DNA of 49,018 nt, from the NCBI GenBank assembly GCA_019115185.1, contig DXDZ01000013.1, positions 1-49,018 on the forward strand, read 5' to 3'. A model generated the notes under the pieces. It made no database searches, was not told where the DNA came from, and saw nothing but the letters and a program-made list of their open reading frames with translations. A program made the translations under genes and the position numbers. Origin of the DNA: Candidatus Agathobaculum merdipullorum. GTDB lineage: Bacteria; Bacillota; Clostridia; Oscillospirales; Butyricicoccaceae. The first letter of the stretch is position 1. Each line of letters starts with the position of its first letter. Below are positions 1-49,018 of the stretch, in pieces.

Positions 1-69
1 AAAGTTTTTTATTTTCTGACTTTCCCTATTACCCGCCAAAAGTTAACCATTGCTAACCTCTGCTTTTTG

Positions 70-97
70 TTGCTTTTTCTCATTCTTGTGTTACAAT
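70..97 (+). promoter_or_regulatory. Candidate promoter of the ferredoxin gene
   Basis: A TTGCTT box (70-75) is followed after 16 bases by TACAAT (92-97), about 34 bases before the ferredoxin start. A GGAGGTG ribosome binding site lies at 116-122. Assigned by pattern only. Confidence 0.45.
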
Positions 98-130
98 AAA
101 TGTGTAAATTCAAATGGAGGTGCAATACCA

Positions 131-301
131 ATGGCATATGTTATCAGTGGCGCTTGCATCAGCTGTGGTTCCTGCGCGGGCGAGTGCCCGGTAGGCGCTA
201 TTTCTGAGGGCGACGGCAAGTACGAGATCAATCCGGACGCTTGCATCGACTGCGGCAGCTGCGCAGGTACCTGCCCGGTAGGCGCTATTTCGCAGGGCTA
301 A
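131..301 (+). CDS. 2[4Fe-4S] ferredoxin
   Basis: This 56-residue protein is a small soluble clostridial ferredoxin, an electron carrier of the cytoplasm. It consists almost entirely of two matching halves, each with a CxxCxxCxxxCP cluster motif (CISCGSCAGECP and CIDCGSCAGTCP), so it should bind two [4Fe-4S] clusters. The start is the ATG after a GGAGGTG ribosome binding site. A longer reading frame upstream has no such signal and adds non-ferredoxin sequence. It is a single-gene unit closed by a strong hairpin terminator. Its likely partners in this window are Bcd-EtfAB as electron donor and Rnf as acceptor; this is known for the families and inferred here from proximity. Confidence 0.96.
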   Translation: MAYVISGACISCGSCAGECPVGAISEGDGKYEINPDACIDCGSCAGTCPVGAISQG

Positions 302-355
302 TTGTTTAGCATAGACGCGAAATACCTAACCAAATCCGGTATTCCGGAACACAAT

Positions 356-400
356 AACGCCTGAAAGCGGTTCATTCGCTTTCAGGCGTTTTGCTTTTTC
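356..400 (+). terminator. Rho-independent terminator after ferredoxin
   Basis: A 14-bp perfect stem (356-369 with 377-390, arms AACGCCTGAAAGCG/CGCTTTCAGGCGTT) is followed by a T-rich run. It lies 55 bases after the ferredoxin stop. Confidence 0.85.
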
Positions 401-433
401 TATATGATAAGTGCACCCACTACCCTCATTAGC

Positions 434-464
434 AAAAAACAAGCCTGTCCATTCGGACAGGCTC
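434..464 (-). terminator. Terminator of the bcd-etfBA operon
   Basis: AAGCCTGTCC and GGACAGGCT form a hairpin with an ATTC loop (441-463). On the minus strand it is followed by a run of T (434-440). It closes the operon downstream of etfA. Confidence 0.8.
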
Positions 465-514
465 GTTTATTATATGCATTTGAGTGCGAAATCTGATCGC
501 GTCAGCGCTTGGGC

Positions 515-1630
515 TTACTTGGAAGCCTGCGCAGCCTTGATCGCGTCGATCATCATCGGAACAACCTTGAACAGGTCACCGCAGATGCCGTAGTCCGCTA
601 CGTCGAAGATCGGAGCGGAGTCAGACTTGTTAACCGCTACGATGCACTCGGAATCCTGCATGCCAGCCTTGTGCTGGATCGCACCGGAGATGCCCAGCGC
701 AACATACAGCTTCGGATGTACGGTCTTGCCGGTCTGACCAACCTGATGGTCAGCAGTCAGCCAGCCGGAGTCGATTGCCGCACGGGAACCGCCGACAACG
801 CCGCCGAACAGGCCAGCCAGCTCTTCTGCCAGCTTGATGCCAGTCTCAACGTCCTTGGAGATACCACGGCCAACGGAAACGACTACGTCAGCGCCGGTCA
901 GGTCAACCAGTTCCTTGGCTTCCTTGACAACTTCCAGAACCTTGGTCTGGAGGTCTGCGTCAGACAGCTGTACGTCAACCTTCTCGACTGCAACAGCGTT
1001 TGCCTTCGCCTCGTCGTACTCGCCCTTCTTCAGAACGCCCGGACGAACGGTTGCCATCTGGGGACGGAAGCGCGGGCAGATAATGGTCGCCATCAGGTGA
1101 CCGCCGAATGCCGGACGGGTCATCTTCAGGTTGCGGTCAGCACGATCGAGCGCGTCAATCTGTGCCTGCGGCAGGGTGGAAGATTCCTGCAGGAAAGCAG
1201 CGTACTTCTCAACGTCAACGTCGAGGTGCGTGCAGTCTGCGGTCAGGCCGGTGTGCAGACGAGCTGCGCAGCGCGGGCCGAGGTCACGGCCGATGTTGGT
1301 TGCCGCGATCAGCATGATCTCCGGCTTCTTGGCCATAACGGTATCGCAAATCACCTTTGCATATGCATCGGTGGTGTAGGTCTCGAGACGGTCGTCCTCC
1401 GCAACCAGAACCTTGTCCGCGCCGTAAGCGCCCAGTTCCTTGGCCATTGCGTCGCCTACGCCCTTGCCGCCCAGCAGCAGGCCGCAAACTTCCGTGCCCA
1501 TATCGTCCGCCAGCTTACGCGCCTCGGAAATCAGCTCCAGCACGGTCGGCTGCAACTTGCCCTGGCGCTGCTCACAGAATACCCATACGCCGGAAAAATC
1601 GGCGAGGTTGGTGTTATTGAATTCAGCCAT
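515..1630 (-). CDS. etfA: Electron transfer flavoprotein alpha subunit
   Basis: The 371-residue protein is the FAD-binding alpha subunit of an electron transfer flavoprotein. The C-terminal half holds the ETF-alpha FAD signature, with [13 protein letters not shown] and the following [10 protein letters not shown] near residues 270-305; the N-terminal half is the usual alpha/beta domain. It is last in a bcd-etfB-etfA operon, 18 bases after etfB. In butyrate-forming clostridia this complex oxidises NADH and bifurcates electrons to crotonyl-CoA and ferredoxin. That activity is inferred from the gene set, because simple ETFs share the same fold. Confidence 0.95.
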
Positions 1631-1648
1631 TATAGTTTCTCCTTTCGA

Positions 1649-2449
1649 TCAGATGATGTGCTTCTTGAGAAGCTCAGCTGCGAGGGTCTCGCAGGTAGCC
1701 TTGTCAGCACCTTCGAGCATCTTGCCCTGGCCCTTCTGCGGGGGCGTAAAGGACTTGAAGATATTGGTGGGAGAACCCTTCAGGCCGATGGTGGTGGTAT
1801 CGATCAGCGGATCGTCCTTGAGGGTATTGTAATCATAAACCGTTACCGGCTTGGAGTAGCAATCCATAATGCCGCCCAGAGACATGTAACGCGGAACGTT
1901 CAGTTCCTTGATGCAAGTCAGCAGGCAGGGAGTCTTGCACTGGATGGTCATGTAGCCGTCCTCGAGCATACGCTTAACGGTGACGGTGTTGCCTTCCTTC
2001 TTGATGTCGGCAGCGTAGGAGATCTGCGGGATGCCGAGCTTCTCCGCGATCTGGGAGCCTACCTGCGCGGTGTCGCCGTCGATAGCCTGACGGCCGCAGA
2101 ATACGATATCGTCGTCCTCAAGGCCAACCTTCTTGACGGCAGCCGCGAGGATCTGGGAGGTAGCAAAGGTATCGGAACCGCCGAACTCACGAGCGGAAAC
2201 CAGAACCGCCTCGTCCGCGCCGCGTGCGAGCAGCTCGCGGAGCATGCCTTCGGCCGGTGCCGGGCCCATGGTGATGACAACGACCTTGCAGCCGGTCTCG
2301 TCCTTGAGCTTGAGAGCAGCCTCAACCGCGTTGAGGTCGTCCGGGTTGGTGATGGTTTCCATGGATGCGCGGTTCAGAGTGCCGTCGGGATTGACTGCAA
2401 CCTTACCGGAGGTATCCGGAACCTGCTTTACACAAACAATAGCCTTCAT
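1649..2449 (-). CDS. etfB: Electron transfer flavoprotein beta subunit
   Basis: This 266-residue ETF beta protein begins MKAIVCVKQVPDTSGKV, the typical start of clostridial EtfB. It contains the ETF-beta signature region around residues 120-150 (FCGRQAIDGDTAQVGSQIAE). It forms the heterodimer with EtfA and carries the second flavin, which is the bifurcating one in Bcd-EtfAB complexes. It sits between bcd and etfA with short gaps (21 and 18 bases), so all three are likely co-translated. Length and conservation are normal. Confidence 0.95.
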   Translation of the reverse strand: MKAIVCVKQVPDTSGKVAVNPDGTLNRASMETITNPDDLNAVEAALKLKDETGCKVVVITMGPAPAEGMLRELLARGADEAVLVSAREFGGSDTFATSQILAAAVKKVGLEDDDIVFCGRQAIDGDTAQVGSQIAEKLGIPQISYAADIKKEGNTVTVKRMLEDGYMTIQCKTPCLLTCIKELNVPRYMSLGGIMDCYSKPVTVYDYNTLKDDPLIDTTTIGLKGSPTNIFKSFTPPQKGQGKMLEGADKATCETLAAELLKKHII

Positions 2450-2470
2450 AGTTCAGTTTTCCTCCTTTAC

Positions 2471-3622
<1,152 letters not shown>

Positions 3623-3738
3623 GCCATATACCTCCCAAAAAATATTCGCGGGTGTACAGAAAAACACAGCGCCCGATGCCCATGGGCCGCAGCGCTGCGT
3701 TGTGAGCCAACACCCTACTTTGGAGCATGTCTATTTAT

Positions 3739-3766
3739 ATTATATCGTTTGCCGGGAATATGTCAA
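3739..3766 (-). promoter_or_regulatory. Strong sigma-70-type promoter for bcd-etfBA
   Basis: On the minus strand a perfect TTGACA (3761-3766) and a perfect TATAAT (3739-3744) are separated by 16 bases, about 115 bases upstream of bcd. The region 3623-3975 otherwise holds no gene. It has a possible structured leader near 3665-3710 and, at its far end, the GGAGGAG ribosome binding site of the asparagine synthase gene. Confidence 0.75.
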
Positions 3767-3975
3767 GGATTTAACAGACTTTTACCCGAGATTTTCGACC
3801 CGTTTTTTTCCATTGCCGCGCCGTGTTTTTACCCTGTGTGGAATCTGCGCTTTTGTCTCCTTTTTGTATAAACACGCGCGATATCCTAAGCGGTATCCCA
3901 GTGGTTTTTTCTCATATTCCGCGCCTCTTCCGCATAATAAGCAAGGAAGGCTATCATATAAAGGAGGAGAAGAAT

Positions 3976-5472
3976 ATGTGTGGAATCGGCGGCTTTGTCG
4001 ATTATGAACACGACGCGCGCCGCTATGCCGCAGCGGCAAAGCGCATGCAGCGCAGCCTGACGCCGCGCGGCCCGGATGCAGAGGGCGACTATCAGGATGC
4101 GGACGCGGTGCTCGTCCACCGCCGCCTGACCGTCATTGACCCCGACGGCGGCACGCAGCCCATGTACGCGCCGGACGGGAATACCGTGCTGGTATATAAC
4201 GGAGAGTTATATAATACCGAAGAAATACGAAAAGACCTATTAGCCCGCGGGCATACGTTCCGCGGCCATTCGGACACTGAGGTGTTGCTGCACGCCTTCC
4301 TTGAATGGGACACGGATGCGTTCGAGCGTCTCAACGGAATTTTCGCGTTCGCCATCTGGCAAAAGAAGGAGCGGCGGCTCGTGCTGTGCCGCGACCGGCT
4401 GGGCGTCAAGCCCCTGTTCGTCGCGCGCTTACAGGACGGCATTGTGTTCGGCTCTACCATCGGCGCGGTGCTGTGTCACCCCGCGGTCGAGCCCGAAGTC
4501 GATGAGGACGGTCTGCGGGCTGTGCTGCTGCTCGGCCCCGCGCGCCCGCCCGCGTCCGGCGTGTTCCGGCAGATCGACTCCCTGCTGCCCGGACATTATG
4601 CCGAACTCACGCCCGAGGGCTATGCCGACCGCACCTATTGGAAGCTGGAAGCGCACGAGCACCCGGACGATCTGGAAACCACAATCGCACGCACGCACGA
4701 GCTGATCTGCGATGCGGCGCAGCGGCAGCTGGTGTCCGATGTCCCGCTCGCCTGCTTTCTTTCCGGCGGGCTGGATTCCTCCATCCTCTCCATGCTGGCC
4801 GCCAAGACCTACGCCGCCCGCGGCGAAACGCTGCACACCTGGTCGGTTGACTACCGCGACAACGACAAATATTTCACCAAAAACAGCTTCCAGCCCAACA
4901 GCGATAACGAATTCATTCAGATGATGGTCGATGCGCTCGGCACACGGCATCACAACGTCGTCATCGAACCCGATGCCCTGTGCGCCGCGCTGCTGCCTGC
5001 CACCGATGCGCGTGACCTGCCCGGCATGGCGGACGTGGACTCCTCGCTGCTGCTGTTCTGCGCGGCAGTCAAACAGGGCGGCACGACCGTGTGCCTGTCC
5101 GGCGAGTGCGCCGACGAGCTGTTCGGCGGCTACCCGTGGTACCACCGCGAGGAAATCCTGTTTGAGGACACCTTCCCGTGGTCGCGCTCGGTCGATCTGC
5201 GGCTCGGCCTGCTCGCACCCGGCATCGTGCGGGACGGCGCGGAATTTGTCCGCGAGCACTATCTCGCCACCTGCCGCCGCGCCGAAAAGCTGCCGACCGA
5301 CAGCAAAAAGGACGCGCGCATGCGCGAAATGTTCGTGCTCAATCTGGACTGGTTTATGGCAACCCTGCTCGAAGGAAGCGTTGCACAAGGATACCGCAGC
5401 CGATCATCTACTCCTCCAAGGTATAACCGTAGCCGAACAGGAAGTAGTTATAGTCGTCTGTATCCGATGTAA
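3976..5472 (+). CDS. asnB: Asparagine synthase (glutamine-hydrolysing), 5' part, split by an integrated element
   Basis: This reading frame of 498 codons starts at ATG 3976 after GGAGGAG and begins MCGIGGF, so Cys2 is the amidotransferase nucleophile. The class II glutaminase domain covers about residues 1-200. The ATP-binding synthase motif SGGLDSS lies near residue 262. Homology stops at LDWFMATLL (base 5370); the last ~33 codons come from the inserted element. The missing C-terminal 143 residues lie in the same frame at 16129-16561. Joining at the shared GCTCGA gives 609 residues, a normal AsnB length. In the integrated form the synthase domain is truncated and probably inactive. A sporulation role, like that reported for B. 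subtilis AsnO, is only suggested by the SpoIID-like downstream neighbours. Confidence 0.92.
   Translation: MCGIGGFVDYEHDARRYAAAAKRMQRSLTPRGPDAEGDYQDADAVLVHRRLTVIDPDGGTQPMYAPDGNTVLVYNGELYNTEEIRKDLLARGHTFRGHSDTEVLLHAFLEWDTDAFERLNGIFAFAIWQKKERRLVLCRDRLGVKPLFVARLQDGIVFGSTIGAVLCHPAVEPEVDEDGLRAVLLLGPARPPASGVFRQIDSLLPGHYAELTPEGYADRTYWKLEAHEHPDDLETTIARTHELICDAAQRQLVSDVPLACFLSGGLDSSILSMLAAKTYAARGETLHTWSVDYRDNDKYFTKNSFQPNSDNEFIQMMVDALGTRHHNVVIEPDALCAALLPATDARDLPGMADVDSSLLLFCAAVKQGGTTVCLSGECADELFGGYPWYHREEILFEDTFPWSRSVDLRLGLLAPGIVRDGAEFVREHYLATCRRAEKLPTDSKKDARMREMFVLNLDWFMATLLEGSVAQGYRSRSSTPPRYNRSRTGSSYSRLYPM
5378..5396 (+). repeat. Left att arm (attL) of the asnB element
   Basis: The 19 bases GCGTTGCACAAGGATACCG are the inverted counterpart of 16103-16121 with one mismatch. 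They lie 5 bases inside the GCTCGA core (5367-5372) and are read as one half of the recombinase attP site. Confidence 0.85.
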
Positions 5473-6019
5473 AGGAGAGGGGAACGGTTTCCCCTGCAGC
5501 CAGCGGCCCAACATAGGCGTTATGTACCTCCAGCGGCTCGTCCGGAATGGTCGCATCATCCCCATACTGCCGCGGGTTGTCCAGTTTATACAGGGAAATC
5601 TCCAGCTGTATCGTGCCGAAATCCACGTCGGTCTGATTGGTGAAGCTGGCGCGGTGTTCACCCGCATATCCTTTGTTCCTGCCCGTATCATTGTGATAGG
5701 AAAAGGCGGTTTCGTTCAAAATCCGGTTCAGTTCCTCGCGGATCGCCGCATCAATATCCGGATTGTCCCCCGGCTGGTACAGCTCCTCCTCCGGAGCCGG
5801 CACATCGGCGCTGTCTGTCGGCGCGATTGGCTGCGCCTGCATTTCTTCGTCCGGTAATGCCTCTTCCTGCACGTTTTCTGTTTGCACGGTCTCATCTTCT
5901 CTGCCGTCGTTCCATTTCGCCCAAAGCTGCGAAAACAACCCATAAAGGGAGAATGCAATCAGCAAAATCCCGATGATTGCCAGCAACAGCAGGCTTCCGC
6001 TTTTGACTCGCTCTTTCAT
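5408..6019 (-). CDS. Hypothetical membrane-anchored protein
   Basis: I do not recognise this family. The 203-residue protein has a basic N-terminus, one transmembrane segment (about residues 10-30, SGSLLLLAIIGILLIAFSLY), an acidic Glu/Pro-rich linker (about 40-90) and a soluble C-terminal domain. That domain, with alternating beta-type patterns such as FGTIQLEISLYKLDN, resembles extracytoplasmic beta-sandwich domains of the FxLYD kind, but this is a weak impression. The start at 6019 was chosen because the longer frame adds a Cys-rich stretch without support. It ends only 12 bases from the att arm, at the very edge of the element. Confidence 0.7.
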   Translation of the reverse strand: MKERVKSGSLLLLAIIGILLIAFSLYGLFSQLWAKWNDGREDETVQTENVQEEALPDEEMQAQPIAPTDSADVPAPEEELYQPGDNPDIDAAIREELNRILNETAFSYHNDTGRNKGYAGEHRASFTNQTDVDFGTIQLEISLYKLDNPRQYGDDATIPDEPLEVHNAYVGPLAAGETVPLSFTSDTDDYNYFLFGYGYTLEE

Positions 6020-6196
6020 AGCGCACCGCTTTCCCAAACCGCACACGGGACATAAGCCCGTTTCCCCACAATCTTTCCTCCTACCAGACCGGTTTCGCAT
6101 CGGCCTATACTCTGTATTATATCAAACCAGCACAAAAATGCCAGAACAATCGACGGTTTATTTTCCTATTTTCCACAATAAGGGAGGCGTTTTCCG

Positions 6197-6310
6197 ATGA
6201 CCACCACCGCAACCGTTTCCACCGGCAGCGCGGCACTCACGCCGGGCGCGCTCAAAGCACAGATCGCGCGCATCCGTCAGGGATTTGACCGCCCGCTGCC
6301 CAATTCGTAA
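6197..6310 (+). CDS. Small protein upstream of the serine recombinase
   Basis: A 37-residue reading frame begins at ATG 6197 behind AAGGGAGGCG, a good ribosome binding site, and ends 36 bases before the recombinase start. The sequence is Thr/Ser/Ala-rich, then has a basic helix-like stretch, LKAQIARIRQGFDRPLPNS. No family is recognised. Its position directly before the recombinase in the same direction makes a regulator or directionality factor possible, which is inference only. Confidence 0.5.
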   Translation: MTTTATVSTGSAALTPGALKAQIARIRQGFDRPLPNS

Positions 6311-6345
6311 CCACCCGCGCATTCCACAGGAAAGGAGGACGCTGC

Positions 6346-7890
6346 ATGGTCGCCGTGTACACCCGCCAATCGGTCGAACGGGCGGACAGCATTTCGGTCG
6401 AGCAACAGGCGCAGCTTTGCCGCGACGCGCTGACCGCGCGCGAGCTGGCAGGCTGCAAGGTCTACACCGATAAGGGCTTTTCGGGCAAAAATATCGACCG
6501 TCCGGCCTTACAGCAGCTGCTGGCCGACGCGGAAAACGGATTCATCGACAAAATTCTGGTCTACCGGCTCGACCGTATCAGCCGCTCGGTGCACGACTTT
6601 ACCGGCCTGTGCAGCCGTCTGTCCGCCAAGGGCGTGCATTTCCAGTCGGTCACCGAGGGCATCACGCTCGACGACAGCCCCTCCGGCACGGTCATGGCGC
6701 AGATCATGATGGTGTTTGCGCAGTTTGAGCGCGAAACTATCCAGCGGCGTGTGACCGACAACTATTTTGCCCGCGCGAAAACCGGTATGTATCTGGGCGG
6801 CCGCCCGCCGTTCGGCTTTGCCAAAGGGCAAACGCTTGTCGGCGGCAAACACACCGCCTGTTATGTCCCGCACCCCGAGCAAGCCGCGCTGATGGCCGCG
6901 CTTTATGCGCGTTATGCGCAGGAGGGCGAAACGCTGGGGTCGCTGGTGCGATGGCTCAATGCTCACGGGCACTGCACCGCGCGCGGCGGCAGCTGGTCCA
7001 CGCTGCCGCTCGGCCGTCTGCTGCGCAATCCTGCGTTTGTGCGGGCGGACGCGGCGGTCTACCGTTATCTGCAAGGCAAGGGCGCCACCATGAATGACCC
7101 GATCGAAGCCTACGACCAGTGGCGCGGCTGTTATTGCTACGCGCCGCGCGCCGCCGTGCCAACCGGACGCAAATGCAACGATCTGTCCGCCTGCTGCATC
7201 ACGCTTGCCCCACACGAAGGACTGATCGACGCGGCGCTCTGGCTGGATGTGCAGCGCAAGCTCGACCGGAACCGGGCGCTCAAAAGCAGCGGTTCCGGCT
7301 CGCACAGCTGGCTTTCCGGACTGATGAAATGCGCCAAATGCGGCTACGCCATCACGGTCGTCAACAAACCCGCCGGCATGCGCGGACACTATATCAACTG
7401 CGGCGGGCGCAAGCGCGGCGGCGCGATTTGCCCCGGCCGCATCAAGACCATCACGCTTGAGCAGATCGAGGGCGCGGTGGAGGCCCGGCTGCTGCACTTT
7501 CTGAAAAGCTACCGCGCAATACCGCTCCAAGTGCCGCAGCGGCGCAACACACAGGTCAATCAGCTGGAAATCGCCATCGCCCAGCACGAAGAGGCCATCC
7601 GACAGCTGACGCAAAACCTCGCCCACATCCGCGAGCCAGACGTGATACATATTATCTCAGCGCAAATTCACCAGGAAAACGACGAACTGCACGCCTGCAC
7701 GGCGCAGCGCGCCGCACTGCTGTATCAAAGCCAGCCCGCCGATCTCGAACCGTTCTTTGCCGCCGTACTGACAGAGTGGCCGTCCTACACCATCGCAGAG
7801 AAAAAGCTGATCGCCAAAGCGGCGATCGAACGGGTGATGGTGGAGGAGGACACCATCGAAGTGGTATTCCACGCGTCATACGGCGATTGA
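6346..7890 (+). CDS. Large serine recombinase of the asnB element
   Basis: This 514-residue site-specific recombinase has the N-terminal resolvase domain (about 1-145) with catalytic Ser9 in YTRQS and the DRISRS motif. A recombinase domain follows (about 155-265), then a zinc ribbon beginning CAKCGY near residues 328-331, and a coiled-coil-rich C-terminus. The start follows AAAGGAGG at 6331-6338. Enzymes of this family integrate DNA by joining attP and attB through a 2-base crossover and excise it with a directionality factor. It lies 1 kb inside the left att arm, so it most likely catalysed the insertion into asnB. Confidence 0.95.
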   Translation: MVAVYTRQSVERADSISVEQQAQLCRDALTARELAGCKVYTDKGFSGKNIDRPALQQLLADAENGFIDKILVYRLDRISRSVHDFTGLCSRLSAKGVHFQSVTEGITLDDSPSGTVMAQIMMVFAQFERETIQRRVTDNYFARAKTGMYLGGRPPFGFAKGQTLVGGKHTACYVPHPEQAALMAALYARYAQEGETLGSLVRWLNAHGHCTARGGSWSTLPLGRLLRNPAFVRADAAVYRYLQGKGATMNDPIEAYDQWRGCYCYAPRAAVPTGRKCNDLSACCITLAPHEGLIDAALWLDVQRKLDRNRALKSSGSGSHSWLSGLMKCAKCGYAITVVNKPAGMRGHYINCGGRKRGGAICPGRIKTITLEQIEGAVEARLLHFLKSYRAIPLQVPQRRNTQVNQLEIAIAQHEEAIRQLTQNLAHIREPDVIHIISAQIHQENDELHACTAQRAALLYQSQPADLEPFFAAVLTEWPSYTIAEKKLIAKAAIERVMVEEDTIEVVFHASYGD

Positions 7891-7893
7891 TTG

Positions 7894-7932
7894 CAAAAAG
7901 CCCGCCGCAGAAGAAAACTTCTGCGGCGGGCC
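7894..7932 (-). terminator. Terminator between the recombinase and the mocA-like gene
   Basis: A 14-bp stem (GCCCGCCGCAGAAG at 7900-7913 with 7918-7931) has A5 on its left side, so it reads as an intrinsic terminator for the minus-strand XDH operon. It also lies just after the recombinase stop on the plus strand. Confidence 0.75.
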
Positions 7933-7937
7933 TTACT

Positions 7938-8507
7938 TCATCCGTTTAAGTCGGATACTGTATCCACATCGTATAGTTCGCGCTCACTTCCTGCCTGCAC
8001 GGTTACACAGTCCGCGCCGCGCAGCAGTTCCCGGCCGCCCTCATCGCCCTCGAGCCCGCGCAAGGCGGGCGCCAACGCCGCGCAAAACAGGTTGGGGTTG
8101 CCGCGCCGCTCGCCAAACACCACGCGCGCCATGCGCACGCCGGGCGCAGCCGCGTCCAGCAGACGCGCGACCGTCTTTTGGGTCAGATATGGCTGATCGG
8201 CCACGACGAACACGATAAAATCGCCGTCCTGCAAGTCGAGCGCATCCAGTCCCGCGCGGATGGTATAAGACAGGCCCTTTTCACTCTCCGGGCTGTCCAC
8301 CGCGCGCACGCCAAGCGCCTGCGCGCCCGCGCGCACTGCCGCATAGCGGGAAACCACGGCCAATGTGCAGTCCTCCCGCTCGCGCACGAGTTCTGCCAGT
8401 GTGTCCAGCCCATGCCGGTAAAGCGGCTTGCCGGAAAGCACTTTGAGCAGCTTATTTTCCCCGAAACGTCGGCTGTTACCCGATGCCAGAAACAGAATAT
8501 GCTTCAT
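7938..8507 (-). CDS. MobA/MocA-like nucleotidyltransferase
   Basis: This 189-residue protein is of the MobA-like NTP-transferase family. It begins with a Rossmann-type nucleotide-binding segment, LFLASGNSRRFGENKLL, and has the acidic metal-site motif VVADQPYL near residue 105. Family members such as MocA attach CMP (or GMP in MobA) to molybdopterin. It is the last gene of the molybdoenzyme operon and overlaps the catalytic-subunit gene by 4 bases, so it probably makes the cofactor form used by that enzyme. The choice between cytidylyl and guanylyl transfer is inferred from the enzyme class, which usually uses the cytosine dinucleotide. Confidence 0.85.
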   Translation of the reverse strand: MKHILFLASGNSRRFGENKLLKVLSGKPLYRHGLDTLAELVREREDCTLAVVSRYAAVRAGAQALGVRAVDSPESEKGLSYTIRAGLDALDLQDGDFIVFVVADQPYLTQKTVARLLDAAAPGVRMARVVFGERRGNPNLFCAALAPALRGLEGDEGGRELLRGADCVTVQAGSERELYDVDTVSDLNG

Positions 8508-10807
8508 TCTTGCCCCTTCTGAATGCCCCAGAGCACCTTTTCCGGTGTAATCGGCAATTCACGATGCCAAACGCCGGTCGCGTGTGCGATGGCGTGCGCC
8601 AGCGCGGGCGACGGGGTGTTAATCACGATTTCACCGATCGACTTCGCGCCGAATGGGCCGCTCTGCTCATAGCTGGACTCAAATTCCACCCGCAGCTTGC
8701 CCATATCCAGCCGCGTCGGGATTTTGTACTGCATAAAGGAGTTTTCCGCGATGCGGCCGGTCGGCTCATAGGTCACATCCTCGAAAAGCGCCATGCCGAT
8801 ACCCTGCACGATGCCGCCCTCGGTCTGCACGCGGGCCAGCGCCGGGTTGACCGGCGTGCCGCAGTCCACGACCGCGACGTAATCCACCACGTCCACCTGT
8901 CCGGTCTCCTTGTCCAGCTCGATCTCGACCATGCCGACCATGAACGGCGGGGGCGAGACGGGCGACGAATGCGAAGCGGTCGCCTGCACGACGGTTTCGT
9001 TGCCGCACATCGACTTGGTGGCGATGTCAAACAGCGAGACTTCGCTCGTGCCATCGAGCTTTTTCACCGTGCGGCCTGCAAATTCGACCTCGTCCGTGCC
9101 GCAGCCCAGCATGTCCGCCGCAACCTTGCACAGATTTTCCTTGAGCTGCGCGCACGCCTTTTCGACCGCCTTGCCGGTGACATAGGTCGTCGAAGACGCA
9201 TACGAGCCGGAGTCATAGGGCGATGCATCTGAATCCGCGCCGAACACTGCGATATCATCCACCGAGCAATCTAAGCACTCAGCCGCCATCTGCGCCAGAA
9301 TGGTGTCGCAGCCCGTGCCCATATCCGCCGCACCGATCGACAGGTTGTAGAAGCCTTCGTCACTCAGCTTGATCGTAGCCGAACCGACATCCACGCCCGA
9401 GATGCCCGAGCCCTGCATCGCCATCGCCACGCCCGCGGTGCGCACCTTGCCGTTCCCCATGTCGCGCACGGGATACTTCTCATCCCAGCCGAACAGCTCC
9501 TTGCAGCGCGCCATGCAGCGGTCGAGCGCGCAGGCGTTCGCCTGCTCATTATAATACGCGGTCATGACCTGTCCCTCGCGCACCATATTGCGCTCGCGGA
9601 TGGCGACCGGGTCAATACCTAATCGGTCAGCCAGTTCACTGACCGCGCTTTCGACCGCGAAAATGCCCTGCGTCGCGCCGTAGCCGCGATACGCGCCCGC
9701 CGCCTGCACATTGGTGTATACCACATCGTAGGCAAAGCGGAACGCTTCGAGGTTGCCGGTGTAAAGCGGGATGGACTTGTGTCCGGACAGGCCGACCGTC
9801 GTCGGGCCATGTTCCCCGAACGCACCCGTGTTGGACAGGGTGTATACGTCAATCGCACGGATGACACCGTCCTTGTTCGCGCCAACGCGCACATGCACTT
9901 CCATTTCGTGCCGCGGCGAGCCCGCGATCTGGCTTTCCTCGCGGGAATAGATCATTTTCGCCGCCTTGCCGGTTTTCCATGTCACCAGCGCGGGATATAC
10001 CTCAGCGACCACCGACTGCTTTGCGCCGAAGCCGCCGCCGATGCGCGGTTTTTCCACGTGAATCTTGCTTTTCGGGATGTCCAGCGCGTTTGCGATGATG
10101 CGGCGCACATGGAACACGATCTGCGTCGAGGAAATGATGTGTAGCCGCCCGTAGTGGTCGATCTCGGTATAGGTGCGGAAGGTCTCCATCATCGCCTGCT
10201 GGCAAGCCTTGGTATGATAGGTGTGCTCCACGACCTCGTCGCAATCCGCCAGCACCGCGTCCACATCCCTGTCGCCGCAGGTGTCGCTCGCGCACAGGTT
10301 GCGCTGATTATCCGCCCCGACCGGGCAGAGCGAACGCCAGTTGTCCTCGGGATGCACCAGAATCTTGTTATCCTTCGCCGTGTGGAAGTCGAGCACCGGC
10401 TCGAGCACCTGATATTTCACTTTGATGAGTTTGAGCGCCTTATCAACCGCTTTTTCGCTCTCGCCCGCGACAATCGCCACCGCGTCGCCCACAAAGCGCA
10501 CGCGCTGATCGAGAATCAGCCGGTCATAGGGCGACGGCTCGGGGAAGGTCTGCCCCGCCATGGTGAACCGCTTCTGCGGCACATCCTTGTAAGTGAAAAT
10601 ACACTCGACGCCCGGTACTTTGCGCGCAATATCCGTGTTGATCTCTTCAATCAGCGCGTGCGCGTGTGGAGAGCGCAGCACCTTGACAATCAGACAGTCA
10701 TGTGGGGTCACGTCGTCCACATAGGCGGGCTTGCCCAGCAGCAGCTGCATTGCGTCCTTTTTGCGCACGGCCTTGTTCACCACGCGAAAATTCGTCTCCG
10801 CCATCAT
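8504..10807 (-). CDS. xdhA: Xanthine dehydrogenase-family molybdopterin-binding subunit
   Basis: The 767-residue catalytic subunit belongs to the xanthine oxidase family. It has the N-terminal a/b-hammerhead domain, with HAHALIEEI and a VPG motif, then the molybdopterin-binding domain. Recognisable motifs are RIGGGFGAKQS (about 245), GAYRGYGATQGIFAVES (about 350) and GMALFEDVTYEP near the end. It hydroxylates a purine or other aromatic heterocycle at the Mo centre and passes electrons to the Fe-S and FAD subunits encoded just upstream. It overlaps both neighbours by 4 bases. The purine substrate is inferred from the pbuX and xpt genes on the same element. Confidence 0.92.
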   Translation of the reverse strand: MMAETNFRVVNKAVRKKDAMQLLLGKPAYVDDVTPHDCLIVKVLRSPHAHALIEEINTDIARKVPGVECIFTYKDVPQKRFTMAGQTFPEPSPYDRLILDQRVRFVGDAVAIVAGESEKAVDKALKLIKVKYQVLEPVLDFHTAKDNKILVHPEDNWRSLCPVGADNQRNLCASDTCGDRDVDAVLADCDEVVEHTYHTKACQQAMMETFRTYTEIDHYGRLHIISSTQIVFHVRRIIANALDIPKSKIHVEKPRIGGGFGAKQSVVAEVYPALVTWKTGKAAKMIYSREESQIAGSPRHEMEVHVRVGANKDGVIRAIDVYTLSNTGAFGEHGPTTVGLSGHKSIPLYTGNLEAFRFAYDVVYTNVQAAGAYRGYGATQGIFAVESAVSELADRLGIDPVAIRERNMVREGQVMTAYYNEQANACALDRCMARCKELFGWDEKYPVRDMGNGKVRTAGVAMAMQGSGISGVDVGSATIKLSDEGFYNLSIGAADMGTGCDTILAQMAAECLDCSVDDIAVFGADSDASPYDSGSYASSTTYVTGKAVEKACAQLKENLCKVAADMLGCGTDEVEFAGRTVKKLDGTSEVSLFDIATKSMCGNETVVQATASHSSPVSPPPFMVGMVEIELDKETGQVDVVDYVAVVDCGTPVNPALARVQTEGGIVQGIGMALFEDVTYEPTGRIAENSFMQYKIPTRLDMGKLRVEFESSYEQSGPFGAKSIGEIVINTPSPALAHAIAHATGVWHRELPITPEKVLWGIQKGQE

Positions 10808-11265
10808 GCCTCCCCCTTTCGACTGTCCAGATAGGCGCGGATGCCGCGCAGCTGGCCCTCATAGCCCGAACAGCGGCACAGATTGCCCGCAAGATAGGCG
10901 CGGATTTCGTCGTCGGTCGGGTCGGGATTTTCGCGCAGAAGCGCGATCGTATTCATCACAAAGCCAGGGTTGCAGAAGCCGCACTGCTCCGCGCCTTGAT
11001 CGGCGATAAAGCCGACAAAATTCTCTGCTTCCTCCTGCAAACCCTCGAGCGTCTGCACCTGATGGCCTGCCGCGCGCGCTGCCAGCACGCTGCACGATAA
11101 CACCGGCGTGCCGTCCATCAGCACGGTGCACAGGCCGCAGTTTGCGGTTTCGCAGCCGCGCTTGACCGAATAGCAGCCATGCGCGCGCACAAAGTCAATC
11201 AGCAGTGTATCCGCGTCAATTTCGGCGGTCAGCGGCTTGCCGTTGAGTGTCAGTTTGATCTCCAT
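10804..11265 (-). CDS. xdhC: XDH-family 2Fe-2S subunit
   Basis: The 153-residue small subunit binds two [2Fe-2S] clusters. The N-terminal ferredoxin-type cysteines are in RGCETANCGLCTV (about 38-50) with a further Cys in LSCSV; the helical domain has CGFCNPGF and CRCSGYE. It relays electrons between the Mo subunit and the FAD subunit. The ATG at 11265 starts MEIKLTLNGKP, typical for the family. It sits 3 bases after the FAD-subunit gene and overlaps the catalytic-subunit gene by 4 bases, so the three are translationally linked. Subunit letters differ between naming schemes. Confidence 0.92.
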   Translation of the reverse strand: MEIKLTLNGKPLTAEIDADTLLIDFVRAHGCYSVKRGCETANCGLCTVLMDGTPVLSCSVLAARAAGHQVQTLEGLQEEAENFVGFIADQGAEQCGFCNPGFVMNTIALLRENPDPTDDEIRAYLAGNLCRCSGYEGQLRGIRAYLDSRKGEA

Positions 11266-11268
11266 GCC

Positions 11269-12072
11269 TTAGCCCTCCTTTGCCAGTGCGAGCGCCGCGC
11301 GGCGCACCAGCACCTTGCAGATCTCGCGCCGATAGTCCGCGCTGCCGCGCATATTGCCGGCGAGCGCTGCGCGGGACGCGATATCCTCCGCGAAGGCGCG
11401 CGCGCTTTCCTCGGTGATGCCCTGCGCAAGCAATCCCTTGTCGTCCGCGAACACGGCCGCAGGCATGGGGCGCGCGCCAACGACGCAGGTGTACGCCCCG
11501 CCCTGCGCGGCAAGCGCCACGGTCAGCGCGGGGAAATCGGTCGAAATGTTGCGCTGCGACAGGTACACCACTCGCCGTGCCGTCTTTGGCACGATGACCT
11601 CAGTGAGGATATCGCGCGTCGTACGCGGCAGCGCCGCAAAGTCCGCAAGCGGCATTTCGCCCGCATGATGCAGCTTTACCCGCGCGTCCAGCGCGAGGAA
11701 CAGCGTCAGCACATCGGAAAAGCCGAACCGGCCCCACAGGCTGCCGCCGAGCGTCGCGCAGTTGCGGAACTGCACGCCGACAATGTGCTTGACCGCCTCC
11801 TCCATCGCGCCCTGCGTGAGTTTGGCAAATCCTTCGTGTAGCTCCAGCGCGCGCAGCGGCACCATCGCGCCGATGCGGTATTCGGTTTCGGTTTCCTCGA
11901 TTTTGTCCAGTCCCAAATCGCACAGGTCGATCGCCGTGCCGACCTGCCGCCGGTGCATCTTGAGCCACAGCATGCCGCCCAGCACCACATTATTTTTCTT
12001 CTGGCAAAGTGTATATGCTTCGTCCAGGCTCTGCGCCCGCACATATTGATTGATCGAAAGCACCTTTCCCAT
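11269..12072 (-). CDS. xdhB: XDH-family FAD-binding subunit
   Basis: The 267-residue protein is the FAD-binding (CO dehydrogenase flavoprotein-like) subunit of the molybdenum hydroxylase. A glycine-containing flavin-binding segment appears as VVLGGMLWLKMH near residue 28, and CATLGGSLWGRFGFSD near residue 104 matches the second flavin contact of the family. The start at 12072 follows GAGG; the longer frame to 12123 has no signal. It is the first gene of the operon FAD - FeS - Mo - mocA, with a promoter about 100 bases upstream. Confidence 0.9.
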   Translation of the reverse strand: MGKVLSINQYVRAQSLDEAYTLCQKKNNVVLGGMLWLKMHRRQVGTAIDLCDLGLDKIEETETEYRIGAMVPLRALELHEGFAKLTQGAMEEAVKHIVGVQFRNCATLGGSLWGRFGFSDVLTLFLALDARVKLHHAGEMPLADFAALPRTTRDILTEVIVPKTARRVVYLSQRNISTDFPALTVALAAQGGAYTCVVGARPMPAAVFADDKGLLAQGITEESARAFAEDIASRAALAGNMRGSADYRREICKVLVRRAALALAKEG

Positions 12073-12168
12073 CCTTCCGTCCTCATTTTCCCGTATCCTG
12101 TCTTTTGGCCTTGGGTTACACACGGCTGTCCTGCCGTCATGGTTGGTTTTTCGGTCTGCTTTGCAGTC

Positions 12169-12196
12169 ATTATATCATAGAAAGCAGGTTTTCCAA
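12169..12196 (-). promoter_or_regulatory. Promoter of the XDH operon
   Basis: On the minus strand TTGGAA (12191-12196) and a perfect TATAAT (12169-12174) are separated by 16 bases. The site lies between the divergent XDH and MATE genes. I saw no purine-riboswitch core in this intergenic stretch. Confidence 0.6.
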
Positions 12197-12331
12197 AGCG
12201 CTTTCCACGATTTTTCCACAGAAACCGCGTTTGTGCTTTATACCGCTTGACTTTGCTCTCAAATCATACTATACTTTAGGCAATTTACCCCCGGCCGATT
12301 TTTACCAAATTTCAACAGGAGGTGCGCGATC

Positions 12332-13681
12332 ATGCCGGAAAACAACGCACTGGCGCGGCAGTTCACCCTGCCCTCGCTGATGCGCTTTGCGCTGCCCAAT
12401 ATCATTATGATGGTTTTTCTCTCCATGTATACCATTGTGGACGGAATGTTTATCTCCCGCTATGTCGGCACGCTGGCACTGAGCGCCGTCAATATGACCT
12501 ATCCGCTCAACTGCTTGGAAATGGCGCTGGGCATCATGCTCGCCTCGGGCGGCAGCGCGATCATCGCGCGGCAACTGGGCGAAGGCGAGGAGGACAAAGC
12601 GCGGCACAACTTTTCTTTCCTGATTACGGTGTCGGTTGCGGTCAGTCTGGTGTTCCTGCTGGCGGGCGTTTTCACACTCGATCCGATTATTTCCGCGCTC
12701 GGCGCGAGCAAAGCACAGTTTGACCTGTGCCGCATCTACGCACGTATTCTTCTGCTGTTTTCGCCTGCGTTTTTCCTGCAAACCGCATTCCAGACGCTGT
12801 TCATCACGGCAGGACGGCCCGGACTGGGCCTCGCGGCGACCGTGGGCGGCGGTCTGACCAACATTGTGCTGGATTATGTGTTCATCGCGCGCCTGCATTG
12901 GGGCATCGCGGGTGCAGCCATCGCCACCGGACTGGGCTACCTGGTGCCCGCCGTGGTCGGACTGATCTTTTTCTCGTGCAACCGGCGCGGCACGCTGTTT
13001 TTCGTCCGCCCGCGCGCAGACGGACGCATGCTGTTGTTTGCCTGCGCCAACGGCTCGTCCGAAATGGTCACCAACATCGCAAACGCCATCACGACCTATC
13101 TGTTCAACCTGATTTTCCTGCACTACTGGGGGGAGGACGGCGTCGCGTCCATCACTATCGTTCTGTATTTCCAGTTTGTGTTCACCGCGGTGTTTTTCGG
13201 CTTTTCCATGGGTGTTGCGCCCGTGTTCAGCTACAAATACGGTGCGCAGGACGCGCCGCAGCTGCGGCGGCTGTTCCGCTACTGCATCGGTTTTGTGCTC
13301 CTGTGCTCGGTGTTCTGCACCGTACTGTCGCTCCTCGTCATCCGGCCGTGCCTTGCGCTGTTCACCGCGACCGACAGCCGCGTGTTTGCCATCACAATCG
13401 AGGGCTTCCCGATTTACGCGGTCTCCTTCCTGTTCATGGGCGTGAGCATTTTCGCGTCCTCGCTGTTCACCGCCTTTTCAGACGGCCGCGTGTCCGCCAT
13501 CATCTCCTTTACGCGCACACTGGTGTTTCTGGTCGGTATGCTGCTGCTGTTTCCCTTCCTGCTGGGAGAAATCGGCGTATGGCTGGCGGTTCCCGCAGCC
13601 GAACTGCTCGGCATTGTGGTCTCCATCTGTTATCTGGTCCGTCTGCGCGGCGTATATCACTACGGCGCAGCAAATGAATAG
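12332..13681 (+). CDS. MATE family efflux transporter
   Basis: The 449-residue integral membrane protein has about 12 hydrophobic segments in two repeated halves. The N-terminal MATE signature includes NIIMMVFLSMYTIVDGMFIS and LASGGSAIIARQLGEGE. MATE proteins export cationic or aromatic compounds in exchange for H+ or Na+. The start is the ATG after ACAGGAGGTG. It is divergent from the XDH operon and faces the purine permease. Export of a purine or of an oxidised product is a guess from context; drug export is the usual annotation. Confidence 0.92.
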   Translation: MPENNALARQFTLPSLMRFALPNIIMMVFLSMYTIVDGMFISRYVGTLALSAVNMTYPLNCLEMALGIMLASGGSAIIARQLGEGEEDKARHNFSFLITVSVAVSLVFLLAGVFTLDPIISALGASKAQFDLCRIYARILLLFSPAFFLQTAFQTLFITAGRPGLGLAATVGGGLTNIVLDYVFIARLHWGIAGAAIATGLGYLVPAVVGLIFFSCNRRGTLFFVRPRADGRMLLFACANGSSEMVTNIANAITTYLFNLIFLHYWGEDGVASITIVLYFQFVFTAVFFGFSMGVAPVFSYKYGAQDAPQLRRLFRYCIGFVLLCSVFCTVLSLLVIRPCLALFTATDSRVFAITIEGFPIYAVSFLFMGVSIFASSLFTAFSDGRVSAIISFTRTLVFLVGMLLLFPFLLGEIGVWLAVPAAELLGIVVSICYLVRLRGVYHYGAANE

Positions 13682-13716
13682 AAAAAGCTCCTCCGCTTTG
13701 ATGCAGAGGAGCTTTT
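13682..13716. terminator. Bidirectional terminator between MATE and permease genes
   Basis: AAAAAGCTCCTC (13682-13693) pairs with GAGGAGCTTTT (13706-13716), with A and T tracts on both sides, so it can end transcription from either convergent gene. Confidence 0.8.
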
Positions 13717-13731
13717 GCGTTTCACAAAACC

Positions 13732-15165
13732 TTAGTTTTCTGCCGGTTTGTCCTTGGGCAGCAGAATATTCAGCACGATAGCAACGAACGCCGCCGGAAC
13801 GATGCCCGAACCGCCGAACACCAGCTGCACCGCCTGCGGCAGGCCGGCCAGCACCGCGCTGTTCGCGCCGAGACCGTAGCCCAGACCGAGCGCCACGGAT
13901 ACGATGGTCATACGGCGCGCCGTCAGCGGCTCACGGGTGATGAGCTGGATACCGCTCATCACGATGGACGAGAACATGATGACCGCCGCGCCGCCAAGCA
14001 CGCTCTGCGGCATGATGGACACCACCGCCGCCAGCTTGGGGAACAGGCCGCACAGAATGAGGAACACCGCGCCGCACGCCAGCGCAAAGCGGTTGACAAC
14101 CTTGGTCATCGTGACCAGACCGACGTTCTGGCTGAACGAGGTGTTAGGCAGCACGCCGAAGATGGCGGCGAAAGAAGAACCGAGACCGTCGCAGATGATG
14201 CCGCCGGACAGTTCCTTGTCGGTCGCCTCGCGGCCCATACCGCCTTCCATCACGCCCGAAATGTCGCCCACGGTCTCGACCGCGGTGACGATGAACATAA
14301 TCATGACAGGTGCAATCGCACGCACGTCAAACACAATCGGCACCGGCATAATCTCCGGCACAGCAAACCAGCTGGCCTGCGCCACCTTGTCCCAGTTTAG
14401 CACCCACGCCTTTGTGTACTCCACGCCCTCGGCGGTCACGCCGGTCGGGGACAGGAACAGCGGCAGCACCGCGCACAGCACATAACCGAAAATGATGCCC
14501 AGCAGAATGCACGAGTAGCTGAGCACGCCCTTGGTGCAGTGCTTGAAGATCAGGATGACCACCAGCACCGCCAGCGCAATCAGCAGGTTTTCGACCGAGC
14601 CGTAGTCCTTCGCGCCCGAGCCGCCGCCAAACGAGGCAACGCCTACGCTGATCAGCGACAGGCCGATAGACAGCACGACCGTGCCGGTCACGACCGCAGG
14701 GAAAAACCGGCGCAGCGGCTTGAGGAAGAAGCCCAGAACGCCTTCAAACAGGCCGCCGATGATGGACGCACCCATCATCGCGCCGTAAGCGAGAATGCCG
14801 CCGCCCATGACGTTGGCCACGCTCTGGAACACGCCGATAAAGCCCGAGCTGGTGCCCATGATAATCGGCACCTTGCCGCCGATCGGCCCGATGGCGAACA
14901 GCTGCACCAGCGTTACAATACCCGCGATCAGCATCGCGTTCTGCAACAGCGATACCTGAATCGCCGCGAACTGCTCCGCGTCGCTCATCGCGGCACATGC
15001 GCTCGTGATAATCAGGATGGGCGTTAAGTTGCCCACAAACATTGCCAGCACGTGCTGAAGGCCCAGCGGAATCGCCTGTCCCAGCGGCAGCTTGGCAAGA
15101 AAGTCATACGGTCCGAAAAACTTCTTTTCCGACGCCGCACCGTTTTGCTGCTTTTCTTTTTCCAT
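13732..15165 (-). CDS. pbuX: NCS2-family xanthine/uracil permease
   Basis: The 477-residue membrane protein belongs to the nucleobase-cation symporter-2 family. It starts MEKEKQQNG after a GGAGG-type site and has about 12-14 hydrophobic segments. Family landmarks are LPLGQAIPLGLQHVLAMF in TM1 and the MIMFIVTAVETVGDISGV and GLGSSFAAIFGVLPNTSFSQN segments, which hold the conserved Glu and Asn of the transport site. It imports a purine such as xanthine. It lies upstream-to-downstream after xpt on the same strand, reminiscent of the common xpt-pbuX pair, although 238 bases separate them here. Confidence 0.9.
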   Translation of the reverse strand: MEKEKQQNGAASEKKFFGPYDFLAKLPLGQAIPLGLQHVLAMFVGNLTPILIITSACAAMSDAEQFAAIQVSLLQNAMLIAGIVTLVQLFAIGPIGGKVPIIMGTSSGFIGVFQSVANVMGGGILAYGAMMGASIIGGLFEGVLGFFLKPLRRFFPAVVTGTVVLSIGLSLISVGVASFGGGSGAKDYGSVENLLIALAVLVVILIFKHCTKGVLSYSCILLGIIFGYVLCAVLPLFLSPTGVTAEGVEYTKAWVLNWDKVAQASWFAVPEIMPVPIVFDVRAIAPVMIMFIVTAVETVGDISGVMEGGMGREATDKELSGGIICDGLGSSFAAIFGVLPNTSFSQNVGLVTMTKVVNRFALACGAVFLILCGLFPKLAAVVSIMPQSVLGGAAVIMFSSIVMSGIQLITREPLTARRMTIVSVALGLGYGLGANSAVLAGLPQAVQLVFGGSGIVPAAFVAIVLNILLPKDKPAEN

Positions 15166-15365
15166 TTTATCCTCCCTGCTTACCGTTTTGTGAAATGAAG
15201 CGTTTTTATTATAACAAAAACCGGCGCATGCTCCCACCTGCTTTTGCTGTTTTTTTGCCCCAAACCCGCATTTTCTACAAATAAGCCAACAGACCGCTTA
15301 TCAAAGCGCCTTCTCTTGTCTTGTTTGACGCAATGCGCCGCCGCATCCGCTTTGCCGCAAAAGAC

Positions 15366-15390
15366 AAAACCGGCTGCTTGAGCCGGTTTT
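15366..15390 (-). terminator. Terminator after xpt
   Basis: AAAACCGGCT (15366-15375) pairs perfectly with AGCCGGTTTT (15381-15390). It lies 14 bases beyond the xpt stop on the minus strand. The 238-base gap between xpt and pbuX shows no other feature. Confidence 0.7.
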
Positions 15391-15403
15391 GTTTGATTTT
15401 TGC

Positions 15404-15982
15404 TCAGTCCCGGAAGCGCACGGTCTGGGTTGCCGCATCCATACCGTCCACAATTGCCAGCGACTCGACGCGCAGCCCCTTTTCGCGCAGCATCTTGCCG
15501 CCGCACTGGAAGCCCTTTTCAATAACGATGCCAATGCCCGCGACATTGGCGTGCGCCGCTTCGATGATCTGGCACAGACCCATCGCCGCGCAGCCGTTGG
15601 CGAGAAAATCGTCGATAATCAGCACATTTTCGCCAGGCTGCAAAAACCGGCTGGCCACAATGACCTCATACTTGCGCTTGTGTGTAAACGATTCGATCGG
15701 CGCGGACAGCATGGTGCCATCCAGATTGATCGACTGCGACTTTTTGGCAAACACCACCGGCACGCCAAAATACTGCGCCGCAATCGCCGCAATACCAATG
15801 CCGGAGGCCTCGATGGTCAGGATCTTGTCGATCTTGACATCAGCAAAGCGCCGCTTGAATTCCTTCCCGATCTCGTTGAACAGCTCAATATCCATCTGGT
15901 GATTGAGGAAATTATCCACCTTCAGCACATTTCCCTCTTTAATGACGCCGTCTTTCCTGATTCGTTCTTTCAAAAGTTCCAT
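15404..15982 (-). CDS. xpt: Xanthine phosphoribosyltransferase
   Basis: The 192-residue type I phosphoribosyltransferase begins [12 protein letters not shown] and continues with a [13 protein letters not shown] segment, as in bacterial Xpt. The PRPP-binding loop is [13 protein letters not shown] near residues 125-137. It converts xanthine and PRPP to XMP in purine salvage. The start at 15982 follows AAGGAAGAG; a longer frame adds a basic stretch without a signal. It is the last gene inside the right end of the asnB element, about 120 bases from the att arm. The usual guanine riboswitch upstream was looked for and not found. Confidence 0.93.
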
Positions 15983-16096
15983 GTTCTTGCTCTTCCTTGT
16001 CCGTTTCATCCTCATATGTTCTTTTTAAAAGCATAACATTTTTCGCGCGCGCTGTATAGCTTTTTTTCACGGATTTTTTACATATTCCTGATTTTT

Positions 16097-16561
16097 ATGA
16101 TTCGGTATCCTTCTGCAACGCGGCTCGACCGCAAGGACCGCATGAGCATGTATTCCGGTTTGGAGGTGCGCGTGCCCTTCTGCGACCACCGCATTGTGGA
16201 GTACGCCTACAATATGCCGTGGGATTTCAAGGCGCTGGAAGGCCGGGAAAAAGGCATTGTGCGCCGCGCATTTGCGCACGAACTGCCGGAGGAAATCGTC
16301 CTGCGCAAGAAAAGTCCCTATCCCAAGACCTTCCACCCAGCCTATACCCGCCTGTGCGCGGACTATGTCCGCCGCATTTTTGAGGACAGCGACTCCATTG
16401 CCGCGCATCTGTTTAACCATGCCGCAGTCCAAGCGCTTATGGAAAAGCCAGAAAGTCTGGCGGAACCGTGGTATGGTCAGCTCATGCGCACCCCGCAGAT
16501 TTTCGCCTACATCATCCAGATCGACCGCTGGCTGCGGCAGTACAAGGTGCGGCTGGTATGA
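16097..16561 (+). pseudogene. asnB: Asparagine synthase, 3' part, cut off by the element
   Basis: The first ten codons of this open frame come from the element; from CTCGAC (16124) onward it is the C-terminal end of an asparagine synthase. LDRKDRMSMYSGLEVRVPF, DHRIVEYAYNMPWDFK and VLRKKSPYPKTFHP are typical of the AsnB synthase domain. The frame continues that of 3976-5372. It has no ribosome binding site of its own, so it is probably not made as a useful protein while the element is present. The start of the next gene lies 38 bases downstream. Confidence 0.88.
16103..16121 (-). repeat. Right att arm (attR) of the asnB element
   Basis: CGGTATCCTTCTGCAACGC matches the reverse complement of 5378-5396 at 18 of 19 positions. 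It lies one base from the GCTCGA core at 16123-16128, where asnB resumes. Confidence 0.85.
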
Positions 16562-16599
16562 TCCAGCCGCCCATCCCGCCCCACAAGGAGGTTTTGCCC

Positions 16600-17037
16600 A
16601 TGCCCAATCCCACAAAAGATTCTGCCGTGCTGCGCGTGGTCGTCACGACCGCACTCGGCGCGCTGCCGCTGGCCGACGCCTCGGTCACGGTATCGACCGC
16701 CGCGGACGAGACCGGCGCGCGCGAGCTGCTCTACTCGGTGCGCACGGACGCGGGCGGCATGACGCCGCCCATGACGCTGCCCACCCCGCCGCGCTCCAAC
16801 TCCATGACGCCGGACGGCGGCCTGCCCTATGCGGTCTATACAGTCGAAGTCGCGCGTCCGGGCTACACCCCAGTCACCGCGCTGCATGTGACCATGTTTT
16901 CCGGCGTGCCCGCCGTGCTGCCCGTGGCGCTCACGCCGCTGCCGGAAAACCAATTCTCCGCCCAGACCGACCTAACCGCCACGGGCGAGCCGCAGGTGCT
17001 GTACCACGACCAAACCAATCCCAATGCAGAGGAGTGA
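16600..17037 (+). CDS. Carboxypeptidase-regulatory/CnaB-like beta-sandwich protein
   Basis: The 145-residue protein starts at ATG 16600 after AAGGAGG. It has the pattern of a carboxypeptidase-regulatory-like or CnaB beta-sandwich: ADASVTVSTAADETG, a middle proline-rich stretch (TPPMTLPTPP), then YAVYTVEVARPGYTPVTA and FSGVPAVLPVALTPL. There is no signal peptide or membrane segment. It is followed after 6 bases by the SpoIID-like gene, so it is probably part of that complex or structure. Such domains often act as structural modules in envelope proteins. The exact role is unknown. Confidence 0.65.
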   Translation: MPNPTKDSAVLRVVVTTALGALPLADASVTVSTAADETGARELLYSVRTDAGGMTPPMTLPTPPRSNSMTPDGGLPYAVYTVEVARPGYTPVTALHVTMFSGVPAVLPVALTPLPENQFSAQTDLTATGEPQVLYHDQTNPNAEE

Positions 17038-17043
17038 TCCGCT

Positions 17044-18471
17044 TTGCTCCAGTCCCCGGTGACCATCCCGGAAACCATCACGGTGCATTTAGGCCCGCCC
17101 TCAGCCGACGCGCAGAACATCACCGTGCCCTTTGCCGACTACATCAAGAACGTGGCTTCGTCGGAAATCTACCCGACGTGGCCGGAAGAAGCCATCCGCG
17201 CCAACATCTACGCGCAGATCTCCTATGCGCTCAACCGCGTGTTCACCGAATGGTACCACGCGCAGGGATATGATTTCGACATCACCAACTCCACGCGCTA
17301 TGACCAGTCCTTTGTCCCCGGGCGCGACATTTTCGAGAATATTTCCACCATTGTAGACGATATGTTCAACAGCTACCTGACCCGCGGCAACGCCATCGAG
17401 CCTCTGTTCGCCCAATATTGCAACGGTACGACCGTGACCTGTCCCGGCGGCCTGAGCCAATGGGGAACAGTGCCGCTGGCCGAGCAGGGCATGACTGCGG
17501 AGGAAATTGTGCGATATTACTATGGAGATGATATCAATATTGTGAGAAATGCACCCATCGCGCCCAACCTCGGCGGGTCGTGGCCGGGCGTGACCTTCCG
17601 GCTGGGCGATGTGTCCGAGGAGGTGCGCACCATCCAGAACCGCCTCAACCGCATTTCGACCAACTATCCCAACATCCCGAAAATCTATCCGGTGGATGGC
17701 ATCTACGATGCGGACACCGAGCGCGCGGTGCGCGCGTTCCAGCAGCAGTTCAACCTCGGCGTGGACGGCATCGTCGGCCGCGCGACATGGTACCGCATCG
17801 CGTTCATCTACAACAACGTCAAGCGCCTCTCCGAGCTGGACAGCGAAGGGTTGCTGCTTGACGAAATCTCGCGCCAGTTCCCCGAAACGCTGCGCGAAGG
17901 CGCGACCGGCCCGGGCGTGCAGCTACTCCAGTATTTTCTCGCTATTGTGGGCGAATATTACGACCAGCTGCCGCGCTGGCAGGTCAACCAGATCGACGGC
18001 ATTTTCGGTCCGCGCACGCGCGAAGCCGTCGAAGCCTATCAGCGCATGATGGGGCTGACCGTGGACGGTGTCGTTGGCCGCAGCACTTGGAACGCGCTGG
18101 TGTCCACCTATCAGTCCGTGCTGGCCGTGCAGCCCGATCAAGGTTTTCTGGGCGAGGTCGCCGGTCTGCCGGATATCTTCCTTGTCGAGGGCATGCGCGG
18201 TGAAGCCGTGCGCGAGGCGCAGGAACTCATCAACATCATCGCGCGCGGCTATCCCGAAGTGCCATCCGTTGCGGTGGACGGCATTTTCGGCCCCGCGACC
18301 CAAAACGCGGTTTCGGTGATCCAGTCGATCTCCCGCCTGCCCGCTACCGGCGCGATCGGGCCGCTGACATGGGAAGAAATGGCCCTGCTTGCGCGTGATG
18401 TGCTGGTATCCTCGCAGACCAGCGAGGGGCAGTATCCGGGCTATCCCGTAGGAGAGGAGGCGAGCAACTGA
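17044..18471 (+). CDS. SpoIID-like protein with three peptidoglycan-binding repeats
   Basis: The 475-residue protein starts at a TTG codon, supported by GAGGAG 8 bases upstream, because no ATG lies in the conserved start region. Residues about 25-165 resemble a SpoIID/LytB domain, with SEIYPTWPEEAIRANIYAQ and the following SYALNRV like the family's EMP..WP.EALKAQAVAART. Three PG_binding_1 repeats follow, seen by VDGIYDADTERAVRAFQQQF, IDGIFGPRTREAVEAYQRMM and VDGIFGPATQNAVSVIQ. SpoIID proteins cleave denuded glycan strands during engulfment and cortex remodelling. No signal peptide is visible. It overlaps the next gene by 1 base. The catalytic state is uncertain because the domain is divergent. 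Confidence 0.75.
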   Translation: MLQSPVTIPETITVHLGPPSADAQNITVPFADYIKNVASSEIYPTWPEEAIRANIYAQISYALNRVFTEWYHAQGYDFDITNSTRYDQSFVPGRDIFENISTIVDDMFNSYLTRGNAIEPLFAQYCNGTTVTCPGGLSQWGTVPLAEQGMTAEEIVRYYYGDDINIVRNAPIAPNLGGSWPGVTFRLGDVSEEVRTIQNRLNRISTNYPNIPKIYPVDGIYDADTERAVRAFQQQFNLGVDGIVGRATWYRIAFIYNNVKRLSELDSEGLLLDEISRQFPETLREGATGPGVQLLQYFLAIVGEYYDQLPRWQVNQIDGIFGPRTREAVEAYQRMMGLTVDGVVGRSTWNALVSTYQSVLAVQPDQGFLGEVAGLPDIFLVEGMRGEAVREAQELINIIARGYPEVPSVAVDGIFGPATQNAVSVIQSISRLPATGAIGPLTWEEMALLARDVLVSSQTSEGQYPGYPVGEEASN

Positions 18472-19013
18472 TGTATACCGACAGTCAGCGCAGAACGCAT
18501 ATTTACGATTTGCAGCGGTTTCTGCGTCGCATTCAGCGGGAGCAGGGTGCGGTGCAGCCGCTGACGCCCGACGGCATTTTCGGCAGTGAAACCGCCGCCG
18601 CCGTGCGGGAATTTCAGCGGCGCGGCCGTCTGCCCGTGACCGGCACGGCGGATTTCGCCACTTGGACGGCGATCTACGCCGCGTACCGCGCCCTGACCGA
18701 CCTTGACGCATTGCCCGCCGCGGTCGATTTTTTTCCGGCGGGCATGGATGCCAAGCTCAAACGCGGCGACAAAGGCCCCTCTGTCTTTGTGCTCCAGCTC
18801 ATGCTGGGCACGGCCACGCCTCACTTTGGAAACGCGCTGCCCGTTCCCCTCACCGGCGAATACGACGCCGACACCGAAGAAAGCGTGCGCCGCGCGCAGG
18901 GCGTGTTCCAGCTTCCCCAGACCGGCGAGACCGACCGCGCGACCTGGGCAGCGCTCACCCTGTTCCACAACAGCTTCTTTGGCCGCACGCCGCTGGCGTG
19001 GACGCTGGAATAA
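18471..19013 (+). CDS. Peptidoglycan-binding-domain protein
   Basis: The 180-residue protein holds two PG_binding_1-type repeats, near residues 25-65 (DGIFGSETAAAVREFQRRG) and about 125-165 (YDADTEESVRRAQGVFQLP), and little else. Its start overlaps the stop of the preceding SpoIID-like gene as TGATG, so translation is likely coupled. It may be a binding accessory of that protein. There is no signal peptide, membrane segment or catalytic domain. The gene ends the three-gene run downstream of asnB and is followed at once by a terminator. Confidence 0.8.
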   Translation: MYTDSQRRTHIYDLQRFLRRIQREQGAVQPLTPDGIFGSETAAAVREFQRRGRLPVTGTADFATWTAIYAAYRALTDLDALPAAVDFFPAGMDAKLKRGDKGPSVFVLQLMLGTATPHFGNALPVPLTGEYDADTEESVRRAQGVFQLPQTGETDRATWAALTLFHNSFFGRTPLAWTLE

Positions 19014-19016
19014 TAC

Positions 19017-19046
19017 AAAAAAGACGCCAAAAGGCGTCCTTTTTTG
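19017..19046. terminator. Bidirectional terminator
   Basis: GACGCC-AAAA-GGCGTC (19023-19038) is flanked by A6 and T7, serving the convergent peptidoglycan-binding and foldase genes. Confidence 0.8.
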
Positions 19047-19057
19047 TTGTGAGCTCG

Positions 19058-20257
19058 TTATTCTGCTGCGTCTGTAGTTTCGGCAGCCGCGTCATCCGCT
19101 GCAGCCGCGCCGTCCGTCGTCGCCGCATCAGCTGCATCATCAGTTGCCGCCGCATCATCCGTAGATGCCGCGTCCTGTGCGTTCAGGATCTCCTGCACCT
19201 CTGCCGGCAGGTAATCGCGTACGTTCTGGTAGGTGATCTCGTCATAGGTTTCGGTCGTCTGTACGTCCGCTTCCTGCATCCACTGGGTCAGCAGATCGTC
19301 CATCGTACCGGCTACCGCCGTGGTCAGCAAGCTCTTGTAGTTCTCGAACTGGCCGTCCACATCCAGCGGCACGCGCTTGATGATGTGATAGCCGTAGTCC
19401 GACTTGACCAGACCAGACACCTCGTCCTCGGCCAGCGCCTTGGCGCCGTCGTAGAACTCGGTGACCATTTCGCCTTCGGTGAAGATGTAGCCGTCCGGAT
19501 TGCCGGCCAGACCCGGGTCCTCGCTGTACTCGTTCATCAGCGCGTCATAGTCCTCGCCCGCGTTGATGCGGTCGAGAATCTTCTGCGCCTCAGCCTTGGC
19601 TTCCTCGTCCGTGCGGATGGTCTCACCCGTGGTGGAATCCACGGTCGAGATCAGGATGTGCTTGGCAGCGATGTAGTTATCCGCAAAATACTGGCGCAAA
19701 TCCTCGTCGCTCGGCACGTTGGCACCATTTTCGCCATAATAGTACTCATTGAGCGCATTGTAGCACTGGCTGATATACATGAAGTTGTTGTAGCTCTGAT
19801 CCGAGAAGCCGAAGTTTGCAATCTGCTTGGCAAAAGCGTCATAGCCCATCGAATCAATGGTATCCTGCCGCAGCTGGGTCATCTGCTTTTCCTGATCGTA
19901 GGTCAGCTTGAGGCCCAACTCGTTAAACTTCTGCAATACCACGCGCGCATACACCGACTGGTCCTTGGCAGCCTGCGGCATGGACGAACCGAGTGTTGCC
20001 GCTGCATATTCGTCATTCCAGACATCAGTCATACCGAACTGCGCATACATATTGGCATAATACGCCATGTTGTACAGCATATAGCCCGCATATTCATCCG
20101 CACATACCTCGTCCCCGTTGACCGTCATCACGACCGGCGCGCCGCTGTCGAGCGGCTGATAGTGGATGGTCATGCTCGACACTCCCCAGATGGTACCGCC
20201 CATAACGACAACCAGCATCACAACCAGCGCGACGGCGCGCTGCACCATTTTGCTCAT
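19058..20257 (-). CDS. Membrane-anchored PpiC/PrsA-type foldase
   Basis: The 399-residue protein has one N-terminal membrane segment (about 8-28) and an N-terminal SurA/PrsA-like helical domain. A parvulin peptidyl-prolyl isomerase domain lies near residues 200-310, recognised by AAKHILIST, GEDYDALMNEYSEDPG and VKSDYGYHIIKR. It should help fold exported proteins outside the membrane. The last ~45 residues are a low-complexity Asp/Ala/Thr tail (repeats of DDAA and TTD). The start has a GGAG site. It has no obvious operon partner. Confidence 0.88.
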   Translation of the reverse strand: MSKMVQRAVALVVMLVVVMGGTIWGVSSMTIHYQPLDSGAPVVMTVNGDEVCADEYAGYMLYNMAYYANMYAQFGMTDVWNDEYAAATLGSSMPQAAKDQSVYARVVLQKFNELGLKLTYDQEKQMTQLRQDTIDSMGYDAFAKQIANFGFSDQSYNNFMYISQCYNALNEYYYGENGANVPSDEDLRQYFADNYIAAKHILISTVDSTTGETIRTDEEAKAEAQKILDRINAGEDYDALMNEYSEDPGLAGNPDGYIFTEGEMVTEFYDGAKALAEDEVSGLVKSDYGYHIIKRVPLDVDGQFENYKSLLTTAVAGTMDDLLTQWMQEADVQTTETYDEITYQNVRDYLPAEVQEILNAQDAASTDDAAATDDAADAATTDGAAAADDAAAETTDAAE

Positions 20258-20355
20258 ATTCTAACTCTCCTTATCGCGTAATCAAAACAGACTTTTATCA
20301 GTATAGCACCTTTCAAAGAGCGATACAAGCAAAAACACAAAATCGTCACAATCCG

Positions 20356-21831
20356 TCAGGCTGCCGCTGCCGAGCGCTCCAACTGCGTATTGAAATTGGT
20401 GTAATGCTGCAACCGCGCATGATCGTTCCAGCCGAACGTGCGTTCCCGCGGCGTGCGGTACGGCAGGTTAAACGGCTGCGGAGCGTGATAATAATTGATG
20501 CCCGTAGCGCCAAACACGCGATTTTCGTCCAGATACATCACATAGAGCACATAGCCGCGCGAATTGTCCGCGCCGAGCGGATAGCTGACCAAGCCGCTGA
20601 TCTGGTTGCTGGTGTATGTGCCGAACATATTGGTTGTCGTCACAGTACTGTCTGACAGATCGGGAATGGGCGCGGCATAGGTTTGCCCTCGTTTTTCGTA
20701 CACCAGCCGCCCGCCAATCAGGTTATAGCCATAATCGCTATCCTCGAAAGCAGAAAACGCATCGCCCCAGTACGCGCTGCCCTGCACCCACGCAAGGCGG
20801 TGCAGCACCCCCATGCGGTAATCGGGCAGCTCGATATAATAGGTGGACGCGATCATCGTGTCTGCGCCGGCGGGAATCTCCGGCTCGACCGGCGCACGTT
20901 CGGGCGCGTTGGTCTGGTCGCACAGTATCATGCTCTGCGCATCCGGACCAAACGCCAGCATCTCGGCGCAGCAAGCGACATGAAACGCGCCGTCCAGCGT
21001 GCGCACGTCCTCATCCGTGAGGTCGGCCAGCACTTCGTCTGGCAAACCCAGATCAGAAAGCTGCTGCCGCATTTCGCTCTCCCCGTGCTCCTCCATCGGT
21101 GCGTCATCCAGCCGCGGATGGTTGACGCACGCGCTCAAGGCCAGCATCAGCAGCAAGCAGCCGCCAAGATAGCCCCATCTGACCACCTCTGTGTTCAGAT
21201 GCACGGGCGCGGCCGTAAAGCAGTAACCCGCTTCGCCCATCGTCTCGCCCAGCCGGAACAGTGCGCGCACGATGCACACAAAGGCAATCAGCATCGGAAT
21301 GGCTGCCAGCCAGCTGTGCGCCAGCGGCGAAATCGCCAGCACAAGGATCAACCCTTCCCAACATGCAGCCGCCTTGAGCGGGTCGCTCTTCGGTTCGATA
21401 CCCGCCGTGCGGCACACCTGCCGCAGCCCGGCACGCAGCGCCAGCAGCTGCACGATCTGGAGGAGCATACCTGTGAGCCCGAGGGCCATATCCAGATCGC
21501 CTATCGGCAGCCAAGGCGTGACCGACAGCACCAGAAACGCGCCCACCCATATCAGCCGCACGATGGACAGCAGCCACGCCAGCCGAAATTCCACGCCATT
21601 GCGGCGCAGCGCGCGAAAGCCCAGATATTGCAGCACAACACCCACCGCGGGCAGCAGGTAATCCAGATACAGGAAATTAAGCGTGATGCCGGTCAGCACT
21701 AAGCCCCACACGATGCGGCCGATCGGCTCGCGCCACGGGTTGACCTCTTCCACCACGCCCTGCGATGGCACGGTTCCCGCGATCTCCTGCGCGATCATCC
21801 GGTCAAATTCGTCTCGTTCCGGTCCGGTCAT
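20356..21831 (-). CDS. Multi-pass membrane protein paired with an ECF sigma factor
   Basis: The 491-residue protein has a short cytoplasmic N-terminus (about 35 residues) and about seven hydrophobic segments up to residue ~245. A C-terminal domain of ~240 residues, probably outside the cell, follows. Its start overlaps the end of the sigma factor gene as ATGA, so the two are co-translated. This position is typical of anti-sigma factors, but I see no zinc anti-sigma motif (HxxxCxxC), so the assignment as anti-sigma factor or sensor is inference. The last membrane segment is followed by a Cys (LALSACVN). Family not recognised. Confidence 0.75.
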   Translation of the reverse strand: MTGPERDEFDRMIAQEIAGTVPSQGVVEEVNPWREPIGRIVWGLVLTGITLNFLYLDYLLPAVGVVLQYLGFRALRRNGVEFRLAWLLSIVRLIWVGAFLVLSVTPWLPIGDLDMALGLTGMLLQIVQLLALRAGLRQVCRTAGIEPKSDPLKAAACWEGLILVLAISPLAHSWLAAIPMLIAFVCIVRALFRLGETMGEAGYCFTAAPVHLNTEVVRWGYLGGCLLLMLALSACVNHPRLDDAPMEEHGESEMRQQLSDLGLPDEVLADLTDEDVRTLDGAFHVACCAEMLAFGPDAQSMILCDQTNAPERAPVEPEIPAGADTMIASTYYIELPDYRMGVLHRLAWVQGSAYWGDAFSAFEDSDYGYNLIGGRLVYEKRGQTYAAPIPDLSDSTVTTTNMFGTYTSNQISGLVSYPLGADNSRGYVLYVMYLDENRVFGATGINYYHAPQPFNLPYRTPRERTFGWNDHARLQHYTNFNTQLERSAAAA

Positions 21832-22355
21832 AGCGCGTCACCTCCCAACGCTTTTTGCAGGCGGCGGCGCAGCCGGTACAGCCGTCCCTCGACCGCCCGC
21901 TCGGTCAGTCCCATTTCCGCCGCGATCTGTGCGGTGGACTGCAAATAATAATACTTGCGGTAAAACAGCAGCTGTTCGGACGCACCGAGCGCGTCCACCA
22001 CCTTTTGCAACAGCTGTGTGCGCTCGCGCCGCAGCACTTCCTCCTCCGGCGAGGGAGACGCCCCAGCCTGCTCCTCCCATGTCTCATCCGGCGCGCGCCG
22101 GCGGCGCAGCCGATCGACCGCCGCATTGCGCGCCACGACCGTCATCCATGCAGCGAGCGTGCCCTTTGCGCGGTCGAATGTTGCAAACCGCTCCCACACA
22201 TGCAGCCACACATCGCTGACGCATTCTTCCGTGTCCTGCGCGTCGCGCAGGATACCGCGCACGATGTACTGCACCATCGGGCCGTACTGCTTTTGCAGCA
22301 GCGTTACGCCCTCCGCATCACCCGCAGAAAGCAGCGCGAGGATTTTCTCGTCCAT
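21828..22355 (-). CDS. ECF-type RNA polymerase sigma factor
   Basis: The 175-residue protein has sigma-70 region 2 (about 25-90, including TEECVSDVWLHVWERFATFD and the following LAAWMTVVARNAAVDRLRRR) and region 4 (about 120-170, STAQIAAEMGLTERAVEGRL, a helix-turn-helix). The linker between them is Glu/Pro-rich. It directs RNA polymerase to a specific promoter set, perhaps including its own operon, as is common for this family. It is the first gene of a two-gene unit with the overlapping membrane protein. The start follows AAAGGGGGCGG. Confidence 0.92.
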   Translation of the reverse strand: MDEKILALLSAGDAEGVTLLQKQYGPMVQYIVRGILRDAQDTEECVSDVWLHVWERFATFDRAKGTLAAWMTVVARNAAVDRLRRRRAPDETWEEQAGASPSPEEEVLRRERTQLLQKVVDALGASEQLLFYRKYYYLQSTAQIAAEMGLTERAVEGRLYRLRRRLQKALGGDAL

Positions 22356-22430
22356 GCCACCGCCCCCTTTCCTCTATCCTTTCTATTTATATCTACGCAA
22401 ATTTCTCGCAAAACCCACGCCCGTTTCCAT

Positions 22431-22464
22431 AAAAAAACGGCACAGCGTTTGCTGTGCCGTTTTG
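22431..22464 (-). terminator. Terminator of the wecC-like gene
   Basis: ACGGCACAGC and GCTGTGCCGT form a stem with a GTTT loop. The A7 on the left reads as a T run on the minus strand, 13 bases past the stop. Confidence 0.85.
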
Positions 22465-22476
22465 TGTTGTGCATGA

Positions 22477-23679
22477 TTACTCCATCAGGCCGACGCAGTC
22501 GTAATACGGCTTCTCGGCAATCAACTTTTTGTTATCTTTGAACAGAGTATGACCGAGCGTAATCACCAGATAATCCGCCTTGGCGAGAACCTCCTCAAAG
22601 GAGACGTTTGGAATACCCTTTACTTCGCTGTCCTTTGCAAACGGTTCGCAGGCGATGACGTTCACGCCCTTTTCCTGCAAAATGTGGCACAGCTCGATCG
22701 AAGGGGACTCGCGCAGGTCGTCCACATCCGGCTTGTAGCTCAGGCCGAGCACGCCGACCGTATCGGTGACCTTACCCATCTTGGAGACAACCTTTTCCGC
22801 CACAAAGCGCGGCTTGTTCTCGTTGCGCTCACGCGCGGCAAGAATGACCTTGGCCTCCGCCGGGAACTGCTCGTAGATGAACCACGGGTCTACTGCGATG
22901 CAGTGACCGCCCACACCGACGCCCGGGGTCAGGATATTGACGCGCGGGTGGCAGTTGGCGAGCTTAATCAGCTCGAATACATCAATGCCCATCTTGTCGC
23001 AGATGACCGACAGCTCGTTTGCGTATGCGATGTTAACATCGCGGAAGGTGTTCTCGGTCAGCTTGCACATCTCAGCGGTCAGGTCGTCGGTCTTGTGGAC
23101 AACGCCCTTTTCCAGCACCTTTTCGTAAATGGACGCAGCCATCTCGGCAGCTTCCGGGGTGCGCGCGCCGACGATGCGGTCGTTGTTCTTGAGCTCATAC
23201 ATCATATTGCCCGGGATGACACGCTCTGGGCAGTGCGCAACATGGATCTTGTCCATGTCGATGCCGGACTCCTCGGAAAGCACGCGCGCGAGCATTTCGG
23301 TGGTGTGCGGCGGCACAGTGGACTCGAGAATCACCAGATTAGGCGCTTCCAGCACCTTGCCCGCCATGCGGCCCGCGGACTCGACATACTTGAGATCAGC
23401 CTTGTGGCTGCCCGTTTCATCCTGATAGAACGGGGTCGGCACGGCAATATAGAATACATCCGACTTGCCCAGTTCGCTGGAGAAATGCAGATGGCCGTGC
23501 GCCACAGCAGTTTCAAACGCTTCCTGCAAACCCGGCTCCACAATGTGGATGTGACCGCCCTTGAGGGTTTCGATCGTTTTCTCATTAACATCAAAGCCGC
23601 AGACTTCGAAACCGGCTTCCGCGAGTGTGATCGCGGTCGGCAGGCCGATATAGCCCAGTCCCATGACAGTAATTTTCAT
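22477..23679 (-). CDS. Nucleotide-sugar dehydrogenase (WecC-like)
   Basis: The 400-residue enzyme is a UDP-sugar 6-dehydrogenase. It has an NAD-binding Rossmann start (VMGLGYIGLPTAITLAEAGF), the middle helix with TENTFRDVNIAYANEL, and the active-site Cys in GVGVGGHCIAVDPWFI. That motif form is typical of the UDP-N-acetyl-mannosaminuronate (WecC) subgroup more than of UDP-glucose dehydrogenase (Ugd), so the product is probably a UDP-N-acetylhexosaminuronic acid for surface polysaccharide. The C-terminal domain includes GLSYKPDVDDLRESPS. It stands alone, divergent from the CysE-like gene. Confidence 0.9.
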   Translation of the reverse strand: MKITVMGLGYIGLPTAITLAEAGFEVCGFDVNEKTIETLKGGHIHIVEPGLQEAFETAVAHGHLHFSSELGKSDVFYIAVPTPFYQDETGSHKADLKYVESAGRMAGKVLEAPNLVILESTVPPHTTEMLARVLSEESGIDMDKIHVAHCPERVIPGNMMYELKNNDRIVGARTPEAAEMAASIYEKVLEKGVVHKTDDLTAEMCKLTENTFRDVNIAYANELSVICDKMGIDVFELIKLANCHPRVNILTPGVGVGGHCIAVDPWFIYEQFPAEAKVILAARERNENKPRFVAEKVVSKMGKVTDTVGVLGLSYKPDVDDLRESPSIELCHILQEKGVNVIACEPFAKDSEVKGIPNVSFEEVLAKADYLVITLGHTLFKDNKKLIAEKPYYDCVGLME

Positions 23680-23713
23680 AATTTCAAAACCTCTTTATCG
23701 ACATTCTTTAATC

Positions 23714-23741
23714 ATTATACCACTTTTTTCGCGGAATTCAA
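23714..23741 (-). promoter_or_regulatory. Promoter of the wecC-like gene
   Basis: On the minus strand TTGAAT (23736-23741) and TATAAT (23714-23719) are 16 bases apart, about 35 bases before the gene. Confidence 0.65.
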
Positions 23742-23749
23742 TGTAGTGT

Positions 23750-23778
23750 TTGAATTTTCCCCGCAATGCGACTATAAT
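23750..23778 (+). promoter_or_regulatory. Promoter of the CysE-like gene
   Basis: TTGAAT (23750-23755) and TATAAT (23773-23778) are separated by 17 bases. The two divergent promoters share the same -35 and -10 hexamers and lie 8 bases apart. Confidence 0.65.
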
Positions 23779-23823
23779 GGATAATATCACGAATTCACAC
23801 TATTCTGATAGGATGATTGTTTT

Positions 23824-24486
23824 ATGATTTTCAAAGGGCTGCTTGACGATGCGCGCTCCATCCGCGACCGCGACCCGGCTGCGCGCACCACACTCGAAGT
23901 CTTTCTGCTGTATCAGGGATTTCATGCGCTGATCTACCACCGTCAGGCGCACTGGCTGTACAAACACAAGCATTTCTTTCTGGCGCGCGCGCTTTCGCAG
24001 TTCGCCCGCCATATGACTGGCATCGAGATTCATCCGGGTGCGACCATCGGCCGCCGTCTGTTCATTGACCATGGCATGGGCATCGTCATCGGAGAAACTG
24101 CCGAGATCGGGGACGACTGCACGATCTATCACGGCGTGACCCTTGGCGGCACGGGCCACGATACGGGCAAGCGCCACCCAACGATTGGCAACAATGTGCT
24201 GATTTCGACCGGCGCAAAGGTGCTCGGCCCGTTCACGGTCGGGGATAACAGCCGTATCGGCGCGAATGCGGTCGTTTTGCAGGAAGTCCCGCCCAACTCG
24301 ACGGTGGTCGGCATTAAGGCCCGCGTGGTCAAGATTGACGGTCAGCGCGTGCCGTCCTACGACCTCGACCAGATTCACCTGCCCGATCCGCTCGCACAGG
24401 AGCTGTGCCGTTTGCAGCACCGCGTTTATGTCAACGAGCAGAAGATCAAGCGCGAGGAAATGCGCGATCACGAAGCGGATGAATAA
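23824..24486 (+). CDS. cysE: Serine O-acetyltransferase
   Basis: The 220-residue protein has a short helical N-terminal region and a left-handed beta-helix of hexapeptide repeats (about 65-175). Catalytic features of CysE are seen: [20 protein letters not shown] with the active His/Asp, and [18 protein letters not shown]. It transfers acetyl from acetyl-CoA to L-serine, the first step of cysteine synthesis. Length is in the short (SRPBCC-less, EpsC/bacillar) range rather than the ~270-residue enterobacterial form. The 19-base upstream stretch has only a weak ribosome binding site. No cysK is present nearby. Confidence 0.9.
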
Positions 24487-24493
24487 AAGACTT

Positions 24494-24680
24494 CGTTTGC
24501 AGCGTACAGCTGCAAACGAGAAAGACGCACCGCGCAAAAGCGCGGATGCGTCCCACACGAGAAAAAGTTCCGACAAGCGAAACTTTTTCTCTCTCTTGTA
24601 TCAAAAGGCAGGCACCTGTCCTGCCTTTTGATGAAAAAGCGCCTTTCGGCGCGAAAAAAAGAACCGCCCGCGGGCGGTTC
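24494..24680. repeat. Array of six consecutive hairpins
   Basis: Between cysE and mrnC six stem-loops follow one another: 24494-24518 (10-bp perfect stem), 24524-24552 (12-bp stem, one bulge, AAAA loop), 24559-24591 (11 bp), 24600-24632 (13-bp perfect stem), 24639-24652 (5 bp) and 24661-24680 (10 bp, then T6). They are different in sequence. The last is a terminator; the purpose of the others is not known. Confidence 0.8.
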
Positions 24681-24686
24681 TTTTTT
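24661..24686. terminator. Bidirectional terminator between cysE and mrnC
   Basis: GAACCGCCCG pairs with CGGGCGGTTC, with A7 before and T6 after. It can end the rnf-mrnC transcript and the cysE transcript. The T run touches the mrnC stop. Confidence 0.85.
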
Positions 24687-25092
24687 ATTCTGTGAACCCT
24701 TCAGCGATCACGCCGAACAGTTCGTTGATGCGCGCATACCGCTGTTTCAGGTACAGCCAGCCGAACAGCGCTTCCAGCGCGGTCGCCTGCGAATACTCCG
24801 CAACTGACGCCGACTTAGGCACGCTCTTGGGCTTGGCGTTGCGACCGTGGCGGTAAACCTCCTGCTCGGCTTCGTCGAGCATTGGCAGGATGCGCTGCAC
24901 GGCTTCCGCCTGCGCAGGCGCGCAGACCAGCTGGGTCGTGCGGCGGTGCATGTTTTTCGCCGTCTGCATACCGCCGCAGGCCAGAAACGACCGCACCAGC
25001 ACCTCATAAACGGCATCGCCCACATGGGCGAGCGCGAGGCTCGACATGCGGGCGATAGCAGCGTCATCCAAAATCGGATGCAGATAGTCCAT
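24685..25092 (-). CDS. mrnC: Mini-ribonuclease III
   Basis: The 135-residue protein is an RNase III catalytic domain without the double-stranded-RNA-binding domain, the Mini-III form that matures 23S rRNA in Firmicutes. The signature LALAHVGDAVYEVLVRSF (about 19-36) includes the metal-binding Asp, and SQATALEALFGWLYL (about 101-115) holds the catalytic Glu. Its ATG overlaps the rnfB stop by one base (TAATG), so it rides on the rnf transcript, although in other Firmicutes it usually sits by cysS. The rnf linkage may be a feature of this lineage. Confidence 0.9.
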   Translation of the reverse strand: MDYLHPILDDAAIARMSSLALAHVGDAVYEVLVRSFLACGGMQTAKNMHRRTTQLVCAPAQAEAVQRILPMLDEAEQEVYRHGRNAKPKSVPKSASVAEYSQATALEALFGWLYLKQRYARINELFGVIAEGFTE

Positions 25093-26009
25093 TACTTGTC
25101 CTCAGATGCCTTTTCCGCAGCGGGCGCTTCCGCAGCCTTGGCAGCCTCTGCCTTAGCCTTCGCAGCAGCCGCCTGCTTTGCCTGCATCTCCTTGAACTTG
25201 GCCTTTTCCTCTTCGGTCGGCACCGGCTCGATGCAGCCCTTCGGGCAGGCCTTAGCGCACATCTTGCAGTTCTTGCACTTGTCGTAGTCGATCTTGGCTA
25301 CGCCGTCAATGACGTGGATAGCGTCGAACTTACAGGTCTTTTCGCACATTTTGCAGCCGATGCAGCCGTTCGAGCAAACCTTCATGACCTCAGGACCCTT
25401 ATCCTTGTTGACACAGTTGACGTGTACCTTCTTGGACTCGGGAACAAGGTTGATGAGCTTCTTCGGGCAGGCCGCAACACACTTGCCGCAGGCCACGCAC
25501 TTGTCGGTATCAACCTTTGCCACACCGTCCACAATGTGGATGGCATCGAACGCACACGCCTTAACGCAGGAGCCGAGACCCATGCAGCCGTATGCGCAAG
25601 CCTTCGGGCCGTTTGCAACACGCAGCGCAGCCGCGCAGTCCTGCAGGCCCTCATACTTGGCCTTATCAACCGCGTTGCAGCCGCCGTTGCAGTAAACGTG
25701 CGCCACCTTGCGCTCGCCCGCTTCGACGGTCACACCCATGACCTCAGCGATCTTGGCGGCAGCCGCTGCACCGCCGACCGGGCAGCCGTTGACCGGCGCC
25801 TTGCCTTCTACGATCGCAGCCGCCAGACCGTCGCAGCCCGGGAAGCCGCAGCCGCCGCAGTTTGCACCCGGCAGGCACTCACGAACCAGCGGTACACGCT
25901 CATCGACCTCGACCGCGAACACCTTGGCCGCGATGCCGAGCAGGATGGCGAACACGATTCCCATGATAAACAGGACCGCGACCGCTGCAATGATATTATT
26001 GATATCCAT
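25092..26009 (-). CDS. rnfB: Rnf complex subunit B
   Basis: The 305-residue iron-sulfur subunit of the Rnf ferredoxin:NAD+ oxidoreductase has one N-terminal membrane helix and then the CGGCGFPGCDGLA cluster domain (about 50-62). Several ferredoxin-type motifs follow (CMGLGSCVKAC, CVACGKCVAAC, CIGCKMCEKTC, CKNCKMCAKAC), suggesting about five clusters in total. It takes electrons from reduced ferredoxin. The last ~45 residues are an Ala/Lys/Glu-rich charged tail. It is the last rnf gene and overlaps mrnC. Confidence 0.95.
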   Translation of the reverse strand: MDINNIIAAVAVLFIMGIVFAILLGIAAKVFAVEVDERVPLVRECLPGANCGGCGFPGCDGLAAAIVEGKAPVNGCPVGGAAAAAKIAEVMGVTVEAGERKVAHVYCNGGCNAVDKAKYEGLQDCAAALRVANGPKACAYGCMGLGSCVKACAFDAIHIVDGVAKVDTDKCVACGKCVAACPKKLINLVPESKKVHVNCVNKDKGPEVMKVCSNGCIGCKMCEKTCKFDAIHVIDGVAKIDYDKCKNCKMCAKACPKGCIEPVPTEEEKAKFKEMQAKQAAAAKAKAEAAKAAEAPAAEKASEDK

Positions 26010-26029
26010 TTCTTATCTTTCCCCCTTGC

Positions 26030-26641
26030 TTACCAGATCGACAGGCCGGAGAAGCCAATGAAGGACATCGCGAGCAGCGCCGCGGAAACCAGCGCAATCG
26101 GGAAACCTTCAAAGCACTTGGGGCACTTGGCCGTTGCGTCCAAACGCTCACGGATGGAAGCGAACAGAACGATTGCCAGCGTGTAGCCCAGACCGGCGCC
26201 CACGCCATATACCATCGAACCAATGAACGAATAGCCGTTGTCGATATTGCTGATGGCCGCGCCAAGCACCGCGCAGTTGGTGGTGATCAGGGGCAGGAAG
26301 ATACCGAGCGCAGAGTACAGCGCCGGCATCGACTTCTTCATGAACATCTCAACGAACTGTACGAGCGTTGCGATAACCAGGATGAACGCGATGGTCTGCA
26401 TGTAGTCCAGACCGAGCGGATCGAGAATGAAGTACCAAACCGCCCACGAAACCGCGCTCGCCAGCGCCATAACGAATACAACCGCCATGCCCATGCCGAT
26501 GGCCGTATCGGTTTTCTTGGAAACACCGAAGAACGAGCAGCAGCCGAGGAACTGAACAAGGATGTAGTTGTTGACCAGAATGGATGCCACCGCAAGCGAC
26601 AGCACTTCGGTCAAGCTCATTGCATCAGGAAAGTTAAACAT
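26030..26641 (-). CDS. rnfA: Rnf complex subunit A
   Basis: This 203-residue membrane protein has six hydrophobic segments, of the RnfA/NqrE family. It has the conserved NYILVQFLGCCSFFGVSKK with cysteine in TM1 and MYSALGIFLPLITTNCAVLG in the middle, whose Cys pairs with that of RnfE to hold the membrane [2Fe-2S] cluster. It forms the transmembrane core with RnfD and RnfE. It starts one base before the end of rnfE (stop/start adjacent) and is followed by rnfB after 20 bases. Confidence 0.95.
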   Translation of the reverse strand: MFNFPDAMSLTEVLSLAVASILVNNYILVQFLGCCSFFGVSKKTDTAIGMGMAVVFVMALASAVSWAVWYFILDPLGLDYMQTIAFILVIATLVQFVEMFMKKSMPALYSALGIFLPLITTNCAVLGAAISNIDNGYSFIGSMVYGVGAGLGYTLAIVLFASIRERLDATAKCPKCFEGFPIALVSAALLAMSFIGFSGLSIW

Positions 26642-27292
26642 TTACTTGTCCTCCTTTCCGGACATGATCTTCTGGATCGCCGCGAAGATGAAGCCCATCA
26701 TCAGGAAGCCGCCGGCCGGCAGGATCATCATAACCGCCGGGTTAGCGCTCAGGCCGGGGATGGCAAAGCCTTCCGCCGGGATGACACCCGACAGGAACGG
26801 CAGCAGGGTGGACAGACCGGACAGAACCGTGCCTGCGCCCAGCAGCTCACGGAAGAAGCCCATGAGAACCAGCGCAAAGGTGAAGCCCAGACCCATGCAA
26901 ACGCCGTCCAGCGCGGAGGGCAGCACCTTGTTCTTGGATGCAAACGCCTCTGCACGGCCGAGAATGATACAGTTAACAACGATCAGCGGCAGGAACAGAC
27001 CGAGCGAAGCCGCAAGGCTGGGCACGAACGCCTGCAAAGACAGATCAATCAAGGTAACGAAGGTTGCGATGATGGTGATGAAGCACGCAATACGCACCTT
27101 ATCCGGAATAAACTTACGCAGTGCGGAGATAACGACGTTGGAAGCGATCAGAACGATCGTCGCAGCCACGCCCATGCCGATGGCATTGGAGAGGGACGTG
27201 GAGGTAGCCAGCGTCGGGCACAGACCGATGGTCTGCATGAAAATCGGGTTGTCGAGGATGACGCCCGCTTTCAACTGTTCAGAAAATTTCAT
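26642..27292 (-). CDS. rnfE: Rnf complex subunit E
   Basis: This 216-residue integral membrane subunit is homologous to RnfA. It has six hydrophobic segments with the conserved IFMQTIGLCPTLATSTSLSN and FLPLIVVNCIILGRAEAF, each contributing a Cys. With RnfA it carries electrons across the membrane in the Na+ or H+-pumping complex. It is directly adjacent to rnfA and 15 bases after rnfG. Length is normal. Confidence 0.95.
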   Translation of the reverse strand: MKFSEQLKAGVILDNPIFMQTIGLCPTLATSTSLSNAIGMGVAATIVLIASNVVISALRKFIPDKVRIACFITIIATFVTLIDLSLQAFVPSLAASLGLFLPLIVVNCIILGRAEAFASKNKVLPSALDGVCMGLGFTFALVLMGFFRELLGAGTVLSGLSTLLPFLSGVIPAEGFAIPGLSANPAVMMILPAGGFLMMGFIFAAIQKIMSGKEDK

Positions 27293-27307
27293 TTGGCCCT
27301 TCCTCCT

Positions 27308-27892
27308 TTAACCCAGACTTGCGACACAGTTTGCCGCAGTGTTGACACCGAGGGTGACCGCACGGGAGGTAATGGTCGCGCCGGTGATGGCGTTGATCGT
27401 GCCGCCGTCCTTGGTAACGGCCAGGCTGCCGTCCGCCGGCTGGCCGGCAAACTGCGCGATCCAGTTCTTATCGCTCTGCGACTTGGCGCCGAGGCCCGGG
27501 GTCTCGGACGCTTCGGTCACCTTGATGCCGGCAACCGTGCCGTCAGCATTGATGCCGACGATCATCTTCAGCGCGCCGCTGAAGCCCTTGGGGTTGACTT
27601 CCACGCAGTAGCCCGCTTCCGCGCCGTCGAGCGTCGCCTGATACACACCGGAAACCACCGGCTGGTTCTTGTCGGCCGGGGTCGCAAAGTCCGCCGGAAC
27701 CTCAACATCGGTAAACTCCGCGTTCGGGATGATTTCGCTCATCGCCGCGTTGCGTGTTTCAATGCCGTTCTGCTCAATCTTGTCCTTTGTCACACCGTTG
27801 ACAACGCCCAGAAGCAGCGCGCAGACAAAGGTGATCAGGCCCAGTACGACGACCAGCATCAGAATGCCGCCGCCCTTTTTGCTGCTATCCAT
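27308..27892 (-). CDS. rnfG: Rnf complex subunit G (flavoprotein)
   Basis: The 194-residue protein has one N-terminal membrane helix (ILMLVVVLGLITFVCALLLG) and an FMN-binding domain exposed outside the cell. The flavinylation motif is INAITGATITSRAV near residue 170, where FMN is attached to Thr by an ApbE transferase, which is not encoded in this window. GFSGALKMIVGINADGTVAG matches the family. It sits between rnfD (3-base gap) and rnfE. Confidence 0.95.
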   Translation of the reverse strand: MDSSKKGGGILMLVVVLGLITFVCALLLGVVNGVTKDKIEQNGIETRNAAMSEIIPNAEFTDVEVPADFATPADKNQPVVSGVYQATLDGAEAGYCVEVNPKGFSGALKMIVGINADGTVAGIKVTEASETPGLGAKSQSDKNWIAQFAGQPADGSLAVTKDGGTINAITGATITSRAVTLGVNTAANCVASLG

Positions 27893-27895
27893 AAC

Positions 27896-28897
27896 TTACT
27901 GTGCCTCCTTCTTCTTATCCAGCGCGTAGCCGAACTTGCGGGGATGGGTGGCCTTGTCGATCGCCCAAACCAGCGTGTTCATAATGAGGATGGAATACGA
28001 AACACCTTCCGGCAGGCCGCCAAAGTAGCGGATGAACACGGTCAGCAGACCACAGCCGATGCCGAAGATGATCTGGCCCTTGGGGGTGACCGGGCTGGTG
28101 ACGTAGTCGGTCGCCATGAAGATCGCGCCGAGCATCAAACCGCCGGACAGCACCTGAGACAGCATCCACTGCACGCGGGATACGTCGCCCATCGGGAACA
28201 GGAAGGTAAGGACGGCAACCGTCAGGATGTAAGCGGCCGGGATGTTGATGGTGATTACCTTGCGCCACAGCAGGTAAACACCGCCGGCGATCAGCGCAAG
28301 CGCCGAGGTCTCACAGATAACGCCGCCGGTCTGGCCGAGGAACAGCTCAAGCAGGCTCGCCTCCGGCAGTGCGCCAGCCTTGAGAGAAGCAAGCGGCGTT
28401 GCCGTGGAGATCGCGTCGGTCACGTTGACCGTGCCGATGAGCGGCAGGGACGCATGCGGCTGGGTCCAGGTGGTCATCAGGCCCACCCAGGATGCCATCA
28501 TGAATGCACGCGCGCCGAGCGCCGGGTTCATGAAGTTCTTGCCCAGACCGCCGAACAGCATCTTAACGATGATGATGCCGAACAGCGCGCCGAACACCAG
28601 CATCCACCACGGAGCCGAAACCGGCACGTTGAACGCAATCAGCATGCCCGTCACGAAGCAGGACAGGTCGCCGATGGTGTTCGGATGGCCAATGATTTTG
28701 TTATAGATGGTCTCAAACACAGCGCAGGCAACCATGGTGATCACGGTCAGCACCAGCGCGCGCGGGCCAAAGGTGTATACCGCAACACACAGCGCGGGAA
28801 GCAGTGCCACAAGCACATCCAGCATCAGGCTGCGGGTATCGTCATCCGCCTTGATATGGGGTGAGGAGGTGACGACGACTTTACTCAGATCATACAT
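27896..28897 (-). CDS. rnfD: Rnf complex subunit D
   Basis: The 333-residue protein is the multi-pass membrane subunit of Rnf. After a short cytoplasmic start (VVVTSSPHIKADDDTRSLM) it has about nine hydrophobic segments. The covalent FMN site is in the ISTATPLASLK stretch near residue 165 (Thr). RGALVLTVITMVACAVFETI-like and FGGLGKNFMNPALGARAF sequences are typical of RnfD/NqrB. It is likely part of the ion path. It follows rnfC by 15 bases. Confidence 0.95.
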   Translation of the reverse strand: MYDLSKVVVTSSPHIKADDDTRSLMLDVLVALLPALCVAVYTFGPRALVLTVITMVACAVFETIYNKIIGHPNTIGDLSCFVTGMLIAFNVPVSAPWWMLVFGALFGIIIVKMLFGGLGKNFMNPALGARAFMMASWVGLMTTWTQPHASLPLIGTVNVTDAISTATPLASLKAGALPEASLLELFLGQTGGVICETSALALIAGGVYLLWRKVITINIPAAYILTVAVLTFLFPMGDVSRVQWMLSQVLSGGLMLGAIFMATDYVTSPVTPKGQIIFGIGCGLLTVFIRYFGGLPEGVSYSILIMNTLVWAIDKATHPRKFGYALDKKKEAQ

Positions 28898-28912
28898 TTT
28901 CGTTTCCCCTCC

Positions 28913-30289
28913 TTACTTCTTCTCGGCCTCAGCCTTTGCCTTTTCGGCATCTGCCTTAGCCTTTTCCGCCGCACGCTTGGCCTGAATCTTGCCCTTGGTC
29001 AGGCGGAACTGCGCAACCAGCGGGATGCGGGCCGGGCAGACATATGCGCACGAACCGCATTCGATGCAGTCCATCACGCCGCACTCGAGCGCGTTGTCCA
29101 GATCGTCCTTCTTGCCGTACAGGTTCATGTAGTTCGGCAGCAGGTGCATCGGACAAGCGTTGATGCACTTGCCACAGCGGATGCACTGCGGGTCGGCTAC
29201 GCGCTTATCCTCGTCGCCGCAGAAGGCAAGGAACGCATTGGTGCCCTTGAAGATCGGGATTTCAAGCGAGAACTGCGCAACACCCATCATCGGGCCGCCC
29301 ATCAGCAGCTTGTTGGGGGCTTCCTTGAAGCCGCCGCAAGCGTCGATCAGCTTTTCGACCTGCGTGCCGATGCGCACTTCGAGGTTTTTCGGCTCGGCGA
29401 TGGCGGAGCCGGACACCGTTACGATACGGCGGATGACCGGCATACCAGTGGTAAAGCGGCGGTAAACCGCACCGGCGGTATCCACATTGAACACGGCGCA
29501 GCCTGCGTCCGCCGGCAGCTTGCCGGAGGGAACCTCACGGCCGGTGCAGGCGTTAATCAGCTGCTTCTCCGCACCCTGCGGGTACTTACACTTGAGAGGA
29601 TAGAGCTTCAGGCGCGGATCGTCCGCGATCAGCTTCTCAATGCCCGGGAAGGCATCGGACTTGTTCTCCTCGACCGCGATGATCGCGTTCTGCACGCCCA
29701 TGATGTCGGCCAGCATTTTCAGGCCGCCGATCACTTCTTCCGGACGCTCCAGCAGCAAACGGTGGTCGCTCGTTATGTACGGTTCGCATTCCGCCGCATT
29801 GATGATGACCGTGTCGCACTTGCCGATACCGGACTGGATCTTGACATGGGTCGGGAAGGTCGCGCCGCCGTGACCGACGATACCGGCCGAGCGGATGCAC
29901 TCGATGCGCTCCTCATTGCTCATGGAAGCAAAATCATACGGATGCACGGACTCATGCAGGCGGTCCTCGCCGTCGTTTTCGATCACAATGGACAGCACCT
30001 TGCTGCCATTGGGATGCAGACGCGGCTCCACTGCCGTGACCTTACCGGACACGGTTGCATGGACAGGAGCGCTGACAAAGCCGCCGGCTTCCGCGATGGG
30101 CTGTCCCAGATCCACGGTATCACCGACCGAAACGATCGGCTTGGCCGGGGCGCCGATATGCATGGAAACCGGCAGAATGACCTGATCAGGCAATGCCAGT
30201 TTCTCGATCGGCTTGGTGTTTGTCGCGGCCTTGTAACCCGGATCTGCATGAGTGCCGGGGTGAATGCCGCCACGGAACGAATACACCAT
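28913..30289 (-). CDS. rnfC: Rnf complex subunit C
   Basis: The 458-residue peripheral subunit binds NADH, FMN and Fe-S clusters. Landmarks are the start FRGGIHPGTHADPGY, the glycine-rich nucleotide site AGIVGHGGATFPTHVK near residue 130, and two cluster motifs CIRCGKCINACPM and CIECGSCAYVCPA. It reduces NAD+. The start ATG at 30289 follows AGAGAGG; a GTG 9 bases earlier is in frame but too close to it. The C-terminal ~25 residues are a Lys/Ala/Glu repeat, like that of RnfB. First gene of rnfCDGEAB-mrnC. Confidence 0.95.
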   Translation of the reverse strand: MVYSFRGGIHPGTHADPGYKAATNTKPIEKLALPDQVILPVSMHIGAPAKPIVSVGDTVDLGQPIAEAGGFVSAPVHATVSGKVTAVEPRLHPNGSKVLSIVIENDGEDRLHESVHPYDFASMSNEERIECIRSAGIVGHGGATFPTHVKIQSGIGKCDTVIINAAECEPYITSDHRLLLERPEEVIGGLKMLADIMGVQNAIIAVEENKSDAFPGIEKLIADDPRLKLYPLKCKYPQGAEKQLINACTGREVPSGKLPADAGCAVFNVDTAGAVYRRFTTGMPVIRRIVTVSGSAIAEPKNLEVRIGTQVEKLIDACGGFKEAPNKLLMGGPMMGVAQFSLEIPIFKGTNAFLAFCGDEDKRVADPQCIRCGKCINACPMHLLPNYMNLYGKKDDLDNALECGVMDCIECGSCAYVCPARIPLVAQFRLTKGKIQAKRAAEKAKADAEKAKAEAEKK

Positions 30290-30400
30290 GTTTTTCACCT
30301 CTCTATTTTTTTGCGCAAGAAGAGCCTGCGCCGAGGGGGCGCAGCTCCATCTTCATAAAGGAATGGTAAGGCCGTGCCTTGGCGCAGCCTTACAAAATAG

Positions 30401-30430
30401 ATTATACTGTTTCTTGCACCAAATAAGCAA
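30401..30430 (-). promoter_or_regulatory. Promoter of the rnf operon and leader
   Basis: On the minus strand TTGCTT (30425-30430) and TATAAT (30401-30406) are 18 bases apart. The ~110-base leader to rnfC can form a GC-rich stem, GAGCTGCGCC with GGCGCAGGCTC (about 30325-30350). No known riboswitch was recognised. Confidence 0.55.
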
Positions 30431-30561
30431 GTGCAAAACACAAAAAATTTGACCAAAAAACAAAAAATCTTTGTGCGCCTTGATAATCTGCTGGTGTTTT
30501 CCCTACCTCTTTTGTGAACAAACTGTAATTTTACAGTTTTTCCATCTATCCCCACGCATGT

Positions 30562-30593
30562 AAAAAGCCGGCGCGTTTTCGCGCCGGCTTTTT
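30562..30593 (-). terminator. Terminator of the hydrogenase-sensor gene
   Basis: A 9-bp stem GCCGGCGCG-TTTT-CGCGCCGGC is flanked by A5 and T5. It lies about 60 bases past the stop of the minus-strand gene and insulates it from the rnf promoter. Confidence 0.85.
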
Positions 30594-30653
30594 GGCCTGA
30601 TTGCGTGTTTGGGCGATGGGAAATCCCATCCCACTTTCCATTTTATCCCTGCG

Positions 30654-32585
30654 TTATTCCATCTGACTGAGCTTCTGGAAATGCGCGTGCAGTTGGGTGG
30701 TGGCCTCGTTGATCTGCTGCGCTGCCGCAGCGATTTCTTCGTTGCTCGCTGCCAGATTCCGCAAACGATCATTGACATCGAGTGCGATCTTGCGAAGCTG
30801 CTCGACATCTTCTGTGATGAGTTTGAGCACGGTGCTGATCTGCGCCTTGTTGCGATTGCTTTCGCGTGCCGTCGCCTGCGTGGACTGGCTGAGCGAACGC
30901 ACCTCATTGGCAACGACCGCAAATCCCTTACCGGCCGCGCCCGCGCGCGCCGCCTCAACCGAAGCGTTCAGCGCAAGCAAATGGGTATTGCTGGCGACCC
31001 GCTCGATGCCATTGTTGTTCTTCTCCAGCGCATGCAGCAGACCGTTGATTTGATCGACCACGTCGGTCATTTTGGTCGTGCATTCGACCACCTGCTGCAT
31101 GGATTCATTGATGCCGACGCTTTCGTCTGCCGTGTTGGCGTTCTGCTCGGCCATGCTGGCAATCGAACCGGTCAGCATATCGAACTGTCCGTTGGCATCC
31201 TGCACCATCTCGCGGATCAGGCGGTTCTTTTCGCGGATGTCCTCGGAAATGCGCTCCATTTTTTCTTTATCCGTCTCGACCATATGCTTGATATAGTGCA
31301 CGCAGCCCTGCGGAATATTGCAGCCGTTGAAAATCGCCTGTGCCATTTCCCGGCAGGTCGAGTAGCCGCAGGCGCCGCAGTTGATCGATTGATCCTCTTT
31401 TGTCCGCTTCTCCATTTTGCGGAAAATCTGCTGCACCTGCTCTTCCTGCGGGACAAGCACCTTGTGTTCCTGCGACCGGTCGGTGTACTGCCGCAGGAAA
31501 TCCTCCAGCTTGAGCTTGGAAAACGCCCGGTTGAGCATACGCAAACGCGCGCCGCAGCTTTTTCTGCTGTTCCAAAACCCTTTGCCTTTCGCCTGATGTT
31601 CGGCTTTCTGCTGACTGATCGCATACAGCATGGCGTCGTCTCCACGCTTGGATTCTTCAATTGCCGGGCCGTCGATGCAGCCATTCTCGCAGTTGAGCAC
31701 ATCAACCAGAAGCGGCAAGTTCCGGCCGCCGGTTACGCGCTTGGCGTACTTGTGCAGCGTTTCGTAAACCTTTTTCTCGCCCTCGCTCTGCTGGATAAAA
31801 ACCTGCTCGCCGCAGAACCAGCGGACGTTCTCTTTCAACCCGCCGGGCATGGGATAAATGGTGCCCAAACCAGACACCAGCTCCTCTTTGACCGGCGTTT
31901 TGCCGATGCCGTGCCGGTTGAAGTAACGCATCAGATGGTCGAACGTCACATTATATTGTACAAAGCCATGCGTGTTGGGGTCGGTGATTTCCTCTTTCTT
32001 GGCAATGCAGGGCGACAGGAAAGCGAATTTGTCGTTGATCCCCATGTATTTGCGGGCATAGATCGCCGCACAGAGCAGCGGGCTGTGTACCGGCATCAGC
32101 TTGGGAAGCAGCTCCGGTATAAAGTTCTCGATATAGCGCACCACTGCCGGGCAGGGCTGCGAAATGCCGCCTTGAAACTGGTTCTTCTGGATGTACTGGA
32201 TATAGGCCCAAGTCGTAATATCCGCGCCGAACGCCACGCTGATGACATGATTGGCGCCCATCTGCTGCAAGGTGCCCAGAATATAGCGATAATTCTGCGG
32301 ATAGTTGGCAACCAGCGCCGGTGCATACAGAATGGAAATCTTCTCTCCGCGGCGCAAATCCGCAAAAAAGCGCTCGGTGTCGTCATCAAACTCGCGCGCA
32401 TGATGCTCGCACACATCCAGACACGCGCCGCAGGCGATGCATTTGTCAGGATCGACATGAACAAATTGCTTGTCGCCGTTTTCCACCACGGAATTGGCAG
32501 TCAAAACCGGGCAGGCGGCAATACAGCGGTTGCAGCCGATACAGTTGTCATTGGTGTAGACCAGTCCGTTGGTACTCATATTCAT
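30654..32585 (-). CDS. Sensory [FeFe]-hydrogenase-like protein fused to a chemoreceptor signalling domain
   Basis: The 643-residue protein fuses redox and signalling modules. Residues about 10-70 carry two [4Fe-4S] motifs (CIGCNRCIAACP, CIACGACLDVCE). Residues about 80-360 form a [FeFe]-hydrogenase-like domain with counterparts of the H-cluster motifs SQPCPAVV, LSPCIAKKEE and LNCENGCIDGP. A four-Cys Fes-type domain follows (CGACGYSTCREMAQ, near 410). The C-terminal ~190 residues form an MCP coiled-coil with NTHLLALNASVEAARAGAAG. There is no membrane segment. This matches the sensory HydS-like group, thought to sense H2 or redox state. Two in-frame ATGs (32585, 32579) are possible starts. Confidence 0.88.
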   Translation of the reverse strand: MNMSTNGLVYTNDNCIGCNRCIAACPVLTANSVVENGDKQFVHVDPDKCIACGACLDVCEHHAREFDDDTERFFADLRRGEKISILYAPALVANYPQNYRYILGTLQQMGANHVISVAFGADITTWAYIQYIQKNQFQGGISQPCPAVVRYIENFIPELLPKLMPVHSPLLCAAIYARKYMGINDKFAFLSPCIAKKEEITDPNTHGFVQYNVTFDHLMRYFNRHGIGKTPVKEELVSGLGTIYPMPGGLKENVRWFCGEQVFIQQSEGEKKVYETLHKYAKRVTGGRNLPLLVDVLNCENGCIDGPAIEESKRGDDAMLYAISQQKAEHQAKGKGFWNSRKSCGARLRMLNRAFSKLKLEDFLRQYTDRSQEHKVLVPQEEQVQQIFRKMEKRTKEDQSINCGACGYSTCREMAQAIFNGCNIPQGCVHYIKHMVETDKEKMERISEDIREKNRLIREMVQDANGQFDMLTGSIASMAEQNANTADESVGINESMQQVVECTTKMTDVVDQINGLLHALEKNNNGIERVASNTHLLALNASVEAARAGAAGKGFAVVANEVRSLSQSTQATARESNRNKAQISTVLKLITEDVEQLRKIALDVNDRLRNLAASNEEIAAAAQQINEATTQLHAHFQKLSQME

Positions 32586-32655
32586 GGTTTTCCTGCTTTC
32601 TGCTGCTATCAGTTTTATACAGAGCACGCAATTTTTGGATTTTTTTCCTGGAAAT

Positions 32656-32684
32656 ATTATACGACAAATTGTGCATTTTGTAAA
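32656..32684 (-). promoter_or_regulatory. Promoter of the hydrogenase-sensor gene
   Basis: On the minus strand TTTACA (32679-32684) and TATAAT (32656-32661) are separated by 17 bases. The 306-base gap 32586-32891 holds this promoter and, at its right end, the AAAGGAGG site of the tyrosine recombinase. Nothing else was seen there. Confidence 0.65.
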
Positions 32685-32891
32685 GAAGCGCCCCTTTGTT
32701 TTCCGGTATTTTTGTTTGATATTCCGCCGTTTTGACCGGAACTTTTTTCATTTTTCCCTAAAAGCAGCGGTCGAAAGGTCCGATCATCTGTGGCACCGAA
32801 ACGCCGCGGCTCTCGGACCCCCAAAATACTTCTTTCTTGTTTTTCTTGGGAATCTGCGCTATATTTACAGCAAAATTCCAAAAGGAGGACC

Positions 32892-33722
32892 ATGAAAATG
32901 ACTTTGGTACAAGCAGACCGCTTCCATCTGGACTATGTACGAAAATTACAGGAAGAACACAAGGCCCCGCGGACGATTGCAAAATATTCCCGCGACATTG
33001 GTCGGTTTTTGGCATTCGCCCGCGCGTGTAAAACCATCCAAAGAGAAACCGTGCTGCAATATGCCGCGTATTTGAAAACCAAATATTGTATCACGACCTG
33101 TAATTCTTATTTGATCTCCATCCACGCCTTTTTTCGCTATGCCGAACGAAAGGATTTGATCGTACCGCTGTATCGCATACAGCGGCGCAACTTTTTGGAA
33201 AAGGAGCTCAATCCAGCGGACTATCACAAAATGCTGGATGCCTTGCAGCTTGCAGGGAAAACAGAAACCAGACTGTTGCTGCGCACATTGGGCTGCACCG
33301 GCATCCGCGTGGGCGAGCTTTCTTTTGTCACCAAGCAGGCCGCCGAACGCGGCTGGCTCGAAATTGATCTGAAAGGGAAAGTCCGGCGCGCATTTATCCC
33401 GAAAGAATTATGTCAGGAATTGATCGCGTTCAGTGGTGGACGGGACGATGTGATTTTCCGAAACAAAAGCCGTTCCAAACCGGTCAGCAGCTCTGTCGTA
33501 TGGCGGCGGCTGAAAGCAGCGGCGCGTCTGGCCGGAGTGGAGGAACGGCGGGTTTACCCGCATAATCTGCGGCATATGTTCGCCCGCACCTATATGGAGA
33601 CTTATGGAAACATTGCCGAGCTTGCCGATCTGTTGGGGCACAGCTCGATCGAAACCACACGAATCTACACCCGCAGCTCAAGTGATGCGCTGCTGCGCAA
33701 AGTGTCCAAGCTGGCGCTGTAA
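32892..33722 (+). CDS. Tyrosine recombinase (XerC/D-like)
   Basis: The 276-residue phage-integrase-family recombinase has a SAM-like N-terminal DNA-binding domain (about 5-90) and a catalytic domain with Arg in GCTGIRVGEL, the box-2 motif HNLRHMFA, GHSSIETTRIY and Tyr in RIYTRS. It starts at ATG 32892 after AAAGGAGG. It is the first gene of a five-gene run in the same direction that leads to the DUF2589-like and holin-like genes. No att sites or inverted repeats around the run were found, so whether it moves this operon, inverts DNA, or is simply domesticated is unknown. Confidence 0.92.
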   Translation: MKMTLVQADRFHLDYVRKLQEEHKAPRTIAKYSRDIGRFLAFARACKTIQRETVLQYAAYLKTKYCITTCNSYLISIHAFFRYAERKDLIVPLYRIQRRNFLEKELNPADYHKMLDALQLAGKTETRLLLRTLGCTGIRVGELSFVTKQAAERGWLEIDLKGKVRRAFIPKELCQELIAFSGGRDDVIFRNKSRSKPVSSSVVWRRLKAAARLAGVEERRVYPHNLRHMFARTYMETYGNIAELADLLGHSSIETTRIYTRSSSDALLRKVSKLAL

Positions 33723-33789
33723 AATGCGAGATAATACAACAATATATGGACAGAAATCCTGTTTTGGGGACATTAAAGGAGGTTTTATC

Positions 33790-34452
33790 ATGGCAAATAT
33801 CGGACAGGAACTGTCATCCATCAGCTTCGGCAGCATCATTGGCGGTGCGCTGAACGCACTGATCGAGGCGCAGAGTCAAGCGGCGTATACCACGATCGAC
33901 TTTATCAATTCCGTCGGTTTCAGCACCTCGGAAAATTCCAATCAGAAAAAGCCGACGTATGTTGTATTCCAGTACACCAAAGAAATTTCGCCTTATCTTC
34001 CGGCTACGGATACCGAACCCGCGCGGCAGGCGGTTACGCGGGATATGCTGCTCCAAGTGCCTTTGCTGACCATGCTCCCGGTGCCGTTTATCCGCATCGC
34101 GGATGCAACCATTGATTTTAATGTCAAGATCAATTCCGTGACAACCACCAGCAATCAGGAAACCAATTCCTACGGCACCAAGCTCGATGTGGACACCAGC
34201 TTCAGCTTCTGGCGGTTCAAGACCAGCGCCAAACTCAACGCAACGCTGTCCAACCAAAAGACCTCCAGCAGTGAAGAGGAGATCAAACGGGATTATTCTT
34301 TGAGCATCCACATCCGCGCGGTACAGGATCAGGTGCCGGCCGGCACCGAGCGACTGCTGGATATTTTGCAGGATGCTATTGTTTCGGTGGATGCCGACCC
34401 AACCAAGGAAGATACGAAAAAACAGTCTGCAAGCATCCCGGCAAAATCGTAA
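33790..34452 (+). CDS. DUF2589-like protein
   Basis: The 220-residue protein is of the DUF2589 type, a family without known function. The N-terminal helix (ELSSISFGSIIGGALNALIE, then AQSQAAYTTIDFINSVGF) is followed by the core LPVPFIRIADATIDFNVKI near residues 96-115. After this come beta-rich and Lys/Ser stretches and a C-terminal part that includes RDYSLSIHIRAVQDQVP. There is no signal peptide or membrane segment. The start follows TAAAGGAGG. It is 67 bases after the recombinase and 13 bases before a related gene. Confidence 0.72.
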   Translation: MANIGQELSSISFGSIIGGALNALIEAQSQAAYTTIDFINSVGFSTSENSNQKKPTYVVFQYTKEISPYLPATDTEPARQAVTRDMLLQVPLLTMLPVPFIRIADATIDFNVKINSVTTTSNQETNSYGTKLDVDTSFSFWRFKTSAKLNATLSNQKTSSSEEEIKRDYSLSIHIRAVQDQVPAGTERLLDILQDAIVSVDADPTKEDTKKQSASIPAKS

Positions 34453-34465
34453 GGAGGGCGCGTAA

Positions 34466-35035
34466 ATGACCTTGGGAGAGTTTACTGGGCTGCTGCTGAC
34501 AGACTTTCTGGAGGCGCGCCGGCAGGCGGACGCACTCGCCGCCGCGATGAGCGAGGATTATCACATCGATCCGCTGATGAACGGCATCCCGGTACCGCAC
34601 TACACGATCGAGGAGGCTGAAATCGACGTGCCGGTGCAGATCGTCGGCGTGCGCCGCACCGCTCCGGACGACATGCTGATCGAGCGCCTGCTGCTCACCC
34701 TCCAGCAATCCCTGCCAACCTATCTGTACCGCAGCATCAAAAACGCCTATTACGACAAACAGGCGCAGCTGGTACAGCAGGCTGGTGGTCAGCCGGACCC
34801 GAACACCATCGGCAAAGCCGAAACGCAGGATAGCGCGCCGCGCGTGGTGCATCTGAGTGAAATTCCGGAGCGCAAGGCCTGCTATAAGGCTTCGACGGCC
34901 TGCATCTGCACACTGATGGACACCTATATGCGCACCTATCTACCCACAAAATCTGTCCGGCTCCCATGGTCAACGATCCGGCGCTGTGGAACGCATTTCG
35001 AGAAGCAGTGTCACACAAGGAGGACGATAGCATGA
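34466..35035 (+). CDS. DUF2589-related protein, possibly frameshifted near its 3' end
   Basis: The 189-residue protein starts at ATG 34466 after AAGGAGGG. It shares the DUF2589 pattern with its neighbour: a helix with LTDFLEARRQADALAAAMSE, then NGIPVPHYTIEEAEIDVPVQI, against LPVPFIRIADATIDFNVKI. From about base 34950 the sequence becomes Arg/Cys/Thr-rich and unlike a normal protein (KSVRLPWSTIRRCGTHFE). In frame +1 the same DNA reads KICPAPMVNDPALWNAFREA, which looks more natural and runs into the next gene. A one-base shift near 34950 is therefore likely, either real or a sequence error. Confidence 0.62.
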   Translation: MTLGEFTGLLLTDFLEARRQADALAAAMSEDYHIDPLMNGIPVPHYTIEEAEIDVPVQIVGVRRTAPDDMLIERLLLTLQQSLPTYLYRSIKNAYYDKQAQLVQQAGGQPDPNTIGKAETQDSAPRVVHLSEIPERKACYKASTACICTLMDTYMRTYLPTKSVRLPWSTIRRCGTHFEKQCHTRRTIA

Positions 35036-35268
35036 CGCAGGAACAATTCGATCAGAAGCTGGAAAATTGGCTGTCCAAACACGACCCGCTTTATCAGCGC
35101 ATAGAGGATATTCCGGAATACCTGCGAGAAGAAGCCCGCAGCCTCATCAAGCAAAACGCGCTGCGCGGCGAGGAGGGTCAGCTCAATATCCGGCGCGGAC
35201 AGCTGCGCACCATGATTGTGGCCAAGCGCTATGTGGATGCGCTGCTGTGCGGCAAAAACGAGGCATAA
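35032..35268 (+). CDS. Small helical hypothetical protein
   Basis: The 78-residue protein begins MTQEQFDQKLENWLSKHD at ATG 35032 behind AAGGAGGACG, which overlaps the end of the previous gene by 4 bases. The sequence is charged and helical, with EEARSLIKQNALRGEEGQLN, and no membrane part. No family recognised. It ends 3 bases before the holin-like gene, so it belongs to the same operon. Confidence 0.65.
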   Translation: MTQEQFDQKLENWLSKHDPLYQRIEDIPEYLREEARSLIKQNALRGEEGQLNIRRGQLRTMIVAKRYVDALLCGKNEA

Positions 35269-35271
35269 CCG

Positions 35272-35727
35272 ATGGATTGGAACGAATTCTGGCCTCTGAC
35301 ATGCGCCTGTCTGATTGTGCTGCTGTTTATCGTGCTGACCGTTCTGACCATCCGGCACAAAAACCTGTCGCTGGAGCAATCCCTGCAGGAGCTGCAAGCC
35401 AATCTTGCGCAGGCAAGCAAGATCATCGGCGCACTGCCCAACAGCAAGTACGGCACTTCGTTCAATCAGGTCATGCAGTATGCGCGCGTCGGAGTGGCAC
35501 AAGCCGAGCAGCTCTATAAGATCAGCCAAATCGAAGGGGATGCACGCAAGGAGGCGGCGCGCCAATTTGCGCACAAAAGCCTGTCTTTAGCCGGCGTCCA
35601 ATGTACACCGGAGTTGGAATCCATTTTGGATGGCTGCATAGAAGCTGCTGTGCAGCAGCTGGGACACGGGTCTGCCACCGGAGCAGCGCAGCAGGCAAAA
35701 AGTGTTGAGACTCCATGTGAAAAATAA
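35272..35727 (+). CDS. LL-H-family holin-like membrane protein
   Basis: The 151-residue protein has one N-terminal membrane helix (CACLIVLLFIVLTVLTI, about 10-27), a coiled stretch, and a C-terminal part with AQAEQLYKISQIEGDARKEA, the following ARQFAHKSLS, and LESILDGCIEAAVQQL. This layout matches Phage_holin_6_1 (LL-H type): AEQ..., then K...A...L, then ...IEAAV. Such proteins are found in phage lysis cassettes, where they permeabilise the membrane. Here no endolysin or other phage gene is next to it. The C-terminal ~25 residues are a Gln/Ala tail. Last gene of the DUF2589 operon, followed by a terminator. Confidence 0.7.
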   Translation: MDWNEFWPLTCACLIVLLFIVLTVLTIRHKNLSLEQSLQELQANLAQASKIIGALPNSKYGTSFNQVMQYARVGVAQAEQLYKISQIEGDARKEAARQFAHKSLSLAGVQCTPELESILDGCIEAAVQQLGHGSATGAAQQAKSVETPCEK

Positions 35728-35767
35728 TAAAACATCCCTCTACATTTTCAGCAACCTATCTAAAACC

Positions 35768-35807
35768 AAAACAGCCGCATCTACCTGATCGTAGGTGCGG
35801 CTGTTTT
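35768..35807. terminator. Terminator after the DUF2589/holin-like operon
   Basis: AAAACAGCCGCA(T/C)CTAC arms (35768-35784 and 35791-35807) form a 17-bp stem with one mismatch and T4 downstream. It also lies beyond the spoVT-side small gene on the minus strand, so it may work in both directions. Confidence 0.8.
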
Positions 35808-35848
35808 GTCAACAGTTCTTCCCATCTCCGCTCTGCGGGATGAGCTTT

Positions 35849-36034
35849 TCAGTTTTTCTCTTTCGGTTTCTGGCAATACAGTTCGGTATAGGCCGTGGCG
35901 GCGGGATCGCCGCGCGGCGGCGTATCCTGCGACCAGGACGGCACGGATGCAACCGCGGCGGAGTCGATATGCGCCGCGTCGTCGTAAGCCGGGAACGGCT
36001 TGGGTTCGCGCTCGGGCTTTTGCTTATCCTTCAT
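35849..36034 (-). CDS. Small hypothetical protein downstream of spoVT
   Basis: The 61-residue protein starts at ATG 36034, 13 bases after the spoVT stop, behind a GGGGGCGG stretch. It is Lys/Glu/Pro-rich at the N-terminus (KDKQKPEREPKPFPAYDDA) and has no membrane segment or family match. The position suggests co-transcription with spoVT, so it may be expressed in the forespore. Whether it is made is uncertain. Confidence 0.5.
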   Translation of the reverse strand: MKDKQKPEREPKPFPAYDDAAHIDSAAVASVPSWSQDTPPRGDPAATAYTELYCQKPKEKN

Positions 36035-36047
36035 CCCGTCCGCCCCC

Positions 36048-36500
36048 TTATACCGCCACGCGCTTAGCCATAAACTGCGCGGCGGTCTGGCACAGCTTGA
36101 CCGTCACTTCGCTAGCCGATGCGCCCTCGTCCTCACTGACATAGACCACGCAGCCGCTGACATCCCCTTCGGTGATGATGGGCACCGCCACGACCACATT
36201 ATATTCGTCGTGATCGGACACCGTCAGCTCGGGCGCGTCATCCTCACCGCGCTCATACACCACACGCTGCTCCATCAGCTGCTCCAGCTCGGCGGAGATG
36301 CGTTTTTCGAGGATATCCTTTTTCGCGCCGCCTGCCGCGGCAATCACCGCGTCGCGGTCGCAGATCGCACAGCTCATCCCCGCCGTGCGGGCGAGCGCCT
36401 CAGCCAGTTCGCCTGCCACCGCGCCCATCTCGCCCATCGGGGAATACTTTTTGAAAATCACCTCGCCGTCGCGGTCGGTGAAAATCTCCAGCGGGTCGCC
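36048..36500 (-). pseudogene. spoVT: spoVT, 3' part (encodes residues 31-180)
   Basis: This stretch continues the SpoVT frame that begins at 48591. Joining 48591-48493 to 36491-36048 gives 180 residues, close to the 178 of B. subtilis SpoVT. It encodes the end of the AbrB-type DNA-binding domain (LEIFTDRDGEVIFKKYSP) and the GAF-like regulatory domain. In the integrated state it is translated only as the tail of the recombinase. Confidence 0.9.
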
Positions 36501-38204
36501 GTCACTGATAACATGGACATCGAAAATCTTGTCCTTCCGGCGCGAAGCCTGTTGGACGATGCGGCATGGTGCGGAATTTTCGATGCCCGACTTAAAATTT
36601 ACCGTGTTCTCCTCGGTGGCAGACTGCAAAATGGCGTCCACATCCGCCTGTAGCTGGACTTCCAGATGGTCTTCATAGACTTTGATATGGCGGATAATCA
36701 GTTCGAGGTCGTTGCGCTCCAAATGATCCTTGTCAAGCACATCGCGGAACACCTCCATGGCTGTCCGCGCCGCCCGATTGACCTGAATGATGGTGTTGCG
36801 CTTATCCGACAGCAGTTCGATCTGATGATGGATGCCCTCGATTTTCTTTTGCAGATCGGCTTCCAGACCATCGTATGTTTCCTCCAGCAAGGCTTCCTGT
36901 TCCGGGTGCTTCATCAGGTCGCGGATGCGCTGGCGCTTGGTGACCTTGAGTTCCTCTTGCAAATCGGCCAACACCACTGCCAGATGGTCGGCACTCCGTT
37001 CGGTTTCGGCGACATCCTGTTGCTCGCGTTCCAGATCGCCGTTTAGCTGTTCCAGCATATCGGCGGAATGATCCATCACCTGCCGGATATAGCATTTCAG
37101 CAGCTCGTCCAGCTTGTCCGCCCGGATGTGGTGTGAGGTGCAGCCCGCCCGCCCCCGGCGGTGGTAGGTTCCGCAAGTGTAGGCCGGTTTGAGGTCGCTG
37201 CGGCTCATCGCGAACATGGGTGCACCGCAGTCGCCGCAGGAGAGAAAGCCGGAATACACGTTGTTGTACTTTTTGATGCCGCGGTAGTGCGCGGTACTGC
37301 GCTTTTCCCGCAGCGCCCGCGTGATGGCAAAGGTGCGGTACTCCAGAATGGGCTGGTGATGCCGCTCAATCACGATTTGCTCGGCCTCATCCTGCCGGAT
37401 GTCCTTGCCGTTGATCTTCTGGCGGGTATACTTACTCTGCCGCAGCGTGCCGATGTAAAAATCATTATCCAGAATGCCCTGCACCGTGACGATTGCCCAC
37501 GCGGACTTCACTGCGCGCCGGTATTCCATCCCGGCGGCTTCCTTGCGGTCCCGCTCGGCCATGCGTGGCGTGGGCACACCCTGCTCGGTCAGGTAATTGG
37601 CAATCTTCTTGTAGCCCCAGCCTTCCTCATTGTAAAGCCGGAAGATAGTGCGCACGATCTCAGCCTCGGTCGGGACGATCTCGAACTCCTGCCGTGCGTT
37701 GATGAGATAGCCGTAGGGCGCGGCGCAAATCCACTTGCCGTCGGCCTGCCGGCGGCGGATTACATTGCGTACCTTTTTGCTCGTGTCGGTGACCGGCATC
37801 TCGTTGATGAGAAACTGAAACTGGATTTTCAGCCAGTCGTCGTCGTTCGGGAAATCAATGCCATCCCCAATCGAGATGATGCGCACCCCTGCGTCCCGCA
37901 AGTCCTCCAGTTCCACCAGACCGCGGCTGTTGCGCCGGGAAAAACGCGAAAAGTCCTTGATGAGCAGGATATCGTACCGGTGCGCCATCAGCTCCTTACG
38001 CATGGCCTGATAGCTCTCGCGCTGTTCAAAGGTGTAGCCTGAGCGGTCGCGGTCCTCGTAAAAGGTGAGCGTGCTTCCCGGGAATTTCTGCTTGACAAAA
38101 TCCTGCAAAATAGCTTTCTGGTTTTCGATGGATACGTTGTCGCGGTCCAACTCATCATCCACCGAGATGCGGCAATAGCCCGCAATATCGAATGTTTCTC
38201 TCAT
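36048..38204 (-). CDS. Large serine recombinase fused in frame to the C-terminal part of SpoVT
   Basis: The 718-codon frame is a chimera. Residues 1-568 are a large serine recombinase: resolvase domain with catalytic Ser14 in GYCRIS, the KDFSRFSRRN motif, a recombinase domain, a zinc ribbon (CGDCGAPM, about 318) and a coiled coil. Residues 569-718, from GDPLEIFTDRDGEVIFKKY on, are the C-terminal region of SpoVT, including its GAF-like domain (SCAICDRDAVIAAAGGAKKD). The junction is the 9-base core 36492-36500. In the excised circle the recombinase would instead end with 24 other residues (SQMTWTRSERFSVGMLDLAK, then RCGW), giving 595 residues. The start overlaps rhuM-like gene stop by 4 bases. 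Confidence 0.95.
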   Translation of the reverse strand: MRETFDIAGYCRISVDDELDRDNVSIENQKAILQDFVKQKFPGSTLTFYEDRDRSGYTFEQRESYQAMRKELMAHRYDILLIKDFSRFSRRNSRGLVELEDLRDAGVRIISIGDGIDFPNDDDWLKIQFQFLINEMPVTDTSKKVRNVIRRRQADGKWICAAPYGYLINARQEFEIVPTEAEIVRTIFRLYNEEGWGYKKIANYLTEQGVPTPRMAERDRKEAAGMEYRRAVKSAWAIVTVQGILDNDFYIGTLRQSKYTRQKINGKDIRQDEAEQIVIERHHQPILEYRTFAITRALREKRSTAHYRGIKKYNNVYSGFLSCGDCGAPMFAMSRSDLKPAYTCGTYHRRGRAGCTSHHIRADKLDELLKCYIRQVMDHSADMLEQLNGDLEREQQDVAETERSADHLAVVLADLQEELKVTKRQRIRDLMKHPEQEALLEETYDGLEADLQKKIEGIHHQIELLSDKRNTIIQVNRAARTAMEVFRDVLDKDHLERNDLELIIRHIKVYEDHLEVQLQADVDAILQSATEENTVNFKSGIENSAPCRIVQQASRRKDKIFDVHVISDGDPLEIFTDRDGEVIFKKYSPMGEMGAVAGELAEALARTAGMSCAICDRDAVIAAAGGAKKDILEKRISAELEQLMEQRVVYERGEDDAPELTVSDHDEYNVVVAVPIITEGDVSGCVVYVSEDEGASASEVTVKLCQTAAQFMAKRVAV
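36492..36519 (-). repeat. att site at the recombinase end of the spoVT element
   Basis: On the minus strand the arm TGTCCATGTTATCAGTGA, then C, then the core GGCGACCCG, in the recombinase frame (codons 568-571). The arm matches that at 48475-48492 in inverted orientation at 16 of 18 positions. Confidence 0.85.
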
Positions 38205-39226
38205 GGTGCATCACCGCCTTTCAGGTAGCGCTCCATGGCGCGGTCAAATTCGGAGACATAGTCTGCATCCTGCTTTTTGCGGAACTCCGCATAGATATCG
38301 CTGACTTTTTTCACCGCGTCCTCCCGCGAAATATGACCTTTCCCCTCCAGAACCTTGCGCCGGTTGTTGGTGAGGAAACGGTCTGTTTCGTGGAGCCAAT
38401 CCGCCATGCTCATGGGCTGCTCGTCCTCGGCCATCAACTCGGCGTAGTCGATAAACATGGTCACCAACCGGTTAAGACGGGCAAGCTCTTTCTCATTGAG
38501 GTAGTTTTTCGCGATCAGTGTATCGCTTTTCAGGATTTTCCCGTCCGGTGCACCTTTCCATGTGGTCAGACCCATGGTAGGGCTGTCCAGCGTGGCGCGC
38601 TCTGAGATCAGCTCCGCTGCTGTTTTACCGGTAACGGCAAAGTGAAGTTTGTTCTGTACAAAGGCATAAAATGCCTTTGTTGTGTCGCTGTTTTTGTCGT
38701 AGTCGTAACTGCACTGCTCAAACACATCGGCAATTTTCTGATAGGCCCGCCGCTCACTGGCTCGAATTTCACGGATGCGCTCCAGCAGTTCGTCAAAGTA
38801 GTCCCGGCCGAACGGTTTGCCGTTTTTCAGCATGTCATCGTTGAGGACAAAGCCCTTGGTGATGTACTCTTTCAGCGTTTTGGTGGCCCACTGGCGGAAC
38901 CGGGTGGCCTTTTTGGAGTTTACTCGGTAGCCCACAGCGATGATAGCGTCCAGATTGTAGTGCTCGAGCGTGCGGCGCACCTGCCGGGCGCCCTCCTGCC
39001 GAACCACCGAGAATTTCTCGGCAGTTGCCTGCGGCGTCAATTCCTCCTCCGCATAGATGTTCTTCAGGTGCAGGGAAATATTATCCGTCGTACAGTCAAA
39101 CAGCTCGGCCATGCCGCTTTGGGTCAGCCAGAACGTTTCATCCCGGAACACCACGCTAACAAACGCTTTTTCCCCGTCGTTGCTGTACAGCAAAATTTCC
39201 CCCTGCTGCATCGGCTGCTGGTCCAT
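38201..39226 (-). CDS. RhuM-family protein
   Basis: The 341-residue protein belongs to the RhuM family, named after a Salmonella pathogenicity-island protein and frequent on mobile elements. Landmarks are FWLTQSGMAELFDCTTDNIS, SVVRQEGARQVRRTLEHYNL and RFRQWATKTLKEYITKGFVL, and a C-terminal part with KSDTLIAKNYLNEKELARLN. The biochemical role of the family is not established; the N-terminal part looks like a DNA-binding or Fic-associated module. It overlaps the recombinase gene by 4 bases and is probably co-transcribed with it. The start follows GGAGGGATG. Confidence 0.88.
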   Translation of the reverse strand: MDQQPMQQGEILLYSNDGEKAFVSVVFRDETFWLTQSGMAELFDCTTDNISLHLKNIYAEEELTPQATAEKFSVVRQEGARQVRRTLEHYNLDAIIAVGYRVNSKKATRFRQWATKTLKEYITKGFVLNDDMLKNGKPFGRDYFDELLERIREIRASERRAYQKIADVFEQCSYDYDKNSDTTKAFYAFVQNKLHFAVTGKTAAELISERATLDSPTMGLTTWKGAPDGKILKSDTLIAKNYLNEKELARLNRLVTMFIDYAELMAEDEQPMSMADWLHETDRFLTNNRRKVLEGKGHISREDAVKKVSDIYAEFRKKQDADYVSEFDRAMERYLKGGDAP

Positions 39227-39320
39227 GTCATCCCTCCATCCGACAATAAGATTTGTTTTCGCAATTCATATTACAGATAACATTGTACGACAACTTGCAG
39301 ACAATTGCAAGCGGAAAACC

Positions 39321-39358
39321 GAAAAACGGGGAGAGGCATCGGGAACCTGCCCCTCCCC
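39321..39358 (-). terminator. Terminator downstream of the mobilization genes
   Basis: GGGGAGAGGCA (39328-39338) pairs with TGCCCCTCCCC (39348-39358); on the minus strand a T5 run follows. It lies just beyond the stop at 39363. Confidence 0.7.
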
Positions 39359-39362
39359 ATTT

Positions 39363-39659
39363 TCACAGGCTGATATCTGGCTGCCGCCGCTTCCGCACAT
39401 CCTGCTCTGCCAGCCGACGACGGTTGTACAGCAACAAATCCCGGGTCTGTTGGTACAGATCGGCTTCTCCGGACAGAAATACCGCCACCAAATAGTTTTT
39501 TGCCTTATACTGCTGGAACAACGGTTTGAGCGATGACTGGAATGCCGGGTCGTCTTTTTCTGCCCGAGTCAGCCACAACTCGACGATTTTTTGTTCCTTT
39601 TGCACGCGCATTTGCAATGGGTCATCATCTCCTTGCCAATAGTTTCCTCTGTTTTGCAA
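39363..39659 (-). CDS. Hypothetical protein next to the relaxase
   Basis: A 98-residue charged helical protein with EQKIVELWLTRAEKDDPAFQ and a Gln/Tyr-rich middle; no membrane segment and no recognised family. The TTG start at 39659 has only AAGG upstream; an ATG at 39611 would give 82 residues. It follows the relaxase by 49 bases on the same strand and is likely part of the mobilization unit. Confidence 0.6.
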   Translation of the reverse strand: MQNRGNYWQGDDDPLQMRVQKEQKIVELWLTRAEKDDPAFQSSLKPLFQQYKAKNYLVAVFLSGEADLYQQTRDLLLYNRRRLAEQDVRKRRQPDISL

Positions 39660-39708
39660 AAAGTTATACCTTGCTGCGGTAGGATCTCAGCGCACGCATT
39701 TTTCTGTT

Positions 39709-41094
39709 TCATCGTTCCCGCTCTTGCTCCCGTTCCCGCTTGCGCTGCTTCGGCGGGTGCACCAGAGACTGCCGCAGCGCGCGCTCCGCGCGCAGGGCCG
39801 CCTGCATGTCCGCCCGGGTGCCAAGCACCCAGCGGGCTGTCTTGCGCTGCCGATACAGAGGCTGCAACGCCGCGGTATAGCCGTCGCACTCCTGCCGCAG
39901 TTCTGTGCGGCGTTGCACATCGCGGCAGCGCCGCAGGCGGTTGTAGCACTGATTACGCTCAGCCCGCAGCTGTCCGATCTGCCGGGCAAGGGCATCAAGA
40001 AACCGCTCGACGTCGCCCACTGTATGCAGCTGTGCCCGATGTACCAGACGCAGCTGCTCGCAGAACTGCCGCGTCCGGCGGCAGGCTTCCTGCAGTCCGG
40101 GTGACAGCGGTGCGCGCATGCGCTTTTTGTGGAGCAGGCCGAAAAAGTAGCAGTAGTGGAGATAGAGCGCCCAGAAACCGCCGATTTTCTTCGTATGCCG
40201 GAAACTGCCCTTCACCCGCCGCTTGGGGATAACGGCATGCCGCAGCGCGATATAGTGGTCGCGATCTGCCCGATAGGCAGGGTATCGGACGGCTGGCGTC
40301 AGCCGGAAGATGCGCGCCTGTATTTCCTGCACCGTGTACCCGTTGCCCAGCCGGTACAACCGCACGGGCTTTTTGCTGCCGACGGCCCGGATGGTGGGAT
40401 ATTTGTGGCTGGGCGTGCAGTCCAGCACATAGCCTCGTCGGGCAAGGCTTTTGGCGAAATACCGAAAGTCGGGGCTGACCGCGATGCACTCGTCAATGGC
40501 CTGCCGCATGAGATTGTACCGCGTGGGCGCGTTCTGCTTTTCGGCAAAGTAAAGACTGCGCGGCGTTCTGCCGCCGGGATGTTCCACCACCGAAAGGCCA
40601 TATTGGCGGCAAAGCGCGTCCGAGGTCTGGGACAATGCGCGGTAGGCCGCCCGGCTGCAATTAAACTTTTTGCCATCGACAAAGCTGACCGCGTTGAGCA
40701 CAAAATGGTTGTGAAAAGTACCTGTATTAAAGTGGGTGGCCACCAGCACCTGATACCGTTCGCCCCACAGCTGCCGGGCGAGCTCGATACCGATCTGATG
40801 GCACTGCTGCGGGGTGGCTTCTCCCGGGCGAAAACTTTGATAGGCGTGATAAGCTACATTACCGTCCATTTTGTCGTACTGCTCCTGAACGGCCAGCATC
40901 TCCCGGAACGCGGTATCCCTGCCGCAGTTGATACCGGTGACGAACACAGTCTTCTCCTGCCCGGTTTTCTCCCGATTGCCCGCGTAACAGAGCACGGCCT
41001 CCAGATCAGGACATTGTGTTTTCTCCGGGTTTTCGGCGTATTCCACCACCCGGCGCACGCTGTCCTTAATGGGCCAGATTTTGGTTACTGCCAT
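39709..41094 (-). CDS. Relaxase/mobilization nuclease
   Basis: The 461-residue protein is a plasmid-type relaxase. The N-terminal ~190 residues hold the pfam03432-like nuclease fold: MAVTKIWPIKDSVRRVVEYA with a candidate catalytic Tyr near residue 19, YHAYQSFRPGEATP, and the metal-binding histidine motif ATHFNTGTFHNHFVLN near 120. The C-terminal half is basic and helical and ends in an Arg/Glu repeat. It should nick oriT and pilot the strand during mobilization by a helper conjugative element. It overlaps the MobC-like gene by 10 bases. Confidence 0.93.
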   Translation of the reverse strand: MAVTKIWPIKDSVRRVVEYAENPEKTQCPDLEAVLCYAGNREKTGQEKTVFVTGINCGRDTAFREMLAVQEQYDKMDGNVAYHAYQSFRPGEATPQQCHQIGIELARQLWGERYQVLVATHFNTGTFHNHFVLNAVSFVDGKKFNCSRAAYRALSQTSDALCRQYGLSVVEHPGGRTPRSLYFAEKQNAPTRYNLMRQAIDECIAVSPDFRYFAKSLARRGYVLDCTPSHKYPTIRAVGSKKPVRLYRLGNGYTVQEIQARIFRLTPAVRYPAYRADRDHYIALRHAVIPKRRVKGSFRHTKKIGGFWALYLHYCYFFGLLHKKRMRAPLSPGLQEACRRTRQFCEQLRLVHRAQLHTVGDVERFLDALARQIGQLRAERNQCYNRLRRCRDVQRRTELRQECDGYTAALQPLYRQRKTARWVLGTRADMQAALRAERALRQSLVHPPKQRKREREQERER

Positions 41095-41390
41095 CCTGCA
41101 TCCCCTTCTTTTTCCATATGGAAGCAGGTCTGCATCATGGCATGTGTAATGGTTTGCAGCTGCTCCGCTACCGCATCAGGCGGCATGCTTGTCCACTCTT
41201 GCTGTAGCCGGAGCAGCTGGCTATACGCCCGGTACAGTGCCGGCGGCGCGATGGAATACACGTCCTTTCCCAGACTGCACTTACGCAGATAAGCGGACAG
41301 GCTGAGTCCGCAACGGCGGGCGTTCCGGCAGATACACTGTTTTTCCTTTTCGCTGACGCGCACCTGAACGGCGCAGGTTCGTTGTCGCAA
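41085..41390 (-). CDS. MobC-like relaxosome accessory protein
   Basis: The 101-residue basic protein resembles plasmid mobilization MobC/relaxosome proteins: VQVRVSEKEKQCICRNARRC with the following GLSLSAYLRKCSLGK is a ribbon-helix-helix-like DNA-binding segment. It has a TTG start at 41390 supported by GGAAGGAG 9 bases upstream. It overlaps the relaxase gene, and a candidate oriT lies just upstream. It probably opens oriT for the relaxase. Confidence 0.85.
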   Translation of the reverse strand: MRQRTCAVQVRVSEKEKQCICRNARRCGLSLSAYLRKCSLGKDVYSIAPPALYRAYSQLLRLQQEWTSMPPDAVAEQLQTITHAMMQTCFHMEKEGDAGWQ

Positions 41391-41495
41391 AGTTTGTCAC
41401 TCCTTCCCAAATTGGGGTTACAGGGGCGCGCCCCTTTCGGCTGTGCCGCCGGCTTTTGTGGCAACACAAAGCCTATGCTCGCTGTACCCCAGGAC

Positions 41496-41536
41496 ACCCT
41501 GGCGGGTGGCCTGGTTTTCGTCAGGGTATGCGCCCC
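41496..41536 (+). other. Candidate origin of transfer (oriT)
   Basis: In the ~180-base gap upstream of the MobC-like gene ACCCTG (41496-41501) and CAGGGT (41522-41527) form an inverted repeat. ATGCGCCCC follows at once and resembles the TGCGCCC nick region of IncQ-type origins. A GGGGCGCGCCCC palindrome lies about 60 bases nearer the gene. Position and shape fit an oriT, but there is no direct proof. Confidence 0.4.
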
Positions 41537-41572
41537 GGTTTGTGACAGCGATGACAGTGGTGACGGCGACTG

Positions 41573-42592
41573 CTATATCGGGAATTTACCGTCATCGCCG
41601 TCATTGCCGTCATGTCGGACGGTAAGATATAGCAGCCGCTCCGCGGCAGTGCGGCGTGTGGTGTAGATGATGCCATGCGGCGCCAGCGCGCGTTCCCAAT
41701 AACGGGCGATCAACTTGGTTACGTTATTGGCGGTCACCTCAGTTTCACCCATGGCTGTCAGCAGCGCGGTAGCGCTGCCCTCCCAGTGGTCATGCTGTTG
41801 GACAAACGCTGTCAGCCGAAGAAGAAAGGGTGGAATCTCCTCCATGGCGAGCGCTTCGCCGTCCTTACGCTCCACCAGATGCCAGCGGCAGTCGACAAAG
41901 CGTAGCGTCAGCTGCTGATATACAATGTCGCGGCCGGTGGCCAACAGCGTGGCCTGATCGCCGCCCCGGCTACTACGCTTGAGAATCAGCGCGGAATCCG
42001 CGGCACCCTGAATTGCCGTAGAGCCCGAGACCTCGTTGAACGGATCGGCGGCATCGGTCAGCTTGCGCAAATGATGAACTAGCAGAATACAGAGATTATG
42101 GCGGTCGGCCAGCTGCTTGAGCGCGGCAATGTCACTGTAATCAGCGGCATAGGGACTGCCGCGGCTAACCACGTTGTCCCGTACCTTTTGGAGCGTGTCT
42201 ATAATCATGAGTTTGGTCTGGGGAAACTGTTGCAGATGGTCTTCCAGCTGTTCCTGCAGTCCATGCCCCAACCGCTGGCACCAAACCGAGAACAGAAGAT
42301 TGGACGGTGCCTGATCGGTCAGCTGGAATAGGCGGTTCTGGATGCGGCTATACGTGTCCTCCAGACAGAGGTACAGAACCTGACAGGGCAGCGTTTTCAG
42401 TCCCCAGACCGGCAATCCACAGGCCACTTGCAGCCCAAGCCAAAGTACCAGCCAGCTCTTGCCGATTTTGGACGCACCGCATAAGATGTGCACCCCTTGC
42501 GGCAGCAGCCCTTCCACCAAAAAGCTGGTTTGGCGCAGGGGCGAGGACAGCAGCGTATCGGCATCTACAACGGTCAGCGGTTCAACAGTCAC
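41573..42592 (-). CDS. RepA/AAA_25-like ATPase
   Basis: The 339-residue protein is a RecA-fold ATPase like hexameric RepA helicases of mobile elements. Walker A is CGASKIGKSW (about 36-45), Walker B LMIIDTLQ, then LVHHLRK and SGSTAIQGAADSALILKR. A winged-helix-like C-terminus follows. It may serve in element replication or maintenance. The GTG start at 42592 is supported by GGAGG and overlaps the helix-turn-helix gene by 11 bases; the longer frame has no such site. The last residues are an Asp/Gly repeat. Confidence 0.87.
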   Translation of the reverse strand: MTVEPLTVVDADTLLSSPLRQTSFLVEGLLPQGVHILCGASKIGKSWLVLWLGLQVACGLPVWGLKTLPCQVLYLCLEDTYSRIQNRLFQLTDQAPSNLLFSVWCQRLGHGLQEQLEDHLQQFPQTKLMIIDTLQKVRDNVVSRGSPYAADYSDIAALKQLADRHNLCILLVHHLRKLTDAADPFNEVSGSTAIQGAADSALILKRSSRGGDQATLLATGRDIVYQQLTLRFVDCRWHLVERKDGEALAMEEIPPFLLRLTAFVQQHDHWEGSATALLTAMGETEVTANNVTKLIARYWERALAPHGIIYTTRRTAAERLLYLTVRHDGNDGDDGKFPI

Positions 42593-42812
42593 GGAACTCC
42601 GCCTCCTGTTCCATGATGTAGCGAATGACGCTGATCTTTGGGATACGGTAGGCATTGCCAATCCAGAAGCCGGCGAGTCGCCCTTCCCGGATGAGGTCAT
42701 AGGCTAGATGGCGGCTAATACCCAGCATTTTCTGCAGTTGCGAGACATTCACGATATCGGGGTATTGCGGAAACATCACAGCGTAGCGTTCCCGTAACTC
42801 GGTCTTTTTCAC
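42582..42812 (-). CDS. Excisionase-like helix-turn-helix protein
   Basis: A 76-residue protein with a MerR/excisionase-type helix-turn-helix: NVSQLQKMLGISRHLAYDLI then REGRLAGFWIGNAYRIP. The GTG start at 42812 is supported by AAAGGAGG. Proteins like this act as regulators or as excision factors on mobile elements. It is the first gene of the element's leftward mobilization unit, and the repeats at 42825-42922 lie directly upstream. Role in excision is possible but unproven. Confidence 0.82.
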   Translation of the reverse strand: MKKTELRERYAVMFPQYPDIVNVSQLQKMLGISRHLAYDLIREGRLAGFWIGNAYRIPKISVIRYIMEQEAEFRDC

Positions 42813-42824
42813 AAAGCATCCTCC

Positions 42825-42922
42825 TTTGCACAAATTTGATTTGTGGTAAAGCGAATCGGCCATATTCGTTTGCACAAGATCAGCATAGCGTGGCTTGTGG
42901 CAAAGCACAAGATGTGGTAAAG
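42825..42922. repeat. Iteron-like direct repeats in the divergent gap
   Basis: Two motifs occur three times each: TGTGG(T/C)AAAG at 42842-42851, 42896-42905 and 42913-42922, and GCACAA(A/G)AT at 42828, 42872 and 42905. They lie between the helix-turn-helix gene and the DUF6076-like gene. They may be operators or an origin bound by the nearby HTH or RepA-like protein. Confidence 0.6.
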
Positions 42923-42972
42923 TATTTATGTGTACAATAGTATTACACGTTGTGGAAAGGGGGGGAAATCCG

Positions 42973-44151
42973 GTGCCCTATTATGAAATGAGTTTGGAAA
43001 ACCAGCGGGAATATGTGTGCCAGAACGATTTTACTGTGGCGGAAAACGCACTTGGCGCGTGGCTGATCGCTTTTCTCGATGTGGATTGGACCGACCTCAT
43101 CAAAAAAACAGAGTCCCTCCGTGAAGATCACGAAGGAACTCTGTCCAAATTCAGATGGATGCAGGAGAAACAGCGCCGGCAGTGGGAACTGACGTACAGT
43201 GAGCGGGTGGTTGCGTGGTACCATGGACTGAAAGAAACGCTTTCCTCGCGCCATCCGCTGCTGAAGCTACTGGTGGAGCAGCAGATCCGCAACCGACTTC
43301 TCTCCGCACTCCAGCCGAAAAATCTCGCAGAACTCCGTATGGATGTACTGCATTATGTAGAAGTGCTGGACGGCACCCGGGCGCACAGCGAACAGACCAT
43401 GCTTTCCCCCATGGACCTACGTCCATGGCTGCTGGAAGCGGAGCAGATTTTTTTCACGCTCAAAACCTGTCAGGCGCAGCTGCTCCCCCTACTCGATCAG
43501 GTCATGGGCGGCGATCCCGAAAAGGATCACGGCATTCTACAACGGTATCACCAGATGCAACAAAAGGATTTGTCGTTTCAATGTATGGTGGAACAGAGCT
43601 ACCGGCTGCTGTCGCCCCAATTCCGTATCACCAGCGTCCACAGGATATATCGTTCCGATCTACTGAAAGAGATCGCGCCACAGATGGATCAGCTGGAGGG
43701 GCATACCTATATGGTCACAGATGCACTGGAGGCCCTCACCCTGTGGGAGTTTGAGATGATTTGCGCCAATGAAATCCTCCTGCGCCGGTGTTCCTATTGC
43801 AACCGCTATTTCCGCCCCTATTCGGTGGTCAGCTGCTACTGTGACCGTCCGGTAGAGGGCAAAGGCGAGAAAACCTGCAAGGAAATCGGGGCGATGTCCC
43901 GACACCAGCAGAAAGTCAATCAGGACGAGGCCAAAAAACTGTATCGAAAGGTTTGCAACCGCACCCAGATGGCCGCCCAGCGGCGCAAAGGGCAATATCC
44001 GGATATCCTGCGACGGTACCGTCAGGTGCAGCTGCGCGGCAAGGAACTGCTCGAGCAGGTGGAGGCAGGTACTATGACGTTCTCGCAGTTTCAGCAGCAG
44101 TTCGATAAAAAACCAGGGGAACTGCTGGGAATTAGGTACGCGCGCAATTAA
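42973..44151 (+). CDS. DUF6076-like protein with a Cys-rich zinc-type motif
   Basis: The 392-residue protein is recognised only as DUF6076-like. The N-terminal ~270 residues are helical and the conserved part is near residue 285: LLRRCSYCNRYFRPYSVVSC then YCDRPVEGKGEKTCKEIGA, a set of cysteines like a zinc finger, followed by RHQQKVNQDEAKKLYRKVCN. The GTG start at 42973 follows GGGGGGG; an ATG 45 bases upstream has no ribosome binding site. It is the only plus-strand gene of the element's central part and is divergent from the helix-turn-helix gene. Role unknown; common on Clostridia mobile elements. Confidence 0.75.
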   Translation: MPYYEMSLENQREYVCQNDFTVAENALGAWLIAFLDVDWTDLIKKTESLREDHEGTLSKFRWMQEKQRRQWELTYSERVVAWYHGLKETLSSRHPLLKLLVEQQIRNRLLSALQPKNLAELRMDVLHYVEVLDGTRAHSEQTMLSPMDLRPWLLEAEQIFFTLKTCQAQLLPLLDQVMGGDPEKDHGILQRYHQMQQKDLSFQCMVEQSYRLLSPQFRITSVHRIYRSDLLKEIAPQMDQLEGHTYMVTDALEALTLWEFEMICANEILLRRCSYCNRYFRPYSVVSCYCDRPVEGKGEKTCKEIGAMSRHQQKVNQDEAKKLYRKVCNRTQMAAQRRKGQYPDILRRYRQVQLRGKELLEQVEAGTMTFSQFQQQFDKKPGELLGIRYARN

Positions 44152-44180
44152 TTTTTGCTGCACAAGCAGTAAAAAAGCGA

Positions 44181-44309
44181 TTACCGCTTAGATTTACCCT
44201 TATACTCGTACTTTTCTTTCGCTGTATCGATCATGAGATAAACGATTTTATATAGAACAACCAGAGAGCAAACTCCAACAAAGCATCGCAAACGCCATCG
44301 AAATTGCAT
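44181..44309 (-). CDS. Candidate small membrane protein
   Basis: A 42-residue frame, MQFRWRLRCFVGVCSLVVLY followed by KIVYLMIDTAKEKYEYKG, has a basic start, one hydrophobic segment and a charged end, a plausible small membrane protein. A ribosome binding site is weak (GGAG close to the ATG). The gap 44152-44657 otherwise holds the IS3-derived fragment (44411-44588) and nothing else that I see. Confidence 0.3.
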   Translation of the reverse strand: MQFRWRLRCFVGVCSLVVLYKIVYLMIDTAKEKYEYKGKSKR

Positions 44310-44410
44310 CTCCGTCGAAATCTGGAAACAAAAAGACAACCAAATCACTGATTGGTTCATACAGGAGGACCAAAGACAAAAAACTCATTATAAAGCCCGC
44401 CGTCTATAAG

Positions 44411-44588
44411 TGAACTGCACCCCATTTGTTAGACAGTATGGTATACTGAATAACAAGTGGGGTGCATTATTATACCGAAAGGAATACCGAACAAACGCTA
44501 CTCACCAAAATTTAAGCGAACGGTAGTAGAAACGATGCGACATGAACGCTTATTTGAAAATATTGTCTAACTTTTGGGGGGCACTTCA
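44411..44588 (+). mobile_element. IS3-family (IS150-like) internally deleted element
   Basis: The 178-base element has ends TGAACTGCACCCCATTTGTT and TGAAGTGCCCCCCAAAAGTT (reverse complement of the right end), with 20 of the first 25 bases matching. It keeps the start of the orfA protein (PKGIPNKRYSPKFKRTVVET) and nothing of the catalytic part. A 4-base TAAG direct repeat flanks it (44407-44410 and 44589-44592). It is a non-autonomous, MITE-like derivative. Confidence 0.7.
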
Positions 44589-44657
44589 TAAGAGCGATGG
44601 GCTTTACACACGATATCATTTGGTTGACCTTCGCACGGTTGTGCGTCTTGCAGAGCA

Positions 44658-45326
44658 TTATCTACCTATTTTTGCAATTAACTTTCGAAGTGCCTGCTTC
44701 GTCAAGTGAGCATTTTGAAGGGCGAGGCTAAGAGTTTCCTTGTCTTCGTCTGTTAGTTCGTAATCGTCAAGGCCCGTGGCTTCCAGATAGGTATCCAGTT
44801 CAGTGATGCAACCCTGCTCCACTTCCGCAATACAATCTTGCTCCAATTCTGCAATATAACTCTGCATAGACTGCCAGTCGATATCATTGACTGTATATTC
44901 GTGGTCTGTGTCAGGAGATTCAACAATAGGGAGAGAAACTACGGTTTCATTGACCTTGTCCTTAAAATGTCTAACAAGAAAACTTTGGTAATACTCACTG
45001 TGCTTGTTTAGTATCGCCATGAAATACATAGCGATTTTCTCGTTGAAACCCTGAAATTTAGGTATCAAGGTTTTTGTGAATTGTCCGGCATAAAAATCAT
45101 GATGCATATAGTGGAACCTCATGCTTATCATGCCAACAGCTAAAGAATTTCCCTTTATCTTATGCTTCTCATCAAGATATTCGACATATCCCAATATTCC
45201 ATTATTATTCTCTGTTCTCGTGAAATATGGATACTCTGCCGACTCATTGAAAGTGAAGTTCTCTTTATCAAGTTGCGGGTTGTTAATTACTTCAAACAAA
45301 TCCTTAATGTAAAAGTCCTTAAACAT
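44658..45326 (-). CDS. Restriction-modification specificity (S-like) subunit
   Basis: The 222-residue protein resembles one target-recognition half of a type I or BcgI-type specificity subunit: YPYFTRTENNNGILGYVEYL, KGNSLAVGMISMRFHYMHHD, then QFTKTLIPKFQGFNEKIAMY and SEYYQSFLVRHFKDKVNETV. A C-terminal helical coiled stretch with AELEQDCIAEVEQGCITELD is the dimerisation part. It overlaps the methylase gene by 8 bases. DNA sequence specificity cannot be read from the sequence. Low GC compared with the neighbouring genes suggests a separate origin. Confidence 0.8.
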   Translation of the reverse strand: MFKDFYIKDLFEVINNPQLDKENFTFNESAEYPYFTRTENNNGILGYVEYLDEKHKIKGNSLAVGMISMRFHYMHHDFYAGQFTKTLIPKFQGFNEKIAMYFMAILNKHSEYYQSFLVRHFKDKVNETVVSLPIVESPDTDHEYTVNDIDWQSMQSYIAELEQDCIAEVEQGCITELDTYLEATGLDDYELTDEDKETLSLALQNAHLTKQALRKLIAKIGR

Positions 45327-47355
45327 TTGTGTTCACCTCGTTTTTCAAAAACACGCTCACTTTCCATCTCAGATAATCCGTTACAGCCGTCTTAAAGTCA
45401 TCTTCTATAGGCGTGGTGTCAATCTTCTTATGCTGGTTAAAGGTCCAGTCATCACCATTCAGCGAGACTGTATCTTTGATGACAAGGCCGTTTGTTTCAG
45501 TGTAGTAATTCGTCTTTGGTTTCTTGCCAAGACAAATTGCCGCTACTTCGTCATAGCGTTCAAGTGCGTGGTCTGTATTTCGCAAGTTAACCTTCTGCGT
45601 GGACTTCTTGCGATTTTGGCGAGTATATCCATCTTCCGAAAAGTCAATAAACGTCACAACGTCATCAGCCTCATGTGGGCGGTTGACTCGGAACAAGTAG
45701 ATTGCTGTCTGCACAGATGACTTGCCGCTAAACAGGTCATCCGGCATGTGGATGCTTGCAATCAGCGTATTCTTCTGCAAAATCTTCTTTGCATATACGT
45801 CACCCGACCCGCTGCCCGCATTCTCCTGAATCAGAACAGCACCATATCCCGTCTCCATGCGCGACAACGCTTCATCAACAAAGATGAGACCTTTGCCTGG
45901 CGCCGAATAGGGCGGATTCAGTAGGAACACGTTCGCAGGAAACGTATCTCTATGGCTTTTGATGAACTTCGGGCCCTCCTTGTGCGAATCTCCGCAGATA
46001 ACCTGAGAGGAACCGTCGCCCATAAGAATCATGTTGAGGACGGCAAGGATGTAGATATTGCCAAGAATTTCGATACCAAGTAGCTGATTATGCTTGATGT
46101 GGTCAATCTTGCTATTCAGTGACTGCACGTCCTTGATGTGTTTTTTTGCGTCGTCGATCATGATTTCCATAGCCGACACCAGGAAACCGGACGAACCCAT
46201 ACAAGTATCCCATACGAACGAATCCATATCCGTTCTCGTGATTCGCGCCATCAAAGTTGTCACGAAGCGTGGAGTCAATACCACATCGTTGAGCTTGTCG
46301 TTCTCAATAGCAACCCAATCGCTTAGACTATTCAAAATTTTGCCCGTAAAATCAAGGTGAATATTGCTTTCAAGAAGCGGCAATATATCCTCTTTGACTT
46401 GTCTGTAAATGGACTTTATGGTGCTTTCGCCATTCACAGGCTTCCAAAGATCGCGTTTCTCGAACACGGGCTTTAAATAGTTCAACACCATGTTGACCTT
46501 GTCGGTCGAGCAATTTTTCTTGCGCAGGAATGCTTTTGTCCTACGCAAAACAATGTTCCCATCGTTGTCGTCATGGTCGTCGTTAGAATAAAAATCTGCT
46601 ACTTCCAGCGGCTTCACACCCTCCGTCGTAAGCCCCGCCATAATAAGGCCGCAGAACAGGTACAGCTTCTCGTTTGTACCAAGTAAAGTTTTGATGCTCG
46701 CATCATCGTAAATCCTCTGATGGATTCCCTTGATGCTTTGCTCCAGCAGCTCTTCTTTGTCGCGTTTGAGTTTCTCTTTCTCGACTTTCGTCAGTGAAAG
46801 CTTGTCAAGTTTGGCAAAAAACGCGTCAATGTTCGACCTCTTCATTTCCACGAAAGTAAAGTCGGCAAGCTCTTTTGGAATTCTGTCATTCTTCTGCGAT
46901 ACGTAATATGCCTTGGCCTCAGGGTCCTTAACGCACCCCTCTTCAAGTGTTGTACCGTTGATGCCGATGATGATGACTTCGCTGTATGTGCCCTCATCCA
47001 GAATCGCCATACCGTAGTGCAAAGCACCGTTCACGGCAAACTGTTGCACGGCTCGATTCGGATTTTTGTCGCCGCTCACAAGTTCAATATCACCGTTGGA
47101 TGTCAGTTTTTCCAGCTTCCCCTTTGTTCCTTTAGCCTCAATCATCACAGGAATATCCCGGCGATTTTCATTCTGTAACAGGAGCTGGATATCCGGATAG
47201 TTTACGCCCGAGCCGCCAGACTTCGAATTCGCCTCTTTGAGTGCCTTGGTGATAGAACCGTTAATCTCCTCTGTCTTCCCATAATGCCGTATGCCGAGGT
47301 TGTCCAAAAGTGTTTTGAAGTGTTCTTCCACCTTTTCTTCTATACTTTTTGCCAT
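45319..47355 (-). CDS. N-6 adenine DNA methylase with N-terminal nuclease motif (BcgI-like RM subunit)
   Basis: The 678-residue protein joins a nuclease and a methylase. The N-terminal part has YPDIQLLLQNENRRDIPVMI followed by EAKG, fitting a PD-(D/E)xK nuclease (D..ExK). The methylase core has motif I DTCMGSSGFLVS (about 385) and motif IV LLNPPYSAPG (about 475), which binds S-adenosylmethionine and the target adenine. With the S-like subunit this forms a bifunctional, BcgI-type system that would cut unmodified DNA, possibly defending the element and host. It follows the RHH-like gene at once. Nuclease activity is inferred. Confidence 0.85.
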   Translation of the reverse strand: MAKSIEEKVEEHFKTLLDNLGIRHYGKTEEINGSITKALKEANSKSGGSGVNYPDIQLLLQNENRRDIPVMIEAKGTKGKLEKLTSNGDIELVSGDKNPNRAVQQFAVNGALHYGMAILDEGTYSEVIIIGINGTTLEEGCVKDPEAKAYYVSQKNDRIPKELADFTFVEMKRSNIDAFFAKLDKLSLTKVEKEKLKRDKEELLEQSIKGIHQRIYDDASIKTLLGTNEKLYLFCGLIMAGLTTEGVKPLEVADFYSNDDHDDNDGNIVLRRTKAFLRKKNCSTDKVNMVLNYLKPVFEKRDLWKPVNGESTIKSIYRQVKEDILPLLESNIHLDFTGKILNSLSDWVAIENDKLNDVVLTPRFVTTLMARITRTDMDSFVWDTCMGSSGFLVSAMEIMIDDAKKHIKDVQSLNSKIDHIKHNQLLGIEILGNIYILAVLNMILMGDGSSQVICGDSHKEGPKFIKSHRDTFPANVFLLNPPYSAPGKGLIFVDEALSRMETGYGAVLIQENAGSGSGDVYAKKILQKNTLIASIHMPDDLFSGKSSVQTAIYLFRVNRPHEADDVVTFIDFSEDGYTRQNRKKSTQKVNLRNTDHALERYDEVAAICLGKKPKTNYYTETNGLVIKDTVSLNGDDWTFNQHKKIDTTPIEDDFKTAVTDYLRWKVSVFLKNEVNTNV

Positions 47356-47586
47356 TTACTTCTCCACCTCCTCAAGATGCTCCTGCACCCACTCGTGGAT
47401 GATTGCTGCAATCGTCGTCTCGCGCTCCGTAGCCATCATCTTGAGAGCCTTCTTATCGCTCACGGCGAGCGACAACGAGAGCGTGGTGCGCTTCTCGTCC
47501 GCCGCTGTATCGGCAACAACGGCCTTCTCTATCTTCTTCTGCTCGGCCTCGAGGTCAGCAGCGTACTTCTCAAACACATTCGCCAT
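47356..47586 (-). CDS. RHH-type small regulator of the RM operon
   Basis: The 76-residue protein has an N-terminal helix and a C-terminal ribbon-helix-helix-like segment, RTTLSLSLAVSDKKALKMMA then TERETTIAAIIHEWVQEHLE. It starts after AAAGGAGG and its stop abuts the methylase start. It is likely a DNA-binding regulator of the operon, acting as a controller protein, or the antidote of a toxin pair; the first is preferred because no toxin gene is next to it. Confidence 0.7.
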   Translation of the reverse strand: MANVFEKYAADLEAEQKKIEKAVVADTAADEKRTTLSLSLAVSDKKALKMMATERETTIAAIIHEWVQEHLEEVEK

Positions 47587-47622
47587 GACTCGACCTCCTT
47601 TGATTATTTACATATTTGTACA

Positions 47623-47652
47623 ATTATACACCGCAGAGTACCCTCTTGTCCA
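47623..47652 (-). promoter_or_regulatory. Promoter of the restriction-modification operon
   Basis: On the minus strand TGGACA (47647-47652) and TATAAT (47623-47628) are 18 bases apart. The following TTGTACAA (47616-47623) is palindromic and overlaps the -10 side, a possible operator for the RHH-like protein. Confidence 0.5.
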
Positions 47653-47677
47653 TACAAAACAAGCCTTCTACCTGCGG

Positions 47678-47785
47678 TTATTCTTTCGAGAACCCAGCCG
47701 CCTCGTAAACCGTGTCCACCAGAGTGCGGGTCGCCTTTGCCGCCTTGCCACGACGCTCAAACTCGACCACCGCTTCAGAGAAGTT
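47678..47785 (-). pseudogene. Remnant of a protein-coding gene
   Basis: An open 36-codon stretch NFSEAVVEFERRGKAAKATR followed by TLVDTVYEAAGFSKE looks like a true protein C-terminus but is preceded by an in-frame stop and has no start. It probably is the 3' end of a decayed gene. Family not identified. Confidence 0.35.
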
Positions 47786-47793
47786 TTAAGGCA

Positions 47794-47830
47794 TAAAAAA
47801 GCCCGATGGGTGCGTGAGCACCTCAACGGG
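47794..47830 (-). terminator. Terminator-like hairpin near the right end of the spoVT element
   Basis: CCCGATGGGTGC (47802-47813) and GCACCTCAACGGG (47818-47830) form a stem with one bulge; T6 follows on the minus strand. It would stop transcription coming from the spoVT promoter before it reaches the restriction genes. Confidence 0.6.
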
Positions 47831-47879
47831 TCTAAAACGTCTTAGAACGCAAAATCAAACTTTTTCGCATCAACGAATA

Positions 47880-48300
47880 CTGAAAGGGGACGCCATCAGG
47901 CGTCCCCCACCCTATACACAAGCACAAACTTATTCTTGTAAAAGAAGAGTTCAACGCTTCCTACTCTGGTGAAGCTGACAAAAAGTTGAATTCTGGAAGG
48001 AAGCAACTGAATGTACGCTAAAGCGCAAGACGGAGCCGCACTGAAATAGTACAAGCGACTGGGGACATGACCAGGGAAACAGTATGTCATCTAGGATCCC
48101 AAGCGAATTAACACGTCACTGGTGGTATGAATGCAGGAAAGACGAACTGAAAAAACCGGCATAGACGCACAGATACCATCAGGAAAATACAACACATGCG
48201 TGCAACACGTCCGGTCATCCAAGATATCTTTGAGCAAAATTCAAATATGACAAATTACGCCGCCAATTGGGAGCTGGCGAAAATATAGAGTATAAAAATA
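47880..48300 (+). ncRNA. Non-coding, structured-looking stretch; possible group II intron remnant
   Basis: No convincing protein is encoded here. The text has many stem-like pieces, for example GGGGACGCC-ATCA-GGCGTCCCC (47885-47906). Phrases such as GCAAGACGGAGCC and GACTGGGGACATGACCAGGG remind me of domain I of bacterial group II introns. No reverse transcriptase and no domain V were found, so if correct it is only a fragment. The remaining gap to 48417 contains a GGCCC-type inverted repeat (48308-48332) and nothing else. Confidence 0.3.
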
Positions 48301-48417
48301 TGAAGGCCCCTGCGAAATTCGTAGGGCCCTCCTGTTGATAAGAAAAAACAGTTTTGCTGTGATTGCTATGCTAAATCACACGTGATTTCAAGGGCCCTTT
48401 CTTCAGCAAAGAATCAG

Positions 48418-48591
48418 TTACCAGCCGCAGCGCTTGGCCAGATCCAGCATCCCAACGGAAAACCGCTCTGACCGTGTCCATGTCATCTGTGACGGGTCGC
48501 CCTCGCGGATACGCAAGGTGCGGCGGATTTCCTTCGGAATGACCACGCGACCCAAATCATCAATACGGCGCACAATGCCGGTTGCCTTCAT
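48418..48591 (-). CDS. spoVT: SpoVT, 5' part, with a foreign 24-residue tail
   Basis: The 57-residue product begins MKATGIVRRIDDLGRVVIPK and continues EIRRTLRIREGDP, the N-terminal part of SpoVT, an AbrB-type forespore transcription factor. After residue 33 the sequence switches to SQMTWTRSERFSVGMLDLAK then RCGW, which is the displaced C-terminus of the element's recombinase. The final strand of the swapped-hairpin DNA-binding fold and the whole GAF-like domain are missing. GGGAGGG precedes the ATG at 48591. It is probably inactive unless the element excises. Confidence 0.92.
   Translation of the reverse strand: MKATGIVRRIDDLGRVVIPKEIRRTLRIREGDPSQMTWTRSERFSVGMLDLAKRCGW
48475..48501 (-). repeat. 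att site at the spoVT 5' end
   Basis: The core (48493-48501) and the 18-base arm TGTCCATGTCATCTGTGA (48475-48492, plus strand) are the inverted partner of 36502-36519. Confidence 0.85.
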
Positions 48592-48706
48592 TTACGCGTT
48601 CCCTCCCATACGCAATTTCTGGTTGTACAGGTAGTATGACTGGAACGCGGCGCATTATACAGCGGCAGTTCTGGCAATTTTTAACGCGCATAGGCAAATT
48701 TTTCGT

Positions 48707-49018
48707 TCAGCGGGCGGTGACGCGCGTCCCTGTGACGATGGCGCGCGGCGCGCCGGTCAGCGGCATACCGGTAAACGGCGTGTTGACCGCCTTGGAATGA
48801 TACGCCTTGTAAACCGTCTCGCTGTCCCAGTCGAGCAGCACCAGACGGGCAAGATTGCCCTCGGCCACCGCGCGGCCGGTCAACCCGTAGATCTCGGCGG
48901 GCGATTTGCTCATTTTGTCGATCAGCTGCATCGGGGTCAGCCGCCCGGTTTTGACCAGATAGGTATTGCACACGGAAAACGCGGTTTCCAGCCCCGTGAT
49001 GCCGCTCGGCGCTTTGGC
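48707..49018 (-). CDS. pyrC: Dihydroorotase, C-terminal end (cut by the window edge)
   Basis: The 103 visible codons end a dihydroorotase: KAPSGITGLETAFSV is the family motif, then PAEIYGLTGRAVAEGNLARL (usual form PA.l.GL..KG.i.eG..ADl) and the terminal FTGMPLTGAPRAIVTGTRV. It catalyses carbamoyl-aspartate cyclisation in pyrimidine synthesis. The gene continues beyond base 49018. It lies 116 bases upstream of spoVT on the same strand. Confidence 0.93.
   Translation of the reverse strand, partial: AKAPSGITGLETAFSVCNTYLVKTGRLTPMQLIDKMSKSPAEIYGLTGRAVAEGNLARLVLLDWDSETVYKAYHSKAVNTPFTGMPLTGAPRAIVTGTRVTAR

Follow-up and report, generated by a model that had tools for sequence, protein, structure and literature searches.

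A 12-kb, probably mobilizable serine-recombinase element splits the sporulation gene spoVT, with its recombinase gene in frame with the SpoVT C-terminal domain

RESULTS

spoVT is interrupted in a frame-restorable manner

In Candidatus Agathobaculum merdipullorum (DXDZ01000013.1), spoVT is interrupted at codon 32 by a 12,001-bp element whose large serine recombinase runs in frame into the displaced C-terminal half of SpoVT (SpoVT_C), and a conserved tail of ~24 codons, evidently the recombinase's own C-terminus, stands after codon 33 of the N-terminal half. Coordinates refer to the window, i.e., the whole 49,018-nucleotide stretch analyzed. More specifically, the N-half (codons 1 to 33, MKATGIVRR..REGDP; 48493 to 48591, minus strand) matches TIGR02851 positions 1 to 35 and PF04014, and the C-half (codons 34 to 180 plus stop; 36048 to 36491, minus strand) starts with LEIFTD, ends at 36048 and matches PF15714 and TIGR02851 positions 26 to 178; joined, they encode 180 residues. 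When the joined flanks were aligned to the intact spoVT locus of a congener (G019), a comparison proposed in the first-pass annotation, the 1,146 bases ran through the junction with 0 gaps at 91.4% identity, and neighboring genes agreed both upstream and downstream. This alignment, together with the restored junction being open in 24/24 element pairs, identifies a frame-restorable interruption and upholds the earlier reading of a 12,001-bp serine-recombinase element splitting the gene.

A TIGR02851 profile search of the assembly (90% complete) matched the two spoVT halves and one 85-aa AbrB-like gene only; thus, the second intact copy that the first-pass annotation had named as a possible refutation was not found there. 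Most members of the genus carry an intact spoVT. A predicted sigF/sigG-like promoter (GTATA-N17-CATACTA; 48632 to 48660, minus strand), called against the consensus, lies 5' of the N-half, and such a predicted promoter is kept at the N-half in 14 of 25 split cases.

Attachment sites are symmetric around a common dinucleotide

The 9-base core CGGGTCGCC occurs at attL (36492 to 36500) and at attR (48493 to 48501), the two copies being 12,001 bp apart, and the predicted point of exchange is the GA dinucleotide in codon 32. These cores and the 180-residue frame that excision would restore had been recognized from the letters before, and reading the joined halves confirmed both. A third copy of the core lies at 47727 to 47735, away from any junction. 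Across 24 element pairs, the best attP arm match was 10 to 17 of 20 positions (median, 15.5; window, 16), as against a median of 9 and a 95% point of 11 for shuffled controls; two pairs (G043 and G044, with 10 and 11 matches) fell within the shuffles and 22/24 lay above them, so the arm symmetry noted at this locus extends to the family. The symmetry centered on the GA dinucleotide of codon 32 in all 24 pairs, and GA was present at the exchange point in every one. Symmetric attP arms around a central dinucleotide common to attB are what is expected of a large serine integrase. A strict attP DNA pattern had no match in 394 genomes of the order or in viral contigs.

The recombinase and SpoVT have exchanged C-termini in sequence

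The 718-aa ORF at 36048 to 38204 (minus strand) is a large serine recombinase, with Resolvase, Recombinase, and Zn ribbon domains (PF00239, PF07508, and PF13408, all above cut-offs), whose reading frame continues through attL into SpoVT_C to give a fused protein. At the other junction, a stranded 24-codon recombinase tail, SQMTWTRSERFSVGMLDLAKRCGW, followed by a stop (48421 to 48492, minus strand), is in frame with the N-half and forms a 57-aa hybrid ORF. Because the recombinase runs into SpoVT_C and the spoVT N-half runs into the recombinase tail, attP lies inside the recombinase gene and integration trades C-termini. The first-pass annotation was right about the split, the att sites, the recombinase, and the frame; it missed this fusion, the conserved tail, and the relaxase cargo described below.

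In 25 distinct cases the tail followed SpoVT codon 33 in the same frame, and 23 of these looked alike by eye. Past the att arm, pN/pS among 24 tails (pooled pairs, which are mutually dependent) was 0.45 in frame 0 versus 1.01 and 1.47 in the shifted frames. The recombinase and SpoVT_C domain sets occurred together in 119 of the 120 database proteins listed, and the tail took the place of SpoVT_C in 5 of the 120 database recombinases listed. Among related loci reaching the recombinase end, 33/35 showed the in-frame fusion at the same codon, and two related loci (L038 and L065) lie at other sites. A predicted structure of one tailed recombinase (P0124) had a mean pLDDT of 51 and was not used. 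By sequence, the closest solved relative of P0124 is the SPbeta integrase YokA (with YotN; structures 9dxh and 9dxd), at an E-value of 3e-23 over residues 53 to 423. The two belong to the same enzyme class but are distant. YokA is also named SprA, and YotN is also named SprB. The SPbeta integrase also acts in a sporulation gene rearrangement (PMC4191935).

Cargo points to an integrative mobilizable element

Next to the recombinase lie genes for a RhuM-family protein (38201 to 39226) and an 82-aa conserved small protein (39366 to 39611, within a longer ORF at 39363 to 39659), followed by a MobA/VirD2-like relaxase (39709 to 41094), a NikA-like mobilization protein (41085 to 41390), an AAA_25 ATPase (41573 to 42700), and an HTH_17 DNA-binding protein whose excisionase-like match is below cut-off (42582 to 42908), all on the minus strand. 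Beyond a DUF6076 protein on the plus strand (42895 to 44151), the minus strand encodes a type I restriction specificity-like protein (44658 to 45326), an N6 DNA methylase (45319 to 47355), and a possible 76-aa ribbon-helix-helix protein (47356 to 47586; weak, below cut-off). The relaxase and NikA point to an integrative mobilizable element. In agreement with that class, which combines an integrase and a relaxase and lacks a conjugation machine, no secretion-system family was found among the ten ORFs scanned, which comprised eight cargo ORFs in addition to the recombinase and hybrid ORFs. A prophage reading was discarded, as these ten ORFs held no phage structural family. Viral contigs contained no relatives, plasmid records gave no match spanning at least 80% of the query, and phage records gave one (H2). 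An unverified "Bacteriophage sp." record (MT836658) holds a fused relative at 47% identity.

The small protein was detected in 14/14 elements, weakly in three. Family searches assigned it to no family above cut-off, its model (pLDDT 74) had no fold match at an E-value of ≤0.001, and its best sequence match to a solved protein had an E-value of 0.08, i.e., no solved relative. Its conservation next to the recombinase makes it a candidate recombination directionality factor.

The element is a member of a widespread family that moves horizontally

Among 394 genomes sampled from the order, 30 or more carried the spoVT fusion. Both halves lay on one contig in 17 genomes, among them G385 (a single contig of 2.9 Mb) and Chakrabartyella piscis, whose chromosome is complete, with the orientation required for excision in 16/17; in G263 the halves are inverted. 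Six named isolate assemblies carry the same architecture. Three genomes initially flagged by E-value were left out of the split count: G131, where a contig edge makes the gene begin at codon 32; G355, where an intact gene is broken across two contigs; and G128, where it is intact. In bin G075, which may mix two strains, an intact spoVT with GAG at codon 32 occurs alongside a contig with the N-half plus tail and GAC, a difference predicted by exchange at GA.

Cargo varies between elements, and the distances range from 7.0 to 38.3 kb. The recombinase at locus L037 is 91% identical to that of the window, whereas the SpoVT_C sequences are 47% identical; SpoVT_C thus tracks the host gene and not the element, which moves between distant hosts as one of a widespread family. 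For three species with a split spoVT, all from a single genus other than that of the window, dS of the recombinase-SpoVT_C ORF was ~0.30 versus ~0.4 to 0.6 for host flanks (up to 1.2 for one gene). As the element is therefore younger than its hosts in this trio, intact halves need not reflect function, and we dropped purifying selection on the halves as functional proof. The host retains spo0A. In 14 genomes of the window's genus, sigG is itself split next to a recombinase.

DISCUSSION

Comparison with known systems

Sporulation intervening elements described so far are known to split mother-cell genes, a trait of those cases rather than a formal criterion, and DNA loss is harmless there because the mother cell dies. 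In the reports on skin, gin, yin, and SPbeta-spsM, a serine-recombinase element splits a sporulation gene that precise excision rebuilds (PMC5025042, PMC5595907, PMC10747680, PMC4191935), and the spoVT arrangement reads the same way; like gin, it is not a prophage. A sporulation intervening element of the skin type is plausible. Judged from C. difficile, however, where PMC3789822 describes spoVT as a sigF/sigG forespore gene acting in the forespore rather than the mother cell, spoVT departs from the mother-cell trait, and its excision in the forespore would be inherited, unlike that of skin. Relative to skin-type elements as these reports present them, the spoVT element also differs in having attP inside the recombinase gene with C-termini traded, mobilization genes, a spread over many genera, and an excision that is predicted from sequence. 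The literature searched contained no description of a spoVT-splitting element, in keeping with the first-pass view that none had been described, and in the accessible parts of PMC10294663 and PMC4880562 spoVT figures only in gene tables.

In myxophage Mx8, attP likewise lies within the integrase coding sequence and integration supplies a new 3' end (PMC6070905); in that account no domain of a host developmental regulator is attached to the Mx8 integrase, whereas the spoVT element takes a whole regulatory domain that the host gene loses. The present enzyme carries serine recombinase domains. The Mx8 integrase is a tyrosine recombinase. In the integration-dependent immunity of mycobacteriophage BPs (PMC4557955), an attachment site inside a gene reportedly lets integration change a protein end as a switch, with a repressor being switched there and the recombinase here.

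Alternative explanations

The window is drawn from an assembly of 86 contigs, and junctions arising as assembly or binning joins, the other refutation named at the outset, would fit that origin; with the identical split inside single contigs of 17 genomes, with isolates, and with fused database proteins, we consider this reading refuted for practical purposes. It is also very improbable that the recombinase-SpoVT_C protein or the 57-aa hybrid acts as a regulator and makes excision unneeded. In its favor, the SpoVT_C domain is sensor-like, nearly all cases examined have both hybrid ORFs open, and the predicted promoter persists in about half of the N-halves; against this, the hybrid retains only an initial portion (26/48 positions) of the AbrB/MazE-type DNA-binding domain, SpoVT_C goes with the host gene, and recombinases that lack SpoVT_C carry the tail too, which accounts for the conservation of the tail with no role for the hybrid.

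A tenable reading, although we lean against it, is that an ordinary integrative mobilizable element leaves spoVT broken and excises rarely, for transfer only, so that carriers sporulate little or not at all until its loss. The mobilization genes, the variable cargo, the 91% identical recombinase in a distant host, the lower element dS, and the intact spoVT of most congeners all fit it. Set against it are a C-half free of stop codons in every fused genome, a codon that is always the same with the frame kept, a sigG match that is complete or nearly so in 28/31 split genomes, and purifying selection on the split sigG halves of the window's genus. Moreover, heat-resistant spores were absent from a C. 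difficile spoVT mutant (PMC3789822), so permanent loss of spoVT should be costly.

Proposed mechanism and implications

We favor, at somewhat better than even confidence, the interpretation that integration traded the recombinase tail for SpoVT_C and that both genes would be restored once the element is excised, probably in the course of sporulation. ORFs are open across both junctions, the tail is conserved, the codon is the same, empty sites exist, and natural tail-bearing recombinases occur; the timing of excision to sporulation is what we infer. The tailed recombinase would integrate the circle at attB within spoVT, exchanging at GA, and the SpoVT_C-bearing form would be kept inactive or altered in direction when integrated; integrase-RDF fusions alter reaction direction in known systems (PMC5737554). 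The small protein, as directionality factor, would then drive attL x attR excision in the sporulating cell, rebuilding SpoVT in the forespore, the compartment in which activity of a sigF/sigG-type promoter is expected; the circle would re-integrate after germination or be mobilized by the relaxase. That the recombinase and spoVT match in frame could also have arisen by chance, with odds of one in three, in a single ancestral event. More speculatively, and in our view rather unlikely, the element may be a germ-line switch in which SpoVT_C silences the integrated recombinase or senses the forespore, forespore excision restores both SpoVT and the integrative recombinase, and the spore inherits an empty site and a circle that re-integrates or transfers after germination.

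A widespread element that splits a forespore gene raises the question of whether developmental excision can occur in the cell from which the next generation arises, and of how such an element would survive it. Through the reciprocal C-terminus trade, a serine integrase would differ naturally between its integrated and free forms in a way that can be read from sequence, which would be useful for directionality control. If the germ-line switch is true, then, taken together with the split sigG, it would mean that these gut bacteria have a forespore program driven by DNA rearrangement.

Structure of the split spoVT gene

The window (contig C73 of an assembly of 86 contigs and 1.70 Mb, estimated 90% complete) carries spoVT in two pieces on the minus strand, namely, an N-half starting at 48591 that reads MKATGIVRRIDDLGRVVIPKEIRRTLRIREGDP and a C-half running from LEIFTDRDGEV.. 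to its end at 36048. The 9-mer reported by the first-pass annotation was found at both junctions (48493-48501 and 36492-36500, 12,001 bp apart), and the joined halves comprise 180 residues, consistent with its claim that spoVT is broken and restorable by precise excision. Following the comparison it had proposed, we aligned the joined flanks to the spoVT locus of an intact congener (G019), obtaining 1,146 gap-free bases at 91.4% identity with matching neighbour genes on both sides. A TIGR02851 search of the whole 90%-complete assembly revealed no intact second spoVT, and the possibility that the junctions are assembly joins is countered by 17 genomes holding both halves within one contig, including the complete chromosome of Chakrabartyella piscis.

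The symmetric attP arms described previously were also recovered: they matched at 16/20 positions in the window (shuffles: median 9, 95% point 11, maximum 15). Across 24 elements with both ends, the arms centred best on one point, the GA of codon 32, and matched at 10-17 of 20 positions (median 15.5), those of G043 (10) and G044 (11) not exceeding shuffles. No symmetry was seen in attB (median 9, 24 pairs). GA was present on both sides, and the restored reading frame was open, in all 24 pairs; two pairs with attP GAC versus attB GAG fit exchange at GA.

As a side observation, a second serine-recombinase segment (5347-16127; recombinase 6346-7890, plus strand) splits a gene that we take to be asparagine synthetase-like at ..DWFMATLL/DRKDRMS... 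Visual inspection showed a GCTCGA common to both ends together with inverted arms that match; by script, the longest shared string was a different one. Genes within the segment presumably have purine uptake and xanthine dehydrogenase functions.

Integration and the exchange of C-termini

Open reading frames cross both junctions in the window. The recombinase frame (36048-38204, 718 aa) encodes Resolvase, Recombinase, and zinc-ribbon domains followed by SpoVT_C. A one-genome-per-species collection yielded 36 distinct related loci, and in 33 of the 35 whose recombinase end was reached (L036-L070), the frame runs ..VISDGDP/LEI.. into SpoVT at the same codon. Two recombinase relatives, L038 and L065, are integrated at other sites, L065 adjoining what we take to be a lepA-like gene. 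When 5.8 billion proteins were searched with the junction and SpoVT_C part only, 4,479 of 7,999 scored candidates matched, and 119 of the 120 listed proteins combined recombinase and SpoVT_C domains. Relative to the window, recombinases of fused loci are 66-91% identical and their SpoVT_C parts 37-70%, which argues that the element moves and that SpoVT_C belongs to the host.

On the attR side, a short peptide and stop follow SpoVT codon 33 in frame. This tail reads SQMTWTRSERFSVGMLDLAKRCGW in the window and SQTTLTWWEAFCFGMLDLSKRQGW in Butyricicoccus pullicaecorum; by eye, 23 of 25 distinct tails are alike and those of G374 and G380 diverge (the count leaves out rows of other elements, L077, L078, L127, L134, and L134b, as well as truncated L084, duplicate L143, and L082, whose tail is identical). 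Beyond the att arm, pN/pS over 24 tails was 0.45 in the real frame versus 1.01 and 1.47 in shifted frames (all pairs pooled, hence non-independent), and this frame specificity speaks for the tail being a selected protein. Inside the arm, synonymous change was low (pS 0.41, 24 tails), as expected of a DNA site.

If attP is located within the recombinase gene, the free recombinase should bear the tail instead of SpoVT_C. The B. pullicaecorum recombinase with its own tail gave 137 matches, and 11 of the 120 listed lack SpoVT_C. Five of these (P0121, P0122, P0123, P0124, and P0125) have the tail at their C-terminus, the N-terminal part of P0121 being foreign; the others (P0126, P0156-P0158, P0211, and P0214) have C-terminal sequence that is unrelated or mostly so, and they resemble insertions at other sites or joins. 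The tail-ended recombinases and the in-frame tail after codon 33 together indicate that integration trades C-termini: as read from these frames, the recombinase would lose its 24-residue tail and gain 147 residues of SpoVT, and the tail would be joined onto the first 33 codons of SpoVT. Likewise, in myxophage Mx8, attP lies inside the integrase gene and integration changes its 3' end (PMC6070905). The open-licence literature searched contained no report of a split spoVT, in line with the first-pass annotation, and none describing a recombinase fused to SpoVT_C or a serine integrase gene that contains attP.

Comparing 14 elements (six partial) all-against-all showed that, apart from the recombinase, a single small gene is conserved (39366-39611 in the window). 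It is present in 14/14, with weak matches in G366 (E 2e-7), G380 (7e-5), and G374 (3e-4). In 11 of the 14 it is found no more than 1.2 kb upstream of the recombinase gene (G358 unplaced); in G043 it is at the opposite element end, and in G380 on the other strand. Family searches gave its 82-aa product no name. By analogy with CD1234 of the Clostridioides difficile skin element (PMC5025042), we regard it as a candidate directionality factor. A related-looking 100-aa protein precedes the recombinase of the other-type element in G045 (by eye). Artificial fusions of integrases with directionality factors alter recombination direction (PMC5737554).

Distribution and signs of movement

Fused C-halves occur in 10 of 87 family genomes (G000, the window's assembly, and G002, G026, G043, G044, G049, G052, G056, G063, and G067), and G045 and G046 have other elements at the spoVT site. 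An order-wide sample comprised 394 genomes, of which 368 gave any match and at least 30 carry the fusion, a minimum count based on re-examining the 27 genomes whose E-values had stood out by eye; G045, G147, G186, and G410 appear to have other elements at the same codon. Among the 17 one-contig genomes, the N-half precedes the C-half on the same strand in 16, 7.0 to 38.3 kb apart (the N-half match of G442 is partial, 8-35), and the halves are inverted in G263. Six named isolate genomes have split spoVT with no intact copy found, including B. pullicaecorum DSM 23266 (halves on two contigs), Flintibacter muris DSM 110149, and C. piscis BP5G, a complete chromosome from a different order than the window's host.

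Regarding the other elements, those in G147 (L100), G186 (L098), and G410 (L110) have a reading frame that stops before the junction and apparently interrupt spoVT at codon 32; an N-half was found only in G186 and G410. Another recombinase splits spoVT in G045 (C2:697996 and 938272; L077, L090) and G046 (L078, L089). In G045, 240 kb separates the two halves, which are on opposite strands and have inverted-repeat arms (seen by eye); inversion of this segment would therefore restore spoVT.

Bin G075 holds both an intact spoVT, whose codon 32 is GAG, and, on a different contig, an N-half followed by the tail, with GAC at this codon. Their first 95 coding bases are identical, and their 47-base upstream stretches differ, apparently by a single-base indel in a run of T; a strain mixture is an alternative explanation for these empty and occupied sites. 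The G131 contig begins exactly at codon 32, and in G355 the break in spoVT coincides with the core; assemblies behave in this way at forks.

Excision and sporulation

We put the chances that excision is timed to sporulation at about even. The spoVT gene of C. difficile is under sigF and sigG control, and no heat-resistant spores were obtained from the mutant (PMC3789822). Counting for a developmental role, no fused genome has a stop inside the C-half, and spo0A is present. The sigG match is full or near-full in 28 of 31 split genomes. A predicted sigF/sigG-like promoter precedes the N-half in 14/25 split and 10/29 intact cases (shuffles, 0.09 and 0.08). The C-half omega is 0.04-0.06 between the window and its five nearest congeners, but this low value may date from times when spoVT was intact, since the element is younger than its hosts in a tested trio: among these split species, which belong to a genus other than the window's, dS of the fused ORF (~0.30) is below that of flanking host genes (~0.4-0.6, one up to 1.2), implying later arrival.

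Intervening elements are known in the mother-cell genes spsM and spoVFB. Those described in sigK, gerE, and yabG likewise act in mother-cell genes (PMC5025042, PMC5595907, and PMC10747680). Rearranged DNA in the mother cell is lost when that cell dies; here, in contrast, it is the genome of the spore that would be rearranged. After germination the element would re-integrate, as may be possible for the free tailed recombinase; alternatively, every sporulation event would free the element.

The sigG gene is also split in the window's assembly (G000:C17:19699-19977 and C80:3531-4022; L148, L149, L196; congeners L183-L202), and no report of this was found in the literature searched. Fourteen genomes of the genus, the window's included, match sigG in two pieces with an identical junction (..STYAVPM/IIGEIRRY..), and in the 13 others the serine recombinase beside the C-half is 76-92% identical to that of the window's assembly. 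The match is full-length in G016 and near-full (2-236) in G002. In G005, the halves lie ~757 kb apart on one contig on opposite strands, so that restoring the gene there would require an inversion; alternatively, the halves would work as separate polypeptides. In G263, from another family and also bearing the inverted spoVT halves, sigG (C1; L150) is split at the same codon, its two parts sharing a strand and being separated by 17 kb, and the recombinase next to the C-half is 50% identical. The C-half match ends early in G004, G011, G017, and G018, where something further may be wrong. With pairs of saturated dS left out, both halves show purifying selection while split (N-half: median omega 0.076, median dS 0.95, 89 pairs; C-half: median omega 0.051, up to 0.61, dS 1.3, 77 pairs). 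This selection points to sporulation still operating in the genus and to forespore genes split by recombinases being tolerated or used.
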